Shown here in pieces: positions 1 to 64,000 of a DNA stretch of 64,000 nt. A program made the position numbers and the translations under genes. The notes below the pieces were generated by a model. It did not search any database. It was not told the origin of the DNA and was given only the letters and a program-made list of their open reading frames with translations. Every line of letters begins with the position of its first letter. The stretch's first letter is position 1. Source of the stretch: Crossaster papposus (taxonomy: Eukaryota; Echinodermata; Asteroidea; Velatida; Solasteridae); contig JBAIAA010000119.1 of assembly GCA_037893245.1 (NCBI GenBank), positions 372,001 to 436,000 of the forward strand, in the 5' to 3' direction.

Positions 1-29
1 ACTAGTATTTGCCTCTCTTTTTTCAAGGT

Positions 30-262
30 AGCTCAACTCAAACTTGAAAATTGATGAGTAAACACTTATTTTTTCATTTTTATTCATACCAAATGAAGCA
101 AATTCTAATATTCTAGCAAATGCTGGAAAATAAAAAGTAAATATGTTTACTAAGTCTGTAGCAAATACTTTCTAGTAAATACTTTTGCTTCATTTTTATT
201 CATCAGATGCTAGTAAACGCTTGAAAATTGGTAGTAAAAGCAAATGCTAGTTTTTATTCATA
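30..262. repeat. Degenerate AGTAAA-type motif cluster
   Basis: Variants of GTAAA(T/C)(A/G)CTT and GCTAGTAAA recur irregularly, with three copies of a TTTTTATTCATA-like segment. It resembles the motif-array elements further up the window but has no clear ends. Confidence 0.4.
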
Positions 263-1071
263 CGACCCACTAGCATCTGTTTAGTTTTAGTTTTTTTTTC
301 AAAATTGGATTCTCTTGAGATTTATTTTGATCAACTCAAACTGCCAACCTCCAATTGTAAACTAATAAATATTGTTATTATTCCCATCTGTAATTTGGGG
401 TTCAAGGTTGCATTAATACATGGTTTACTCCTTTGTTGATTAATATAAAATCGAGTTATAAATAATTATGTCATAACATTTCCTTTGTAATGTTTCACAC
501 TTTCTTGATTTCATTTTTGTTTTGTTTTTTGTTTGTTGGTAATCAACAACAAAATGCCCAAAGCACCAGATAAAAGTGCCAAGAAAGGTTTCCTTTTAAA
601 ATCTTTAAAGAGAAACAGTGACCAAAACAATCAATGTGATTTGCATTGAAGTATTTGGTTTCAAAATAATGATTTGTTGAGCAGCATGCAAGCTAAGTAC
701 ATACTTTCTAAAACCACAACAGCAGTAAACACAGCTCCCCAGGCACAAACAAACCTGTAGCTATCAAATGGAAAAGAAACATCTTGAAAAGGTAAAGCAG
801 CCCTAGGCCTGTTGTCAGGTTCCTAAACACTCCAGACATCAAACATCCCTTAGCAAAAACAAACAACTTGAAGGATGAAGTGGTCCTGGCAAAGTGAAGA
901 AGGTTTAGAGAGGCCTTGCTGGCCTCAGACAATAAACAAAGACCTGGGTCTTGGGGGAGGTGGCTATAATGAATATCACAGGATCCGCAGATTTTGTTCA
1001 GTCTATCCATCATTCGGTATAGTGATTTTCAGCCAGTGGTCCATCAGTGCCATCTTTAACATAAAGCACGA

Positions 1072-1275
1072 CCTAAATAGCATTTCATATACCAAGTGGA
1101 TTTCTAAAAACATGGTGAACATTTTTAATAAGAATGTTTGGTATGTTTAGACCCCCAAAAAATCAGAAGAGCAAAGGACGGTGGATTTTGTTAAATCGGT
1201 TGACTTTTTTCAACAACAATGTTTGGTATTTTTGTACACACAAATCGGGAGCCAAGGACGGTGTTTGGTATAGCA
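1072..1275 (+). repeat. Dispersed repeat, copy 1
   Basis: The segment from the CACTTGGTAT-related region to GGTGTTTGGTATAGC matches, in opposite orientation, 33,556-33,725 (shared: ATTTCTAAAAA, AACATTTTTAATA-like, GGACGGTGGA, CAACAATGTTTGG). It carries the apparent seed of the 15-bp minisatellite found next to the other copy. Confidence 0.6.
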
Positions 1276-1636
1276 GAATGTTTAGTAAGCGGCGGCGTTG
1301 CACTGTATATAGGCATCCCTCTAAAACAATGTCTACCTGTACCCTGAGAGTATTTTGTACAGGATTTACTAGTGGAACTCATTATTTAGGACATATAAAA
1401 CACAGATGAACTCTGTATAACCCCAGATCGCTAGAGGCAATACCACAAGGTATAGTTCTGCAAATCACCTGGGTTTCCTCTGTGGTCAGCTGTGCCAACA
1501 ACCACAAGTCATGTTGTGAATTATAAACATAGTTCATGATGCAAAGGGAAATAACTTTAGAAATACCTTAAAACCCCCCACTTCCGAGAGTGGGTTAAAG
1601 ATCATATTAAACTTGGAGGATTCAGGATTGTTAGAG

Positions 1637-2020
1637 TTAAAGGTAGGATACACCATTGGTAATTGTTTGAATTATCATGAATGGGCGGATTTGGGGGGGT
1701 TGTGTTTTATAGTAAATATGTCCGAAGTTTAACAATCACGGATACTGAGAGAAGCAAGAACAAATGGCATAAATTGTTTTCAACCGGCGTCGAACAGTGG
1801 TTCTTATGTTGTTCTGGGGTTTGTTTGCGATCGCCGTCCGGTGATTGTGAATTTTGTTTTATAAAATTCAATTTTTCGGAACAATTACAGGATAACTTGC
1901 GCAATCATTTTGCTGGATGCCTACAATCATTATTTACTTTCAAATAAGCACGACATTTCTTAATAATTCAGTAGTGAAGATGTTCGATATCTGCAAATGG
2001 TGTATCCTCCCTCTAAATTA
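1637..2020 (+). mobile_element. TTAA-flanked MITE family A, copy 1
   Basis: Starts TTAA then AGGTAGGATACACCATTGG and ends with AATGGTGTATCC. The internal body (GATGCTGAGAGAAGCAAG, GATCGCCGTCC) is shared with the other copies. The right end is worn. Confidence 0.8.
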
Positions 2021-5000
2021 ACAGTCTGAATGTGTGATTTTACTAGTCTAGGTTATTAGGAACAAAGAGATGAATTTTCATAAATTGGATTTTAAAAAAA
2101 ATAAAGATTTGTTAATTTGAACCATGATTGAAAAATGACCAGGTGCATATAATAATTGTAAAGGAATCGACTAGAGTGGGGTTTATCTGTAAGTGTAACT
2201 TCTAGCCAAGCCCTCCACCAACTGAATTATCCAACGGTGCGGTATGTTGGCAGTTTCCAATATTTGCCAATTTGATTTGTTCAACTTTATAAATTTCAAT
2301 TTGTATGCTTTAATTTAATAACAATAATATCTTAGCATCTGTACCCCCCCCCCCCCCCCAAAAAAAAAGTATTTCTTTTGCGCTTCATTTGAGCATCTTG
2401 TGCACAAAAGATGTACCTACATTGCAAATAGTTGTAATTGTATAAATTGATTACTCCATACATGTACATGTCTGAACATACCCTATCAAAAGTGATTAAC
2501 TTTTGTATTGCCTAAGGAAGAAACTCCAAGATTTAGAAAAAAAGACCTTCATTTTGTTCCAAACAAACATTAGCTTGAACTAATAACAAAGACAACAGTT
2601 CTTTTGAGGGTAGCTGTAGGCATCAAGACCCACTACAAGCTCCCCAGAGATACTCCAGGTTGCAACCAAGCTGTTACTCAGGTGTTAGTAGTCATATTCC
2701 ATCACTTCAGACCAACCATGAGAGAACACACACTACTACAATAAACCACTGACTAGAATGATTTATCACCAATGTTTTCAGGTCATTTATCACCAATGTT
2801 TTCAGGTCCTTTCAAAGGTAAAAGTCGGAGTTGTTCCTACACCAGTGTAGAACTTGTCCATAAATCTTCTTTTTATGTTCTATTCATTTTTGCTGACAGT
2901 TGACACGAACCATATGCTTACTGTAAAATTTACAGCTATATAGTCAACATTTCAGAAAACTTGTCAAAAAAAACACAGTTATTAGTGATATTTTTAAAGG
3001 GACAAACATCACAAATTAGCAATGTCCATACCGGACACATAGAGCCATATCTTAATCACAAAAATGAGAGTGATATATAACATGACACAGAAAAATACAA
3101 GAATGAGGAAAAACGTGCACAATTAGCATCTAACAACTCACTATTTTGAACTGTACTAGTAGAAAACATAAAAGGCGTTAAACAAAAACAGAACTTTTTG
3201 CAGTACAGTTTTCTTTTACCTTTACACGACTCAAATCTCAGGAGTACAACCTGATAAACAATACTGAAAATCAAATTTCATACCTTATTTATCCAAAGAA
3301 ACTTGAGAAAAAGTATTCATTTCCAGTGCAAACAACAAGGCTACACAAATTAAGCTAAAATTTGATATCCTTTTTTCCCTAAAATCCAAATTTGTTCAAG
3401 AAACCAATCTCTCCACCTGGCCTAGACTAGTGAGTGATGACAAAGGATCTTTTGATTTACTTTTTGACAGTTTTTGTTCAGTCTTGAGACTTTCTTCAGA
3501 GTATTTCCCACACATGTGTTGTCCACATGATGCACCAGAGTGCACATAGTGAGAAAACAAGAAACTCAAGCTGTTTCTGTGGAGGGAGCGGTGGGAGACA
3601 GAAAGCGACCAATAAACTTCTCAGCTTGAGACCAGGGTCCAGGTTATGATTCAATCCACATGAATTCCAGAACACCTCTTTGCTATCTTTGCTAGTACCC
3701 GTCTATAAGAATGTACATGTACACCCAGGCTGATACCTGCCTGGTGCCCAACCATGCCCTGGTACAGTAGACATGCCTAGGCTTTTTTTCTGACCGACCA
3801 ATCAACCTCGGTCGACCTTTTCGCACCGGTCTGGTGACAACCTGGGCCAGTAGTTCATCAGCAGGGTATCTCAGCTCTAAGGCTGGGCGACTGTACTGAC
3901 ACCACATGCTTGATGAAGGAGAATTCTTTAACCCACAAATCTACACTGAATCATGCAATGACTATATCCAAGTCCAACAGGGGTGGTACATAGTACAGAC
4001 AAATCTGACGGACATTTCCTGACAGCGAGTGCTGAGCTGATAACATAATCCTAGGAACTCACCCATATAGTATGCAAGTACATGAATCATAACTCAAAGC
4101 TTAATGGCAACTTAATCCTGAATACTGTTCCACACTTTGGTGTTTAGATTTTCTATTAAATTCACGAACTATTTAAACTTCAAGTTAATTACATTTTCCT
4201 ACAAATTATGTTGAAAACCAAATTTAATCACAACCCCACAGATATTGGTAAAAGGAAATAAACTGAAATTAATTGGTTACACCAAGACCACAATTTGCAA
4301 ACAAATGTGAAAACAAATGAAACAAATACATCTCAGCAAAGATGATCACTAAAAAACGATGACTGACAAAACAACCTAACCTAAGGCTTGCTCTCTTTGA
4401 ATGGGGGCCACTGACCCCCCCCCCCTTATTTCACAGGTCATCTGCCTAACAAATTGTCAAATCTGCTTTAAAAAAACTGACAAATAACAGCAATTAAACC
4501 CAGTGAACTGGCAAACTATTAGAACCTCTCTAGAGCATAATTCAACTTCCCTTCTGCAAGGTTCCCCCAGTACTTTACAAAACATCCTGGAATAATAAGT
4601 CTTATTCTGACGACACCATGGGTATAGATATGCATGATGATATATAAATAAATAGGTAGATACGATAAATAATAATATGACCCATATTATTAAAAAACAA
4701 TTGACCTAGTTCTCTGCAATTCCTTTTGAAGTCGGGAAAATAGAAGAAAAAACAGAAGATTTTTCTTTCAAAAGACCTAAAGTCACACAATAACAAATAA
4801 GTTGTACATTATACTAGCTGCCACTGAAGACATAAACTGCTGTTCTATCCACTCCCTTACCTTGTGTGTGGTGCATATCTGACCCAAATCTGAAATACTG
4901 GTCCATGGAATGCAGAAATATGAAACAGACAGAGATTGCTAGCAGTAGCTGCCATGGGAGAATATAATGCAGTATGGATAATATTGAAATTCTTGACTAT

Positions 5001-6875
5001 AGTGAGTGTTCACAAACTAAGTATTGTGTCCGTCACACGCAGCAAAATATCCTAACACAACGATCATTAGACATCACTGAATGAGATTCAATAGGGGAAC
5101 TCTAATGCACAAAGTTATGACTGGCATAGTAATGTATAACTCTGATGAAATTAATTTAAAACAAAAAGAGTGAGTGGATACAGCTAGCCAGACAGGTGTA
5201 TTAGTGGTACAACTACTGTACACAGGATACAGTGGGGTTTCATAGGCTGGGGTGACAGAAGTTAGAGTATTCATGGAAAATCTCATTGGCTGGTTACTGC
5301 TGGAAGGGGAGGGACCAAAGTCAGCCTGACCAATGATTAATTACCAAGTAATCTGATCTGAATACAGATTTGCATAGTTCAAAGGTCATCTGTTTTAAAT
5401 TTTAAAAAATTATGCAGTGTGGTTCCCTCCAATACAGGAGAGAACCACACATGCGGAGGGAAGGCTGGCACTAACTGAAACAGCCTGTGACTGTCTGGCC
5501 AATCAGAATTAGTCTTACAGCAGTGCATCAGGCTGATTCATTTAGGAGACACAGAGGGGTGTTCCAGGGACTTGAAGATTGCTGGACTAAATGGAGTAGT
5601 CCAACTTGATCAATTCGTTTTACTCATGGTGCACTTTGAGTTGAACTCTGTGCGAACCTGGGCTAATGCATGTCAGTGCAGAGACTTCACAAAATGCAGT
5701 GTACAATCGTAAGAAAATACATCGATTGAAACAAACGTTGAATATACACTAAACAAATATACTTCTATTTACATCAAATAAGTTAACAGGAGAAAGAACA
5801 ATACTTGTGTATCATCTATAATACAGACACTTCTCCAATTTGGTCCTATCTATAATATGAAATAAAATATTTAAATTTATTCCGACAGGATACTACACAC
5901 TTGTATACTTATGAATATGCAGCATTTGCAGCACATAGCACCATGTGTTTTTTCCAAGAAGTATCATTTTCACCTTATAAAAATTCTGTACACGACTACC
6001 ATTTACTACATTTTTTACACTTTTCGCCTAAATCCTTTTAAATCATGCAGAAATAATGTTCATATCATACTCCGAGAAGATACATCAATAAGTTAGACAA
6101 AAACAAAATTTGTTTGAAATTTAAAACATAATATTCATGTGTACATCTGCAGGGTATCAGGGAAAGTCATGATAAAAATGTCAAAGTTTACAAAATGTCT
6201 AGTCTAGACTGTGACTGTGGTGGTCCAGTCAGGTTCAACTCAATCATTTTTAGTTCTAAGTTAAATCAGTGACGACGAGACAGAACCTTTGTGTAGGGAG
6301 TCTGACTCACAGGAACACAGTGTCTACAAAGGTGGAAATATGAAAGGTTTATAGCCCCACATTGGAAAATTTAGGCAAGATTGTTTGTTGTTAGATTAGA
6401 CGACTCATTAAAAAATGCTAAAAGAAAAATGCCTAAAAGAAAAATGCCAAAATGAAAAACTAAATTTAACAAATAATCAAATTAACTGCAACTTACTCTT
6501 CATAACAATTTAAAACACAAATATGCCAAAAAATGACCCAAATATATACCATTATGAATAAGAACCAAAAAGTAAAAAAATTAAAATAAAAAAACCACCA
6601 CCAAAACTACATAGCAGTATTTTGTCTAGACTAGAGCTCAGTGTTATGTTTTTTTTTAAAGGTTCATATGTTTTTGTTTTACGTTCCTTATGCAGTGATA
6701 AGCTCAGCGAGATTTATTGCAAAGGTTGATTTCATGCATGGCTTGCCCTCTAATATACGAGGATCTCTTTTACCAAATAGCCTTAATAAGATTGCTAGCC
6801 CCCCTCCCCAACATGGCAGCTACACATAAATCAATGTAAATTCATGAATCAAACATAACTAGATGTGAGCAGCCC

Positions 6876-7214
6876 TTAGATACACCATTGGTAGTTGCTT
6901 GAATATCATGAATAGGTCGATTTGGGGGTCGTAATTTATAGTGTTTTATAGTTTAACTGACTGTTTTGAAGTATTATATCATGGATGCTGAGAAAAGCAA
7001 GAAAACGGCGTTCGTTCGTTTTCAACCGCAATCGCCGTCCAGTGATCCTGATTTTTTGTTAACTTCAATTTTTTTGAAATAATTACAGAATATCTAGTGC
7101 AATAATTTTGCTGGATGTCTAAAATCATTATTTTTCTCCAAATAAGTAAGATATGTTTTAATAATTCGGTAGTAAAATGTTTCTATATCTGCAATTGGTG
7201 TATTCCACCTTTAA
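6876..7214 (+). mobile_element. MITE family A, copy 2
   Basis: Left inverted repeat lacks the AGGTAGG start (begins TTAGATACACCATTGG); right end GGTGTATTCCACCTTTAA. The body includes ATGGATGCTGAGAAAAGC. Confidence 0.75.
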
Positions 7215-7663
7215 AGTTATACCATTTTTTAGTTGTGCATTTTTGTTCGTTTGAAGCAGCGACAGTTCTCAATATCTAATGAACAGTGCTTGACAACTAC
7301 CTGACAATGATTAAGCTCTGTGTAAATGCCGTATATTCTGAGAAAATAATATTCTAAGAATTTAAATTTGAACTAACTACTCCTGAACATTTCAAAAAAG
7401 ATGCATGCTCTGAGATGCATGTTTGGACTTCTTTCATTATTTTCTTCAAAATGACAGCATGCCAGAAAGAATAACTTTACAGGGAGTTTAGGGTCACTAA
7501 TATATTTATATCAAGTAAGCTTTTAAACAATACTTTGGTTGGTTACTTTTTGGGAAGTTGCAAAAGGTATACTCTCCCTAAAGCATCTATCTATGCCAGT
7601 TGGAAACCCAAACACAGTCATTTGTAGTCACACCTGTCAGTGTTCAATCAATGCAGACCATAG

Positions 7664-7738
7664 CAGGTGTTTTACAATCAGTGCAGGTGTTTTACAATCA
7701 GTGCAGGTGTTTTACAATCGATACAGGCGTTTTACAAG
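7664..7738 (+). repeat. 20-bp tandem repeat, about 3.7 copies
   Basis: Unit CAGGTGTTTTACAATCAGTG repeated, the last copies worn. Confidence 0.8.
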
Positions 7739-7902
7739 GCAATCATGTACCAGGGACCTCACTATACAAGCAAGTCTCAAATCTTGACTTGATACTACCC
7801 AGGTGTTTATTATTTGTCACCTGGATGCAGGCCTGGCATTTGTTGTTTCAAGCCCAACATACAATATCAAATGAAGACATTTTAGCTCGGCTGGTATGGG
7901 CT

Positions 7903-8144
7903 GGGGCCAATTTCATAGAGCTGTTGAGCACAACAATTTGCTCAGCACCAACAAGTCTTGCTCAAAAATAACGGGTTGCCAGCCAAAACTCCATGTGCAT
8001 TTCATGCTAAGCAAAAACCAACTGAATATAACTCAGAAAAAATATAAGTTACCAAAAAATGTGGTTTGTAACCCTGTTTTAAACAAGGGAGAATGTTTAT
8101 GCTAAGCAAATTTGTGTGCTTAACAGCCCTATGAAATCGGCCCC
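7903..8144 (+). mobile_element. MITE family B (GGGGCCAATTTCAT ends), copy 1
   Basis: Begins GGGGCCAATTTCATAGAGCT and ends AGCCCTATGAAATCGGCCCC, imperfect inverted repeats; the interior has repeated GCTTAGCA/GCTAAGCA motifs. Confidence 0.8.
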
Positions 8145-8621
8145 TGGTCACACTGAAATTACACATTTATGTTAACAGGAAATGTGCTGCTAAACCTCTC
8201 TAATACAGTGTACAAGACTCTTGGTGAACTGGAAGCAGTATTTGAAAAAAATTTACCACTATGGTCTGCCGACCATCATGGAAAAATTGATAGCAAATTT
8301 CCCTTTTTTGACAGCACAACTAGTGCCATGATTTCACAGAATGCTTGAGATTAAAGTATTCACTTATAGTCAAGGTATTTTGTTAGTTTTTTTGTTTTGT
8401 TTTAAAGAAAGGCAAGAAAATAATTCAGTTATTTTCAGAATTTGTTATATGGAAGTCTGTAATGTATTTATGTTTAATGGCAAAGATATGAGTGCACAAA
8501 ATGAACTTCTTATGGATCAGAGAAAATACAACATATCCCTTTACACAGACGAGGAATAAATCATGTTTTACATGCATTCCTGGGGCCAGCCTCTCATCGT
8601 TAAATATGTTCACAGCTTGTC

Positions 8622-8631
8622 AAGGGGGGAG

Positions 8632-8662
<31 letters not shown>
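8622..8662. repeat. Poly-G tract
   Basis: Nearly pure G run of about 40 bases. Similar G or C runs occur at 2,343, 4,417, 15,428, 15,488, 40,379, 43,972, 46,829, 47,349, 58,607 and 63,499. Confidence 0.9.
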
Positions 8663-10767
8663 TCAAGGAGTTGCTAAGGGTGGCGTACATCTTGAGGTGC
8701 AATGTACCAGAAAATATGACAGCTGCTATTTCAGTCCTCTTTAGAACCTGACATTTTCGGTAGTTTACATTTTAGACAGAGAAAGAAATTGTCACCTTTA
8801 AACATGTAAGATCACTTGTAAATGTTACGTCATTGTAATCATTTACATGTATCCAATCTGCATTATTTGAAATGCGATACAGTTTTTGAAAAGTAGATTT
8901 TGATCAACTGACTGTATTTAACTGTGTGAATCTTGTAACAGTCCACACGGTTTGTTTTTACAGTAAAACCGATTTTTGAAATTTTTGGAAAATAATCAAT
9001 TTGAATGAGAGGTAATGCTTTTTCTGGATGGAAATGAGAAATTTGCAGATTTTTTGTTAGTAATTTTCTCTACCTCTCACATTCCTAAAATGGGTTTAAT
9101 AATTAGCTGAATTGAATATACAGCTCGATTCTGATGATGTATCAAAACTTTGAGCATAGATACCCATAAATCATATTGGAGAATCAGGACTCTATCAGGG
9201 AAAAAAAAAAAGGGAAAAAACAATTTGACTGGAATTAGTATTTATTTCGCCTGCTGGACCAGATGACAATTTAATCCTTGAGGAGGATGTTGGCCCCTGG
9301 AAGGATAAAACTAACAGGAAATTTGATTGGTCCACATATTAAAATTGAGTCCAAGATCTTAAGTGGGTCGCGATAAATGCTTCAAAAATCAACTGAAAGT
9401 TGAGATGCTGAAGCTTAATGAAGGAGACAGATTCTCCATCTTAGACTTGTTTAGGCAAATATTGCAGGAAAACGGAGATCACTGCGAGAGATCAAGTGAG
9501 AGATCAAACAAACAGAGATTAATGTTGACTACATGTGAAATGGAGAGGATGTCCTTAGGCCTTGGTAGAAAAGGTCACTGAATTTGAAAACGGGTCTTAT
9601 TCATGCTACATGTACATGTATGCAGTCAGACATCAAATTATCAACAATTATTTCAAAATTCAAGAAAATTAAAAAGGTTTAGGTTTTTCCTACTAAAGCA
9701 GGGTCACTGCTTGGCATTTAAATAAAGCAACCCCCCCCAAAAAAATTAAAAACCACACCTTAAAATAAATAAAAGTATTGATTGTAGTCATATATGTAAA
9801 AAAAAATGTACTTTATGTGAATATTTATGTACATGTACACTAAAAGAAATGCAAATTAAAAAGGAATACATTTAAAGACACAAAAATGAATAAATAATTG
9901 TTAAACTTGATAAATACAAATTGCTGGATTCCAAGTCCTGCTTGGCATGAGTGTGTTTCCACTGGAAAGCCATTTATGTACAGAATGTTTATAAAATTAG
10001 ATTTTTAACGAAATATTGGATTCCAAAATTGGCTTCCATCACTTCTTGCAGCCAACTTGAAAATCAAAATAGCAAAATCTACAAAGGATATTAAGTGAAC
10101 AGTTATTAAAACTGTTATTCTTTTTACGAGGTAGGCTAAACTAAAACTGAAATCATATTAGCACCAACCCCAAAAAATCAGAGCTTGTAACGAAAACAAA
10201 TAGTTTACAAAACATTTAGCACCACTGCAGTCTGTGATAAAGATACAGCTAATAAAACGTAGTAAAGTGAAAACAAAGTTTGATTAAACAGGGCTTGATG
10301 GGCATTAAATATATGCATAACTCTTTACTGAAGTACAGGTAGCAACAATTAACAAAACTTATTGCAAGACACAAATTGATGTAGCCTTCATTTTTGTAAG
10401 CAAATATTTTTGGCTGTACCAATGTAAGAAAACCATTGTATTTGACACATTGGAGGGCTGATCAGTCAGGGTTACCACAGAAATCTGAAAACCAAAATCC
10501 AGAACTTTCCAGGACTAGAATATGTCAATTTCCAATATATGACATTTAATGCCATTTTGCAGAGTAATGTTAACACAGAAAAACTTGGAATCACCAAACT
10601 TTGACACGACGATCCATCTGAAACACACTGCACCCAAACCATCACAGATAAACACACCAAATTTATGTCTCTGCATTCAAACACTTCGGCACAAAAAACT
10701 ATGTGCATCACAGATGGCAATAAATTGGCAGGACTGCTGCAAACTCTTAAAATTATAACTCAGGAGG

Positions 10768-11146
10768 TAAAGGTAGGATACACCATTTGCATATATCGAA
10801 AATATTTACTACCGAATTATTAAGAAATATTTTACTCATTTGAAAGTAAATAATGATTCTAGGCATCCAGCAAAATTATTGCGCTAGATATCCTGTAATT
10901 ATTTTGAAAAATTAAATTTTATAAAGAAAAATTTGCGGCGATCGCCGGACGGCGATCGCGGAAAAAACAAAGATAACATAAGAATAACTGCTTGAAAACA
11001 AACGCTGTTTTTCGTGCTTTTCTCGGCATCCATGATTGTAAAACTTTTGACAAGTCAGTTAAACAATATTTACTGTAAAATACAACCCCCAAATCCACCC
11101 ATTCATGATAATTCAAGCAATTACCAATGGTGTATCCTTCCTTGAA
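10768..11146 (-). mobile_element. MITE family A, copy 3
   Basis: Same family in reverse: left AGGTAGGATACACCATTTGC, right AATTACCAATGGTGTATCC. It lies about 300 bp from copy 4 in opposite orientation. Confidence 0.8.
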
Positions 11147-11450
11147 TGGTCATGGTATCTGGATTTTATGGACAATAAACTCTGAATGTTACAACTCGGC
11201 AAGGTTAAGCAAACTACAAAACAACCAGTTGGCTCAACGATATTCTCTCCGTGTAACCTTTCCTTGGATCCAAAAAGTCGTAACTTTGTTTGCTGTGGCG
11301 ATACAAACAACTGATGTAAAACCACCAGGAGACAGACATGTAAACTGTTTCCAAATGAAAGATATGTCTGCCAATGATAGCGCCCTCTAGTGGGCAAACA
11401 GAAGCAGCTAGCCATTTATAACTCAAGATCAGAGTTGGTTAGGTTGCCAC

Positions 11451-11814
11451 TTAAAGGTAGGATACACCATTGGTAATTGCTTGAATTATCAGAAATAGGT
11501 GGATTTAGGGGGTTTTCATTTATAGTAAATATTATTTAATTGACCTGTCTGAAGTTTTACGATCATGGATGCTGAGAAAAGCAAGAAAAACAGTGTTTGT
11601 TTTCAACCGACGTCGGGCAGTGGTTATTATGTTGTTCTTAGTTTTTTCCCAATCGTCGATCAAATTCAATTTTGTGGAACAATTACAGGATATTTAGCGC
11701 AATAATTTTGCTGGATGCCTAGAATCATTATTTACTTTCAAATAAGTAAGATATTTCTTAATAATTCGGTAGTAAAACATTTCGATATCTGTAAATGGTG
11801 TATCCTACCTTTAA
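11451..11814 (+). mobile_element. MITE family A, copy 4
   Basis: Clean copy: TTAA, AGGTAGGATACACCATTGG at the left, and GTGTATCCTACCT, TTAA at the right. The TTAA duplication supports a piggyBac-type target preference. Confidence 0.85.
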
Positions 11815-12799
11815 TGAAATATAATGCCTATAACTTCTCCTCACAATGGGATAATATGAGGTGGCCTACTGTGATGTTAATAATACTTAAGAAATTTGTT
11901 AACACATTAATTATTTTACTGCAAGAATGATAGTCTGGTTCCCTGACTACCAGAATGATAGAATGACATTGTTGTAATGGCATTATGTCCCTTCGTGGTC
12001 CAGAGTTACTGAACTGCGTGAATTTAGCCTAATTTAAACTCTGTAGATACAAGTGATTTCAAAAACACCTTTCTCAAAGTAAAGTAAATGTTGCACAATG
12101 GTGAGAAATTGAGGACACATAATCCGGGACGGATCCAAGAAGCGGTCTAAGAAGGGCAAACTTCCTCATTTATTACGTAAGTTGCCCAACATTTTTTGTT
12201 TTGACAATTTTAGGTTTGTGAATTATGGCATAACTTGGGTCTGGTAGAGTAAGTTGTGGTGTAGCAACTGAAATTGACCGATTTACCAGCAACACACTCA
12301 CAGGTTTGTTTGAAATGAATAAATAATTGTTTTACTTGTGACAGAATTTTTAGAGTTGCCACACGATTCCGTAGAAAGTCGGACAAAACTACTTTCAAAA
12401 TGGCGGTCAGAGGTGATTCATTGACTGTTTCATGAATGAACAGTATCATACAAAACTCTAGTAAATGCTGTTACCTGTACCATCCTGGTCCAAGATAATT
12501 ATGTTATTTCAAGCGTTGCGCAGTTACACCGAGTTTCGTGAAATCATTCGTACGTTTCTAGCATGGTGTGCCAGGGTGCAAGTTACGCACCGTTTCATAA
12601 ACCAGTGTTGAGAGGTTCTACAAGGAAATAATCTGAATCTGCAGCCAACCCATGTTTAAATCAGCATACATGCCATGTAGACCTGGTCTTAATGGTCCCA
12701 GTTCTGCCAAGAGAGCTCCCCTCCTTTCCTTTTCTTGGATACGTCCCAAGATTTCATCAAATTTAAAGAAAAGAAAAGTAGAGATCAATATCTTCCTAC

Positions 12800-12976
12800 C
12801 CAACTCCAAGGGCGTGTCCTCCAGCTGTGACGGGTCGGGCAAGGATTGGCACTGCATATCCTGGTCTCTTCAGGTCTGGACAGGAGGTTGCAGGAGGTAT
12901 CCTGTAACGTCCGACCACTACGTAGACGACAGAGGACTAGACGAGACTTTACCCCTCCCCCACAGGTGGCTGAACA
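12800..12976 (-). CDS. ADAMTS9: Exon 27: TSR20, last exon in the window
   Basis: 59 codons, phase 0/0, acceptor gtccag. [29 protein letters not shown] and SWRTRPWSW. The frame runs into a stop seven codons after a GTAGGA donor. I place the exon end at that donor because WSW is where every other TSR exon ends, in phase 0. If the donor were not used, the protein would end 3 residues later. Confidence 0.85.
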
Positions 12977-15900
12977 CTGGACAAGCAATGAAAGATGATT
13001 AACATGAGCTGGTTGGACATTCAGTTGAGATTACCTCTAAATTTCTACACTAAAAATAAACTGTGTTTTATATTTGCCTTGATAGGTGGGACTTTTACAG
13101 ATAATACACCGATCCAGTAGGCCACGCTAACTATAGCACCTGCCTATTAGCGTGACGCACCTGACCAATCACTTGCACAGTGCATTACATCCTAGTGTAA
13201 TTGTACTACATGTAGTACTTTGACTTAGGAAATAGCCAACAATTACCTTTCTCTTTTATAAACGGAACTGGAAATCGGATATATAATTAACATATATAGC
13301 AACACCACTCAACCATGACTATGATTAAAACCAGGCTGGTAATAGAATTGGGGCGTAAATTGAAACAAAAGGTAAATCAACAAAAAGTGTATGTTAAACT
13401 ATGCTGAAGTGAAGAATTTGTTGTCGGCCAAATTGGTGGCACTTTGTCGGAGCTTTAAATCATGCACTGTAATTGGTCATTTTTTCACGGGGTGTGGTTT
13501 ACTGGATGGGTCCATTTTGTACTTGGTACCTGTTGCTTGATTGGTCTTGTAGCTGCTGGACAATAACAAATAACAAGACAACGCCCCAAGTGAAACTTAG
13601 TTATGTACAACTTCTCCAGTGGTAGGCCTTATTGATGGCTATTGGATTCATCATTTCAGAAGTCCTCCCACATACGTAAACATTTCAACCTCTTCAATGG
13701 AGTTGTTGTTATTTAAAAAAAATTGTATTAACCAGTTCGCGCCGGATGACGTATATAAACGCCAACAATTCCCCAAATTCAAAACGGATGACGCATAAAC
13801 ACACCAAGTTCAATTTCGGAAATGTATGTCAGCAGCGAGCAAGGCCGGAAATGCGTAGGTGTGCTTCCCGGCACTATCGGCCGGAACCCGCTTTTGGTCG
13901 AGTTTCATTAAAAAATAATCCCGCACGTCGGCTCAGTGATGTTAAAATAATAAACTGGTTAATACATCCAACCAAAAAGTTCTCTCAACTACTCAAGGAA
14001 GAAACTTGACCGACAACCCAGATATCCATCGAAACCTCCCACAAAAAAAAAAAAAAAATGAATCTCACAAAGAGAGGGTGTGACTTTGACCTTGTAAATT
14101 GAATAACAGTCCCCCTCAGGATCCAAGCCTCCCCTGGTCTGATCCTAACCTGTCCCCTAAGGGTCCAAGCCTCCCCTGGTCTGATCCTAACCCACCCCCC
14201 TTGGGGTACGGGATAACCTGCTGACTGAAGACGTCATATCTGTTATAATCTAATTTGTTTCCATGCCTTTTGGGTTTCGGATCTCACAGGGAGACAACTA
14301 GCTGTGCGATTTGTTTTTAATGTTTGGAAAGAGGCTGGTTGTTTTGTTTAGACCAAGGCAAAGATTCTTCAACAGACAGGGAGCTGTATAAAACATTTAG
14401 ATTAACTGCCACTCAAAATCTTGAATAATCGTTAAAAAAAGTAGTTCTGCTTTGTGGAAACTTTTGTTTTTGTCTTTAACCCCAACCCCCCTCTGAGGTA
14501 TGCAAATTCATATTGAAATTAAAAGATTCAGCACTGTAAAGCTGGGAGCAAACGACATGCAAACTTTGGCGTTAACTGGCGTTTTTTGCCGCAAGAGTGA
14601 ACGCCTCTCACCGCAAGAGTTGGCGGCCAGCGGATCCTGGTCAGAGCACATAATGCTTTTTCTTGCATTTACTGGCGTTGAAGCGCGTTCACGCGCGACA
14701 AAAATCAAACATGATAGATATCTGGCGTTGAGTTGTGGCAAGTAGCGGCAAGTCGCGTTCTATAACGCGCGTTCGTAGCAGACGAGGGATTTTTCAGGCG
14801 TTCAGGACTGTTGCGGCAAAAAACGCCAGTCAACGCCAAAGTTTGCGTTTCATGTGCTCCCAGCTTTAGGGTTAGAAGATGTAAATTAGGAGCTACCTGT
14901 CCCCATTCTCCAAAGCTCCAAAGCGGGCAGGCTATCCCCGTATTACAAGCCTGGATGTTCTGTGGCCGGCTTTTATCAGAGCAAGTCTGGACGTCACCTG
15001 AATCATCCTGACAGATGACCATCCGTTGCCGCAGACCGCTGCCACAGGTCGACGAACACTGAAAAAAATAAAGACAAGACACGATTGAGTTTTGAGGAAA
15101 ATGTAACCATAGACATTTCTTCTAGAATATCTCAAGAATATCTCAAGTGCCTTTAGTCCTCTGTTCTATTCTCAATCTCCAGCTCTTCAGGGATGCAACC
15201 GTCTCACTAGCCATCCCAGAGGCCTTCATTATTCACTGTTTTTCACCTGCTCATTCTATTATACACGCAATCCTCCTGTGATCTTGCCACTGACTTTACT
15301 CCACCTCAGTGGTGTAGCTAGAATTGTTTCAGTGGAGGGCACAGAGGGGAAATCATGGGAGGGGTGGGGGGGGAATAGCTTTCTATGGTATGTCGAGTCT
15401 CTGTTTGGTTTGAAAAGAAAACAGGGATATCAAAGTTGTTTGTGGGGGGGGGGGGCACCTACAGAGGCACCATAATGTTTGTTTGAAGGGGGGGGGGGGG
15501 GGGGGGGGGGGAGGGGGCAGGGCACGTGCCCCATAGGCTCCCTCTTGGCTATGCCACTGCTCCACTATGCTTAAACTAGACCTTAGAAGCATGGCTTGGA
15601 TCAAGTTCGATCAAGAGCTATAGTTACACTAACTCACGCTAGTCGATGATGGTTGGACTAGTTTAGTCGACTATTAGCAACCAATTCGCGTTGGTTACAA
15701 TAGCAACATTTCCATGACATAGTGCAGTAGGAATCAACTATCCACGAAAAAATGGCAGACAACAAAACTGTCACTTTTGGTCATCATTATACAATAAGAA
15801 CGGCCGTTATGTAAGATATCCTTAATTACGCAATAACTATAATGGTGTAAATAACCGGAAATATCGTGTTGAAATATTGTTTAACCGGTGTCAGTACGAT

Positions 15901-18900
15901 GTTTTCGGTGCCACAAAAGTTTGACTACAGTTAGTCGCATTGCAACTTCACGGGGCATGCGCTAGATATGTCACCAACAACACCTAGTGAACTATTGGTC
16001 TTTGATCCAACTTGCTCCTGGATTTCCACCCGTCTCTCGCTCACCTTACTCCACTGTCCAGTTCGCCATCTTCCTCTCATTAGTGCTGCAGCTCTTTCGC
16101 TAGCCATCCCTGAAGCAACGGGTTGATCCACAGGACAATCCAGGTTACTACAGACATCTGTCTCTGATGGTTTGTCTCGCAGTTCGCAGTCCTCATCCAC
16201 AGCAATGGAGCTATCGCTGTTAACACACGCAACGTAACGGGACGTAGTGCCTTGTCCACATGTTACTGAACACTGCAAAAAGTAATGCAACATTCAATGT
16301 TAAGACCGGTTTATTTTGTGACGTCCAGGGCATATTTTTGCGCTGTGAAATTGCAAAAGTTTGCAGCAAATGTTTTGTGACGTCAAATTCGCAACGCTTT
16401 CATGTGAAGTATGAAGTATAATGTGTTATTTGTGGCTTGTTAAAATATTGTGTAAACACTATAATTTTTTACACAGAATAACAACAAGCATAATAAGCTT
16501 TGAAAATGAACTTTCCTGGCCAATGTTGAGCACATTCAATTTTTGTGATTTAAAAACATAAATTACTTTTTATAGTAACAATATTACAATTAGACATGTT
16601 TATTTGGAACACGTCAATCCACATTTTGTTTTGGTCAGCTCTACATCCCAGGGATAGAATACACCACAAGCAACGTTTGATGCAAACTCTTTGTACGCAA
16701 ACAAATTATTTCTGATAAGAGCAGAAAGAAAGTTTGAGGAATAGAAATTGAGGAACTAATGCGATCTCTCTCACATCCACAAATATTCACAAGTACATGT
16801 AATCAACAAGATGACACCTATCAACAAAGGAATCAACAAGTTCATTCCACTAATACCCGATTCCACTGCGCAGTCCTCCAGTGTGGACATGGTTTAATCT
16901 GACATCGTTCTATAACAGCTGGCCTATTGGCAGTGTTGAAATCTCTCTCTGATGACATCCACACCTATCAACAATTTATCAACAGATTCATTCCACTATA
17001 CTCACTCGATTCCACTGCCCAGTCCTCCAGTGTGGACATGGTTTAATCTGACATCGCTCTATAACAGCTGGCCTATTGGCAGTGTTGCAATCTCTCTCTC
17101 ATGACATCCACACCTATCCACAATTTATCAACAAGATCATTCCACTAATACTCACTCGATTCCACTGCCCAGTTCTCTAGTGTGGACATGGTATAATCTG
17201 ACATCGCTCTATAGCAGCTGGCCTATTGGCAGTGTTGCAATCTCTCTCTCATGACATCCACACCTATCCACAATTTATCAACAAGTTAATTCCACTAATA
17301 CTCACTCAATTCCACTGCCCAGTTCTCTAGTGTGGACATGGTATAATCTGACATCGCTCTATAGCAGTTGGCCTATTGGCAGTGTTGCAATCTCTCTCTC
17401 ATGACATCCACCGCCTATCCACAATTTATCAACAAGTTCATTCCACTAATACCCGATTCCACTGCCCAGTCCTCCAGTGTGGACATGGTTTAATCTGACA
17501 TCGCTCTATAGCAGCTGGCCTATTGGCAGTGTTGCAATCTCTCTCTCATGACATCCACACCTATCCACAATTTATCAACAAGTTCATTCCACTAATACTC
17601 ACTCGATTCCACTGCCCAGTCCTCCAGTGTGGACATGGTTTAATCTGACATCGCTCTATAGCAGCTGGCCTATTGGCAGTGTTGCAATCTCTCTCTCATG
17701 ACATCCACACCAATCCACAATTTATCAACAGATTCATTCCACTATTACTCACTCGATTCCACTGCCCAGTCCTCCAGTGTGGACATGGTTCAATCTGACA
17801 TCGCTCTATAGCAGCTAGCCTATTGGCAGTGTTGCAATCTCTCTCTCATGACATCCACGCCTATCCACAATTTATCAACAAGTTCATTCCACTAATGCCC
17901 GATTTCACTGCCCAGTCCTCCAGTGTGGACATGGTTTAATCTGACATCGCTCTATAGCAGCTGGCCTATTGGCAGTGTTGCAATCTCTCTCTCATGACAT
18001 CCACGCCTATCCACAATTTATCAACAAATTCATTCCACTAATACTCACTCGATTCCACTAATACTCACTCGATTCCACTGCCCAGTCCTCCAGTGTGGAC
18101 ATGGTTTAATCTGACATCGCTCTATAGCAGCTAGCCTATTGGCAGTGTTGCAATCTCTCTCTCATGACATCCACGCCTATCCACAAATTATCAACAAGAT
18201 CATTCCACTAATACTCACTCGATTCCACTGCCCAGTCCTCCAGTGTGGACATGGTTTAATCTGACATCGCTTTATAGCAGCTGGCCTATTGGCAGTGTTG
18301 CAATCTCTCTCTCATGACATCCACGCCTATCCACAATTTATCAACAAGATCATTCCACTAATACTCACTCGATTCCACTGCCCAGTCCTCCAGTGTGGAC
18401 ATGGTTTAATCTGACATCGCTCTATAGCAGCTGGCCTATTGGCAGTGTTGCAATCTCTCTCTTCAGAGATGTAGTTATTTTGATTACGGCAGCTGACGTA
18501 ACGTTCACGACTTCCATATCCACATGTTTTAGAACACTGAAAATTGTAAACAAAGTCAAGTCTTTGATCATATAATATGTGACTTCACAGGCACTATTTC
18601 ACCTGCTAACAATAGGATAACATGTGATTCTAGGAGCAAACATATGAAGCAAGATATAAGGCAGAGGGACTCCCCCTCTTTTGTGTTGGTCGTTGTGTTC
18701 TTTTCTTCAAATATCTGTGTTAGGTAACAATATTTAATATTTCTGGAGCGTGTATAGGGTATATGGACAAAACGGGGGTTTGCTCTGCCTTAAATCGTGA
18801 TGGATATAAAAGTAAAATATTTTTGTTACTAAAAATAAAAAAATGAAAGGTTCACAACGGAGGATGTGTATACACACACAATTGTTCCAAAAATCTAAAC

Positions 18901-21900
18901 GGATAACAGATAAACACGTCACGAGAAACGGCCTGCCTGGGCCCTGTGGGGTCGATGTTCGTGAAAAATAATCCTGCGTCTGGGTCCGGTAAATAAATAA
19001 AAAAAACGGCACGAACTGGTTATGAAGAATAAATCAGACAAACTTCCTTTGAGCTGATGAATACCCACCTCTGTCCACATCCCTGTGCGCCACTGACTGC
19101 TGTAACGTCGTCTTGGTTCCTCCCTAATCACCTCCATGGCACTAACCGGTGATGACTTGGGTAAAGGTCTTGGATCAGAGAGCTCTCTGGCAACCGAGAT
19201 GGTAGACGATGAGGAGGATGAGGGGTCAGCAAGTAACAGCTGACTGGACGATGGCCGAGGCTGACTGGACGATGGTTGAGGCTGACTGGACGATGGTTGA
19301 GGCTGACTGGACGATGGTTGAGGCTGACTGGACGATGGCCGAGGCTGACTGGACGATGGCCGAGGCTGACTGGACGATGGCCGAGGCTGACTGGACGATG
19401 GCCGAGGCGGTCTGGGCGACTGCCTGGGTGTCAGCGCTGAGGTTCTGCGGAGGAAAGCGGGAACCGGTGCTGCAGCCGTGGTGCGGGGAACTGTGGGAGC
19501 AGGTCTGACTGGTGGCTGTGTTTCTGGCAGATCGGTGACTGGTAAGGTAGGGGCGAGGCAAGTCGGCATGTGGCAGTCCTGACGATTAGATGGCTGGTTG
19601 TCAGGATTGCACTGATCGTCTGGGGTGGGGGTGTCGTTAGGATGACGACATTGGATACCCCTCAGCTGGTAACCCAGACCACAGGATACCGAACACTACC
19701 AATTCAACAATTTGAAGACGAATTAGTCCCATATTTTTTTCATAAAGTCCCATATGAGATAAGTGACTTGACTGAGAGAAGAAAATCTATTTTAAGTTAT
19801 TAAATGATTTAAAAACATGGATTAACTGGTTTGTGTCTGGTTTAAGGCGGCATTGCGCATCTTGAGCTAGATTATCTGGAAAGCTACTTTGCAAATCCTG
19901 GCTATAGCTGAATAATGTCAAGGATATTTTTTGTTTTGATATCGAGTTGCGTGCAAAACTTAGTTACAAAAAAATTTAACCAATTAGTATCTATTATCTC
20001 CATGTTAATTTGTGTACTGCCCAAAACTACCGCACTTCACAGCTTCATGGATTCACCAAGGAATATATCCACTATTATAACACAGGTGTTTATGGGTTCA
20101 ATAATTAAAGCAGAATTCCATTTTATTTATAGACAATCAGTTAAAGATCTCACCGGTCCCCAGGATCCATGCCGCCATACGGGACACTGTCCCAGCTCAC
20201 AATCTCTAGAGCTAGCTGGCATCAAGGTCAGGTCACACTGAGTGATGTCAACGATACTGTCGCCTTGGTAACAGTCCACCTGGCGCTGCATCGTCCCTTG
20301 GCCGCAGGTATTGGAACACTTGGGAAATAGGGACACCAACAAAGGCAAGTCTAAATTGAGTGTTTGAGAATAAAAACCTCTGAAACTAACAGACAGGTAC
20401 TAATAAGACATGGTGCGAGATTCAAGTTCAAGTGTTTGACCTTAACACACACGTTTTGTGTTACTTAAGAACAAGACCATCTCTGTTAATTTGCTGGTAT
20501 CTGCTATGCTTTTGCACACATACGATGAAATCTTTATCTCGAAGAAGGATCATCAAATCTTCATGTGCACATGCGCAGTTAGAGATTATTTATTTATTTA
20601 TATTTTTTTAAATGTATTTCTTTCAACATCCAACAGCGATATAGCGCCAATTACAGGATGGATAAGTAAGAAAACAAAAATGTGAAGAAGTTACAGTTTT
20701 AGAGGTGGGAGGAGAACCCTAGAAAAATATCTTGGAGAAAACCACGGAATCAGGCAGGACCCGAAAACCCAATCCACATATTTTTCCCAGGCGGGATTCT
20801 AACCCGGGTCACAGCGGTGGAAGGCGAAGAAAGAACCGCTGCGCCAACCTGACTCTCCAATACCAAACTTTAATATCAAACTGGCTTATTGCATCTTTAC
20901 CTGTTCCCACTGTCCTGCCTGCCACTTAGAGCATTCAGGCATCTTGCAACCCCTGACCGTCTCTGGCATTAAGGTCAGGTCACAGTTGACCAAGTCCACA
21001 TTCTGGCCGTCCTGGGAACAACTGACCCTACGCTGTCTCTCACCGGAGCCGCAAGACACTGAACACTGAGGATAAACACCAAATATGGAAAAGTCATAGA
21101 GCTATATTAAATTACTAGAGCGCTGGCTCGATGTACAAAGTGATGCGAGCTAGGCGCATCCATGTTTGTGCACAAACCTATGGAAACCTCAACATTTTGT
21201 ACGGCTTTTGTACGGCTCTTTGCATATCTGCGTTTGTATTCTATACAGTGCGTTACTGAAGCCGATACGCCCCAAACCAAAACGCACGATCAGCAAATGA
21301 GCGCAAACATTGCAAATGCGCGTGGGTATCTGCGCGCTGCAGTATTTTGCCGTGAATTTTTTTTCTAAACTGACATGACGCACGTGAAGTTGTTTGCGTC
21401 TGTTCTATTCGCACGCGCGTTGCATTTAGAGTACACTTCCAAAATTTAATCCATCTATTTTTAATATGTTCTACAACACGCACATAAATTCAAAATGTCT
21501 GCGCACACTATGGATTCAAAGTATCTCCGCGTGTAAGAATGAAGAGTTAGCACTCTAGTAATTTAATATAGTTCTATGGGAAAAGTCTAAGTCTACGACA
21601 ATTGTAACTGGAACAAACAGTTTCAGTTTAGTTTATTTTCACAGTACCACAATATCAATAACAATCATAATTGAGAATTGCAGATGAACATTTAGAGTAA
21701 AGATAAAGCAAATAATAAGTATAAAAGATGGTTGATACTGCAGAGGAACCCATAAAGAAGAGAAGCTAGTAAGGAATGGGCTGACAAATATGGTGAATGA
21801 ACAGTGGGAAAGATTACAAAACTCATGTATCTCAAGTGCGTCTTTACCTGTTCCCACTGTCCTGCCTGCCACTCAGAGCATTCAGGCATCTGGCAACCCC

Positions 21901-24900
21901 TGACTGTCTCTGGCATTAAGATCAGGTCACAGTTGACCAAGTCCACATTCCGACCGCCCTGGGAACAACTGACCCTACGCTGTGTCTCACCGGAGCCGCA
22001 AGACACTGAGCACTGAGGGTAAACAGCAAATGTAGAAAGTAAGAACATGTCTGAATCTCTTAGGGTAGAGCAACTACAATTGAAACAAACTGGAAAGTGA
22101 CAGTAACCTGTGTTGGATACGGCCCAAGATTTGAATATTTCCTTCGTGAAGAAGTTAACTTGTGAAGACTCGAGACATTGATGCACTACGGTAGTTTGAA
22201 TAGCCATAACCGTAGATAAAATGCCCTTGCTGGACAGAGTCTAACTTCAACATTGAGCACTTTACCATTGTTTGCAAAAAACAACAACAAATTTGCACTG
22301 GAATAACCTCTGAAAAATAAGATCAATAAATAAATTTACAGAAATCGTTGTGTTCTGAAGTAACATTTTTTTAAAAGCGTTTGGAAAGCTGAAGTGTTTT
22401 CAAATGTCTTGTGTCTCAAAACTTTTGTTTGAAAAAAGTTTCCATGGTCTTTTTGATTACATAGACAATGTTGGTTACCACACGTCCCCCATAGCTTTGT
22501 GTGCATTTATCTGCCACATCAATCCCAAGAGTAAACCATATAGAATCTTGTTGTGTACATATGCGCAATTGGAATGCCGAACCAGCTTATTACATTGGAG
22601 CTAGTCAAACAGCACAGGGCTAAGCTGAGTTGACCCAACACTATGAAGCCCGACTACGTGAAAACCTTTTGTTGGAACAAAAAACGTGAAAAGTAAACAA
22701 TAGACTTATCTTTCACGTATTAAAAAACGTGATAAGTCCACTTTTCACGTATGTCAAAGTATCACGTATTTGTGGAGCTAGCCTCGTTGCAAGGGTTGAT
22801 CTTTCACGTACAAAATACGTGAAAACTTTGCCGAGCGCGTGCCCATTGTTGGCGGATTAGCGGAGTGTCTTTTGTTGCAATAGGCGCTCTCGGACAATGA
22901 TTCTGCGGTGGCCCACATATTTGTAAGGATTTGAGACCGTTACCAAACCGTCCTGGGTAAGTGTTTGACCTAATTAACTTACAAAGGTTAGTTGTAAACG
23001 ATCAATGAATAACAACATTCCTATCACAAAACAGCGCGGTCTAGTCAAAACCCTTTCCTAAGTAGTCCGGCGGTCTAGTGAAAAAAATGCCAAGATAAGC
23101 ATAAGCGCACACGTCTTCAGAGTAGGCCTAAGCTTATACCGAAAATTGCAATACCAGTTCCTAAAAGATTACAATGACCCCACCGAGTTTCTTGAAAAGA
23201 CCAACATCAAAGCCTCAGCACCGCTCACCACTTCCCCAGTGAAAAGATTGTTATCCAATCCTGAGGTCCAGTTACAAAAATCTTCATTGTCATTGGGTGT
23301 TTACTTTCTTCTTTCATTCAGCACAGATGTTCTCTCAACACAAAGTGCTACTCAAAGAATGTTGTCCAGGCCCGCTTATCTCCAACAAAGATACATTGTA
23401 TTTACCTACGCCAACCCTTGCCAGGCGCGCAGACACAGATTTTATTTAATAGGCCCTGATCGGTTTATTCCTGGAGTGAATTTATTTATCTCTAGTCCCA
23501 ACCGATGGTCATTAAGTTGGCTGTAAGTAATTTTGAAAAAAAGTTTGCCGTACCTATTTACAAAATGTATTAAGATGAACAAAAAAAGGTTATATTCCTA
23601 AGGTTAATTATGTTATTGTCTTTGTTTTTAAAGAAGAAAAAAAGAGAAAGGATACTTAAAGACTTATTTGAATGAACTTCTAAAATTTTCCCAACCGATT
23701 CCAGGGGTAAATAATAATACGATTTTATTCTTGGTTTTTCTGATATCTAAGAAAATCGACATACAGGTACACCTGACAACTACAAGGCTAGCGAAATCAA
23801 TTCAAGGTTTATTTAATAACATTTATTTCTGGTTTCATTGTTTTTAAAAAAGGAAGAATACAAAAAATAAACGGAACCTTAACACCTAATATTTTGAGCT
23901 CCTAAACATTTTTCCAACAAATTTAAGGGTAAAATTTAATACGATTTATTTTCCGTTTTTCTTGTCTTTAACAAAAACGATCTATTTCGTGGAAATTGTA
24001 AGAGCTCGTTACATTTTTTAATTTATAATGGTTCCGTGATGTAATTTTACATAATAAACGCTTTATAGTGCAAGAGAAATAAAGTAAAACCACAGGAGAA
24101 ATATTCGGGAGTATTTTCCGAATATATTCCAAGTAGGGGCAAGAAATCCAGACAATGATTGACAGCTGACCTACAACATGTACTACATTGTATCAGCCAG
24201 TAGGCAAACATGTGGCCTACCATTACTTTGGAATTTCAATAGGCTGGGAAATGTCACTTTGTGGCATATAATTTACACCCAAATCCTGGTACTACTGCCG
24301 ATAAACGGCAATCCGTTATGGTTATACAAAACGGTGCTGTATGCTGTATGGTTGGCTTAGAAAACGTCATCATCGGAAAGAGTATGCTGCGCTTACTTCG
24401 GGTCCGTTCGCGTACAAAATCGACAACGGGTTCCAATTTTTGCGATCGAAAACAGTTTTTCACGGTCCTAAAGCGATCCATAATCAACAAGAATCACCAA
24501 ACGACAAGGTATGTATACAAAAGTAGACATTAAACAATCCTACCATACTGACAAAAAGTCCGTAAGGCCTACCATTTGTCGAAAAAATGTACTTTTAGCC
24601 TTAGGGGGGCATGTTGAGTTGGAATCCGAGACTTCGCTCGCGCGACCACTTTCCACGCCGTGTTGGGACGGCAGTGCCAGTGGTGTGCACACCGTACCAC
24701 CGCCGTCCCAACATAGTACACGATGATCTCGTAATTCCCGTGAAACAAGCGACGATGCAGCGTTAGAAAACCTGCGTTTTAACGTCAATCTGTGCAAAAT
24801 TGTGTCCCAATTTCGTAACTGATGTTGAATTTATTAACATTCAAAGACAATACGTGATATCAGATACACCAATTAAACATTTTTAGTTGTGAATTTAAAG

Positions 24901-27900
24901 CAAAACCGTTCCCATTTTACGAAAGACAACTTAAGCGAGCGTGTTGCCATTTTGGGCGATAACATTTACCTAAACAGGGGTTGTAAATTTTGTGACGCTT
25001 ATCTGGCGCGTTTTGTGCTTAAATAATTCATTTTAACGTGGCAATAATCCAATTAATAAACGTTTAGGGTAATAATTTTCTTCTGGCATATTGTTTTTTT
25101 TATAATCGTGATTATTTCTTCTGCCTCCATTTTTACAAATATTTTATCATTATGGACATCCCTATGTGAGGAGTGGAACATGATTTTACTACATGTACTA
25201 AATTTTAGTCTTTTTTAAATAATAAGTATATTTTGTTTGATAATTTCTGTTTTATTGATTTTGAATAAGTTGTTATTGGTTCTTTAGTATTTCCTTTTGT
25301 TGTTATACTCCAATCAGTAAATCGCATTTTCTTGGCTCTACACCTTCTCTTTGTAACAAATTAAGGCAAATAATTTGTTCAATTATTTTTGCAGCTTTAC
25401 TGTGGTCCTCCTCTTGTGGCAGTGATGTTCCAGTATGGATACCACCACCAGTGAGCCTGAAGATGAAAAAGGCTAGGACTACCTTGATGATGCAAAACTG
25501 TCATCCATAGTTGAGCCTCATGCCCGTAGTACATCCATCTATTTTTCAACATTAATTGGGGACAAATAAGGTTCCCTTAACAATCAACATTTTTGCATAA
25601 ATTATGCAAATTAGGGGATTTCAATATAAACTAATTATCTGTAGTTAAGCAGGTTTGATTATTACAATTTCTTGCATCATTTAATTAAAGTATTTGTCAA
25701 GATAAACTGGGGAAAAATGAGAAAAAAAAGCCGGGGGTTTGGAAAAGGCCCACATCCCTGCTGCGATCAAAGACGTTTTTCAAATCATTAAAATCGTCAC
25801 TTAGTTTGGTAAAATTTTCACGCAACAAGGTACTTAAATAAAGTGAATATTTCACTTTTATCTGTACGTACGAGCTTTACGTGCAATAGTTATGGTATTG
25901 TCCCCGACAACCAACTGGCAATTCTTAACAAATTTGGGAATTTTATTGTGTAAAAAAGGACGGAACTTTACCCTCCAAAATCCTCCAATATTAAACATTG
26001 CATTATTTGGAGGATTTAGAAAAATATACGGTAGACATGCAACCCAGCATTTATATGTCGATATGTAAAATATTCCCATAATTAATTTAGCGTTTTGGAA
26101 TTGAGATTCAGTGTCGCAATTATTTCCGGTCTCCCAAAATTTAGTGGTCTTTTCGTGTTGAATTGGATAAATACTGTATTTTTGTATTATATGTTGCAAA
26201 AGTGGAACAAATGCTTGTGAATTCATGTAAAATGCTTGGACAAGGATATTTCACTGCAAATGATTAGGCCAAACTTTCAATTTTAATTTTCTTCAAAAAT
26301 GATAATTGTTTTTATGGCGCAATTAAAAAAAGAAAACTATTTTGACACCTTCAAATATAATTTCCAAGGTTAAATTGAATCTACCTGTATACGCCTCTCG
26401 AATACAAAAATACAGTATTTATCGAAAGGAACCAGTTCGCGCCGGGATTATTTTTTCATCGCCGAGCCGACGGGCGGGATTATTTTTAACGAAACTCGAT
26501 CCGAAGCGTGTTCAGGCCGATAGTGCTGGGTAGCACACCCACGCATTTCCGGCCTTGCGCGCTGCTGACATACATTTCCGAACTTGAACTTGGCGTATTT
26601 ATTCGTCATCCGTTTTGAATTTGGGGAAATTTTTGCGTTTATATACGTCATCCGGCGCGAACTGGTTAAAAACAAATTATACATCGTTTATTAGCATTAG
26701 CCCAGATTTTCAGTAAAAATGAATTTAATTAGCAGTGCCTCTTTTTTTTCTCGAGTTGACACAGATCTAATTCAACACATAAAGACCACTAAATTTTGGG
26801 AAACTGGAAATAATTGCGACACTGAATCTCAATTCCAGAACGCTAAATTAATTATGGGAATATTTTACATATCGACATATAAATGCTGGGTTGCATGTCT
26901 ATATTTTCCTAAATCCTCCAAATAATGCAATGATTGATATTGGAGGATTTTGGAGGGTAAATTCCGTCCTTTTTTACACAATCAAATTCCCAAATTTGTT
27001 AAGAATTGCCAGTTGGTTGTCGGGGGAAAACCTTTTGCATGGAAGTTGTCAAAATCCGCCCTAATATCAGTTGTGAATGAGCAATCGACACAAAATTTGG
27101 ACTGAGTGAGCAGATTGTAGATTCATGTCAGTACAACAACTTTCAGACAAAAGGGATTATGTTTACCCAAATTAATTGAGGAATTATACATTATTTTCAG
27201 TGTATTTATCATTTTTTGGACTAAAAACATGGTAAAGTACCCATGAAATCTGTTACAACGCGCCAATTGTTACAAAAGTTGGCGTATGATATCGCACGAT
27301 GAATATTTTCGTGCTCTGAAAATGTCGGTAAATTCCGTCCCTTTTTACACAATCAAATTCCCAAATTTGTTAAGAATTGCCAGTTGGTTGTCGGGGGAAA
27401 CCTTTTGCATGGAAGTTGTCAAAATCCGCCCTAATATCAGTTGTGAATGAGCAATCGACACAAAATTTGGACTGAGTGAGCAGATTGTAGATTCATGTCA
27501 GTACAACAACTTTCAGACAAAAGGGATTATGTTTACCCAAATTAATTGAGGAATTATACATTATTTTCAGTGTATTTATCATTTTTTTGACTAAAAACAT
27601 GGTAAAGTACCCATGAAATCTGTTACAACGCGCCAATTGTTACAAAAGTTGGCGTATGATATCGCACGATGAATATTTTCGTGCTCTGAAATTTTCGGTA
27701 AATTCCGTCCCTTTTTACACAATCAAATTCCCAAATTTGTTAAGAATTGCCAGTTGGTTGTCGGGGGAAACCTTTTGCATGGAAGTTGTCAAAATCCGCC
27801 CTAATATCAGCTGTGAATGAGCAATCGACACAAAATTTGGACTGAGTGAGCAGATTGTAGATTCATGTCAGTACAACAACTTTCAGACAAAAGGGATTAT

Positions 27901-30900
27901 GTTTACCCAAATTAATTGAGGAATTATACATTATTTTCAGTGTATTTATCATTTTTTGGACTAAAAACATGGTAAAGTACCCATGAAATCTGTTACAACG
28001 CGCCAATTGTTACAAAAGTTGGCGTATGATATCGCACGATGAATATTTTCGTGCTCTAAAATTTTCGGTAAATTCCGTCCCTTTTTACACAATCAAATTC
28101 CCAAATTTGTTAAGAATTGCCAGTTGGTTGTCGGGGGAAACCTTTTGCATGGAAGTTGTCAAAATCCGCCCTAATATCAGCTGTGAATGAGCAATCGACA
28201 CAAAATTTGGACTGAGTGAGCAGATTGTAGATTCATGTCAGTACAACAACTTTCAGACAAAAGGGATTATGTTTACCCAAATTAATTGAGGAATTATACA
28301 TTATTTTCAGTGTATTTATCATTTTTTGGACTAAAAACATGGTAAAGTACCCATGAAATCTGTTACAACGCGCCAATTGTTACAAAAGTTGGCGTATGAT
28401 ATCGCACGATGAATATTTTCGTGCTCTGAAAATGTCGGTAAATTCCGTATCTTTTTACACAATCAAATTCCCAAATTTGTTAAGAATTGCCAGTTGGTTG
28501 TCGGGGGAAACCTTTTGCATGGAAGTTGTCAAAATCCGCCCTAATATCAGTTGTGAATGAGCAATCGACACAAAATTTGGACTGAGTGAGCAGATTGTAG
28601 ATTCATGTCAGTACAACAACTTTCAGACAAAAGGGATTATGTTTACCCAAATTAATTGAGGAATTATACATTATTTTCAGTGTATTTATCATTTTTTTGA
28701 CTAAAAACATGGTAAAGTACCCATGAAATCTGTTACAACGCGCCAATTGTTACAAAAGTTGGCGTATGATATCGCACGATGAATATTTTCGTGCTCTGAA
28801 AATGTCGGTAAATTCCGTCCCTTTTTACACAATCAAATTCCCAAATTTGTTAAGAATTGCCAGTTGGTTGTCGGGGGAAACCTTTTGCATGGAAGTTGTC
28901 AAAATCCGCCCTAATATCAGTTGTGAATGAGCAATCGACACAAAATTTGGACTGAGTGAGCAGATTGTAGATTCATGTCAGTACAACAACTTTCAGACAA
29001 AAGGGATTATGTTTACCCAAATTAATTGAGGAATTATACATTATTTTCAGTGTATTTATCATTTTTTTGACTAAAAACATGGTAAAGTACCCATGAAATC
29101 TGTTACAACGCGCCAATTGTTACAAAAGTTGGCGTATGATATCGCACGATGAATATTTTCGTGCTCTGAAAATTTTGGTAAATTTCGTCCTTTTTTACGC
29201 AATCAAATTCGCAAATTTGTTAAGAATTGCCAGTTGGTTGTCGGGGACAATACCATAACTATTGCACGTAAAGCTCGTACGTACAGATACAAGTGAAATA
29301 TTCACTTTATTTAAGTACCTTGTTGCGTGAAAATTTAACCAAACTAAGTGACGATTTTAATGATTTGAAAAACGTCTTTGATCGCAGCAGGGATGTGGGC
29401 CTTTTTTCAAACCCCTGTTTTTTTTCTTCTCATTTTTCCCCAGTTTATCTTGACAAATACTTTAATAAAGGGGTTGCATTGACGTCACGCGCGCTACGCG
29501 TACGCGCTAATCGCACGTACAACCATGCCGAGCGGTGAGGTCAAACAAAGTGTGTTTGACCTCACCGCTCCGCCCGGTTGTACGTGCGATTAGCGCGTAC
29601 GCGTAGCGCGTGTGACATCATATGCATTAACTTTATTAAATGATGCAAGAAATTGTAATAATCAAACCTGCTTAACTACAGATAATTAGTTTATATTGAA
29701 ATCCCCTAATTTGCATAATTTATGCAAAAATGTTGATTGTTAAGGGAACCTTATTTGTCCCCAATTAATGTTGAAAAATAGATGGATGTACTACGGGCAT
29801 GAGGCTCAACTATGCATGGATGACAGTTTTGCATCATCAAGGTAGTCCTAGCCTTTTTCATCTTCAGGCTCACTGGTGGTGGTATCCATACTGGAACATC
29901 ACTGCCACAAGAGAAGGACCACAGAAAAGCTGCAAAAATAATTGAACAAATTATTTGCCTTAATTTGTTACAAAGAGAAGGTGTAGAGCCAAGGAAATGC
30001 GATTTACTGATTGGAGTATAACAACAAAAGGAAATACTAAAGAACCAATAACAACTTATTCAAAATCAATAAAACAGAAATTATCAAACAAAATATACTT
30101 ATTATTTAAAAAAGACTTTAGTACATGTAGTAAAATCATGTTCCACTCCTCACATAGGGATGTCCATAATGATAAAATATTTGTAAAAATGGAGGCAGAA
30201 GAAATAATCACGATTATAAAAAAAAAAATATGCCAGAAGAAAATTATTACCCTAAACGTTTATTAATTGGATTATTGCCACGTTAAAATGAATTATTTAA
30301 GCACAAAACGCGCCAGATAAGCGTCACAAAATTTACAACCCCTGTTTAGGTAAATGTTATCGCCCAAAATGGCAACACGCTCGCTTAAGTTGTCTTTCGT
30401 AAAATGGGAACGGTTTTGCTTTAAATTCACAACTAAAAATGTTTAATTGGTGTATCTGATATCACGTATTGTCTTTGAATGTTAATAAATTCAACATCAG
30501 TTACGAAATTGGGACACAATTTTGCACAGATTGACGTTAAAACGCAGGTTTTCTAACGCTGCATCGTCGCTTGTTTCACGGGAATTACGAGATCATCGTG
30601 TACTATGTTGGGACGGCGGTGGTACGGTGTGCACACCACTGGCACTGCCGTCCCAACACGGCGTGGAAAGTGGTCGCGCGAGCGAAGTCTCGGATTCCAA
30701 CTCAACATGCCCCCCTAAGGCTAAAAGTACATTTTTTCGACAAATGGTAGGCCTTACGGACTTTTTGTCAGTATGGTAGGATTGTTTAATGTCTACTTTT
30801 GTATACATACCTTGTCGTTTGGTGATTCTTGTTGATTATGGATCGCTTTAGGACCGTGAAAAACTGTTTTCGATCGCAAAAATTGGAACCCGTTGTCGAT

Positions 30901-33900
30901 TTTGTACGCGAACGGACCCGAAGTAAGCGCAGCATACTCTTTCCGATGATGACGTTTTCTAAGCCAACCATACAGCATACAGCACCGTTTTGTATAACCA
31001 TAACGGATTGCCGTTTATCGGCAGTAGTACCAGGATTTGGGTGTAAATTATATGCCACAAAGTGACATTTCCCAGCCTATTGAAATTCCAAAGTAATGGT
31101 AGGCCACATGTTTGCCTACTGGCTGATACAATGTAGTACATGTTGTAGGTCAGCTGTCAATCATTGTCTGGATTTCTTGCCCCTACTTGGAATATATTCG
31201 GAAAATACTCCCGAATATTTCTCCTGTGGTTTTACTTTATTTCTCTTGCACTATAAAGCGTTTATTATGTAAAATTACATCACGGAACCATTATAAATTA
31301 AAAAATGTAACGAGCTCTTACAATTTCCACGAAATAGATCGTTTTTGTTAAAGACAAGAAAAACGGAAAATAAATCGTATTAAATTTTACCCTTAAATTT
31401 GTTGGAAAAATGTTTAGGAGCTCAAAATATTAGGTGTTAAGGTTCCGTTTATTTTTTGTATTCTTCCTTTTTTAAAAACAATGAAACCAGAAATAAATGT
31501 TATTAAATAAACCTTGAATTGATTTCGCTAGCCTTGTAGTTGTCAGGTGTACCTGTATGTCGATTTTCTTAGATATCAGAAAAACCAAGAATAAAATCGT
31601 ATTATTATTTACCCCTGGAATCGGTTGGGAAAATTTTAGAAGTTCATTCAAATAAGTCTTTAAGTATCCTTTCTCTTTTTTTCTTCTTTAAAAACAAAGA
31701 CAATAACATAATTAACCTTAGGAATATAACCTTTTTTTGTTCATCTTAATACATTTTGTAAATAGGTACGGCAAACTTTTTTTCAAAATTACTTACAGCC
31801 AACTTAATGACCATCGGTTGGGACTAGAGATAAATAAATTCACTCCAGGAATAAACCGATCAGGGCCTATTAAATAAAATCTGTGTCTGCGCGCCTGGCA
31901 AGGGTTGGCGTAGGTAAATACAATGTATCTTTGTTGGAGATAAGCGGGCCTGGACAACATTCTTTGAGTAGCACTTTGTGTTGAGAGAACATCTGTGCTG
32001 AATGAAAGAAGAAAGTAAACACCCAATGACAATGAAGATTTTTGTAACTGGACCTCAGGATTGGATAACAATCTTTTCACTGGGGAAGTGGTGAGCGGTG
32101 CTGAGGCTTTGATGTTGGTCTTTTCAAGAAACTCGGTGGGGTCATTGTAATCTTTTAGGAACTGGTATTGCAATTTTCGGTATAAGCTTAGGCCTACTCT
32201 GAAGACGTGTGCGCTTATGCTTATCTTGGCATTTTTTTCACTAGACCGCCGGACTACTTAGGAAAGGGTTTTGACTAGACCGCGCTGTTTTGTGATAGGA
32301 ATGTTGTTATTCATTGATCGTTTACAACTAACCTTTGTAAGTTAATTAGGTCAAACACTTACCCAGGACGGTTTGGTAACGGTCTCAAATCCTTACAAAT
32401 ATGTGGGCCACCGCAGAATCATTGTCCGAGAGCGCCTATTGCAACAAAAGACACTCCGCTAATCCGCCAACAATGGGCACGCGCTCGGCAAAGTTTTCAC
32501 GTATTTTGTACGTGAAAGATCAACCCTAGCAACGAGGCTAGCTCCACAAATACGTGATACTTTGACATACGTGAAAAGTGGACTTATCACGTTTTTTAAT
32601 ACGTGAAAGATAAGTCTATTGTTTACTTTTCACGTTTTTTGTTCCAACAAAAGGTTTTCACGTAGTCGGGCTTCATAGTGCAATAAGCTAATCAAACACA
32701 CTCTTCATAACATTTAGACAAATATCCATCTCATTGTTGAAGGAATTCTTAATGAATGATAAAGGCTTTAACTCACCGGTCCCCACTCTCCCTGGTACCA
32801 GTCTGTACAGTCAGCCAACTCACATGGCCGCGTTGTCTCCAGCATCATGGTGGGATCGCATAGGTTGATGTCAACCTTCTGGTTGCCTTGGTAACAGTTG
32901 ACTGTCCGTTGTTGAGTTCCCTGGCCACAGGTTACTGAACACTGACAACAATAAAACAAAAGCCACAACTTAACAAGAATCCACTAATTATAAAACCTTC
33001 TACTTTACATTGGCTAAATTGAAAAAGATGCCAAGTTTTTCAAAATTCAATTTTCTCTCACAAAACTTCTGGAAATAATACTTTTTTTCAAGCCAATTTA
33101 TTGAGAACATTTGACATTGAGCTTTTGTTTGACCCCAGTTAAGAAATCCAGTTAATTTGTTTTGTTTAGATGTACGGTTTGGGGGTTTGAACAATTTCTT
33201 ATTTCAGATGTTCATATTGAAAGGAGTTCTTCTGTTCTATGTAAACATGTATAGGTAAAAACACCTTTACATTCAAACCTAAGGAACTCTTGAAATAAAT
33301 TTTCTAAAAATTATCTCGACTCTCCATAGACTTTATACATAACTGTTGAAGTAGCGTCAGTATACAACAGTGGACCTCCGCTATACCCAACACCGCTATA
33401 CCCAACACCGCTATACCCAACACCGCTATACCCAACACCGCTATACCCAACACCGCTATACCCAACACCGCTATACCCAACACCGCTATACCCAACACCG
33501 CTATACCCAACACCGCTATACCCAACACCGCTATACCCAACACCGCTATACCCAACACCGCTATATTGTTTGTGTGCACAAATTACAAAACATTGTTATT
33601 GAAAAAAAGTCAACGGATTTAACAAACTCCACCGTCCTTGGCTCCTGATTTGTGTCCAAACATTGTTATTGAAAATATGTAAACATATTTTTAGAAATCC
33701 ACTTGGTATATCAAACGCTATTTAGGCCATTTTCAATTCCCGAACGTCAAACCCACTAATGTAGGCCTACCGGCAGCTCAAAATCACATTCAATATACCG
33801 AACAAAGTCTGTGGATCCTGTGATGTTGGTTATAGCGGCATTCCACTGTCCTACATTCTTTACAAGAAAAGTAAAATAATAGTTAGTTTGTTGTATAATA

Positions 33901-36900
33901 GTCAGGGATGTAGTCAAGTCCATCACAAGTCCCTGCAAGTCCCTGCAAGTCCCTGCAAGTCCCTGCAAGTCCCTGCAAGTCCATCACAAGTCCTTCAGTT
34001 CCAATTCAAATCACAAGCTATTCAAATCAGCTTTAACACAAGCATTCCTTTGTCATTGTTCATCCAGTTACTTGTGACTGCCTTTATGAAGAGACTTGTG
34101 ACTGGCTTCACAAAAGGACTTGTGAACGGACTTGCAGGGACTCGACTACAACCCTGATAATAACTACGTACCATTGGATTTATTGTTACCACTCATCCTA
34201 AGAAATTAGACTTGCTTACCAGTACCCAGTCCTCTCCTTTCCAAACAGGGCATTCAGCTATCTGACATGACATCACATTATTGGGTTTAGAAGACGCATT
34301 GCACCGATTGCTGTCAACAATTTGGTTGCCTTGGTAACAGTTGATTGACTTCCGCTTCTCGCCTTCGTCACAGGTGGCTGAACACTAAACATCCAACAAA
34401 AACAAATGACTACAACTACTAAACTTCACTGTTTTTTTGGGTGGTCATTTAAGGTTCACTTTTTCTGGGGCAGTCATTTAGGGTTCACTGTTTTTTGGGT
34501 GGTCATTTAGGGTTCACTGTTTTTTTGGGTGGTCATTTAGGGTTCACTGTTTTTTTGGATAGTCATTTAGGGTTCACTGTTTTTTTGGGTGGTAATTTAG
34601 GGTTTACTGTTTTTTGGGTGGTCATTTAGGGTTCACTGTTTTTTGGGTGGTCATTTAGGGTTCACTGTTTTTTGGGTGGTCATTTAGGGTTTACTGTTTT
34701 TTTGGATAGTCATTTAGGGTTCACTGTTTTTTTGGATAGTCATTTAGGGTTCACTGTTTTTTTTGGGTGGTCATTTAGGGTTCACTGTTTTTTGGGTGAT
34801 CATTTAGGGTTCACTGTTTTTTGGGTGATCATTTAGGGTTCACTGTTTTTTGGGTGGTCATTTAGGGTTTACTGTTTTTTGGGTGGTCATTTAGGGTTCA
34901 CTGTTTTTTGTGGGTGGTCATTTAGGGTTCACTGTTATTTGGGTGATCATTTAGGGTTCACTGTTTTTTGTGGGTGGTCATTTAGGGTTCACTGTTTTTT
35001 GGGTGGTCATTTAGGGTTCACTGTTTTTTGTGGGTGGTCATTTAGGGTTCACTGTTTTTTGGGTGGTCATTTAGGGTTCACTGTTTTTTGGGTGATCATT
35101 TAGGGTTCACTGTTTTTTGGGTGGTCATTTAGGGTTTACTGTTTCTGGGGCAGTCATTTAGGGTTTACTGTTTTTTGGGTGGTCATTTAGGGTTTACTGT
35201 TTTTTGGGTGGTCATTTAGGGTTTACTGTTTTTTGGGTGGTCATTTAGGGTTCACTGTTTTTTGGGTGGTCATTTAGGGTTCACTGTTTTTTGGGTGGTC
35301 ATTTAGGGTTTACTGTTTTTTGGGTGGTCATTTAGGGTTTACTGTTTTTTGGGTGGTCATTTAGGGTTTACTGTTTTTTGGGTGGTCATTTAGGGTTCAC
35401 TGTTTTTTGGGTGGTCATTTAGGGTTCACTGTTTTTTGGGTGGTCATTTAGGGTTTACTGTTTTTTGGGTGGTCATTTAGGGTTTACTGTTTCTGGGGCA
35501 GTCATTTAGGGTTTACTGTTTTTTGGGTGGTCATTTAGGGTTTACTGTTTCTGGGGCAGTCATTTAGGGTTTACTGTTTTTTGGGTGGTCATTTAGGGTT
35601 CACTGTTGTTTGGGTGGTCATTTAGGGTTCACTGTTTTTAAGGCAGTAATTTAAGGCAGTGTTCATCAGGCAATATGACAAGTTGTTTTTGCAGCAGCTC
35701 ACAAACAGTCTCTACCCTGGTCCCTACCCTTACAGGTCCCTATTTATACTCCTGGGTGGAGAGAGGCAATTGTAGTAAAGTGTCTTGCCCAAGAACACAA
35801 GCACCATGTTCCTCTGTATCTGTTCAATACCAATTACAAATGCATACAGGTCAGACGCTGTAACTATTGACTCTGGTGTTCCACAAATCAACAGAAAGAG
35901 TTGCTTTCAATCCTGGTTCACTCACCGGTCCCCATTCTCCCTGGTGCCATGCTGGGCATTCAGCCGTCTCACACGATAACACGCTATCAGGCTTGCTGGC
36001 CTCGTCACACTGGCTTGCCTGAACCTCTCGGTTGCCTTGGTAACACCCCACAAACCTCCGCTTCTCTCCTTCACCACATGTTTCAGAACACTAAAACCAG
36101 ACGAAGATAAATTTGTCACGTCACTTAATAAAACATAAAACAGGTTCATATATACCGGTACTTAACATGAAAGCAAATCCGATGTGACATCATCAATTGA
36201 CATGATTCGCTATCAAGCCTAGTATAAGCCTGCCGTGACTCATGCGGACAATAACATTCAGTGACTTTCAACAGACTTTTCCATGGCCAAAATCTTGTTA
36301 ACCAGACAAACAAGAAACCAAAGCAATACATCTTTGGAAATCAAAATGCTTGCATCAGCTAAATTTGTCCCATCTCATTTGCTTTTAAAAATCAGATTTC
36401 GGATACAAAATTATGAATATACAAAGTTTAAAGGTAGGATACACCATTTTAAGAAATAAAATTTTTCACTACCAAATTTTTAACAAATCTTTTACTTGTT
36501 TGAATGTAGATAATGATTTTAGGCATCCATCAAAATGATTGCCCTAGATATCCTGTAATTGTAAACAAAAAATTTACAACGAGAACAACTGCCCGACGCT
36601 GGTTAAAAACAAACGCCGTTTTTCTTGCTTTTTTCTCTACATCCATGATTGTAAAACTTTGGACAGGTCAGTTAAACGATATTTACAAAAAAAAAAAAAA
36701 CCCACCCATTCCTGATAATTCAAGCAATTACCAATGGTATATCCTACATTTAAATCTATAATAAATTAGTCGTTATAAAACCCTTGCCGATTTCCATGAC
36801 CTTTCACTATGAACATCTAACAAAAGAAACATGTTGAACCATGAAAATACATTGATACTTGGCACTAAATTCATTAAAAAAAATCCACAACTTTCCCAGG

Positions 36901-39900
36901 CCGCAGGAAATGGGAAACCCTGCTTAGGAGTTCACCCCACCCCACCTTCAACCCCTTTGTTTTATAGGTGAGAAAAACAGACCTATGATTACGGGTCTGA
37001 ATGTAGAATTTACGACATCAATTTTGGGCTAAACGTAATGTGACAAAAAAATACTTAGAATGTTCAAGTAAAATGTGTACCTCTCCCCAATCTCCATGTT
37101 TCCAGACGCCACAATCTATCATTTGACACACCCTGCCTGTGGTTGGAGCTGAAATCTGGTCGCACTCATCGACATGCACAACTTGGTTACCACGGTAACA
37201 ACTGACTGTTCGTAGTTGGGTCCCTTGACCACAGGTCACTGAACACTATTAAGGGGGAGGGGGAGGGGGACACAAAGTCAATTATCATCAAATTCCAAAT
37301 GTAAAGAGAAAGACATTTTTGGCAAATGTTGATTCTTGATTAACCCTTTAAGCTTTTAACCAGTTTGTGCCGGGATTATTTTAACATCACCGAGCCTTTT
37401 TATGTCATTTAATGCAATATTTTGAAAGAAAATGCAATTTGTAGGTATCACTGAAATGTGACTAATGTGGTCCTTTCAATTACCTCTCCCCATTCAGTGT
37501 GTTGCCAAGCCGCACATTCCTGCATCCGACACAGCAACAAAGAATCTGGTTTCTGGTCCACAACGCAGTCACTATCGTCAATTTTCTGGTTGCCTTGGAA
37601 ACAACTCACCCGCCTCTGTCTCTTCCCTTGTCCGCAGGTCACAGAGCACTGGATGGGAAGGTCAAATGTCAAAGGTCATTTAAAGACCAGATGCATGAGT
37701 TTATTTGATGTACGAACTTAAAATTTAAAGTGTGGGAAATTTGAAATGACTCACTGGTCCCCAGTCACTCGCCAGCCATTTAGCACAGTCTCCAACATCG
37801 CAGGGTACCGTTGACTCTGGCATCTGGCTACGATTACAACGACTAGAGTCGACGACGTAGTTGCCTTGGTAACAACTGACCAATCGTTGCTTCTCCCCTT
37901 GGCCACAGGAAACGGAACACTGTTTAGAGAAAGGACAATGCAGTTTTGTCTCTAAGAGTGGATATTACTTTTCATGTTAAAATGGGAATAATGGAAGATA
38001 TCAAACTGCTTTAATATTGCATGCTTGGTGCTTTTAATCAATTCGTGCCAGATGACATATACACGCAAAGTTTTCCCCAGATTAAAAGCAGATGACGCAT
38101 AAACACGTCACGAGCAAAACCCCAAAATGTCTGTCAGCAGCGAGCAAGGCCGGAAATGCGTGGGTGTGCTTCCCAGTACCATCGGCATGAACCCGCCCCG
38201 TATAAAGTTTCATTAATAATACTGGCGCTTGTATTTTACCACCACTAAAGTGCTGGTTGATTCTGATAGACCTAGTATGGTTTATTATTAACAGCAGCAG
38301 TGCATAATGAACAAATGATCAATCAGATTCTCCCAGCAGTGCTTCAGGCCTTCCGGTCTAAGTCCATTTTACTTCATCAACATTTAGTTAAACCCGGCCT
38401 GCAAGACCACGTGCCACCCAAAAATGGAGTGGCATTTGGAGTTATTCTATAACAAATTATTTTCTATAAAACAAAAAATCCATTGTTCATCAAATTAACT
38501 AGTAACCACAACGAATTGACTATGGTTACCTCAATGAAGCAACTCAATTCCATTCATCAAATAACTAGTAACAATTTTCAAGAGAGAAAATAAATAAAAT
38601 AAAATGATGTTTTGTTTCTTACTGAGCTCCATTCTCCCACGTGCCAGAATGGACAATCGGCGACCTGACATGACCTGGTAGTCTCTGGCATCAGGCTGAG
38701 GTCACATTGAGTGACCTCTGTTTGCTGGTCACCTAGCATACATATGACTTGTCTGTGCTCGGTGCCTTGATCACAAGTGGCTGAACACTGGAGAGACATT
38801 CATTCAATAAGATGCATTTGAGTTATATGGGTGTCTTTGTCTACAATTTAGGGCCTTATCAAGATCTGTTTCTTTGCTCTTTGAACATTAAACCATACAC
38901 TATCAGGCAAACATTTACAGCTAATCCTTTGATTTAGACATTAAAAGCTTAACAAAGTTTCCGAGTAATAAACTAAGCTGAAGTGTAAAATATACTGAAT
39001 GATACTTTAATATATTTACACCACGTAATCTTTTAAATCAAACTTTTTGGATAATTGCAAAAGGTATACTGTCTCTTTCAAAGAAAAGATTAAAAGTAAC
39101 GCCCAGTTCATACCTAATGTGTAGCAAATTTGTTAAGGTAACGGAGAATGTCACAAAGAAACTTCAATTGTTGACGTCATGAAATTCACTTTGCATTTGC
39201 ATGAAGTATGAACCAAGCTTAACTGCCACTCACTGGTGCCCATTCTCCTTGATGCCAGAATGCGCATTCCTCCATCTGACACGCCGTTGTGGCTTTTGGC
39301 ATTAAAGTCCGGTCACACTGAGTCAAGGATACTACCTGGTTGCCTTGGTGACAGCTGATGGACCGTTGCATTTCGCCATTGCCGCAGGTTACTGAACACT
39401 GAGGTCAGAGACATGTAATATTTAGAGTTGTATAGTTAAGTTTATCAAACATCATCACAAAGTCCCATGATAATGTTATAACAAGCCAACCACAAGTCAC
39501 TAAGACTGAACTTGTGATTGACTTGTGAGATCGACTCGACTACAGTACTCATATAATAATTCTTGACAGCATTGTTATAGGTTCATTAATTGGTCGTAAC
39601 AACTCAACTGTCTTCAACTAACCTGACTCCATGGTTCAGCAGCCCATATCAGACAGGACTGTGTGTTACATCTCTCTACAACTAGCTTGGTGGAGCTGTC
39701 ACAGTTACTGTCCTATCTTTAACTAACCTGACTCCATGGTTCAGCAGCCCATATCAGACATGGCTGTGTGTTACATCTCTCTACAACTAGCTTGGTGGAG
39801 CTGTCACAGTTACTGTCCTATCTTTAACTAACCTGACTCCATGGTTCAGCAGCCCATATCAGACATGACTGTGTGTTACATCTCTCTACAACTAGCTTGG

Positions 39901-42900
39901 TGGAGCTGTCACAGTTACTGTCCTATCTTTAACTAACCTGACTCCATGGTTCAGCAGCCCATATCAGACATGACTGTGTGTTACATCTCTCTACAACTAG
40001 CTTGGTGGTGCTGTCACAGTTACTGTCCTATCTTTAACTAAATCAAATAAGTTAAGAGGGCCTAATATTTCGATCTTAACAAGATCTTCTTCAGAGACTA
40101 AATGACTGTGTACAAGAAACAAACATATATAGGGCAATATACAGCATGATGCACATCATGGACGCTGAAAAAACACAAAAGAAACAAAGCACAGAGTTCA
40201 ATGGAACAAACAACAAAAGGAGGATTAGGCTGAGGGATTAAAGGGTGAGGTCAGTGTGGGTAGGATCAAAGGCTGGGTAGGAACAAAAACAGAAAGGGTA
40301 AAGCCACAAGGAAAGGGGTCCAGGGTGGAGATCAAAGGGAAGAACTAACAAATAAGTATGAATAGGAGTAATGAGGAGGGGGGGGGGGGGGGGGGGGGGT
40401 TGAGGAACAAATGAGGAACAAACAAAAACAAAAACAAAATTCTGGCAAGGAATGAATCTGAAACAGATGACAAATGGAGAAAAAATAGAAGTTAATCGTT
40501 TCCTAGTTAGATGTTAAGCCCATGTGGTTGAATAGTCCGAAGACGATTCATCCAGACTTTCTCCCGGCTGAGGCGGACTGAGTCTTTCCGATGGCCAAGT
40601 GATTCTATGCCCTGAAGAATCATATCAGAAATGCAATGGTTAGGCTGGTTAAAGTGATGTCCTACAGGGGTATCCAGTTTCTTGGTGTTGACAGTCGATC
40701 GATGACCGTAGAAACGCTTTTTTAGGGCATTTTTGGTCTCTCCGACATACTGAACTCCACAAAACCTGCAAGAGATGAGATATATGACATTAGATGTACT
40801 GCAAGTGATGTTACCAATAATTCTATGAGTAGTACCAGAAGAGTGGCCAGAAAAGGAGTCAGACTCCTGAATGTGGATCTGGCAGACCACACATCTAGAG
40901 CTGCACTTGAAAGTTCCGTGCTGGATGGGGAGAGATGCATCCAAGCTGGGAACTTCGGCTCGAACAATGAGGTCTCGTAGATTTTGAGGGCGTCTATAGG
41001 CCAATACAGGGCTGTCGGGGATGGCCCGGACAAGGCGATCTGAAGTGTGGAGAATGTGATGGCTGTCGTTGGTGATTTTGCGAAGGGAAGGGAGACTGGG
41101 GTGAAAGGTAGTCACCAGGGGGATCATGGGTTTGGCATTAGCCTGGGGGGCCTTTACCTTTAGAGCCAAATTTCTTTAACTAACCTGACTCCATGGTTCA
41201 GCAGCCCATATCAGACATGGCTGTGTGTTACATCTCTCTACAACTAGCTTGGTGGAGCTGTCACAGTTACTGTCCTATCTTTAACTAACCTGACTCCATG
41301 GTTCAGCAGCCCATATCAGACATGACTGTGTGTTACATCTCTCTACAACTAGCTTGGTGGAGCTGTCACAGTTACTGTCCTATCTTTAACTAACCTGACT
41401 CCATGGTTCAGCAGCCCATATCAGACATGGCTGTGTGTTACATCTCTCTACAACTAGCTTGGTGGAGCTGTCACAGTTACTGTCCTATCTTTAACTAACC
41501 TGACTCCATGGTTCAGCAGCCCATATCAGACATGGCTGTGTGTTACATCTCTCTACAACTAGCTTGGTGGTGCTGTCACAGTTACTGTCCTATCTTTAAC
41601 TAACCTGACTCCATGGTTCAGCAGCCCATATCAGACAGGACTGTGTGTTACATCTCTCTACAACTAGCTTGGTGGTGCTGTCACAGTTACTGTCCTATCT
41701 TTAACTAACCTGACTCCATGGTTCAGCAGCCCATATCAGACATGGCTGTGTGTTACATCTCTCTACAACTAGCTTGGTGGAGCTGTCACAGTTACTGTCC
41801 TATCTTTAACTAACCTGACTCCATGGTTCAGCAGCCCATATCAGACAGGACTGTGTGTTACATCTCTCTACAACTAGCTTGGTGGAGCTGTCACAGTTAC
41901 TGTCCTATCTTTAACTAACCTGACTCCATGGTTCATCAGCAGCCCATATCAGACATGGCTGTGTGTTACATCTCTCTACAACTAGCTTGGTGGTGCTGTC
42001 ACAGTTACTGTCCTATCTTTAACTAACCTGACTCCATGGTTCAGCAGCCCATATCAGACAGGACTGTGTGTTACATCTCTCTACAGCCAGCTTGGTGGAG
42101 CTGTCACAGTTACTGTCCTATCTTTAACTAACCTGACTCCATGGTTCAGCAGCCCATATCAGACAGGACTGTGTGTTACATCTCTCTACAACTAGCTTGG
42201 TGGAGCTGTCACAGTTACTGTCCTGAGTATAGTAGCCACTGGAGTCACGGCAAGAGGCACTGCGTCTGCGGCTACCACCATCGCAAGATCTGGAACACTG
42301 CCAAAACAAGTCAATCACAGGTCAATCAAACATCACACACAAGTCAGGTTGACAGTAATTATTATACAACACCTAAACAAATCCCCTAGCCATAGTGCTA
42401 GCCATCCCCCCCATGTCACTGGGCATTCACTGCCACACTCTACCATCTCTCATACTTGACATGGCCCTCTATGTACCTGAGACCAAGCTGAATACTCCCA
42501 GTGAGCCACTGAGCATTCACTGCCACACTCTACCACCTCGGCCGGTCTAGCTTGCTCTATGAATTGGTCTCCTAGCCCTAGCCCTAGCCATCCCCCATAC
42601 TTGACATGGCTCTCTATGTACCTGAGACCAAGCTGAATACTCCCAGTGAGCCACTGGGCATTCACTGCCACACTCTACCACCTCAGCTGGTCTGGCTTCC
42701 TCACTGCAATGGATGTCAGCTACCACCATGCTAGTCTGTCGACGTCCGACGGACTTCTTACACTGGACGCGCCGTGTGCGTCGACCGGAACCACATGTCA
42801 CTGAGCAGTCACTCTCGGCTGTTATTAACCAACTGTAGTTACAACACAATAGTGAAGAAAATTAGGGCAACAAATCTGTAAAATTGTTTAAGACCGACGC

Positions 42901-45900
42901 ACCGGTCTGTGACAAATATCTTGGCCAGGTGGACATATGTTCTTGATGTGTATGAGCACCTCTCTGATGTACAGTTTATGTAAGATCAAAAACAAAATGA
43001 TGTTAAATTAAGACAACAAATCTTGTGTGTATGCTTTTGTAAAAGTTTCGTGGCCTAGTGGAGCATTGAATTCATGGTCTGCGGGTAGTTCTGTAGGTTG
43101 GGGGTGCAAACCCGGCCTGGGCTAGGACACTTTTATGCATAATATGGGTAGAGGCATCATTAATGCCTTGCTGTGGACTAGTTACACATCCCAACCCTAT
43201 TCATGGTGTGGAAAGATCAGATTATCTTGTCTTGTTTCAGTGTAGAGGGGCTGGTTCTTCCACACTTTATTCTGTAGCCCACACCTTGAGTGGTCTTTGG
43301 CCTCGAGATTTGCATTTAAAACAAAAATGCTTGCACAATTGTCATGGATGGCTGCCACGAATACTGACTAACCGACTGACGATGTTATTCAAAGACAATA
43401 AAGCCTGTGTTTAAAATTGAGATCAAGACTTGAAGCGAAAACAGAAGAGAAAAAACAATGTCCAAACATACTGTACTTGGCATCCGGTGTTGCATTTAGA
43501 TGTGATCGGCTCAGGGCGCCTGCCACGGCAACTACTGTCCTTGACCTGCACGCGATCAGTCTGTCTCAAACATCGAAGACCCTGCTCCCTCTCGCCTAAA
43601 TGTTAAACAATTCAAGAGAAAAAAAGGAAGGTTTAAAAAATGCAACAGTCGTATTGTACTCAGTAAAATGTTTTAAAAATGTCAAGTCAATTTGTATTAA
43701 ACTTTATTAAAAGCTAATGATTATGATCACTCTGCAATACTAACAAGTTTAGTTTGTCAAAAATTGTATTGCCTAGCTTTTAATTTTATTTATTTCTTTC
43801 CTTATTGACAAAACAATTTGAAATCAATGTGACAGGCACTGGAAAAAAACAGGTTTTTTTTTGTACTCACAAGATAATGCTTAATACAAGGTTAATCCCT
43901 CCAGCTTGCAAGTAAGCAAACAAGAAAAAAAGGTGAGATTAGTAATCTTGACACTCAAGGGTTTAAATGTGGGGGGGGGGGAAGCCAAAACTGCAGCACA
44001 TCAATATGGCAAACGGTAATAGACAATGACTAACAGCAAATGATGAGCAAGCACAGCTGTTGTTTTGAATTAATTCAAATTATAAACAAGACGGTTTTCA
44101 AACTACGTATCTCGCCTGCTTTCCTAATTACCCCAGTCCTCACTATGCGATAGAAACATGTAATGTCACCCTCACAGGAAAGCTTCCATATCGCATGTAT
44201 GATCCAAGTTGAATTGCAATTAAAATTTCAGTTTTCAAATGAAACACGTTTTTAAATGTGGTTAATTCTAGCATGACAGACAGACAGATTTTTTTCCTAA
44301 AAAAGTTCTGCCAAAAACAGTCTGAAAAATGTAACCTAAATTATGTATAAAGTAAAACACCCTACATTTCAAAATAAAAACACTTTTTTACACGTGTTAT
44401 ACATAAAAACAAAATTTAAAGGTAAAAAAACAGGAAGGTGACGGGGCTGAGAGAAATTCAAGCAGGGTTAGTAGCATGTTGACAAGACAAGGGGAGTAGT
44501 TACCAAACTCTACCAATAAAAACGGTGTATGAAAATATTAATATATATCATGCTACCAAAACAAGATGAGAACGATTGATGCTTTAGGAAGGGTGTGGTT
44601 AAATGATCAATCAATGATCCAGTCACCTCTTAATTTTTTTTTCCGCACAAAATCATTACATAATGTTAAAGCCAACAAGGTCAAACATTAAGTTATATGA
44701 ATAAATGTTTTGCGACTGCAATTTTAATATCCAATTGAAAAGCGAAGGTAATTGTTGTTTTTTACAATTTAATAATTGACTTTTTGGGGGTATATATTGA
44801 CTTATGTCAAATATTATTCTTTCAGTCAGTTACGATTTTTGGGATCTGTCTGTATCTGTATCTGTATGAGTACGTTGCAGTAACCAATTCTGGCATTAAC
44901 GCAACGGAAGGAGAGGGTGCACCAACGCACTGCCAGGAACACCGGGGCAAACCCCTTCTCTTAGCGATAAGTGTTACTGGGTTCTTTTACGTGCATTATA
45001 ATGATTATTATTATACAATACACGGGACCTACGGCTTTACGTCTCATCCGAAAGACGAAGCAATAGTGGTTTCAGTGCCTTGCTTAAGGACACAGGTGTC
45101 GAGGCCGAGATTCGAACTCACGCTCTGCGGAACAGAAAACCGGGTTCTTAACCGCTCGGCCACGACACTCCACTATGAATACAAATACATGAAGACAAAG
45201 CTTGGTCAGGTTTTTGCTAATAGTTAGGAGTCTGATGACATAGCTACTGTCTTAGATGAATGTAACCTTTGACCTCGTGCATCCTCTTTCCCAGGGCCCT
45301 CTTAACCTCCGACATTAATTCTAACAGGTGAACCAGCTAAAACTGCGGTTTGCTGTAAAGTGTCAAAACACCCGTTTGTGGTTAATATGACTGACAAGAA
45401 ACACAAGTGTGCATGACACTAACACCAAACAAATTAAAGTTGGCGCCACTGTTGTTTTCATTTGGGTTTTTAAATAGACATCGGACATCTTCCTTTCAAA
45501 GTTGGGAATAAATTGATTAATCAAAATTGACTAAACCTGTTTGCAATAACATGGGATGCACGATTTCTTTTTTAAATTAATTAAAACGTAACAAGCCAGC
45601 AAATAATTTTGTTGCAAATTGAAAAGTATTCGGAGGTATAGAGAAACACAATGCAACAAGGGATGAGATTGTCAATTAAGAAAAAAAAATCTGAAAAATG
45701 ATGACGTGTCTGAAAGATTGTATACAAATAATGTCTTTGTTTGAAATTCAAAGGTGTGATATCAGACCAAAATATGACAAATCGCATGCCTGATTATCTG
45801 TCCATTACTTATCTTTACAGATCACAAACTTTACCGAAATTGAAATGTAGATATGTTCGGTGTGATCCACAGAAAATCAACAGGAAATGTTGTTAATGAG

Positions 45901-48900
45901 TTGATCTGGTTATAACCTCACAGAGCCAAACAGATTAAACCGCTGCTGTTGTTGAATGTCACAATTCTGTGGCTTTTAATTCCATCGGTCAGAGAGCTAT
46001 TTCTAAAAGGCATTTGAGATTCTCTTTTCAAACAGCGATATGAATAAGAAGAAACCACAATGCGTGTTTGTGTCAGGTGTACGTTTGACATTTGCCAAAT
46101 GTCGGATGGGGTTATTTATTAACGGATTACAGAATTACAGCAAGTCTACAATATTTATCACAGTTCAATCAACAGTGTGTGGGAAATCAAGTCAGGGAAC
46201 CAATTTCCTACACCAGTTGTAAGCACAGAAATATGCCAAGCGCAGAAAAATATCTGATACAGGTAACCGGTCAAAATTACAGGATGCATAATGCTTATCA
46301 CTGGTCCACTTTTCATTTCTGCTTATTACAGTCATTTGCTAAGCATTATTTTGTTATGATTAATAGCTCCTTAAAATTGTGGCTACGTCCGAATTACTTG
46401 CTATAGCTGAAAACTACAGAAGTGCCCATGGAATATTAGATTTTGGCCCTTAACCGGCGTATATTTACATTTCCCAATGAAAATCTTAGGAAATATTTGT
46501 AACTACTAAATGTTATAATTGGGGCGGCTAATCATCCTTACTCGCAGCTGGGATGCCGAATTGCGAAGGACGTGGCTACGACGTCGTCGAGCCGCTGGCA
46601 CGTAAAGGTGCCTCTGAAGGCCGGCCACATCTACTCATATATGACTACGAAGCACAGCATGAGATCAAAACAGTAAAACCCTCCTGGCACAGGAGCAGGC
46701 CCGTATGCAGGATTTTTGTACTTGATGGGACCAACAATGGGACCAAAATTGTTCGTGTGCCAGTACCGTTATTTCTACATCAAAATACCATTATTTACCC
46801 CGGAAAATGTGGACCTTTTGGTAATTTGGGGGGGGGGGGGGGGGGGGGGGGGGTGCGTACGCACGTGTCGCTCTTCCCCTGCGTACGAGCCTGCAGGAGT
46901 GAACTAACGCACAACTCTATTCACATATGGTCCGGGCCGGGAATCGTACATGAGCCCCATTGGTGGGAGGCGAGTGCTTTACACACAAGCCACCCAAGTA
47001 GTAGTGATTAACTTGTCATTCATGCGACTACTTGATTCAACTCTTAATGGTTCTCACCTTTACACATCTTATTGCACACTGCCCATGGTCCGTACACATC
47101 CCACACATATACATCCTGGCCAGAGATAGGAACATTGTAAGAATATCTGATGTCTGGTGGTAAGACGTTACCTACAGACAAGACCTGGGGGAAAAGAGAA
47201 CATACATCAAGCATTCTTACATGTTAGGATTAAATTAAACAATCAATCACAACAACAACAAAATATGAAGCATTGCATCTCTCAGCTGAAATGTAACAAG
47301 GCCATACATGGCCAAAGAAGAAATTACTGGCCGTAAACAAAATTGAAAGGGGGGGGGGGGGGGGGTGCTGGACATAAAAGAAGAGCGACCGTCTCAAGAC
47401 ATAATGTGAGATAAAAACAATTCAGATTTATTGATATTTGCAATTTTGGTATGCCTACTAACTATATTTTGTCAAGAAATATTGAGGAAGTAACAGAAAA
47501 TATTTTTAAGGAAAAACGATTGGCATTTGTCCAGATCACATGTACAAAACTCAAAACGTCAAAGGCCTTTTTCGCGATATTTGAATTTTGCGACATGTTG
47601 ATAAATGCAAACTTTAAACAGCCATAACTTGTTCATGGAATGTTCGACTGAAGCACAACAAACAGCATTGTAAGAAGTATTTTATCGTCTTTTCTCAAGT
47701 TTTTTGGGGCTTCAATAAATTGTAAAAATTTTTACATTTTACATATTCCGAAAAGAATTGCGTGTAAAAATATAGATAGAATCAAGCTACCATTTTAGGG
47801 GTGACAGCCGATAAAACTTTCAAGTAATTTTTCTCGCAAAAGGGTAATTTTGAAGTGACATTGTTTTGCCTTGAGAGGGCTCACTGTGGGTAACAAATTC
47901 CATCTTACGAAACATTATGTCTAAGAAGTTACTATAAAGTAATATTTAAAGTTGGTTTTGGGTACTCAATTCCATTAATCTGGAACTGGTTCTATACTTT
48001 GATTGAATCCACCAGCGGGCACTTGGGTACCCAGTTCTGATTCACAGATCTCTCAAAATGAAATTTGACTGAGGAAGTCCTCCACCATCTTCCGTCTCCT
48101 ATTAGGGCAAGCAAGACTGGGGCCAATTTCATCAAGCTGCTAAGCACACAATTTTGCTTAGCATGCAAATTTTTCCATGGGAAATAAACAGGATTCCAAA
48201 CCAAATTGTCTCCTGTTTGTGACTGATAGTTTTAGCTTAGCAAGATTTGTATTGCTTAGCAAATGTGTATGCTTAGCAGCTCTATGAAATGCCCTTGGTT
48301 TGACTTACATAGATGGTGATATTAGAGATAATCTTCTCATAACACGTGATCTTCTCAATGGAGTTATTGGAACCGCTGTATTCCATCACGACGTTACCAA
48401 TCTTGATTTCTCTCTGGAACATGCTGACTACAAAGTGACCGTTCAGAACAAACTCTCCATAAGTGTTCTTTATTGCTGTAATCAAACACCAAATCATACA
48501 TTACTTTTTATTAAAATTATCCTGTTCAAGGTCCTGGACCCAATTTCATAGGGGAGTCAGGTTGGCGTAGCGGTTCTTTCCTCGCCATCCTCCGCTATGA
48601 CCCGGGTTCGAACCCCGCCTGGGCCAGTATGTGGATTGTATTTTCTGTCCCTGCCCGACTCCATGGGTTTTCCCCGGGATATTCTTCTGGGGTTTTCCTC
48701 CCACCTCTAAAACTGTACCTTCTTCTCATTGTCTTCTCTCTACAGGTTTCTTCAGGCTTACGAGCTACAGTGCTACAGCTTTTAAGGGATCCTTGGTTTT
48801 ATTACCAAAATAATTAATAATAGTGCTGCTTATTAACAGTTAGCAGTGTTGAGCTTACTGTCACTTAAATAATCGTATGTGATTTTGGAAAAGGTGCGAA

Positions 48901-51900
48901 AATTAGAATGTGATTTTAGCCAGCAGGCCAGACACCAGATGTAATTTTGGAAAAGTGCGAAAACTTGATGTAAATTTGGAGGTTAACGACTTAAAACAGG
49001 ATGTAAATTTGGAAGAGGAGGTGAATTTGGAGCATTTGAATGTGATTTTGGTACTCTTTTGTTAAAATCACATCCTGCTAAGGATCGTGTACGCTTTGAA
49101 TGTGAAATCACATCATACCCTTTCCAGTGTAAGTTCAAATGAACTGCAAGTGTTTTCTGTTTGATACTCACCAAGGTAGTTATCATCAGCTGGTGTTCCC
49201 AGGTAGCTGTGTTGACGAATGTCCAACTTTGTTGATGCAGCAGGAATCTCAACAACTTTGTTGTAACCTAGACATGTGAAGACAAGACAAAGACAATTGA
49301 ATATCGTTAACATAATAATAGCTAATTATTATATAGCGCCAAATCCGTCAAAAAATTGACGCTCGAGGCACTTCACATTAAAACATGTACATTTAAAACC
49401 CAATAAATATTTTACAAAAAGAAATTATACCAAAAAAATATCTTAATTACAATTAAATATACATTATAAATTTATAAATGAAAATTACATATTGAAAATA
49501 AAAAAATTACAAATTACAAAATATGTAAATATGTAAATAACTGAAGCAATTATGACTGGTGACTTGAGTTAAATGTTGGAAATAAATTTTCTTTGAAAGT
49601 GTGACCTGTTCCCACAAAAAAAAAAATTGGGGGGGTGAAGCTGAGTTTTTGGTAGAGATGAAAAGAGGACATGTTCAGTTTTAATTTGACACTAAATTAT
49701 TATTACGTGTTGTTTAGTTGTAAAGATATGTTGATTTTAGTAGGGGTGGTTTGGTTAAGCTAGATAAACGCATTTGAAAATTGAAATTCGTTCGGTTGTT
49801 TTTTATGATTTAAAAACTAACTAAGCAAAACTCCATAGCACCCACATTATTTGCTGCAAATGAATGTGAAATATAACGCCTTCTTTTACCAAATTTCTTG
49901 ACAGTATGATGAATAAATTGCACATTTATCTCCGACTTGCTCTCGATTTACACGCTTTCTCTACTTTTCTGATTTTTTTCAAGTCTCCCCCCAAAAAACG
50001 CTAAACATGGTGAAAGATAAGATAATAATACTACCAAATCCATCCAAAACTCACAATTGAAAAGTTACTCAAAGTTTGACCAGTGGTAGCACAAAATCAG
50101 TCTGTGTACCCAAGTAAGAAGTGTTCTATAAACATAGTCACTGTGCTAGATCAATAAACACACTTGACAACTGAAGCAGCCATTGGTAACGCACGTTTGG
50201 TCTAAATTGGTCAATAGATGCAACCTTATAATGGTCAACTGTTTTGCTGCAGACTGTAATCATACAAATAAATGTACACCTGTAGGTTTGTTTTCACTTC
50301 CCTAACGAAATGACACAAAAATGCTCAGAAAAAAACACCAGGAGTCCATAGTGAGTGTAGCCATGTTTGCATCGGTGTGATTCCATTGCTATGCCAATGA
50401 CTGGTTAATGATTTTATGTAACCACTCTGATAGAATGCCATGGCCTAGCTAGTGGTTATGATGTTTGACTCTTGTCCGATGACGAGTGGGTTCAAACCCT
50501 ACCAGGAACATGGTGTTTGTGCCCTACAAGTGCCTCTCTCCACCCAGGAGTACCTGTAATACCCCCTTCACATACACAACATTTTCTTACAAGTCCTTAC
50601 GGATCGCACAAGTTCACAGATCTTTCGAGGATCCTTACGATTTGGCACTTTTACAACCGATTTAAGAGTTGTAAGGAGTTATTACAAGCTATTTACGATT
50701 TATTACGAGTTAGTGCGATGTATTTACGTCAAAATTCCACGATTTGTTACGAGTGGTCACGGATAACTACGAGTAACTTACGAGCATTTTACAAACTTTT
50801 TACGGATTGTTACGAGTATATTACGGAATGTTACGATTCATCGAAGCTTTTACGTGTTAGTTACACCATGTTTACATGTTGTTACGAATAGTTACGAATA
50901 GTTACGAGTTAGTTACGAGTTAGTTACGAGTTAGTTACGAGTATTTACGAGTCCTCAGGATTGTTTTCCAAAAAATATATAAATCCTTCAAATCTCAATG
51001 TATCATCATTCGACAACTGATGAAGTGTTCAATTTTGCAGCTTTTATACCTTCCCCAAATTGTCATTAATACGTAAGAATTTGTAAAGTATACGTAAAGT
51101 ATACGTATTTATTCGGAAAGTACTTGTAACTAAACGTAAAGTGCTCGTAATAACTCGTAAAACAATCCGTAAAGCCATCGTAAACAACACGTAAGCACTC
51201 GTAATAATCCTTAAATATTTCGTAAACAAATCGTAAACTAACCGTAACAAATAGTTAAACAAATTGCTACGAGTCATTTACGGATTCTTGCGAGCAGTTT
51301 ACGGATGGTTACGTGTTGTTGCGAGCGGTTTACGATACTTACGGATTGCTACGAGCTATTTACGAATTATTTACGAAAAAATTAATCGTAAGAAGATTTT
51401 TAAACTGTCAAAAAGTTTGCCTCTCCTTTCACGGATCCTTAAGAGTGTCTGCGAGTTGTTGCGAGTTGTGATGATTAAATTACGAATACCACAAGTTATT
51501 TACGGATGCTTGCGATTGACTACGAGTTGGCGATCTGTAAGGACTCGTGTATGTGAAGGGGGTATAAGGGTCGAGGTAAACTTATCACCTATAAACGGCT
51601 GCCATGGTCTAGGGCCTGATGAACGGGGTAATAAGTGCCTTAAAATGATGACAATCCAAACAAGAAAACTAGGCTCTAAACTGAAACTATCCTTTGTACT
51701 GATCTCCCAAATCCTCCCAGAAGTTGCAGCTTTCCTCTCCCATGAACCTCATCTAACCCCCTAGGTCCACTCAGGCTCCTGGGCCCTGGATCCGGAAACC
51801 ATTAGAAATCACCTCCAACCCCATCTGATCTAGATCTTAGCAGGCTCCAGAAATAAGTCCTTCGCTGACAGGTTCCCGTTACCACCTGTTGTAAGTAGTC

Positions 51901-54900
51901 AGTGCTTAGCGGGATAAAAAACATGAGACACAGGGAGATTTTGCGGTGGAAGCCACAATCAAGGGCTGCTTCCTTGTGTTATGTGGAGAATGATTCTGGT
52001 GGGAAAGGTGGACAAAATAGCAAAGATACTGACGGACATTAGGTTTGAAAACAGCTGTGGCTTAAATTGAATGACATTTCCCAGCTTGACATCGAGACTG
52101 TCGAAAACAGGTTCACAAGTTCATTTCAAGATGTTACTCAAACAATAATGTTTGTAGTTGTGTTTCTAAAAATCATCCTTATCAGTTGTTAGAATTACTT
52201 TGTATAGGATAAATTGCAAGACTAATAATTGCAATATTATTTCTACACCCCTACCTCAGTTTCATGCTTTTCAACAAATTTCAAATAAACCACACAAAAA
52301 ACTGACTACCAGCAGGTTCAAGTAATACTATTTAAAAGTTGAACAAAAACATTAACTTGAACGGGGCTTGAACCAGCGACCTCTGGATTAACGTTCCGGT
52401 GCTCTACCAACTGAGCTATCCAGCCTTATGTTGGTGGTTCTTCAAATTAGTCAATATCTTTGTTCAGGGGGCGCTAGTCAGAAGCAAAAAAAACGTAATT
52501 GCCATGTAGCCAGCAGGGACCTCGCCTAAATTAAAGGTAGTATACACCATTTGCAGATATCGAAAAAAATTACTACCGAATTATTAAGAAATATCTTACT
52601 CATCTGAAAGTAAATAATGACTCTAGGCATCCAACAAAATTATTGCGCTAGATATTCTTTAATTATTTTGGGAAAATATAATTTTATAAAGAAAAATTCG
52701 TGATCGCCGTCTGCGATCGCGAATTTTATATTATAATTATAAACACAAATAACATAAGAATAACTGCTCAAAGCCGGTTGAAAACAAACGCTGTTTTTCG
52801 TGCTTTTCTCGGCATTCATGATTGTAAAACTTCGGACAGGTTATTTAAACGATATTTACTATAAAATACAACCCCCCAAATCCACCCATTTATGATAATT
52901 CAAACAATTGCCAATGGTGTATCCTACCTTTAAATCACGATGCTACCAACATTAGCAAGAATGTTGTTAACTGTCCATTACTAAGATGGCAGAGAGATAA
53001 TGAACAAGCTGACCCATAAATAGCTCCTATCACTTCCAAACTGCACCTAAACATCCCAGCACTCTATGGGTTCATGGATGTCCTTGAAAATGGATACGTT
53101 GTCATAAAATGTACCAGTGAGTTAAAAGCCTGGAATATTCAGTGTTTTGTCTCACCGTATTGTGCCTTATTGTAGCTGCCAGTGACAATCCTACACGCCT
53201 GGTTGTCACCACCGCAGACTCCACAGTTGTCTCTTGTTGTCTGGGAACCCAAGATGTGGTCGCAGCCTGCTTTCTAAAATCAATAAAAAAACAACACAAA
53301 ACATTAAAAAAAAAAAAAATTAAAATCTCAAATGCCCAAAATATTAAAACCACATGAAAAGAATACCAGGTATTCACGAGGACTCGCCAGAATTTGCACA
53401 GACATATATGGAGGACTTGCGAGAATTTGCGCGGACATGCGAGGATTTGCAGGGACTGGTGAGGACTTGCGGGGACTTGTGAGGACTTGCAGGGACTCGT
53501 AAAGATGTGCGAGGACGTGCAAGGACTTGCGGGGACTGGCTTGGACTGGCCGCAGGGACTGGCAGGGACTCACAAGAACTTAAGAGAACTTGCAAGAACT
53601 TGATAGGACATGCAAGGACATGCGAGGACTTGCAAGGACATCTGATTGACTTGTGACTGACTAATTGTGATTAATTGTGAGAATTTAAGAGGACTTTTGA
53701 TGGACTCTACTCCCTAGTCACTAGCAACCCTTTTAATCTTGTTCAATGACGAGACAGTACTGAACACCCACCCAGCATTGACCTTGCACACATATGTCAT
53801 CAGTGTTCAGTCCGCAAGGCGTGCCGTCCACCACTTTCTTGGCCAGTTTGTAGAAGGCAATGCTTCCCTCTACACGACAGAAGAGACTACATCGATCCTT
53901 GATCTGAACTGCAGAGGAAGACGGTGAAATGGGGTCAAAATAAAACAGAAGAGACTGCAACGATCCTTGATCTGAACTGCAGAGGAAGACGGTGAAATGG
54001 GTCAAAATAAAACAGAAGAGACTACATCGATCCTTGATCTGAACTGCAGAGGAAGACGGTGAAATGGGGTCAAAATAAAACAGAAGAGACTACAACGATC
54101 CGTGATCTGAACTGCAGAGGAAGACGGTGAAATGGGGTCAAAATAAAACAGAAGAGACTACATCGATCCTTGATCTGAACTGCAGAGGAAGACGGTGAAA
54201 TGGGGTCAAAATAAAACAGAAGAGACTACAACGATCCGTGATCTGAACTGCAGAGGAAGACGGTGAAATGGGGTCAAAATAAAACAGAAGAGACTACATC
54301 GATCCTTGATCTGAACTGCAGAGGAAGAAGGTGAAATGGTGTCAAAATAAAACAGAGGAGACTACAACGATCCTTGATCTGAACTGCAGAGGAAGACGGT
54401 GAACTGGGGTCAAAATAAAACAGAAGAGACTACATCGATCCTTGATCTGAACTGCAGAGGAAGACGGTGAAATGGGGTCAAAATAAAACAGGGGTCCTAA
54501 CCATAGACATCTAAATAAAACCTAGACATGACATATGCTTTCAAAACTGTTCTGAAAATTGATCCGCGTATGGAATGTGCAAGTACGCGAAACGCTCATC
54601 GCGTGCGTGGCGTGAGCGGGACAGGCACACGTTCGCAATAAGCGTGTGTTCTGTGACGCGGCCTATTTTCAGAACAATGACTACAACGATAAAAGTATAC
54701 ACATGTCGTGTCTAACTTTTATTAGATGTCTGTGGTTTATGAAAACGTTGATATTTCCTGATATTTCCTGATATTTCCTTGAGAAATTTACAAAATTTCA
54801 TGAGACATACTTTTACTTTAAGGAGGTTGTTTGGAAGTCAAGAGGTTGTGTAGCACAGCCAATTGTTATTGTGTGACAATTGTTAACACTGACAATCCCC

Positions 54901-57900
54901 CTCACTGCCAGTCAGTCAATGGATACAACCTAAACACATAGCGTAAGATGCACACGTTGTGCTATATGTCCAATGGTGCCAGTAGAGTTCCCTTCTGGGA
55001 CAGTACCAAATTCCCAGATTTCTCAGATTTCTAGGTGTGGTTTTTGCAAATTCATTAAGAATGAAGTTTATAGAAATTAATTTGAAGGTTTGCCCTAATA
55101 TTTAGAGTGGATAGAAACCCATGGGATGAAGAAAACCAGGGGGGTCCTCCAAACTCACACAAGTGTGTAAAGGCCTTCGATCGTGGACGGGGTATTGTCC
55201 GACCGTCTTCCCTCTTTTGTTTATACTCTAATGTTTTTTGATGATCGCCATAGGATTTGTACACGGGAAAAGATCGTGGACGTTTTGTCAATCGTGGACC
55301 CATTGTTTGACTCCCAATTCTTTTATCCGACGACCACGATTGCCGGTCAATACAAACGCACATTTACCCCACAAGCAAGGAATGAAGACATCCCTTTAAT
55401 AGACAAAAACTAAACCCAAGCCCTCTTGAACTCACTAAAAAAAGAAGAAGTTTATAACTCACAGTTTGAATCCAAAATTTCACACAAAATGTATGAACAT
55501 CCTTTTACCAGATACAAAAACTTGCCAAGTATACCCACCCCCTTTAATAAATCCCTTGATCCCTTACACAAGCACATAGCCTAACTTTCACCACAATTCA
55601 CATACAATACAGGGATCAGTGTGATGACATGAGATGAATGTGGGTCAGCAAGTCTAGAAAACAGACGACAACTGACATGATGACAACTCCATCCCTAACA
55701 TCCTGAATATCCAATCATTCTAAGGACAGGTACTGATCCAACCTAACTGTCACCCTCCAAAAGTGGGTCAGTCATTCCTTGATGACAAAACATGATGTCC
55801 GGGTTGTGGCTGCCAATGTATCTAGAATTAGCCCCAGCCTGGTAAGTCATTATAGTAGGGCTTGGCCTGACCAGACATCATTGCTGCACCCTATTGTGGG
55901 TAGGGTAAATGGGGGACCAACCCTCACATCTACAGACTTTTTTGATTTTTTTGTTTATATATTTCTTTCTATTCTATTAATATTCTTTTTTTTTCTAGCA
56001 AAGCACAGGCATGCAACTTGGAAGTAATAAAAAACAAGAAAATTGTGTGCATTGTTGCATAAATGTGAAGTAAAAAACAAGAAAATCAGCTAATCCGAGG
56101 ATAAAGTATGATCATGGGGGATTGTCTCATTGAATTAAATTCAATAACGGGAAGGGGGTACTCTTTCAGTGGTTATCAGAAGAGTTCATATGTAACCTGC
56201 TCTGCGAAAGTAAGTCTGAAATGGGAATTGGGAATTAAAAAATGCTTCATCACAATAAAGCATGAAAACAAAACTTTATTTAATCAACTTGGGTGATTAA
56301 AATAACATTTTGAATCAATCAGATCGGAAAATACAGAAACCAAAGAGCCTCAAAACAAAAAAACAAAATAATTTGTGAAAGAAATATTATCCTTTAAACA
56401 CTAAACTGCCCCATTTGTGAAAGTGTTTTGTGCTATATCGGACATGAAGGGCGGGGGCCAATTTCACGGAGATGCTAAGCACAACAATTTGCTTAGCATA
56501 AAAATTTGTCCTTGGTAAAAACAAGGTTACAGACCAAATTTGCACGTGATCTTTATTGTTTTTGATTAATAACCAGCTGGTTTTTTGCTTCGGATGAAAA
56601 ACACGTAGAATTTTGGCTGATAACTTGTTTTTATTAAGCAAGACTTTTTTGTGGTAAGCAAATTTTTGTGCTTAGCAGCTCCGTGAAATTGGCTGCAGGT
56701 CACATATCCATGGGTATCTTTTCATTGTGTGCAGTAGATGGATAGATGTGTGCAGTAGATGCATAGATGTTTGCATGAGTTATTACTCACCCCCGGTATA
56801 CTTGGCAACCCATCGTACATCCCTGGGCACACCATGGATGTTGAAGCTGTTACTATTGTAACCGGCGCACTGCTGCTGCCTAAATGCTATACTTTCATCT
56901 AGGCACGGCTACCAGTGAAAAAAACAATGAATGAAATGTTATTATTAATATTATTATATTATTAGTAAGTCGCGTACTTGGGAGTTAAGCTCCTTTTGTG
57001 GTGACAGGTAACATATACCTAACGTGTCAGTCACGGTTTCATGTCAAGAACAATTACCGTTTTGACAACCTGTCATTGCGGCTTCCCTATTTCAAGGTAC
57101 ACACACAACTGGTCCATTCACTCCATTCACTCACACAGCCAAACCTTCAACCACCTGTTTCCTATTCACATTTCCTGATCAATTTTTAAAACCCCCCAAA
57201 ATAGGGAAAGATTCAGTCACAATGTTTCAATGGGTTAATGAAGTTGTTTGTGAACATACTGAGTTGAAATAGGCGTGGTCACTCAGGGAGGGAAGAGTGG
57301 TTAGTAATAAGGCATTTCCATGGCTTCAAGTCGGGGCAATCTGGGTGCATGTAGGCTGGGCTGCTTATGTTAAGGTATGTCACTTTTCCAGAAATTTTGA
57401 TACGCTAGACAAGTGCTAAGAAATCAGATTTTTGACGAGAGAAGAAAAGAATAGGAATGGGAAATATGTAGACTTTTTGATAATACAAATTAGCTTTTGG
57501 GGTATTTTATAGCAAACATTGTTACATTGACACAAGGACTGAGAGGATCAATTGTTTGCCTATTGTGCTTCTGTTCCCGGGGGTTACTTGTATGTAGTAC
57601 ATGAACAGTAAGTTTTGATGCTAGATAAACCAAGAAAAGTATTCTGTTCTAGTGTTCTGGAACAAAGCAAGTTATAGACGTCAGGAATTGGCAGGTCAGG
57701 AAAGCAAGCTAGGAGTGAGCATCGGAACCGGGTTCTCAGAGTATCCAACTGTTGATGCTAGCCAGTTTGCGCCGGGGAACATATACATACACGCAAAGTT
57801 TTCCATAGATTCAAAACGGATGACGCATAAACAAGTCACAGGGCTGAAATGTCTGTCAGCAGCGAGCAAGGCCGGAAATGCGTGGGTGTGCTTCCCAGTA

Positions 57901-60154
57901 CCATCGGCCTGAACCCGCCTCGGATCAAGTTTCGTTAAAAATAATCCTTATGCCCTCTAAGATGGCCGCTATGCGTAAGGTCCATTGCTTACCCTTGAAT
58001 TACAGGATCGGAAGCGTACCCTCCTGCCTATACAGTACTTGCCACCGTTCTCAGGGACAGGATGTGTACATTGACGGATGGCTTGCTTGACTCCTCCTCC
58101 ACAGGTCCTAGAACAGTCCCCATAGGGCTCCCACTTACCCCAGCCTCCATCAATGGGGGCCTGACTGTCATGGCGACGGGAGACGCACTTGCCTCGATCA
58201 CACCACTGCAACGAGAAGAAGAAAAACAATTTAAAAAAATTGAATACTGTGATTTGAAATGTGGAAGCGTCAAACAAAGGAACAATTTACAAAGTACACC
58301 ACAGAGTTTATCTTTTGTGAAGAAAGTGTGCGTCATTCTCACAAAGCCTATCTGTGAAAGAACCATTTTCATCAAAACTTAATTTTGTCAGCTGCGGATT
58401 AGGGATTTTCCAAATAGGTAAAGGGGGTAATAGAGTGGAAATGTACCCAGCAGCTTATGGTGAAGGCAAGTTGTGCCACCTACGCCGAAGGAGTGCCCGC
58501 CTGCCCTGCTTGAGGGATCTTGGTGCATTTTCCTGTAATATACAGCATATTTGTTTGTCTCTCTCCCTCTTTATCTTGCTCTTTTTTTTTTCCAAAGAAA
58601 AATAAGGGGGGGGGGGGCGTGGGGCCCTATAAACAACCTGGAATTGCCTCCAATTCTTTTTTCCTCACCTCTTATTTTTTAACACCCCAAAAATGCCTTG
58701 AAATGGCATCTGCGAGAGCTACCGAGCATCTATTGTGTCAAATTAAAGAACTAATTCCTTAACCAAATATCATTAACCAGTGGGTAATTATTATGACAAA
58801 AAATTCTCCAACCATCATAACGCTGAAGTGGCTTTGGTTTAGTAAAAGAACATTCTTAGTTTCTTTTTTATAGTTTGTTTAAATTGTTCAAAGTTGACCT
58901 TGAAAAATGATCTGCTTTAAAGCTCTTTCATGTCCATAGAGAGACAATTTTTTTTTTTAGTCGGAACTAGATAGCTACTTTAATCGCGTTCCCTCACAAT
59001 ACCTTAATTTACTAGGTAAGCCTTGCTGAGATCCATTAGTATTAGGTTTCCAGTATTGGGTTTCCGGTATTTGGTTCAAACATTCATGATGTTGTCGGGT
59101 CCAGGCAATTGACGAGAAATTCGATCGGGTTTGTGTCGCACAACATTGTCTCCACAGAGTCATTTGTACATGAACAGAAAGCCAAGTACATTGCACATTG
59201 TGTAAAATCCAAACATTTTTGTAGGAAAGTGCACGGCTAACTAGGCCACGGCATTCTGGTTATTTTGTCTGGGGCTTTATTTGGTGTTTTGACTAAGTTC
59301 CGAGTTGCAGTCGAAGCAATTTTGGATTTCAATCAATCTTAATTGTTTGTTTGCCTCTTCAATTTACCCGCAGTTTAATAGTATGGTTCTCCCTCTTGGG
59401 TTGTAAATGATTTGGGGAAAGGTTTTTTAAACTGAATTTAGGTATGGACACTTTATTTGTGGAAATGGCAGAATTATCTGGTTAGGCCCTCTACCAAACA
59501 TTATTACAATAATAAAACTTTAAAAAAAACTATGGCAATGATGCCATTTTAGTATAACTAGAACATGAGTTATGTAGCATAAGATTTATATTATCTTCAG
59601 GATCTCAACATGGTGGAACTAAACAAATAGTACTGTGCAAAAACTGATACAACACCTGAAGACGATGTGCCCTCTGTTTACATCTTTATTTATAAAATGT
59701 GTCCGATGGTATACTCACACATCGTGTTTGACATAAATTGCGTTAGGAGATACTGTAGATGACATCAAAGGTCACATAATTCAAAGGCAATCTGACCTGC
59801 AACGTCACTCCTCAACCAAATATTAGGCCGGGATTATTGAATATAGATGTATACAGAGGGCACGTAGTCTATAGACCCCCAAAACAGCAAGAAAAATTAA
59901 AAAGAACATAAAATAAAAACCAATCCTCTCAGCACAAAATGAGTTTATTGTTGTTTCTATGTCCCACCCAAAACTTGAGTTTTATCAGAGCAATATACTC
60001 TCCAAGAACAAATAAAGATAAATGTTTAAAGCAAGTTGTGAACTACCTTGTGATGATCGCAAGGTGTGCCGTCTGCCCAGGGCATGTGTTGGGTTCGACA
60101 CCCTCGTTGTGATCCTTGAGATGAACCGGTGCACCATAACCTACTGCAGGTTTT
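12800..60154 (-). CDS. ADAMTS9: ADAMTS9/20-type (GON-1-like) metalloprotease gene, internal part, 27 exons
   Basis: Secreted zinc metalloprotease of the ADAMTS family; vertebrate ADAMTS9/20 and C. elegans GON-1 cleave extracellular matrix proteoglycans such as versican, and their GON/TSR tail has roles in secretory transport and cell migration (family knowledge). The sequence shows 27 exons on the minus strand joining to 4,761 nt (1,587 codons) with no stop, all GT-AG, phases agreeing at every junction. Domains by visible residue: disintegrin-like end 1-36, central TSR 37-107, cysteine-rich 108-231, spacer 232-340, TSRs 2 to 20 to residue 1,587. Propeptide and catalytic domain are missing because they lie above 64,000. 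The last exon ends in W-S-W just before a donor, the usual place before the next CS-x-x-C exon, so the gene continues below position 1. The order matches ADAMTS9/20 except for an 11-fold expansion of one TSR. As an invertebrate gene it is probably co-orthologous to ADAMTS9 and ADAMTS20. Confidence 0.95.
13728..13963 (+). mobile_element. MITE family C (AACCAGTTCGCGCCGG), copy 1
   Basis: Starts TTAACCAGTTCGCGCCGG and ends AAACTGGTTAA. The body shares CAGCAGCGAGCAAGGCCGG with copies near 26,430, 38,036 and 57,761. Copies 1 and 2 show opposite orientation. Confidence 0.75.
14537..14868. mobile_element. Palindromic MITE (TAAAGCTGGGAGC ends)
   Basis: Inverted ends AAGCTGGGAGCAAACGACAT versus ATGTGCTCCCAGCTT; then CAAACTTTGGCGTTAACTGG against CCAGTCAACGCCAAAGTTTG. 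About 330 bp, ending 28 bp from the donor of exon 26. Confidence 0.8.
14897..15058 (-). CDS. ADAMTS9: Exon 26: TSR19
   Basis: 54 codons, phase 0/0, donor GTAGCT, acceptor tttcag. [26 protein letters not shown] and WSFGEWGQ. A palindromic MITE ends 28 bp from its donor. Confidence 0.94.
15307..15559. mobile_element. hAT-like MITE with CAGTGGYRTAGC ends
   Basis: Left CAGTGGTGTAGCTAGAATTG, right GGCTATGCCACTG. Flanks CTCCACCT and CTCCACTA agree in 6 of 8 bases, as expected of a worn 8-bp hAT duplication. The body contains two long G tracts. Confidence 0.65.
15560..16044. other. Intron stretch without recognised features
   Basis: Only short inverted GACTAGT/TAGTCGAC-like motifs near 15,640-15,675; nothing that I can classify. 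Confidence 0.6.
16045..16272 (-). CDS. ADAMTS9: Exon 25: TSR18 with short linker
   Basis: 76 codons, phase 0/0, donor GTGAGC, acceptor ttgcag. [29 protein letters not shown], then a roughly 20-residue Ala/Ser/Arg linker and WRTGQWSK. A linker at this TSR is also present in vertebrate ADAMTS9 (from recall). Confidence 0.93.
16273..16799. other. Intron stretch without recognised features
   Basis: Two near copies of TTTTGTGACGTC (16,312 and 16,373) and AT-rich sequence; otherwise nothing. Confidence 0.6.
16800..18468 (-). repeat. Tandem array of the 3' half of exon 24, about 150-bp units
   Basis: Eleven copies including the real exon, at spacings of mostly 147-151 bp (one 167). Each unit holds about 95 bp of coding sequence ([13 protein letters not shown] to WRTGQWNR) plus about 55 bp of intron. 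Most copies keep the donor GTGAGT; three (near 16,855, 17,450 and 17,895) have lost it through a short deletion. No copy has an acceptor, and reading through a donor soon meets a stop, so the extra copies should be non-coding. Confidence 0.92.
18369..18536 (-). CDS. ADAMTS9: Exon 24: TSR17
   Basis: 56 codons, phase 0/0, donor GTGAGT, acceptor tttcag. [29 protein letters not shown] and WRTGQWNR. The 3' half and donor are repeated 10 more times downstream (16,800-18,368). Confidence 0.94.
18537..19068. other. Intron between exons 24 and 23
   Basis: AT-rich sequence, no repeat family recognised. Confidence 0.6.
19069..19695 (-). CDS. ADAMTS9: Exon 23: TSR16 with long Pro/Ser/Gln linker
   Basis: 209 codons, phase 0/0, donor [22 protein letters not shown] opens a TSR (six cysteines, ending CHMPTC). 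A linker of about 150 residues follows, rich in Pro, Ser, Thr and Gln, then [11 protein letters not shown]. Eight perfect-length 21-bp units (19,239-19,406) encode the heptad PSSSQP(R/Q). Human ADAMTS9 has, from recall, a short Pro-rich linker at the same place, so the position is conserved and the length has grown here. The composition suggests dense O-glycosylation (inference). Confidence 0.92.
19239..19406 (-). repeat. Coding minisatellite, eight 21-bp units
   Basis: Unit GCTGACTGGACGATGG(C/T)(C/T)GAG on the plus strand, seven codons per unit, so length changes keep frame. Units differ only by a CC/TT switch giving Arg or Gln. Confidence 0.95.
19696..20153. other. Intron between exons 23 and 22
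   Basis: No feature recognised. Confidence 0.6.
20154..20318 (-). CDS. ADAMTS9: Exon 22: TSR15, last of the 165-bp series
   Basis: 55 codons, phase 0/0, donor [34 protein letters not shown] and WRHGSWGP. The acceptor ends in AAG instead of CAG or TAG. Confidence 0.93.
20319..20660. other. Intron stretch between exon 22 and a SINE
   Basis: Ends in a TATAGCGCC-containing segment (near 20,640) that also appears near 49,335; otherwise nothing. Confidence 0.5.
20661..20858 (-). mobile_element. tRNA-derived SINE family S1, copy on minus strand
   Basis: On the minus strand it begins GAGTCAGGTTGGCGCAGCGG (A-box-like), has a B-box-like GGGTTAGAATCCCGCC, then a body with CTCCCACCTCTAAAACTGTA shared with 48,551-48,760. 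No paired acceptor stem, so it is not a tRNA gene. Confidence 0.75.
20901..21065 (-). CDS. ADAMTS9: Exon 21: TSR14
   Basis: 55 codons, phase 0/0, donor [34 protein letters not shown] and WQAGQWEQ. A hAT-like MITE with a perfect 8-bp target duplication begins 29 bp upstream of its acceptor. Confidence 0.95.
21095..21578. mobile_element. hAT-like MITE with perfect 8-bp target duplication
   Basis: Flanked on both sides by GGAAAAGT (21,087-21,094 and 21,579-21,586). Ends CATAGAGCTATATTAAATTA and, inverted, CATAGAACTATATTAAATTA. 484 bp, GC-richer core with several GCGC runs, no coding capacity. It lies in the intron between the two near-identical exons 20 and 21. Confidence 0.88.
21848..22012 (-). 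CDS. ADAMTS9: Exon 20: TSR13
   Basis: 55 codons, phase 0/0, donor [22 protein letters not shown], then [12 protein letters not shown] and WQAGQWEQ. By hand comparison 49 of 55 residues equal exon 21, and the flanking intron bases are alike too, so this is the youngest duplication of the series. Confidence 0.95.
22013..22638. other. Intron stretch between exon 20 and the foldback element
   Basis: No repeat or coding feature recognised. Confidence 0.6.
22656..22822. promoter_or_regulatory. Subterminal ACGTGA motif cluster, left arm
   Basis: Eight ACGTGA or TCACGT hexamers within 167 bp (first bases 22,656, 22,684, 22,713, 22,727, 22,745, 22,762, 22,804, 22,817), most extended to ACGTGAAA or ACGTGATA. 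Plant CACTA elements have such subterminal arrays as transposase-binding sites; the role here is inferred. The mirror cluster is at about 32,497-32,664. Confidence 0.7.
23146..23526 (+). other. Open reading frame in left arm, mirrored in right arm
   Basis: 126 codons from a non-ATG start, identical in sense to the minus-strand frame at 31,793-32,173. I recognise no domain. It may be a remnant of an element gene or chance; because the arms are almost identical, its intactness in both arms is not independent evidence. Confidence 0.25.
24261..24510 (+). other. Possible degenerate exon in left arm, ending at a strong donor
   Basis: Open frames of 61-90 codons run to ACGACAAG then GTATGT, a good splice donor (24,508). 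A second exon-like block near 25,397-25,560, after ttttgcag, has an in-frame TAG after EPEDEKG. Together they could be a decayed multi-exon element gene. Mirrored at about 30,770-31,058 in the right arm. No family recognised. Confidence 0.3.
25975..26955. repeat. Inner inverted repeat at the palindrome centre
   Basis: 25,975-26,180 pairs with about 26,763-26,955 (for example TCCTCCAATATTAAACATTG against its worn complement). The loop holds the family C MITE at 26,430. Confidence 0.75.
26430..26667 (-). mobile_element. MITE family C, copy 2
   Basis: Bounded by AACCAGTTCGCGCCGG and CCGGCGCGAACTGGTT, the cleanest copy of the family in the window. It lies in the loop of the foldback element. Confidence 0.8.
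26956..29246. repeat. 370-bp tandem array, six units plus a partial one
   Basis: Starts of GGTAAATTCCGTCC-type units at 26,956, 27,327, 27,697, 28,067, 28,437, 28,807 and 29,177, i.e. exact 370-bp spacing after the first. Units differ by only a few bases. The first 70 bp of each unit is arm sequence; the other 300 bp occurs only here. Confidence 0.95.
29467..29637. mobile_element. CpG-rich palindrome inserted in the right arm only
   Basis: About 165 bp whose halves pair (CGCGTACGCGCTAATCGCAC etc.). Absent from the matching place in the left arm (near 25,675), which reads straight through ACTTTAATTAAATG. Flanks ACTTTAAT and ACTTTATT suggest an approximate 8-bp duplication. Confidence 0.75.
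32497..32664. promoter_or_regulatory. Subterminal ACGTGA motif cluster, right arm
   Basis: Mirror copy of the left cluster in the opposite arm, keeping all eight hexamers. Confidence 0.7.
32777..32941 (-). CDS. ADAMTS9: Exon 19: TSR12
   Basis: 55 codons, phase 0/0, donor GTGAGT, acceptor gtcag. [28 protein letters not shown] and WYQGEWGP. The 10-kb foldback element starts 96 bp beyond its donor, making the next intron nearly 11 kb. Confidence 0.95.
32942..33377. other. Intron stretch upstream of exon 19
   Basis: No feature recognised up to the 15-bp minisatellite. Confidence 0.6.
33378..33566. repeat. 15-bp minisatellite, about 12.6 units
   Basis: Unit CCGCTATACCCAACA, essentially perfect, which leaves open frames on both strands (not coding). 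It abuts dispersed-repeat copy 2. Confidence 0.95.
33556..33725 (-). repeat. Dispersed repeat, copy 2
   Basis: Reverse-orientation relative of 1,072-1,275, sharing CCACCGTCCTTGGCTCC-like and TTTTTAGAAATCCACTTGGT-like segments. The 15-bp array lies where copy 1 has GGTGTTTGGTATAGC. Confidence 0.6.
33903..34156. mobile_element. hAT-like MITE built of CAAGTCCCTG motifs
   Basis: Ends CAGGGATGTAGTCAAGTCC and GGACTCGACTACAACCCTG. Flanking octamers ATAATAGT and ATAATAAC match in 6 of 8. The interior has five perfect 10-bp CAAGTCCCTG-type units and further degenerate GACTTGTGA motifs. Confidence 0.75.
34220..34384 (-). CDS. ADAMTS9: Exon 18: TSR11
   Basis: 55 codons, phase 0/0, donor GTAAGC, acceptor gtttag. 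[28 protein letters not shown] and WKGEDWVL. Like exon 13 it has CD in place of CG after the second Cys. A 29-bp minisatellite begins about 40 bp upstream of its acceptor. Confidence 0.94.
34425..35650 (+). repeat. 29-bp minisatellite, about 42 units
   Basis: Unit TTTAGGGTT(C/T)ACTG, then a T run, GGGTGGTCA. A few variants carry TTCTGGGGCAG. Each unit contains one TTAGGG by chance of the consensus. It fills most of the intron between exons 18 and 17. Confidence 0.95.
35926..36090 (-). CDS. ADAMTS9: Exon 17: TSR10
   Basis: 55 codons, phase 0/0, donor GTGAGT, acceptor ttttag. [28 protein letters not shown] and WHQGEWGP. The EGEKR run is shared with exon 18, suggesting these two are sister copies. 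Confidence 0.95.
36091..37080. other. Intron between exons 17 and 16
   Basis: Holds a family A MITE (36,428-36,753); otherwise nothing recognised. Confidence 0.6.
36428..36753 (-). mobile_element. MITE family A, copy 5
   Basis: TTAA, AGGTAGGATACACCATTTTA at left and CAATGGTATATCCTACA, TTAA at right. Confidence 0.8.
37081..37245 (-). CDS. ADAMTS9: Exon 16: TSR9
   Basis: 55 codons, phase 0/0, donor GTACAC, acceptor taatag. [28 protein letters not shown] and WKHGDWGE. A purine-rich poly-G stretch lies just upstream of the acceptor (pyrimidine-rich on the gene strand). Confidence 0.94.
37358..37400 (-). mobile_element. Fragment of MITE family C
   Basis: AACCAGTTTGTGCCGGGATT followed by CATCACCGAGCC, matching the end of copy 2. 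Confidence 0.6.
37484..37648 (-). CDS. ADAMTS9: Exon 15: TSR8
   Basis: 55 codons, phase 0/0, donor GTAATT, acceptor tccag. [28 protein letters not shown] and WQHTEWGE. Pairs closely with exon 14 across a 106-bp intron. Confidence 0.94.
37755..37919 (-). CDS. ADAMTS9: Exon 14: TSR7
   Basis: 55 codons, phase 0/0, donor GTGAGT, acceptor taaacag. [28 protein letters not shown] and WLASDWGP. Only 106 bp separate it from exon 15, the shortest intron in the window. Confidence 0.94.
37920..38622. other. Intron between exons 14 and 13
   Basis: Contains a worn family C MITE (38,036-38,220); nothing else recognised. Confidence 0.6.
38036..38220 (+). mobile_element. MITE family C, copy 4 (worn)
   Basis: Shares GTCAGCAGCGAGCAAGGCCG and GAACCCGCC with copies 1 and 5; the ends are degraded. 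Confidence 0.65.
38623..38787 (-). CDS. ADAMTS9: Exon 13: TSR6
   Basis: 55 codons, phase 0/0, donor [22 protein letters not shown] and [14 protein letters not shown]. Asp replaces the Gly after the second Cys, so the usual O-fucosylation consensus (C-x-x-S/T-C-G) is not met. The loop reads MLGDQQ instead of the YQGNQ seen in its neighbours. Confidence 0.94.
38788..39233. other. Intron between exons 13 and 12
   Basis: No feature recognised. Confidence 0.6.
39234..39398 (-). CDS. ADAMTS9: Exon 12: TSR5, first of eleven 165-bp exons
   Basis: 55 codons, phase 0/0, donor [22 protein letters not shown], then [22 protein letters not shown] and WHQGEWAP. Six TSR cysteines with an intact O-fucosylation motif. 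Confidence 0.95.
39488..39545. repeat. Fragment of GACTTGTGA motif element
   Basis: Ends GACTCGACTACAGTACTC, matching the right end of the hAT-like MITE at 33,903-34,156. Confidence 0.5.
40041..41172 (-). mobile_element. 5'-truncated Penelope-like retroelement
   Basis: Flanked by TCTTTAACTA at 40,031-40,040 and 41,173-41,182, a 10-bp target duplication. It carries a 3' GIY-YIG endonuclease frame and a 3' end with TCTGAAGAAGATCTTGTTAA on the minus strand, typical of such elements. The reverse transcriptase is missing, so it was truncated at insertion. A poly-G run lies at 40,379-40,400. Confidence 0.85.
40507..41171 (-). pseudogene. Penelope-like element C-terminal domain with GIY-YIG endonuclease
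   Basis: About 220 codons open to the truncated 5' edge. It has a Cys-rich KCSSRCVVC motif, then [30 protein letters not shown]: the GIY-YIG signature with the following Arg and His. Penelope-like elements fuse this nuclease to a reverse transcriptase, and it nicks DNA for target-primed reverse transcription. No start codon belongs to it; the frame is a 3' remnant but undamaged. Confidence 0.88.
42133..42297 (-). CDS. ADAMTS9: Exon 11: TSR4
   Basis: 55 codons, phase 0/0. [16 protein letters not shown] matches ADAMTS9 TSR4, which also has CDGG in place of CGxG. Six cysteines, ending AAEPWSQ at donor GTTAGT. The last 90 bp plus donor are repeated 13 more times downstream as a 105-bp array. Confidence 0.94.
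42385..42556 (-). repeat. Duplicated 3' part of exon 10
   Basis: 42,478-42,556 repeats about 80 bp of exon 10 ([11 protein letters not shown] to SAWSQ) with its GTACAT-type donor; 42,385-42,470 is a shorter, worn third copy. No acceptor accompanies them. Confidence 0.85.
42622..42832 (-). CDS. ADAMTS9: Exon 10: TSR3
   Basis: Begins with one base of a split His codon, then [32 protein letters not shown] and WEYSAWSQ; ends phase 0 at donor GTACAT. The acceptor ctacag just before TTGG is the one that keeps frame. It corresponds to ADAMTS9 TSR3, which also has a longer loop between cysteines 3 and 4. The 3' part is duplicated in the following intron (42,477-42,556). Confidence 0.92.
42833..43471. 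other. Intron between exons 10 and 9
   Basis: Mostly occupied by a SINE-like unit (43,046-43,410). Confidence 0.6.
43046..43410 (+). mobile_element. SINE-like unit with tRNA-like head
   Basis: A-box-like TGGCCTAGTGGAGC and B-box-like GGGGTGCAAACCCGGC, followed by a longer body ending near GACAATAAAGCC. Only one copy is in the window, so the family status is a guess. Confidence 0.45.
43472..43595 (-). CDS. ADAMTS9: Exon 9: rest of TSR2
   Basis: 124 nt with two bases in split codons at each end. It reads [14 protein letters not shown], then [20 protein letters not shown], giving the remaining TSR2 cysteines. The donor was set at GTATGT (not the GTACAG five bases earlier), because only this makes the frame continue as [15 protein letters not shown] in exon 10. 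Confidence 0.88.
43596..44870. other. Intron stretch upstream of exon 9
   Basis: AT-rich; a G run near 43,972; nothing recognised. Confidence 0.6.
44880..45172 (-). mobile_element. tRNA-derived SINE with deuterostome-type central domain
   Basis: On the minus strand: GTCGTGGCCGAGCGGTTAAG (A box), GAGTTCGAATCTCGG (B box), then CCTTAAGCAAGGCACTG, CGTCTTTCGGATGAGACGTA and CCCCGGTGTTCCTGGC. These last segments recall the conserved body of SINEs shared by fish and invertebrate deuterostomes. A leucine/serine-type tRNA head is likely. Confidence 0.75.
45240..47057. other. Intron stretch between the SINE and exon 8
   Basis: 46,553-47,011 is open for 152 codons on the plus strand but spans a G run (46,829-46,852) and shows no domain; I do not call a gene. 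Otherwise nothing recognised. Confidence 0.55.
47058..47184 (-). CDS. ADAMTS9: Exon 8: end of spacer and start of TSR2
   Basis: 42 codons plus one base. [20 protein letters not shown] ends the spacer; [17 protein letters not shown] opens the first TSR after the spacer, which in ADAMTS9 likewise has a PC-x-GER start instead of CS-x-TCG. Donor GTGAGA. Confidence 0.92.
47185..48118. other. Intron stretch between exon 8 and MITE B2
   Basis: A G run at 47,349-47,366; otherwise nothing recognised. Confidence 0.6.
48119..48294 (+). mobile_element. MITE family B, copy 2
   Basis: GGGGCCAATTTCATCAAGCT to GCAGCTCTATGAAATGCCC; shorter than copy 1. It ends about 15 bp from the donor of exon 7. Confidence 0.8.
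48309..48475 (-). CDS. ADAMTS9: Exon 7: spacer domain, second part
   Basis: Starts in phase 1, ends in phase 0 at donor [25 protein letters not shown] and [10 protein letters not shown] match the spacer beta-strands of ADAMTS9/20. A Cys in KITCYEK is unusual for a cysteine-poor domain. A GGGGCC-family MITE ends only about 15 bp downstream of its donor. Confidence 0.93.
48551..48760 (+). mobile_element. tRNA-derived SINE family S1, copy on plus strand
   Basis: GAGTCAGGTTGGCGTAGCGG, B box GGGTTCGAACCCCGCC, then the CTCCCACCTCTAAAACTGTA body shared with 20,661-20,858. Confidence 0.8.
48880..49171. repeat. Degenerate GATGTAATTTTGG motif repeats
   Basis: Variants of GATGTAA(A/T)TTTGGA recur about six times over 48,900-49,050, with two inverted TCACATC motifs after. 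Irregular spacing. Confidence 0.4.
49172..49267 (-). CDS. ADAMTS9: Exon 6: spacer domain, first part
   Basis: 32 codons, phase 1 at both ends. [20 protein letters not shown] and [12 protein letters not shown] match the start of the cysteine-poor spacer (IPAGAT-x-I-x-V-x-Q pattern). In ADAMTS enzymes the spacer binds substrates and matrix. Acceptor gtctag, donor GTGAGT. Confidence 0.93.
49268..50440. other. Intron stretch upstream of exon 6
   Basis: Begins with a TATAGCGCC segment (49,333) like that near 20,640; AT-rich; nothing else recognised. Confidence 0.55.
50441..51700 (+). mobile_element. SINE-like unit S5, split by another element
   Basis: tRNA-like head CATGGCCTAGCTAGTGG and GTGGGTTCAAACCCTACC at 50,441-50,559, continuing as GGGTCGAGGTAAACTTATC at 51,568 after the inserted 1,005-bp element. 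The segment CTCTCCACCCAGGAGTACC recurs inverted near 35,750. Confidence 0.55.
50560..51564. mobile_element. 1,005-bp element made of TTACGAG-like motifs
   Basis: Perfect 19-bp inverted ends (TACCCCCTTCACATACAC core) and a TAA duplication on both sides. Inside, dozens of degenerate (G/T)TTACGA(G/T/A) motifs run forward at 50,600-50,960 and 51,265-51,530 and reversed (CGTAA) at 51,060-51,250, commonly 10-11 bp apart. A 3-bp TAA duplication would suit a PIF/Harbinger-like origin (inference). No domain recognised; the open frames arise from the repeats. Confidence 0.8.
51701..52300. other. Intron stretch without recognised features
   Basis: Nothing recognised on either strand. Confidence 0.6.
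52301..52520 (-). mobile_element. tRNA-Asn-like SINE family S2, copy 1
   Basis: Minus strand GGCTGGATAGCTCAGTTGGT, anticodon-loop ACGTTAA (GTT), B box GGTTCAAGCCC. The D and anticodon arms look tRNA-like, but no acceptor stem pairs. Related to 60,290-60,440. Confidence 0.7.
52531..52933 (-). mobile_element. MITE family A, copy 6
   Basis: TTAA, AGGTAGTATACACCATTTGC at left; CAATGGTGTATCCTACCT, TTAA at right. Full-length, about 395 bp. Confidence 0.85.
53156..53273 (-). CDS. ADAMTS9: Exon 5: end of cysteine-rich domain
   Basis: 39 codons plus one base. [25 protein letters not shown] and SYNKAQYG form the CGVCGGD signature that closes the cysteine-rich domain in all ADAMTS proteases. Donor GTGAGA, acceptor ttttag. 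Confidence 0.95.
53358..53727. repeat. GAGGACTTGCG motif array
   Basis: About 25 degenerate GAGGACTTGC(G/A) units roughly 10-11 bp apart, finishing GGACTCTACTCCCT, which resembles the right end of the MITE at 33,903-34,156. The left end is not clear. Confidence 0.65.
53772..53908 (-). CDS. ADAMTS9: Exon 4: cysteine-rich domain, middle
   Basis: 45 codons after a split Val codon. Motifs [20 protein letters not shown] and DDICVQGQC are classic for the ADAMTS cysteine-rich domain. The acceptor ctctgcag and first bases of this exon are repeated eight more times upstream in a 68-bp tandem array (53,909-54,490). The real exon is the copy that runs on into CRVEG; the decoys change frame after CSLFC. 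Confidence 0.95.
53876..54490 (-). repeat. 68-bp tandem array of the 5' edge of exon 4
   Basis: Nine copies (GAGAC at 53,883, 53,951, 54,018, 54,086, then every 68 bp to about 54,426). Each has the pyrimidine tract, the CTCTGCAG acceptor and about 30 bp of coding start ([10 protein letters not shown]). Only the lowest copy continues into the full exon. 68 is not a multiple of three, so use of an upstream acceptor would shift frame. Confidence 0.95.
54498..54739. mobile_element. Palindromic MITE (TAACCATAGACATCTAA ends)
   Basis: Left TAACCATAGACATCTAAATA, right TATTAGATGTCTGTGGTTTA in inverted form; GC-rich GCGTG-repeat core. It borders directly on the 68-bp array. Confidence 0.75.
54740..56450. 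other. Intron stretch upstream of exon 4
   Basis: ATCGTGGAC recurs three times between 55,180 and 55,300; otherwise nothing recognised. Confidence 0.55.
56454..56693 (+). mobile_element. MITE family B, copy 3
   Basis: GGGGGCCAATTTCACGGAGA to CAGCTCCGTGAAATTGGC, with GCTTAGCATAAAA and GTGGTAAGCAAA inside. Confidence 0.8.
56791..56908 (-). CDS. ADAMTS9: Exon 3: start of cysteine-rich domain
   Basis: 39 codons plus one base (phase 1 end). It reads [18 protein letters not shown], then VRWVAKYTG, matching the ADAMTS pattern C-x-x-FR-x-x-QC followed by the W-x-x-KY segment. The donor is GTGAGT. The exon start was fixed by the acceptor ggtag and by the phase from exon 2. Confidence 0.94.
56909..57760. 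other. Intron stretch between exon 3 and MITE C5
   Basis: No feature recognised. Confidence 0.6.
57761..57950 (+). mobile_element. MITE family C, copy 5
   Basis: GCCAGTTTGCGCCGG to GTTAAAAATAATCC, with GTCAGCAGCGAGCAAGGCCG inside; right end missing. About 40 bp from the donor of exon 2. Confidence 0.7.
57993..58205 (-). CDS. ADAMTS9: Exon 2: WCxxGKCV end of disintegrin-like domain and central TSR
   Basis: 71 codons, phase 0/0, acceptor after a pyrimidine-rich tract ending ttgcag, donor GTAAGC. It starts WCDRGKCV, runs through a short linker, then the central [20 protein letters not shown], ending RFRSCNSR, which continues as PCLDES in the next exon. WGKWEPYG carries the W-x-x-W C-mannosylation pattern and CSRTCGG the O-fucosylation pattern. 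Confidence 0.96.
58206..60046. other. Intron between exons 2 and 1
   Basis: A G run near 58,607; nothing else recognised. Confidence 0.6.
60047..60154 (-). CDS. ADAMTS9: Exon 1 of the visible set: end of disintegrin-like domain
   Basis: 36 codons, phase 0 at both ends, acceptor ctacag and donor GTAGTT. It contains the C-x-x-LWC motif followed by [15 protein letters not shown], the hallmark of ADAMTS disintegrin-like domains just before the central TSR. The residue after GTPC is Asp, where Gly is usual. The catalytic HExxHxxGxxHD exons must lie upstream, outside the window. Confidence 0.95.
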
Positions 60155-62287
60155 CTGTAGCAGTTCAAAGAAGAACAAATGAAGTTGACATGAGGAGAGA
60201 AGAACAACTGAATTTGACATGAGGAGACACGGACAAAGTCTTAACATTTGAAATATGTCATCAATGTTTTACTTTTAAGGGCAATAAAGAAATTGATATG
60301 AATTAGGTTTGAACCTGCGTCTCCCGGATTATCATTGCGATGCTCTACCAACTAAGCTATCCAGCTCTATATTGGTGGTAGAACCAATTTATTTGAAGGG
60401 GCACTTGTAAGAGGCCATACACCTGTAGGCCTACATGCCATGTAGTAAGGAATTATGCCCCAAATCAGCAACAACAGCAATGCTGCAACATTGGTAACGC
60501 TGCAAACTTGAGAATAGCAAATGAGAATCAATCACAGAGAATTTCTTTTGTAAAAACGTTTCTTACAAATATTAAAGCAATTTGCTCAGTTCTTCCAGTG
60601 AGGAAGTGACCACTTTTCAATTGTTTTATCTCTCACAAAACATCCATGTTAATGGCAAAGTTATCTGGAAATGAGAAAAATAGAATAATAGGCCGACGGC
60701 CCCTTACTGAAAACCTCATTATTAACTAGGTTTCAATCAGATTCCAATTTCTATCCAAGATTACACCCAGTTAACATTCATCAAACAGCAATTTAGCCAG
60801 CCCCCTTGAGGCAGGAAAAATGACTTGTATCCCAGATGTGATTTTTGTTATTTCAAGGATGGTAAATGCTCTGTGGAAATAGGAAGACAGATTTAGGTCA
60901 TAAAGTTTGTAAATTGGTGTGTAAATCGTACAAATTGGAGAAAAAAATGAAACGTAATTGAAATATGGCGGTAATGAGAGCTATAAACTCAAGTCCTGCT
61001 TTCCTTTGTTTAGCAAAACATTAATTTGCATTTGGCTTAATTTAGGTCAGATTTAGAAATCGTCTCTATTATAATTTATGAATTATAGATTATATTTTAT
61101 TGTGATGTATACACAAAAATCCATTGTCTCAACTCCATTGGCAAGAACTATATAAATATCTGCATGATTCTTACATGCCTATTGTTATCCCACGGTCTTA
61201 TTGTTAGTCTTGTAAGACTGGCTAATAGCCGTGCAATTCAATACTCTTATTTGACCCACCACAGATGTGACAAAAACCCAAAGGTTCATGAAATGCCAAT
61301 TTGTACAGATGTATCGGTAGAGACCCATTTCTCTCTTCTTCTTTTTTACAGAAATAGTAGGGGCAATACTCCCAACTAGATCAGCGCTAAGAGGCAGAAA
61401 ATCAAATTAGCCCGGTATTGCTCCCCACGGCAATGTATCACTACCACTTCCCTAGTGCTTCACACTTGTCAGTAGATTTTGGCCGGGAGAAAAAATTACC
61501 CCGGGAGAAATATCGACATTCATGCAAACAGGTGCCTATGAGGGTGAGAGCAGTGATTTATTGGGTCTCTGGACTGCTACTTAATTACACTTTTCCTCAC
61601 AAATCAGTACCTTGTTTAAAAAGTTTATTCCTTATTCATGAATAGCCAGTTTGTTATTTTTGTTGGCGGGCTGGTAATTTTTTACCCAGAAATCCGTGGC
61701 TTTGGGAAAATTTATCTTAGTTTCGCTTATTTCACTTGCAGCTTTAATATTTATGATGAAAAACTTGTTGAAGGCTTTATTTAGAATTGTTTACTTCCAT
61801 AATCCAGTTCGTAAGTGCTACCGGTACGTCATAATTGCGCAAGTACCACTATTGCTCTGGTTTGTAAGTGCTAAATGTATGTCATAAGCGCGCACGCACT
61901 AATTACTAGCGCTCATTGAAGCAATCAAGTTCGTAAGTGCTACATCATAATCGCTCATGCACTAATAATTACTAAAGCTCATTGGCTAAACACATAGTAC
62001 ATGTAGCACATTTTCATTGTTGCATTGCACTACAAGTACAAGTGAAGTGAGCATTTTTTAAGTTTTACACGCAAAAGTAATTTTTGTGTCGCTAGAAAAA
62101 TAGCAATAATAAAAAAACAAAAACATAAATGCACATTTTTAAGGGTGGAAATTGAAGACAGTTTATCTTCAATGCAGTCAAATACAAAACATGCTTTAAA
62201 AATGTGTTTTCCCTACATATTTACAATGATCTCAATTAGAAATATATTAGTATACAGGGTGTATTACACAAAAACACACCAAAATAT
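60155..62287. other. Upstream intron
   Basis: Contains SINE S2 copy 2 and three GTAAGTGCTA-type repeats near 61,812-61,945. No metalloprotease exon was recognised. Confidence 0.6.
60290..60440 (-). mobile_element. tRNA-like SINE family S2, copy 2
   Basis: Minus strand AGCTGGATAGCTTAGTTGGT, B box GGTTCAAACC; upstream ACCACCAATATA matches ACCACCAACATA before copy 1. Confidence 0.7.
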
Positions 62288-62511
62288 AACGGAATGCCAC
62301 ACGTAGAATGTGTAACCAACATAGATAATATAGATTTGGTTTGAAAGATACATGTACACCTTTTCACTTTAAAATGAGACATCAAACATCCAAATCTTAT
62401 CATGTTTGACAGAGTTATGAGTAATTTTCCCCTGATGGCAGCAGGCATGGTGGCTCAGTGCAGGATCATTTCGGTGGCGCCTGCACAAACAAAGACCACT
62501 CTGTCTAACCA

Positions 62512-63090
62512 GGGGCCAATTTCATAAAGCTGCTTAAGCACAAAATGTTGCTTAACCCTAACTCCCTCACCATTGTTATTGAACAATACAATTCCTTCAA
62601 AATCCTCCAACTTCCTTTGTTGTGTAAGGAGTTAGGGTTAAGCAAAAAAAAAAACTTGCTTGGTAAATCAAGTTAGGAGCCAAAATTCCATTATGATCGT
62701 TATGCTAGGCTAACAATATACCAATCACAAATAATATACATCACATGGGGTTGTGGCTGGTAAGCTGGTTTTACTAAGCAAAAATATTTTGTGCTTAAGC
62801 AATTTGTATGCTTAAAGGTATGATACACCATTGGTAATTGCTTGAATTATCATGAACGATTAGATTTGGGGGGTTGCATTTTATAGTAAATATCGTTTAA
62901 CTGACCTGTTCAAAATATTTCTTTATAATATTCTTTAAATATTTCTTTATAAAATTATATTTTTCTGAATAATTACATGATATCTAGCGCAATCAAATGA
63001 GTAAGATATTTCTAAATAATTCGGTAGTAAATATTTTCGATATCTGCAAATGGTGTATTCTACCTTTAAGCAGCTCTATGAAATTGCCCC
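62512..63090 (+). mobile_element. MITE family B, copy 4, interrupted by MITE A
   Basis: GGGGCCAATTTCATAAAGCT starts it and AGCAGCTCTATGAAATTGCC ends it; 62,812-63,069 is a family A insertion. Confidence 0.85.
62812..63069 (+). mobile_element. MITE family A, copy 7, nested in family B
   Basis: TTAA at both ends (62,812-62,815 and 63,066-63,069), which restores an uninterrupted GCTTAAGC in the host MITE. It is shortened inside compared with other copies. Confidence 0.88.
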
Positions 63091-63689
63091 AAGTCTACAC
63101 TTGCACAGTATCCAAACAAAATAGAACAACTCTTACCCATGGTCAATTTGACCTCTTTTGAAAAATTACTTATAACTCTGTCAAACATTATTAGATTTGG
63201 AAAGGTGTACATGTATATTTTAAACCATATCTATATTATCTATGTTAGTTACACATTCTACGTGTGGCATTCCATTATATTTTCTTGCTTTTTGTTTCTG
63301 TTTTCACTCTGTACAGCAATGACACTGGTACAGTTATGGGAGTTCAACCATGGTTTAACTGTCTTTAATCCTAGGCCAAGTCCTGACAGATGACCAACCT
63401 AGGAATGATCCAAGAGATAACTAAGGGGGTGGGGAAGAGGGGGTCAATGTGATGGGATTTCCTGCCAGACTCCCAGGGGACACCCCAGGGTGTTAGAGGG
63501 GGGGGGGGGACTAACAGGGAAATGACAACCGGGATCAGGGGTCAGGGGAACGATGTACTTTGATAATGATTGAAGCTGAGCATTGAATCAACGCACTTTA
63601 GAATGAAATGCATGCAGTTTTGTAGTCCATATACACAGACCCCATTAGTGCACACGCAAAGTGCCATCCCGCAGTGGGGAAACAAAGTA

Positions 63690-63830
63690 GATTTTTGTGA
63701 CTCAAGTTAAGTCATTTTAAAGAATTAAGTGACGAGTCAATTCTAGTCATTTGGTCAAGAAAACGAGTCGAGTCACAGTGTAGTGGAGTCAAGTAGAGTC
63801 AAATATTTAGCTCAATTCAGTTCTAGTAAC
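63690..63830. repeat. GAGTCAAGT motif cluster
   Basis: About ten variants of GAGTCAAG/GACTCAAG/AGTCATTT spaced irregularly; no ends recognised. Confidence 0.4.
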
Positions 63831-64000
63831 GAATATTTAACCATTATATTATAAATAAACACACGAAAGAAAGCCATTTCTTGGCACATTTTTTGGCATT
63901 TTGTTAATAACCTAAAGCCAATCAATGATAAAACCATGAATTGGAAAATTTGTTTAAAGTCTGGTTCCAGGTTAGTATTATGTGTGCAACACAATGACAA

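Follow-up and report, generated by a model that had tools for sequence, protein, structure and literature searches.

TU elements, the foldbacks of sea urchins, have an outer arm with 15-bp repeats and make 8-bp duplications; PIF/Harbinger duplications are 3 bp long and of the TWA type. Instability is expected of long palindromes. The excerpted text of the Tetris paper, which cites the sea urchin foldbacks, describes this non-autonomous foldback of Drosophila virilis as having TIRs of up to 1,735 bp, duplications of 8-10 bp, three complete copies, and tandem units (about 220 bp) that occur also as satellites (PMC4079207). Galileo, a Drosophila element of the P superfamily, has TIRs of up to about 1.26 kb and 7-bp duplications in the portion of its source consulted (PMC3573991), and Tm1 of root-knot nematodes, likewise from an excerpt, has a Mutator (Phantom) type transposase and 9-bp duplications (PMC3169594).

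The initial annotation considered a foldback such as the one described here unfamiliar in animals. Given Tetris, Galileo and Tm1, this is too broad as worded; the part that stands is that the matches listed in the open-licence PMC literature include neither a CACTA foldback nor a giant palindrome from an animal. Foldback arms in the cited literature, as excerpted, measure 1-2 kb; those of the present family reach up to 9 kb and are accompanied by 3-bp duplications, raising the question of what keeps so long a mirror-image sequence identical, how it moves, and how it behaves on transcription. We consider it probable (roughly 0.87) that the family is a non-autonomous, CACTA-kind DNA transposon turned giant palindrome, of which the copy analyzed here is a later, intronic deletion derivative.

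An intronic element with CACTA ends

Positions 22639-32680 of the window, the whole 64-kb stretch of DNA that was analyzed, form one element of 10,042 bp. The terminus CACTATGAAGCCCGACTACGTG... begins at 22639 and its reverse complement closes at 32680, and a CAA target site duplication flanks the element on both sides (22636-22638 and 32681-32683); the ends and the duplication are as the initial annotation had them. Near-identical long arms were also claimed, and the alignment bears this out: element positions 1-3053 and 10042-6992 are 99.5% identical over 3,057 columns (5 mismatches and 10 gap columns), and a further inner stretch is 95% identical. Arms of this extent are evidently too long for chance pairing. 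Six ACGTGAAA/TTTCACGT subterminal repeats (22655-22822, mirrored near 32497-32664) lie within the outermost 250 bp of the left arm, with none elsewhere in that arm, and the top 7-mer count of the subterminal region was reached by none of 2000 single-base shuffles.

The left arm, of the alpha type (22639-26188, plus strand; element positions 1-3550), ends inward at an internal deletion junction with TATT microhomology (26185-26188). The right arm, of the beta type (29177-32680, minus strand), has an additional 170 bp, a largely palindromic, MITE-like insert (29467-29636, core 29471-29625) that marks the beta arm. Further in, the element contains an inner-arm remnant adjoining the former centre (26189-26429), a 240-bp dispersed repeat inserted in the window copy (26430-26669; also near 13728-13951, 38034-38221 and 57759-57947), and a tandem array of 6.2 units of 370 bp (26956-29246, plus strand), units that the window element has in one arm only. 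Set beside the full-length palindromes described below, the window element is evidently a shortened copy, their deletion derivative.

The host gene is of the ADAMTS type. The element occupies a 10,764-bp intron, 96 bp from the donor GT that begins at 32776, in agreement with the earlier placement; the flanking TSP1_ADAMTS exons, both on the minus strand, are at 32777-32941 and, beyond the element, at 21848-22012 (donor GT at 21847). Since the intron includes the 10,042-bp element, it would measure about 720 bp without it.

An apparently noncoding family of large palindromes

The initial annotation proposed a search for other copies with the same ends, and these proved numerous: the first 27 bp of the element have 61 + 58 = 119 genomic matches with at most 2 mismatches, while the reversed control has 0. 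A degenerate-pattern search carried no information, with 322 matches per strand vs 630 in the control. All 40 matches scored, of 756 candidates, are 99-100% identical to the first 241 bp. Among the 100 of 119 ends listed, 52 form 26 inverted pairs spaced within 30 kb and 48 have no partner inside that distance. Ten full copies were taken for reading out of 14 other close pairs, making 11 with the window copy; because the 11 were selected for ends nearly identical to that of the window copy, they under-represent older and odder copies.

All ten full copies are palindromes, 12.7-15.4 kb in total, with arms of 5.0-9.4 kb (the shorter arm 4,972-6,904 bp) around a loop of 282-310 bp, which in nine of the ten is 286 bp within 4 bp. 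The family is therefore more extreme than first stated. Both arms of every full copy contain the 370-bp units, the second array inverted; the arrays comprise 1-13 units and differ between the two arms of one copy, which makes the arm lengths unequal. No 370-bp array outside the elements was identified among the matches listed, where not every place is tied to an element.

Insertion is recorded at the flanks. Of the ten copies in which both ends are intact, nine carry 3-bp target duplications (CAA, GCA, TAA, ACA, TAT, ATA, TAA, TTA and CTA); c790 has unmatched flanks (TAA/TTA), and c165, in which one end is short of its last 2 bp, has no duplication. For c531 the joined flanks match at least 25 places, with 100% identity along the full 180 bp, and for c226 they match at least 15 places at 98% across the junction; by this comparison, intact empty copies of the target repeats of these two insertions evidently exist. 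Six of eight joined flanks gave no full-length match among the 40 of 4,481 candidates scored, with c441 giving one weak match (75%) that spans the junction. For the window locus the assembly holds no empty allele, only its own two flanks and 11 weak repeat matches.

No protein was found. Among the window element frames of at least 70 aa, 17 of 25 were scanned (the other 8 are mirror copies) and no Pfam family exceeded the cut-off, nor did any for the longest centre frame (146 aa); the only matches were sub-threshold (YGGT, E 0.013; Phage_p2_ORF12, E 0.069; TPR_17, E 0.15). Judged by the frames just listed, the family element appears to be noncoding. The same genome has 26 matches over cut-off to Transposase_21 (PF02992). 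By-eye comparison of 27 PF02992 matches with the ends listed (100 of 119 and 100 of 116) found none bracketed by family ends, and an open transposase frame on C131 has no family end motif in the 3 kb read. The 22-bp end followed by a non-family continuation occurs at 4 places only, all of the related C460 type. In three relatives in the genome, both the first 22 bp and the subterminal layout are the same or related: L055 (C217), with TTA flanks on both sides, has about 240-390 bp per end in common with the family and a different interior; L058 (C429) has its first 388 bp in common (501 bases read); and L056 (C460) aligns over about 130 bp.

Origin of the palindrome and rival readings

Markers distinguish the arms. 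The MITE insert is in one arm in 8 of 11 copies, in both arms in c790 and in neither in c531 and c137. Four inner SNPs, chosen using 14 of the 22 arms, are concordant in 21 of 22, the exception being the mosaic right arm of c547, and the beta arm is on the same side of the loop in all seven full copies that carry one arm of each type. The marker pattern of the 11 copies is most readily accounted for if all descend from a single ancestral palindrome that would have been amplified whole, with alpha and beta arms still separable. An 84-bp deletion is shared by the two arms in 9 of 11 copies; in c338 and c471 neither arm has lost the sequence, into which the end of a relative extends (44 bp, 97.7%). 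This mirrored deletion points to inter-arm gene conversion in the family. The nearest relative of an arm is the other arm of its own copy for only 5 of 22 arms, so conversion does not dominate: arm-by-arm concerted evolution is unsupported as the main source of likeness, much of which evidently reflects the youth of the family.

The CACTATG...CATAGTG ends and the subterminal motifs are consistent with a CACTA element that is non-autonomous. Its cut-and-paste movement would depend on a CACTA transposase acting in trans, which would bind the outermost 22 bp and the ACGTGAAA motifs at either end. A relative with shorter ends would have given rise to the palindrome in a single event, when one of its halves was duplicated in inverted orientation, and inter-arm gene conversion would transfer changes between arms; the intronic window copy, a later deletion derivative, is most probably neutral to the gene that hosts it. 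A bolder version, which we regard as rather doubtful, is a self-mending noncoding palindrome whose arms copy each other, a damaged transposase-bound end being repaired from the opposite arm, so that it stays mobile, and whose intronic transcripts form kilobase hairpins with possible effects in trans across the entire CACTA lineage of an animal.

Long perfect palindromes are known to arise as artefacts in some libraries, and an assembly artefact with a single true arm is what the initial annotation named as refuting its reading; for this family the chance of such a fold-back chimera, doubling one arm, is negligible. The window arms differ at alpha/beta markers and by the 170-bp insert, both of which recur on other contigs, and target duplications, the MITE pattern and empty target copies lead us to reject an artefact for the family. 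The distinct marker sets of the two arms could also suggest that two copies form a composite or were inserted as a head-to-head pair, but the single duplication around the whole element in nine of ten copies with intact ends, symmetry that extends to the 286-bp loop, and the constant loop side of the beta arm make this a very remote prospect.

That the CACTA ends are look-alikes on a foldback from a different superfamily (TU-like, P-like, Mutator-like or PIF/Harbinger) is an unlikely reading, to which Tetris, as excerpted, lends its plan of outer flank, tandem array, inner arm and small middle, and TU its occurrence in sea urchins. Against it, the duplications are 3 bp and not the 7-10 bp of Tetris/Galileo (P-like), six of nine (GCA, CAA, ACA, CTA, TAT and ATA) depart from TWA, and no 15-bp tandem repeat is reported within the window element. 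Still less likely is that the host has recruited the intronic copy to supply dsRNA or to regulate splicing of the gene: the donor is 96 bp away and 3-kb arms could pair, but the window copy is young, nearly identical to other copies, and near-identical ends on many contigs indicate nothing special to the ADAMTS-type gene. The ten additional full copies support the classification as a CACTA-type foldback, already proposed for this locus, as do the 3-bp duplications, the subterminal motifs and the empty sites.

Comparison with known systems

The family supplies natural copies by the dozen, with markers particular to each arm, so that arm-to-arm conversion, array turnover and palindrome deletion are directly measurable; its intronic copies offer ready tests of the fate of kilobase hairpins in animal pre-mRNA, be it dicing, editing or tolerance.

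Structurally the family is a foldback: in all ten full copies the arms make up most of the element, with tandem repeats inside them. TU is likewise a foldback, probably from the same phylum as the host, the echinoderms, but its 15-bp tandem repeats and 8-bp duplications are not seen here. Tetris, in the excerpted account, has the same arrangement with a unit number that varies among copies, but differs in unit size (about 220 vs 370 bp), TIR length (1,735 bp vs arms to 9.4 kb) and duplication length (8-10 vs 3 bp). Galileo, as far as its excerpt goes, resembles the family in its long TIRs, longest in non-autonomous copies, and in tandem repeats that vary independently per arm, and differs in transposase superfamily, shorter TIRs and 7-bp duplications (PMC3573991). 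Tm1, again from a partial source, is an animal element with foldback-like composite TIRs of variable length, but with a Mutator (Phantom) transposase and 9-bp rather than 3-bp duplications (PMC3169594). With CACTA/EnSpm the family shares CACTA...TAGTG termini, the 3-bp duplication and short subterminal repeats in both orientations; it differs in having kilobase arms and no transposase inside, where CACTA has short ends and a gene body.

The window copy and its host intron

The initial annotation placed a 10-kb CACTA-type foldback element with near-identical long arms and a 3-bp duplication at window positions 22639-32680, in an intron 96 bp from a splice donor, and this description is borne out. 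The element has CACTATG...CATAGTG ends, is flanked on both sides by CAA, and its arms show 99.5% identity over about 3.05 kb (3,057 columns, among them 5 mismatches and 10 gaps) and 95% along an inner stretch. The 10,764-bp intron belongs to a minus-strand gene. The exons on either side of the element match TSP1_ADAMTS above the Pfam cut-off, and a further-upstream exon matches ADAMTS_CR_2; the host is therefore an ADAMTS-type gene with numerous TSP1 repeats. The window spans C119:372001-436000 in a genome with one bindin match (PF02084, E 9.5e-32), compared with 0 of 14 control genomes; as bindin occurs in sea urchins and sea stars, the source is most likely an echinoderm.

The window copy is a deletion derivative of a full palindrome. 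Its left arm ends at element position 3550 (counted from 22639), fused to inner sequence of the right half, with a 4-bp TATT common to both sides of the junction; this copy has lost its loop, its left array and the bulk of its inner sequence, and the remnant carries an inserted 240-bp dispersed repeat.

Other repeats lie in the window. In a tandem array at 16832-18462 (~10.8 units of 150 bp), the units reach from a TSP1 exon, of which they include the 3' half and the donor, into its intron; the donor GTGAGT is present in 7 of the 8 units caught by motif, and the array reads as repeated half-exons with 5' splice sites. A second half-exon-type array, of 105-bp units in blocks ~1.1 kb apart (39611-40041 and 41173-42224), repeats a TSP1 exon end with donor CAG|GTTAGT in all 14 units caught by motif. 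Inside it, on the minus strand (40510-41175), is a 222-aa frame that by eye resembles the end of a Penelope-like element and whose GIY-YIG match falls just below the cut-off (21.7 vs 22.6 bits). Just past the host exon, a perfect 15-bp x 12.5 minisatellite (33378-33565) may recall the arms of TU, a sea urchin foldback; a 29-bp x 41 array (34425-35639) lies farther beyond.

A palindromic, mobile family

Searches of the 1.02-Gb genome for other copies with the same ends, a check proposed in the initial annotation, found many: the first 27 bp occur 61 + 58 times at ≤2 mismatches (control, 0). Among 100 ends listed of these 119, 52 make 26 inverted pairs ≤30 kb apart and 48 have no listed partner; some inverted pairs are short relatives (the 2.2-kb C217 pair). 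Contigs C790 (137850-153239 and 337197-352586) and C1090 (89466-105208 and 168451-184193) each carry two end pairs of equal spacing, which suggests segmental duplication or unmerged assembly haplotypes.

The first 241 bp of the window element match 40/40 scored candidates (756 in all) at 99-100%. Ten full copies were taken from the 14 other close inverted pairs in this search, a sample biased to copies most resembling the window copy because it was picked from 241-bp matches. All ten are palindromic (12,655-15,390 bp), with loops of 282-310 bp and arms of 4,972-9,425 bp including inserts; the shorter arm, limiting for pairing, measures 4,972-6,904 bp. In every arm of the full copies lie 370-bp units, oriented as mirror images between left and right (unit counts 5/3, 5/3, 13/1, 4/9, 3/3, 4/11, 4/6, 7/5, 2/6 and 10/4); the window copy has 0/6. 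The unit has at least 288 matches genome-wide, many of those listed belonging to the two opposed arrays of a known copy. No Pfam family scored above the cut-off in 17 of the 25 window-copy frames ≥70 aa, the other eight being mirror copies of these, or in the longest stop-free frame (146 aa) of the ten full-copy centres.

Matching 3-bp duplications flank nine of the ten copies with two intact ends (CAA at the window copy, GCA, TAA, ACA, TAT, ATA, TAA, TTA and CTA); copy c790 has non-matching TAA/TTA flanks, and c165, with one end lacking its last 2 bp, has no duplication. The joined flanks of c531 recur at 25 other places at 100% across all 180 bp, and those of c226 at 15 places at 98%, spanning the junction: both insertions struck repeated DNA, and these empty sites fix the element boundaries and the 3-bp duplication. 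The remaining six joined flanks had no full-length match among the 40 candidates scored of 4,481, and no empty allele of the window locus was found in the assembly.

The window copy most likely has no host function and is a mobile parasite, recently inserted in an intron. Judged from sequence, the pre-mRNA could form a duplex of ~3 kb at this locus and of at most 5.0-6.9 kb at full copies, which might engage Dicer or ADAR or affect splicing.

History of the arms

A 155-bp MITE divides the arms into two types, alpha and the insert-bearing beta. It is present in a single arm in 8 of 11 copies, including the window copy, in both arms of c790 and in neither arm of c531 and c137. Four inner SNPs, chosen on 14 of the 22 arms, are concordant in 21 of the 22, the exception being the mosaic right arm of c547, and the beta arm lies on the same side of the loop in all seven full copies with one arm of each type. 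The simplest reading would be that one ancestral palindrome was amplified as a unit, as opposed to palindromes being made repeatedly. The differing arm-type markers also show that the window copy has two arms of distinct sequence.

Some copying between arms is also indicated. In c338 and c471, 84 bp after position 388 are present in both arms, and the end of a relative, L058 on contig C429, continues into this stretch (97.7% over 44 bp); the other nine copies lack the 84 bp from both arms, with an identical junction. Because both groups share the arm types, the deletion most simply spread between arms by gene conversion, and the marker patterns of c790, c531 and c137 can be read this way too. 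Conversion is not dominant, given that an arm's own partner is its nearest relative for 5 of 22 arms and that divergence within copies (0.07-1.7%) overlaps that between copies (mean 0.62%); the sampled copies are simply young.

Superfamily and foldback relatives

The ends and duplication agree with CACTA. Within the left arm, six octamers (ACGTGAAA/TTTCACGT), lying in both orientations, are confined to the first 250 bp, and none of 2000 single-base shuffles reached the top 7-mer count of the arm start. At ≤2 mismatches the genome has 116 occurrences of a related end type, CACTGTGAGGCCCGAA.ACGTG (control, 0); one such end aligns to the family's first 133 bp with a score of 107, against 40 for the highest of 30 shuffles. 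The genome has 27 Transposase_21 matches, 26 above the cut-off and 10 in open frames >600 aa; compared by eye, none of the 27 lies between family ends among the 100/119 and 100/116 ends listed, so the family's transposase can only be inferred. The end of a related CACTA-type family (L056, C460:224200-225400) occurs at four places on one contig; ~0.9 kb inward it is followed by tandem units of roughly 24 bp that contain CCACGTGCCACCAGGGCAC.

No CACTA foldback was found among the matches listed in open-licence literature. Foldbacks of other kinds are known: Tm1, a nematode foldback of Mutator type that makes 9-bp duplications (PMC3169594); Galileo, with TIRs up to about 1.26 kb and arrays that change independently in the two arms (PMC3573991); and Tetris, whose TIRs reach 1,735 bp and whose duplications span 8-10 bp, and which has the same modular plan as the present family (PMC4079207).
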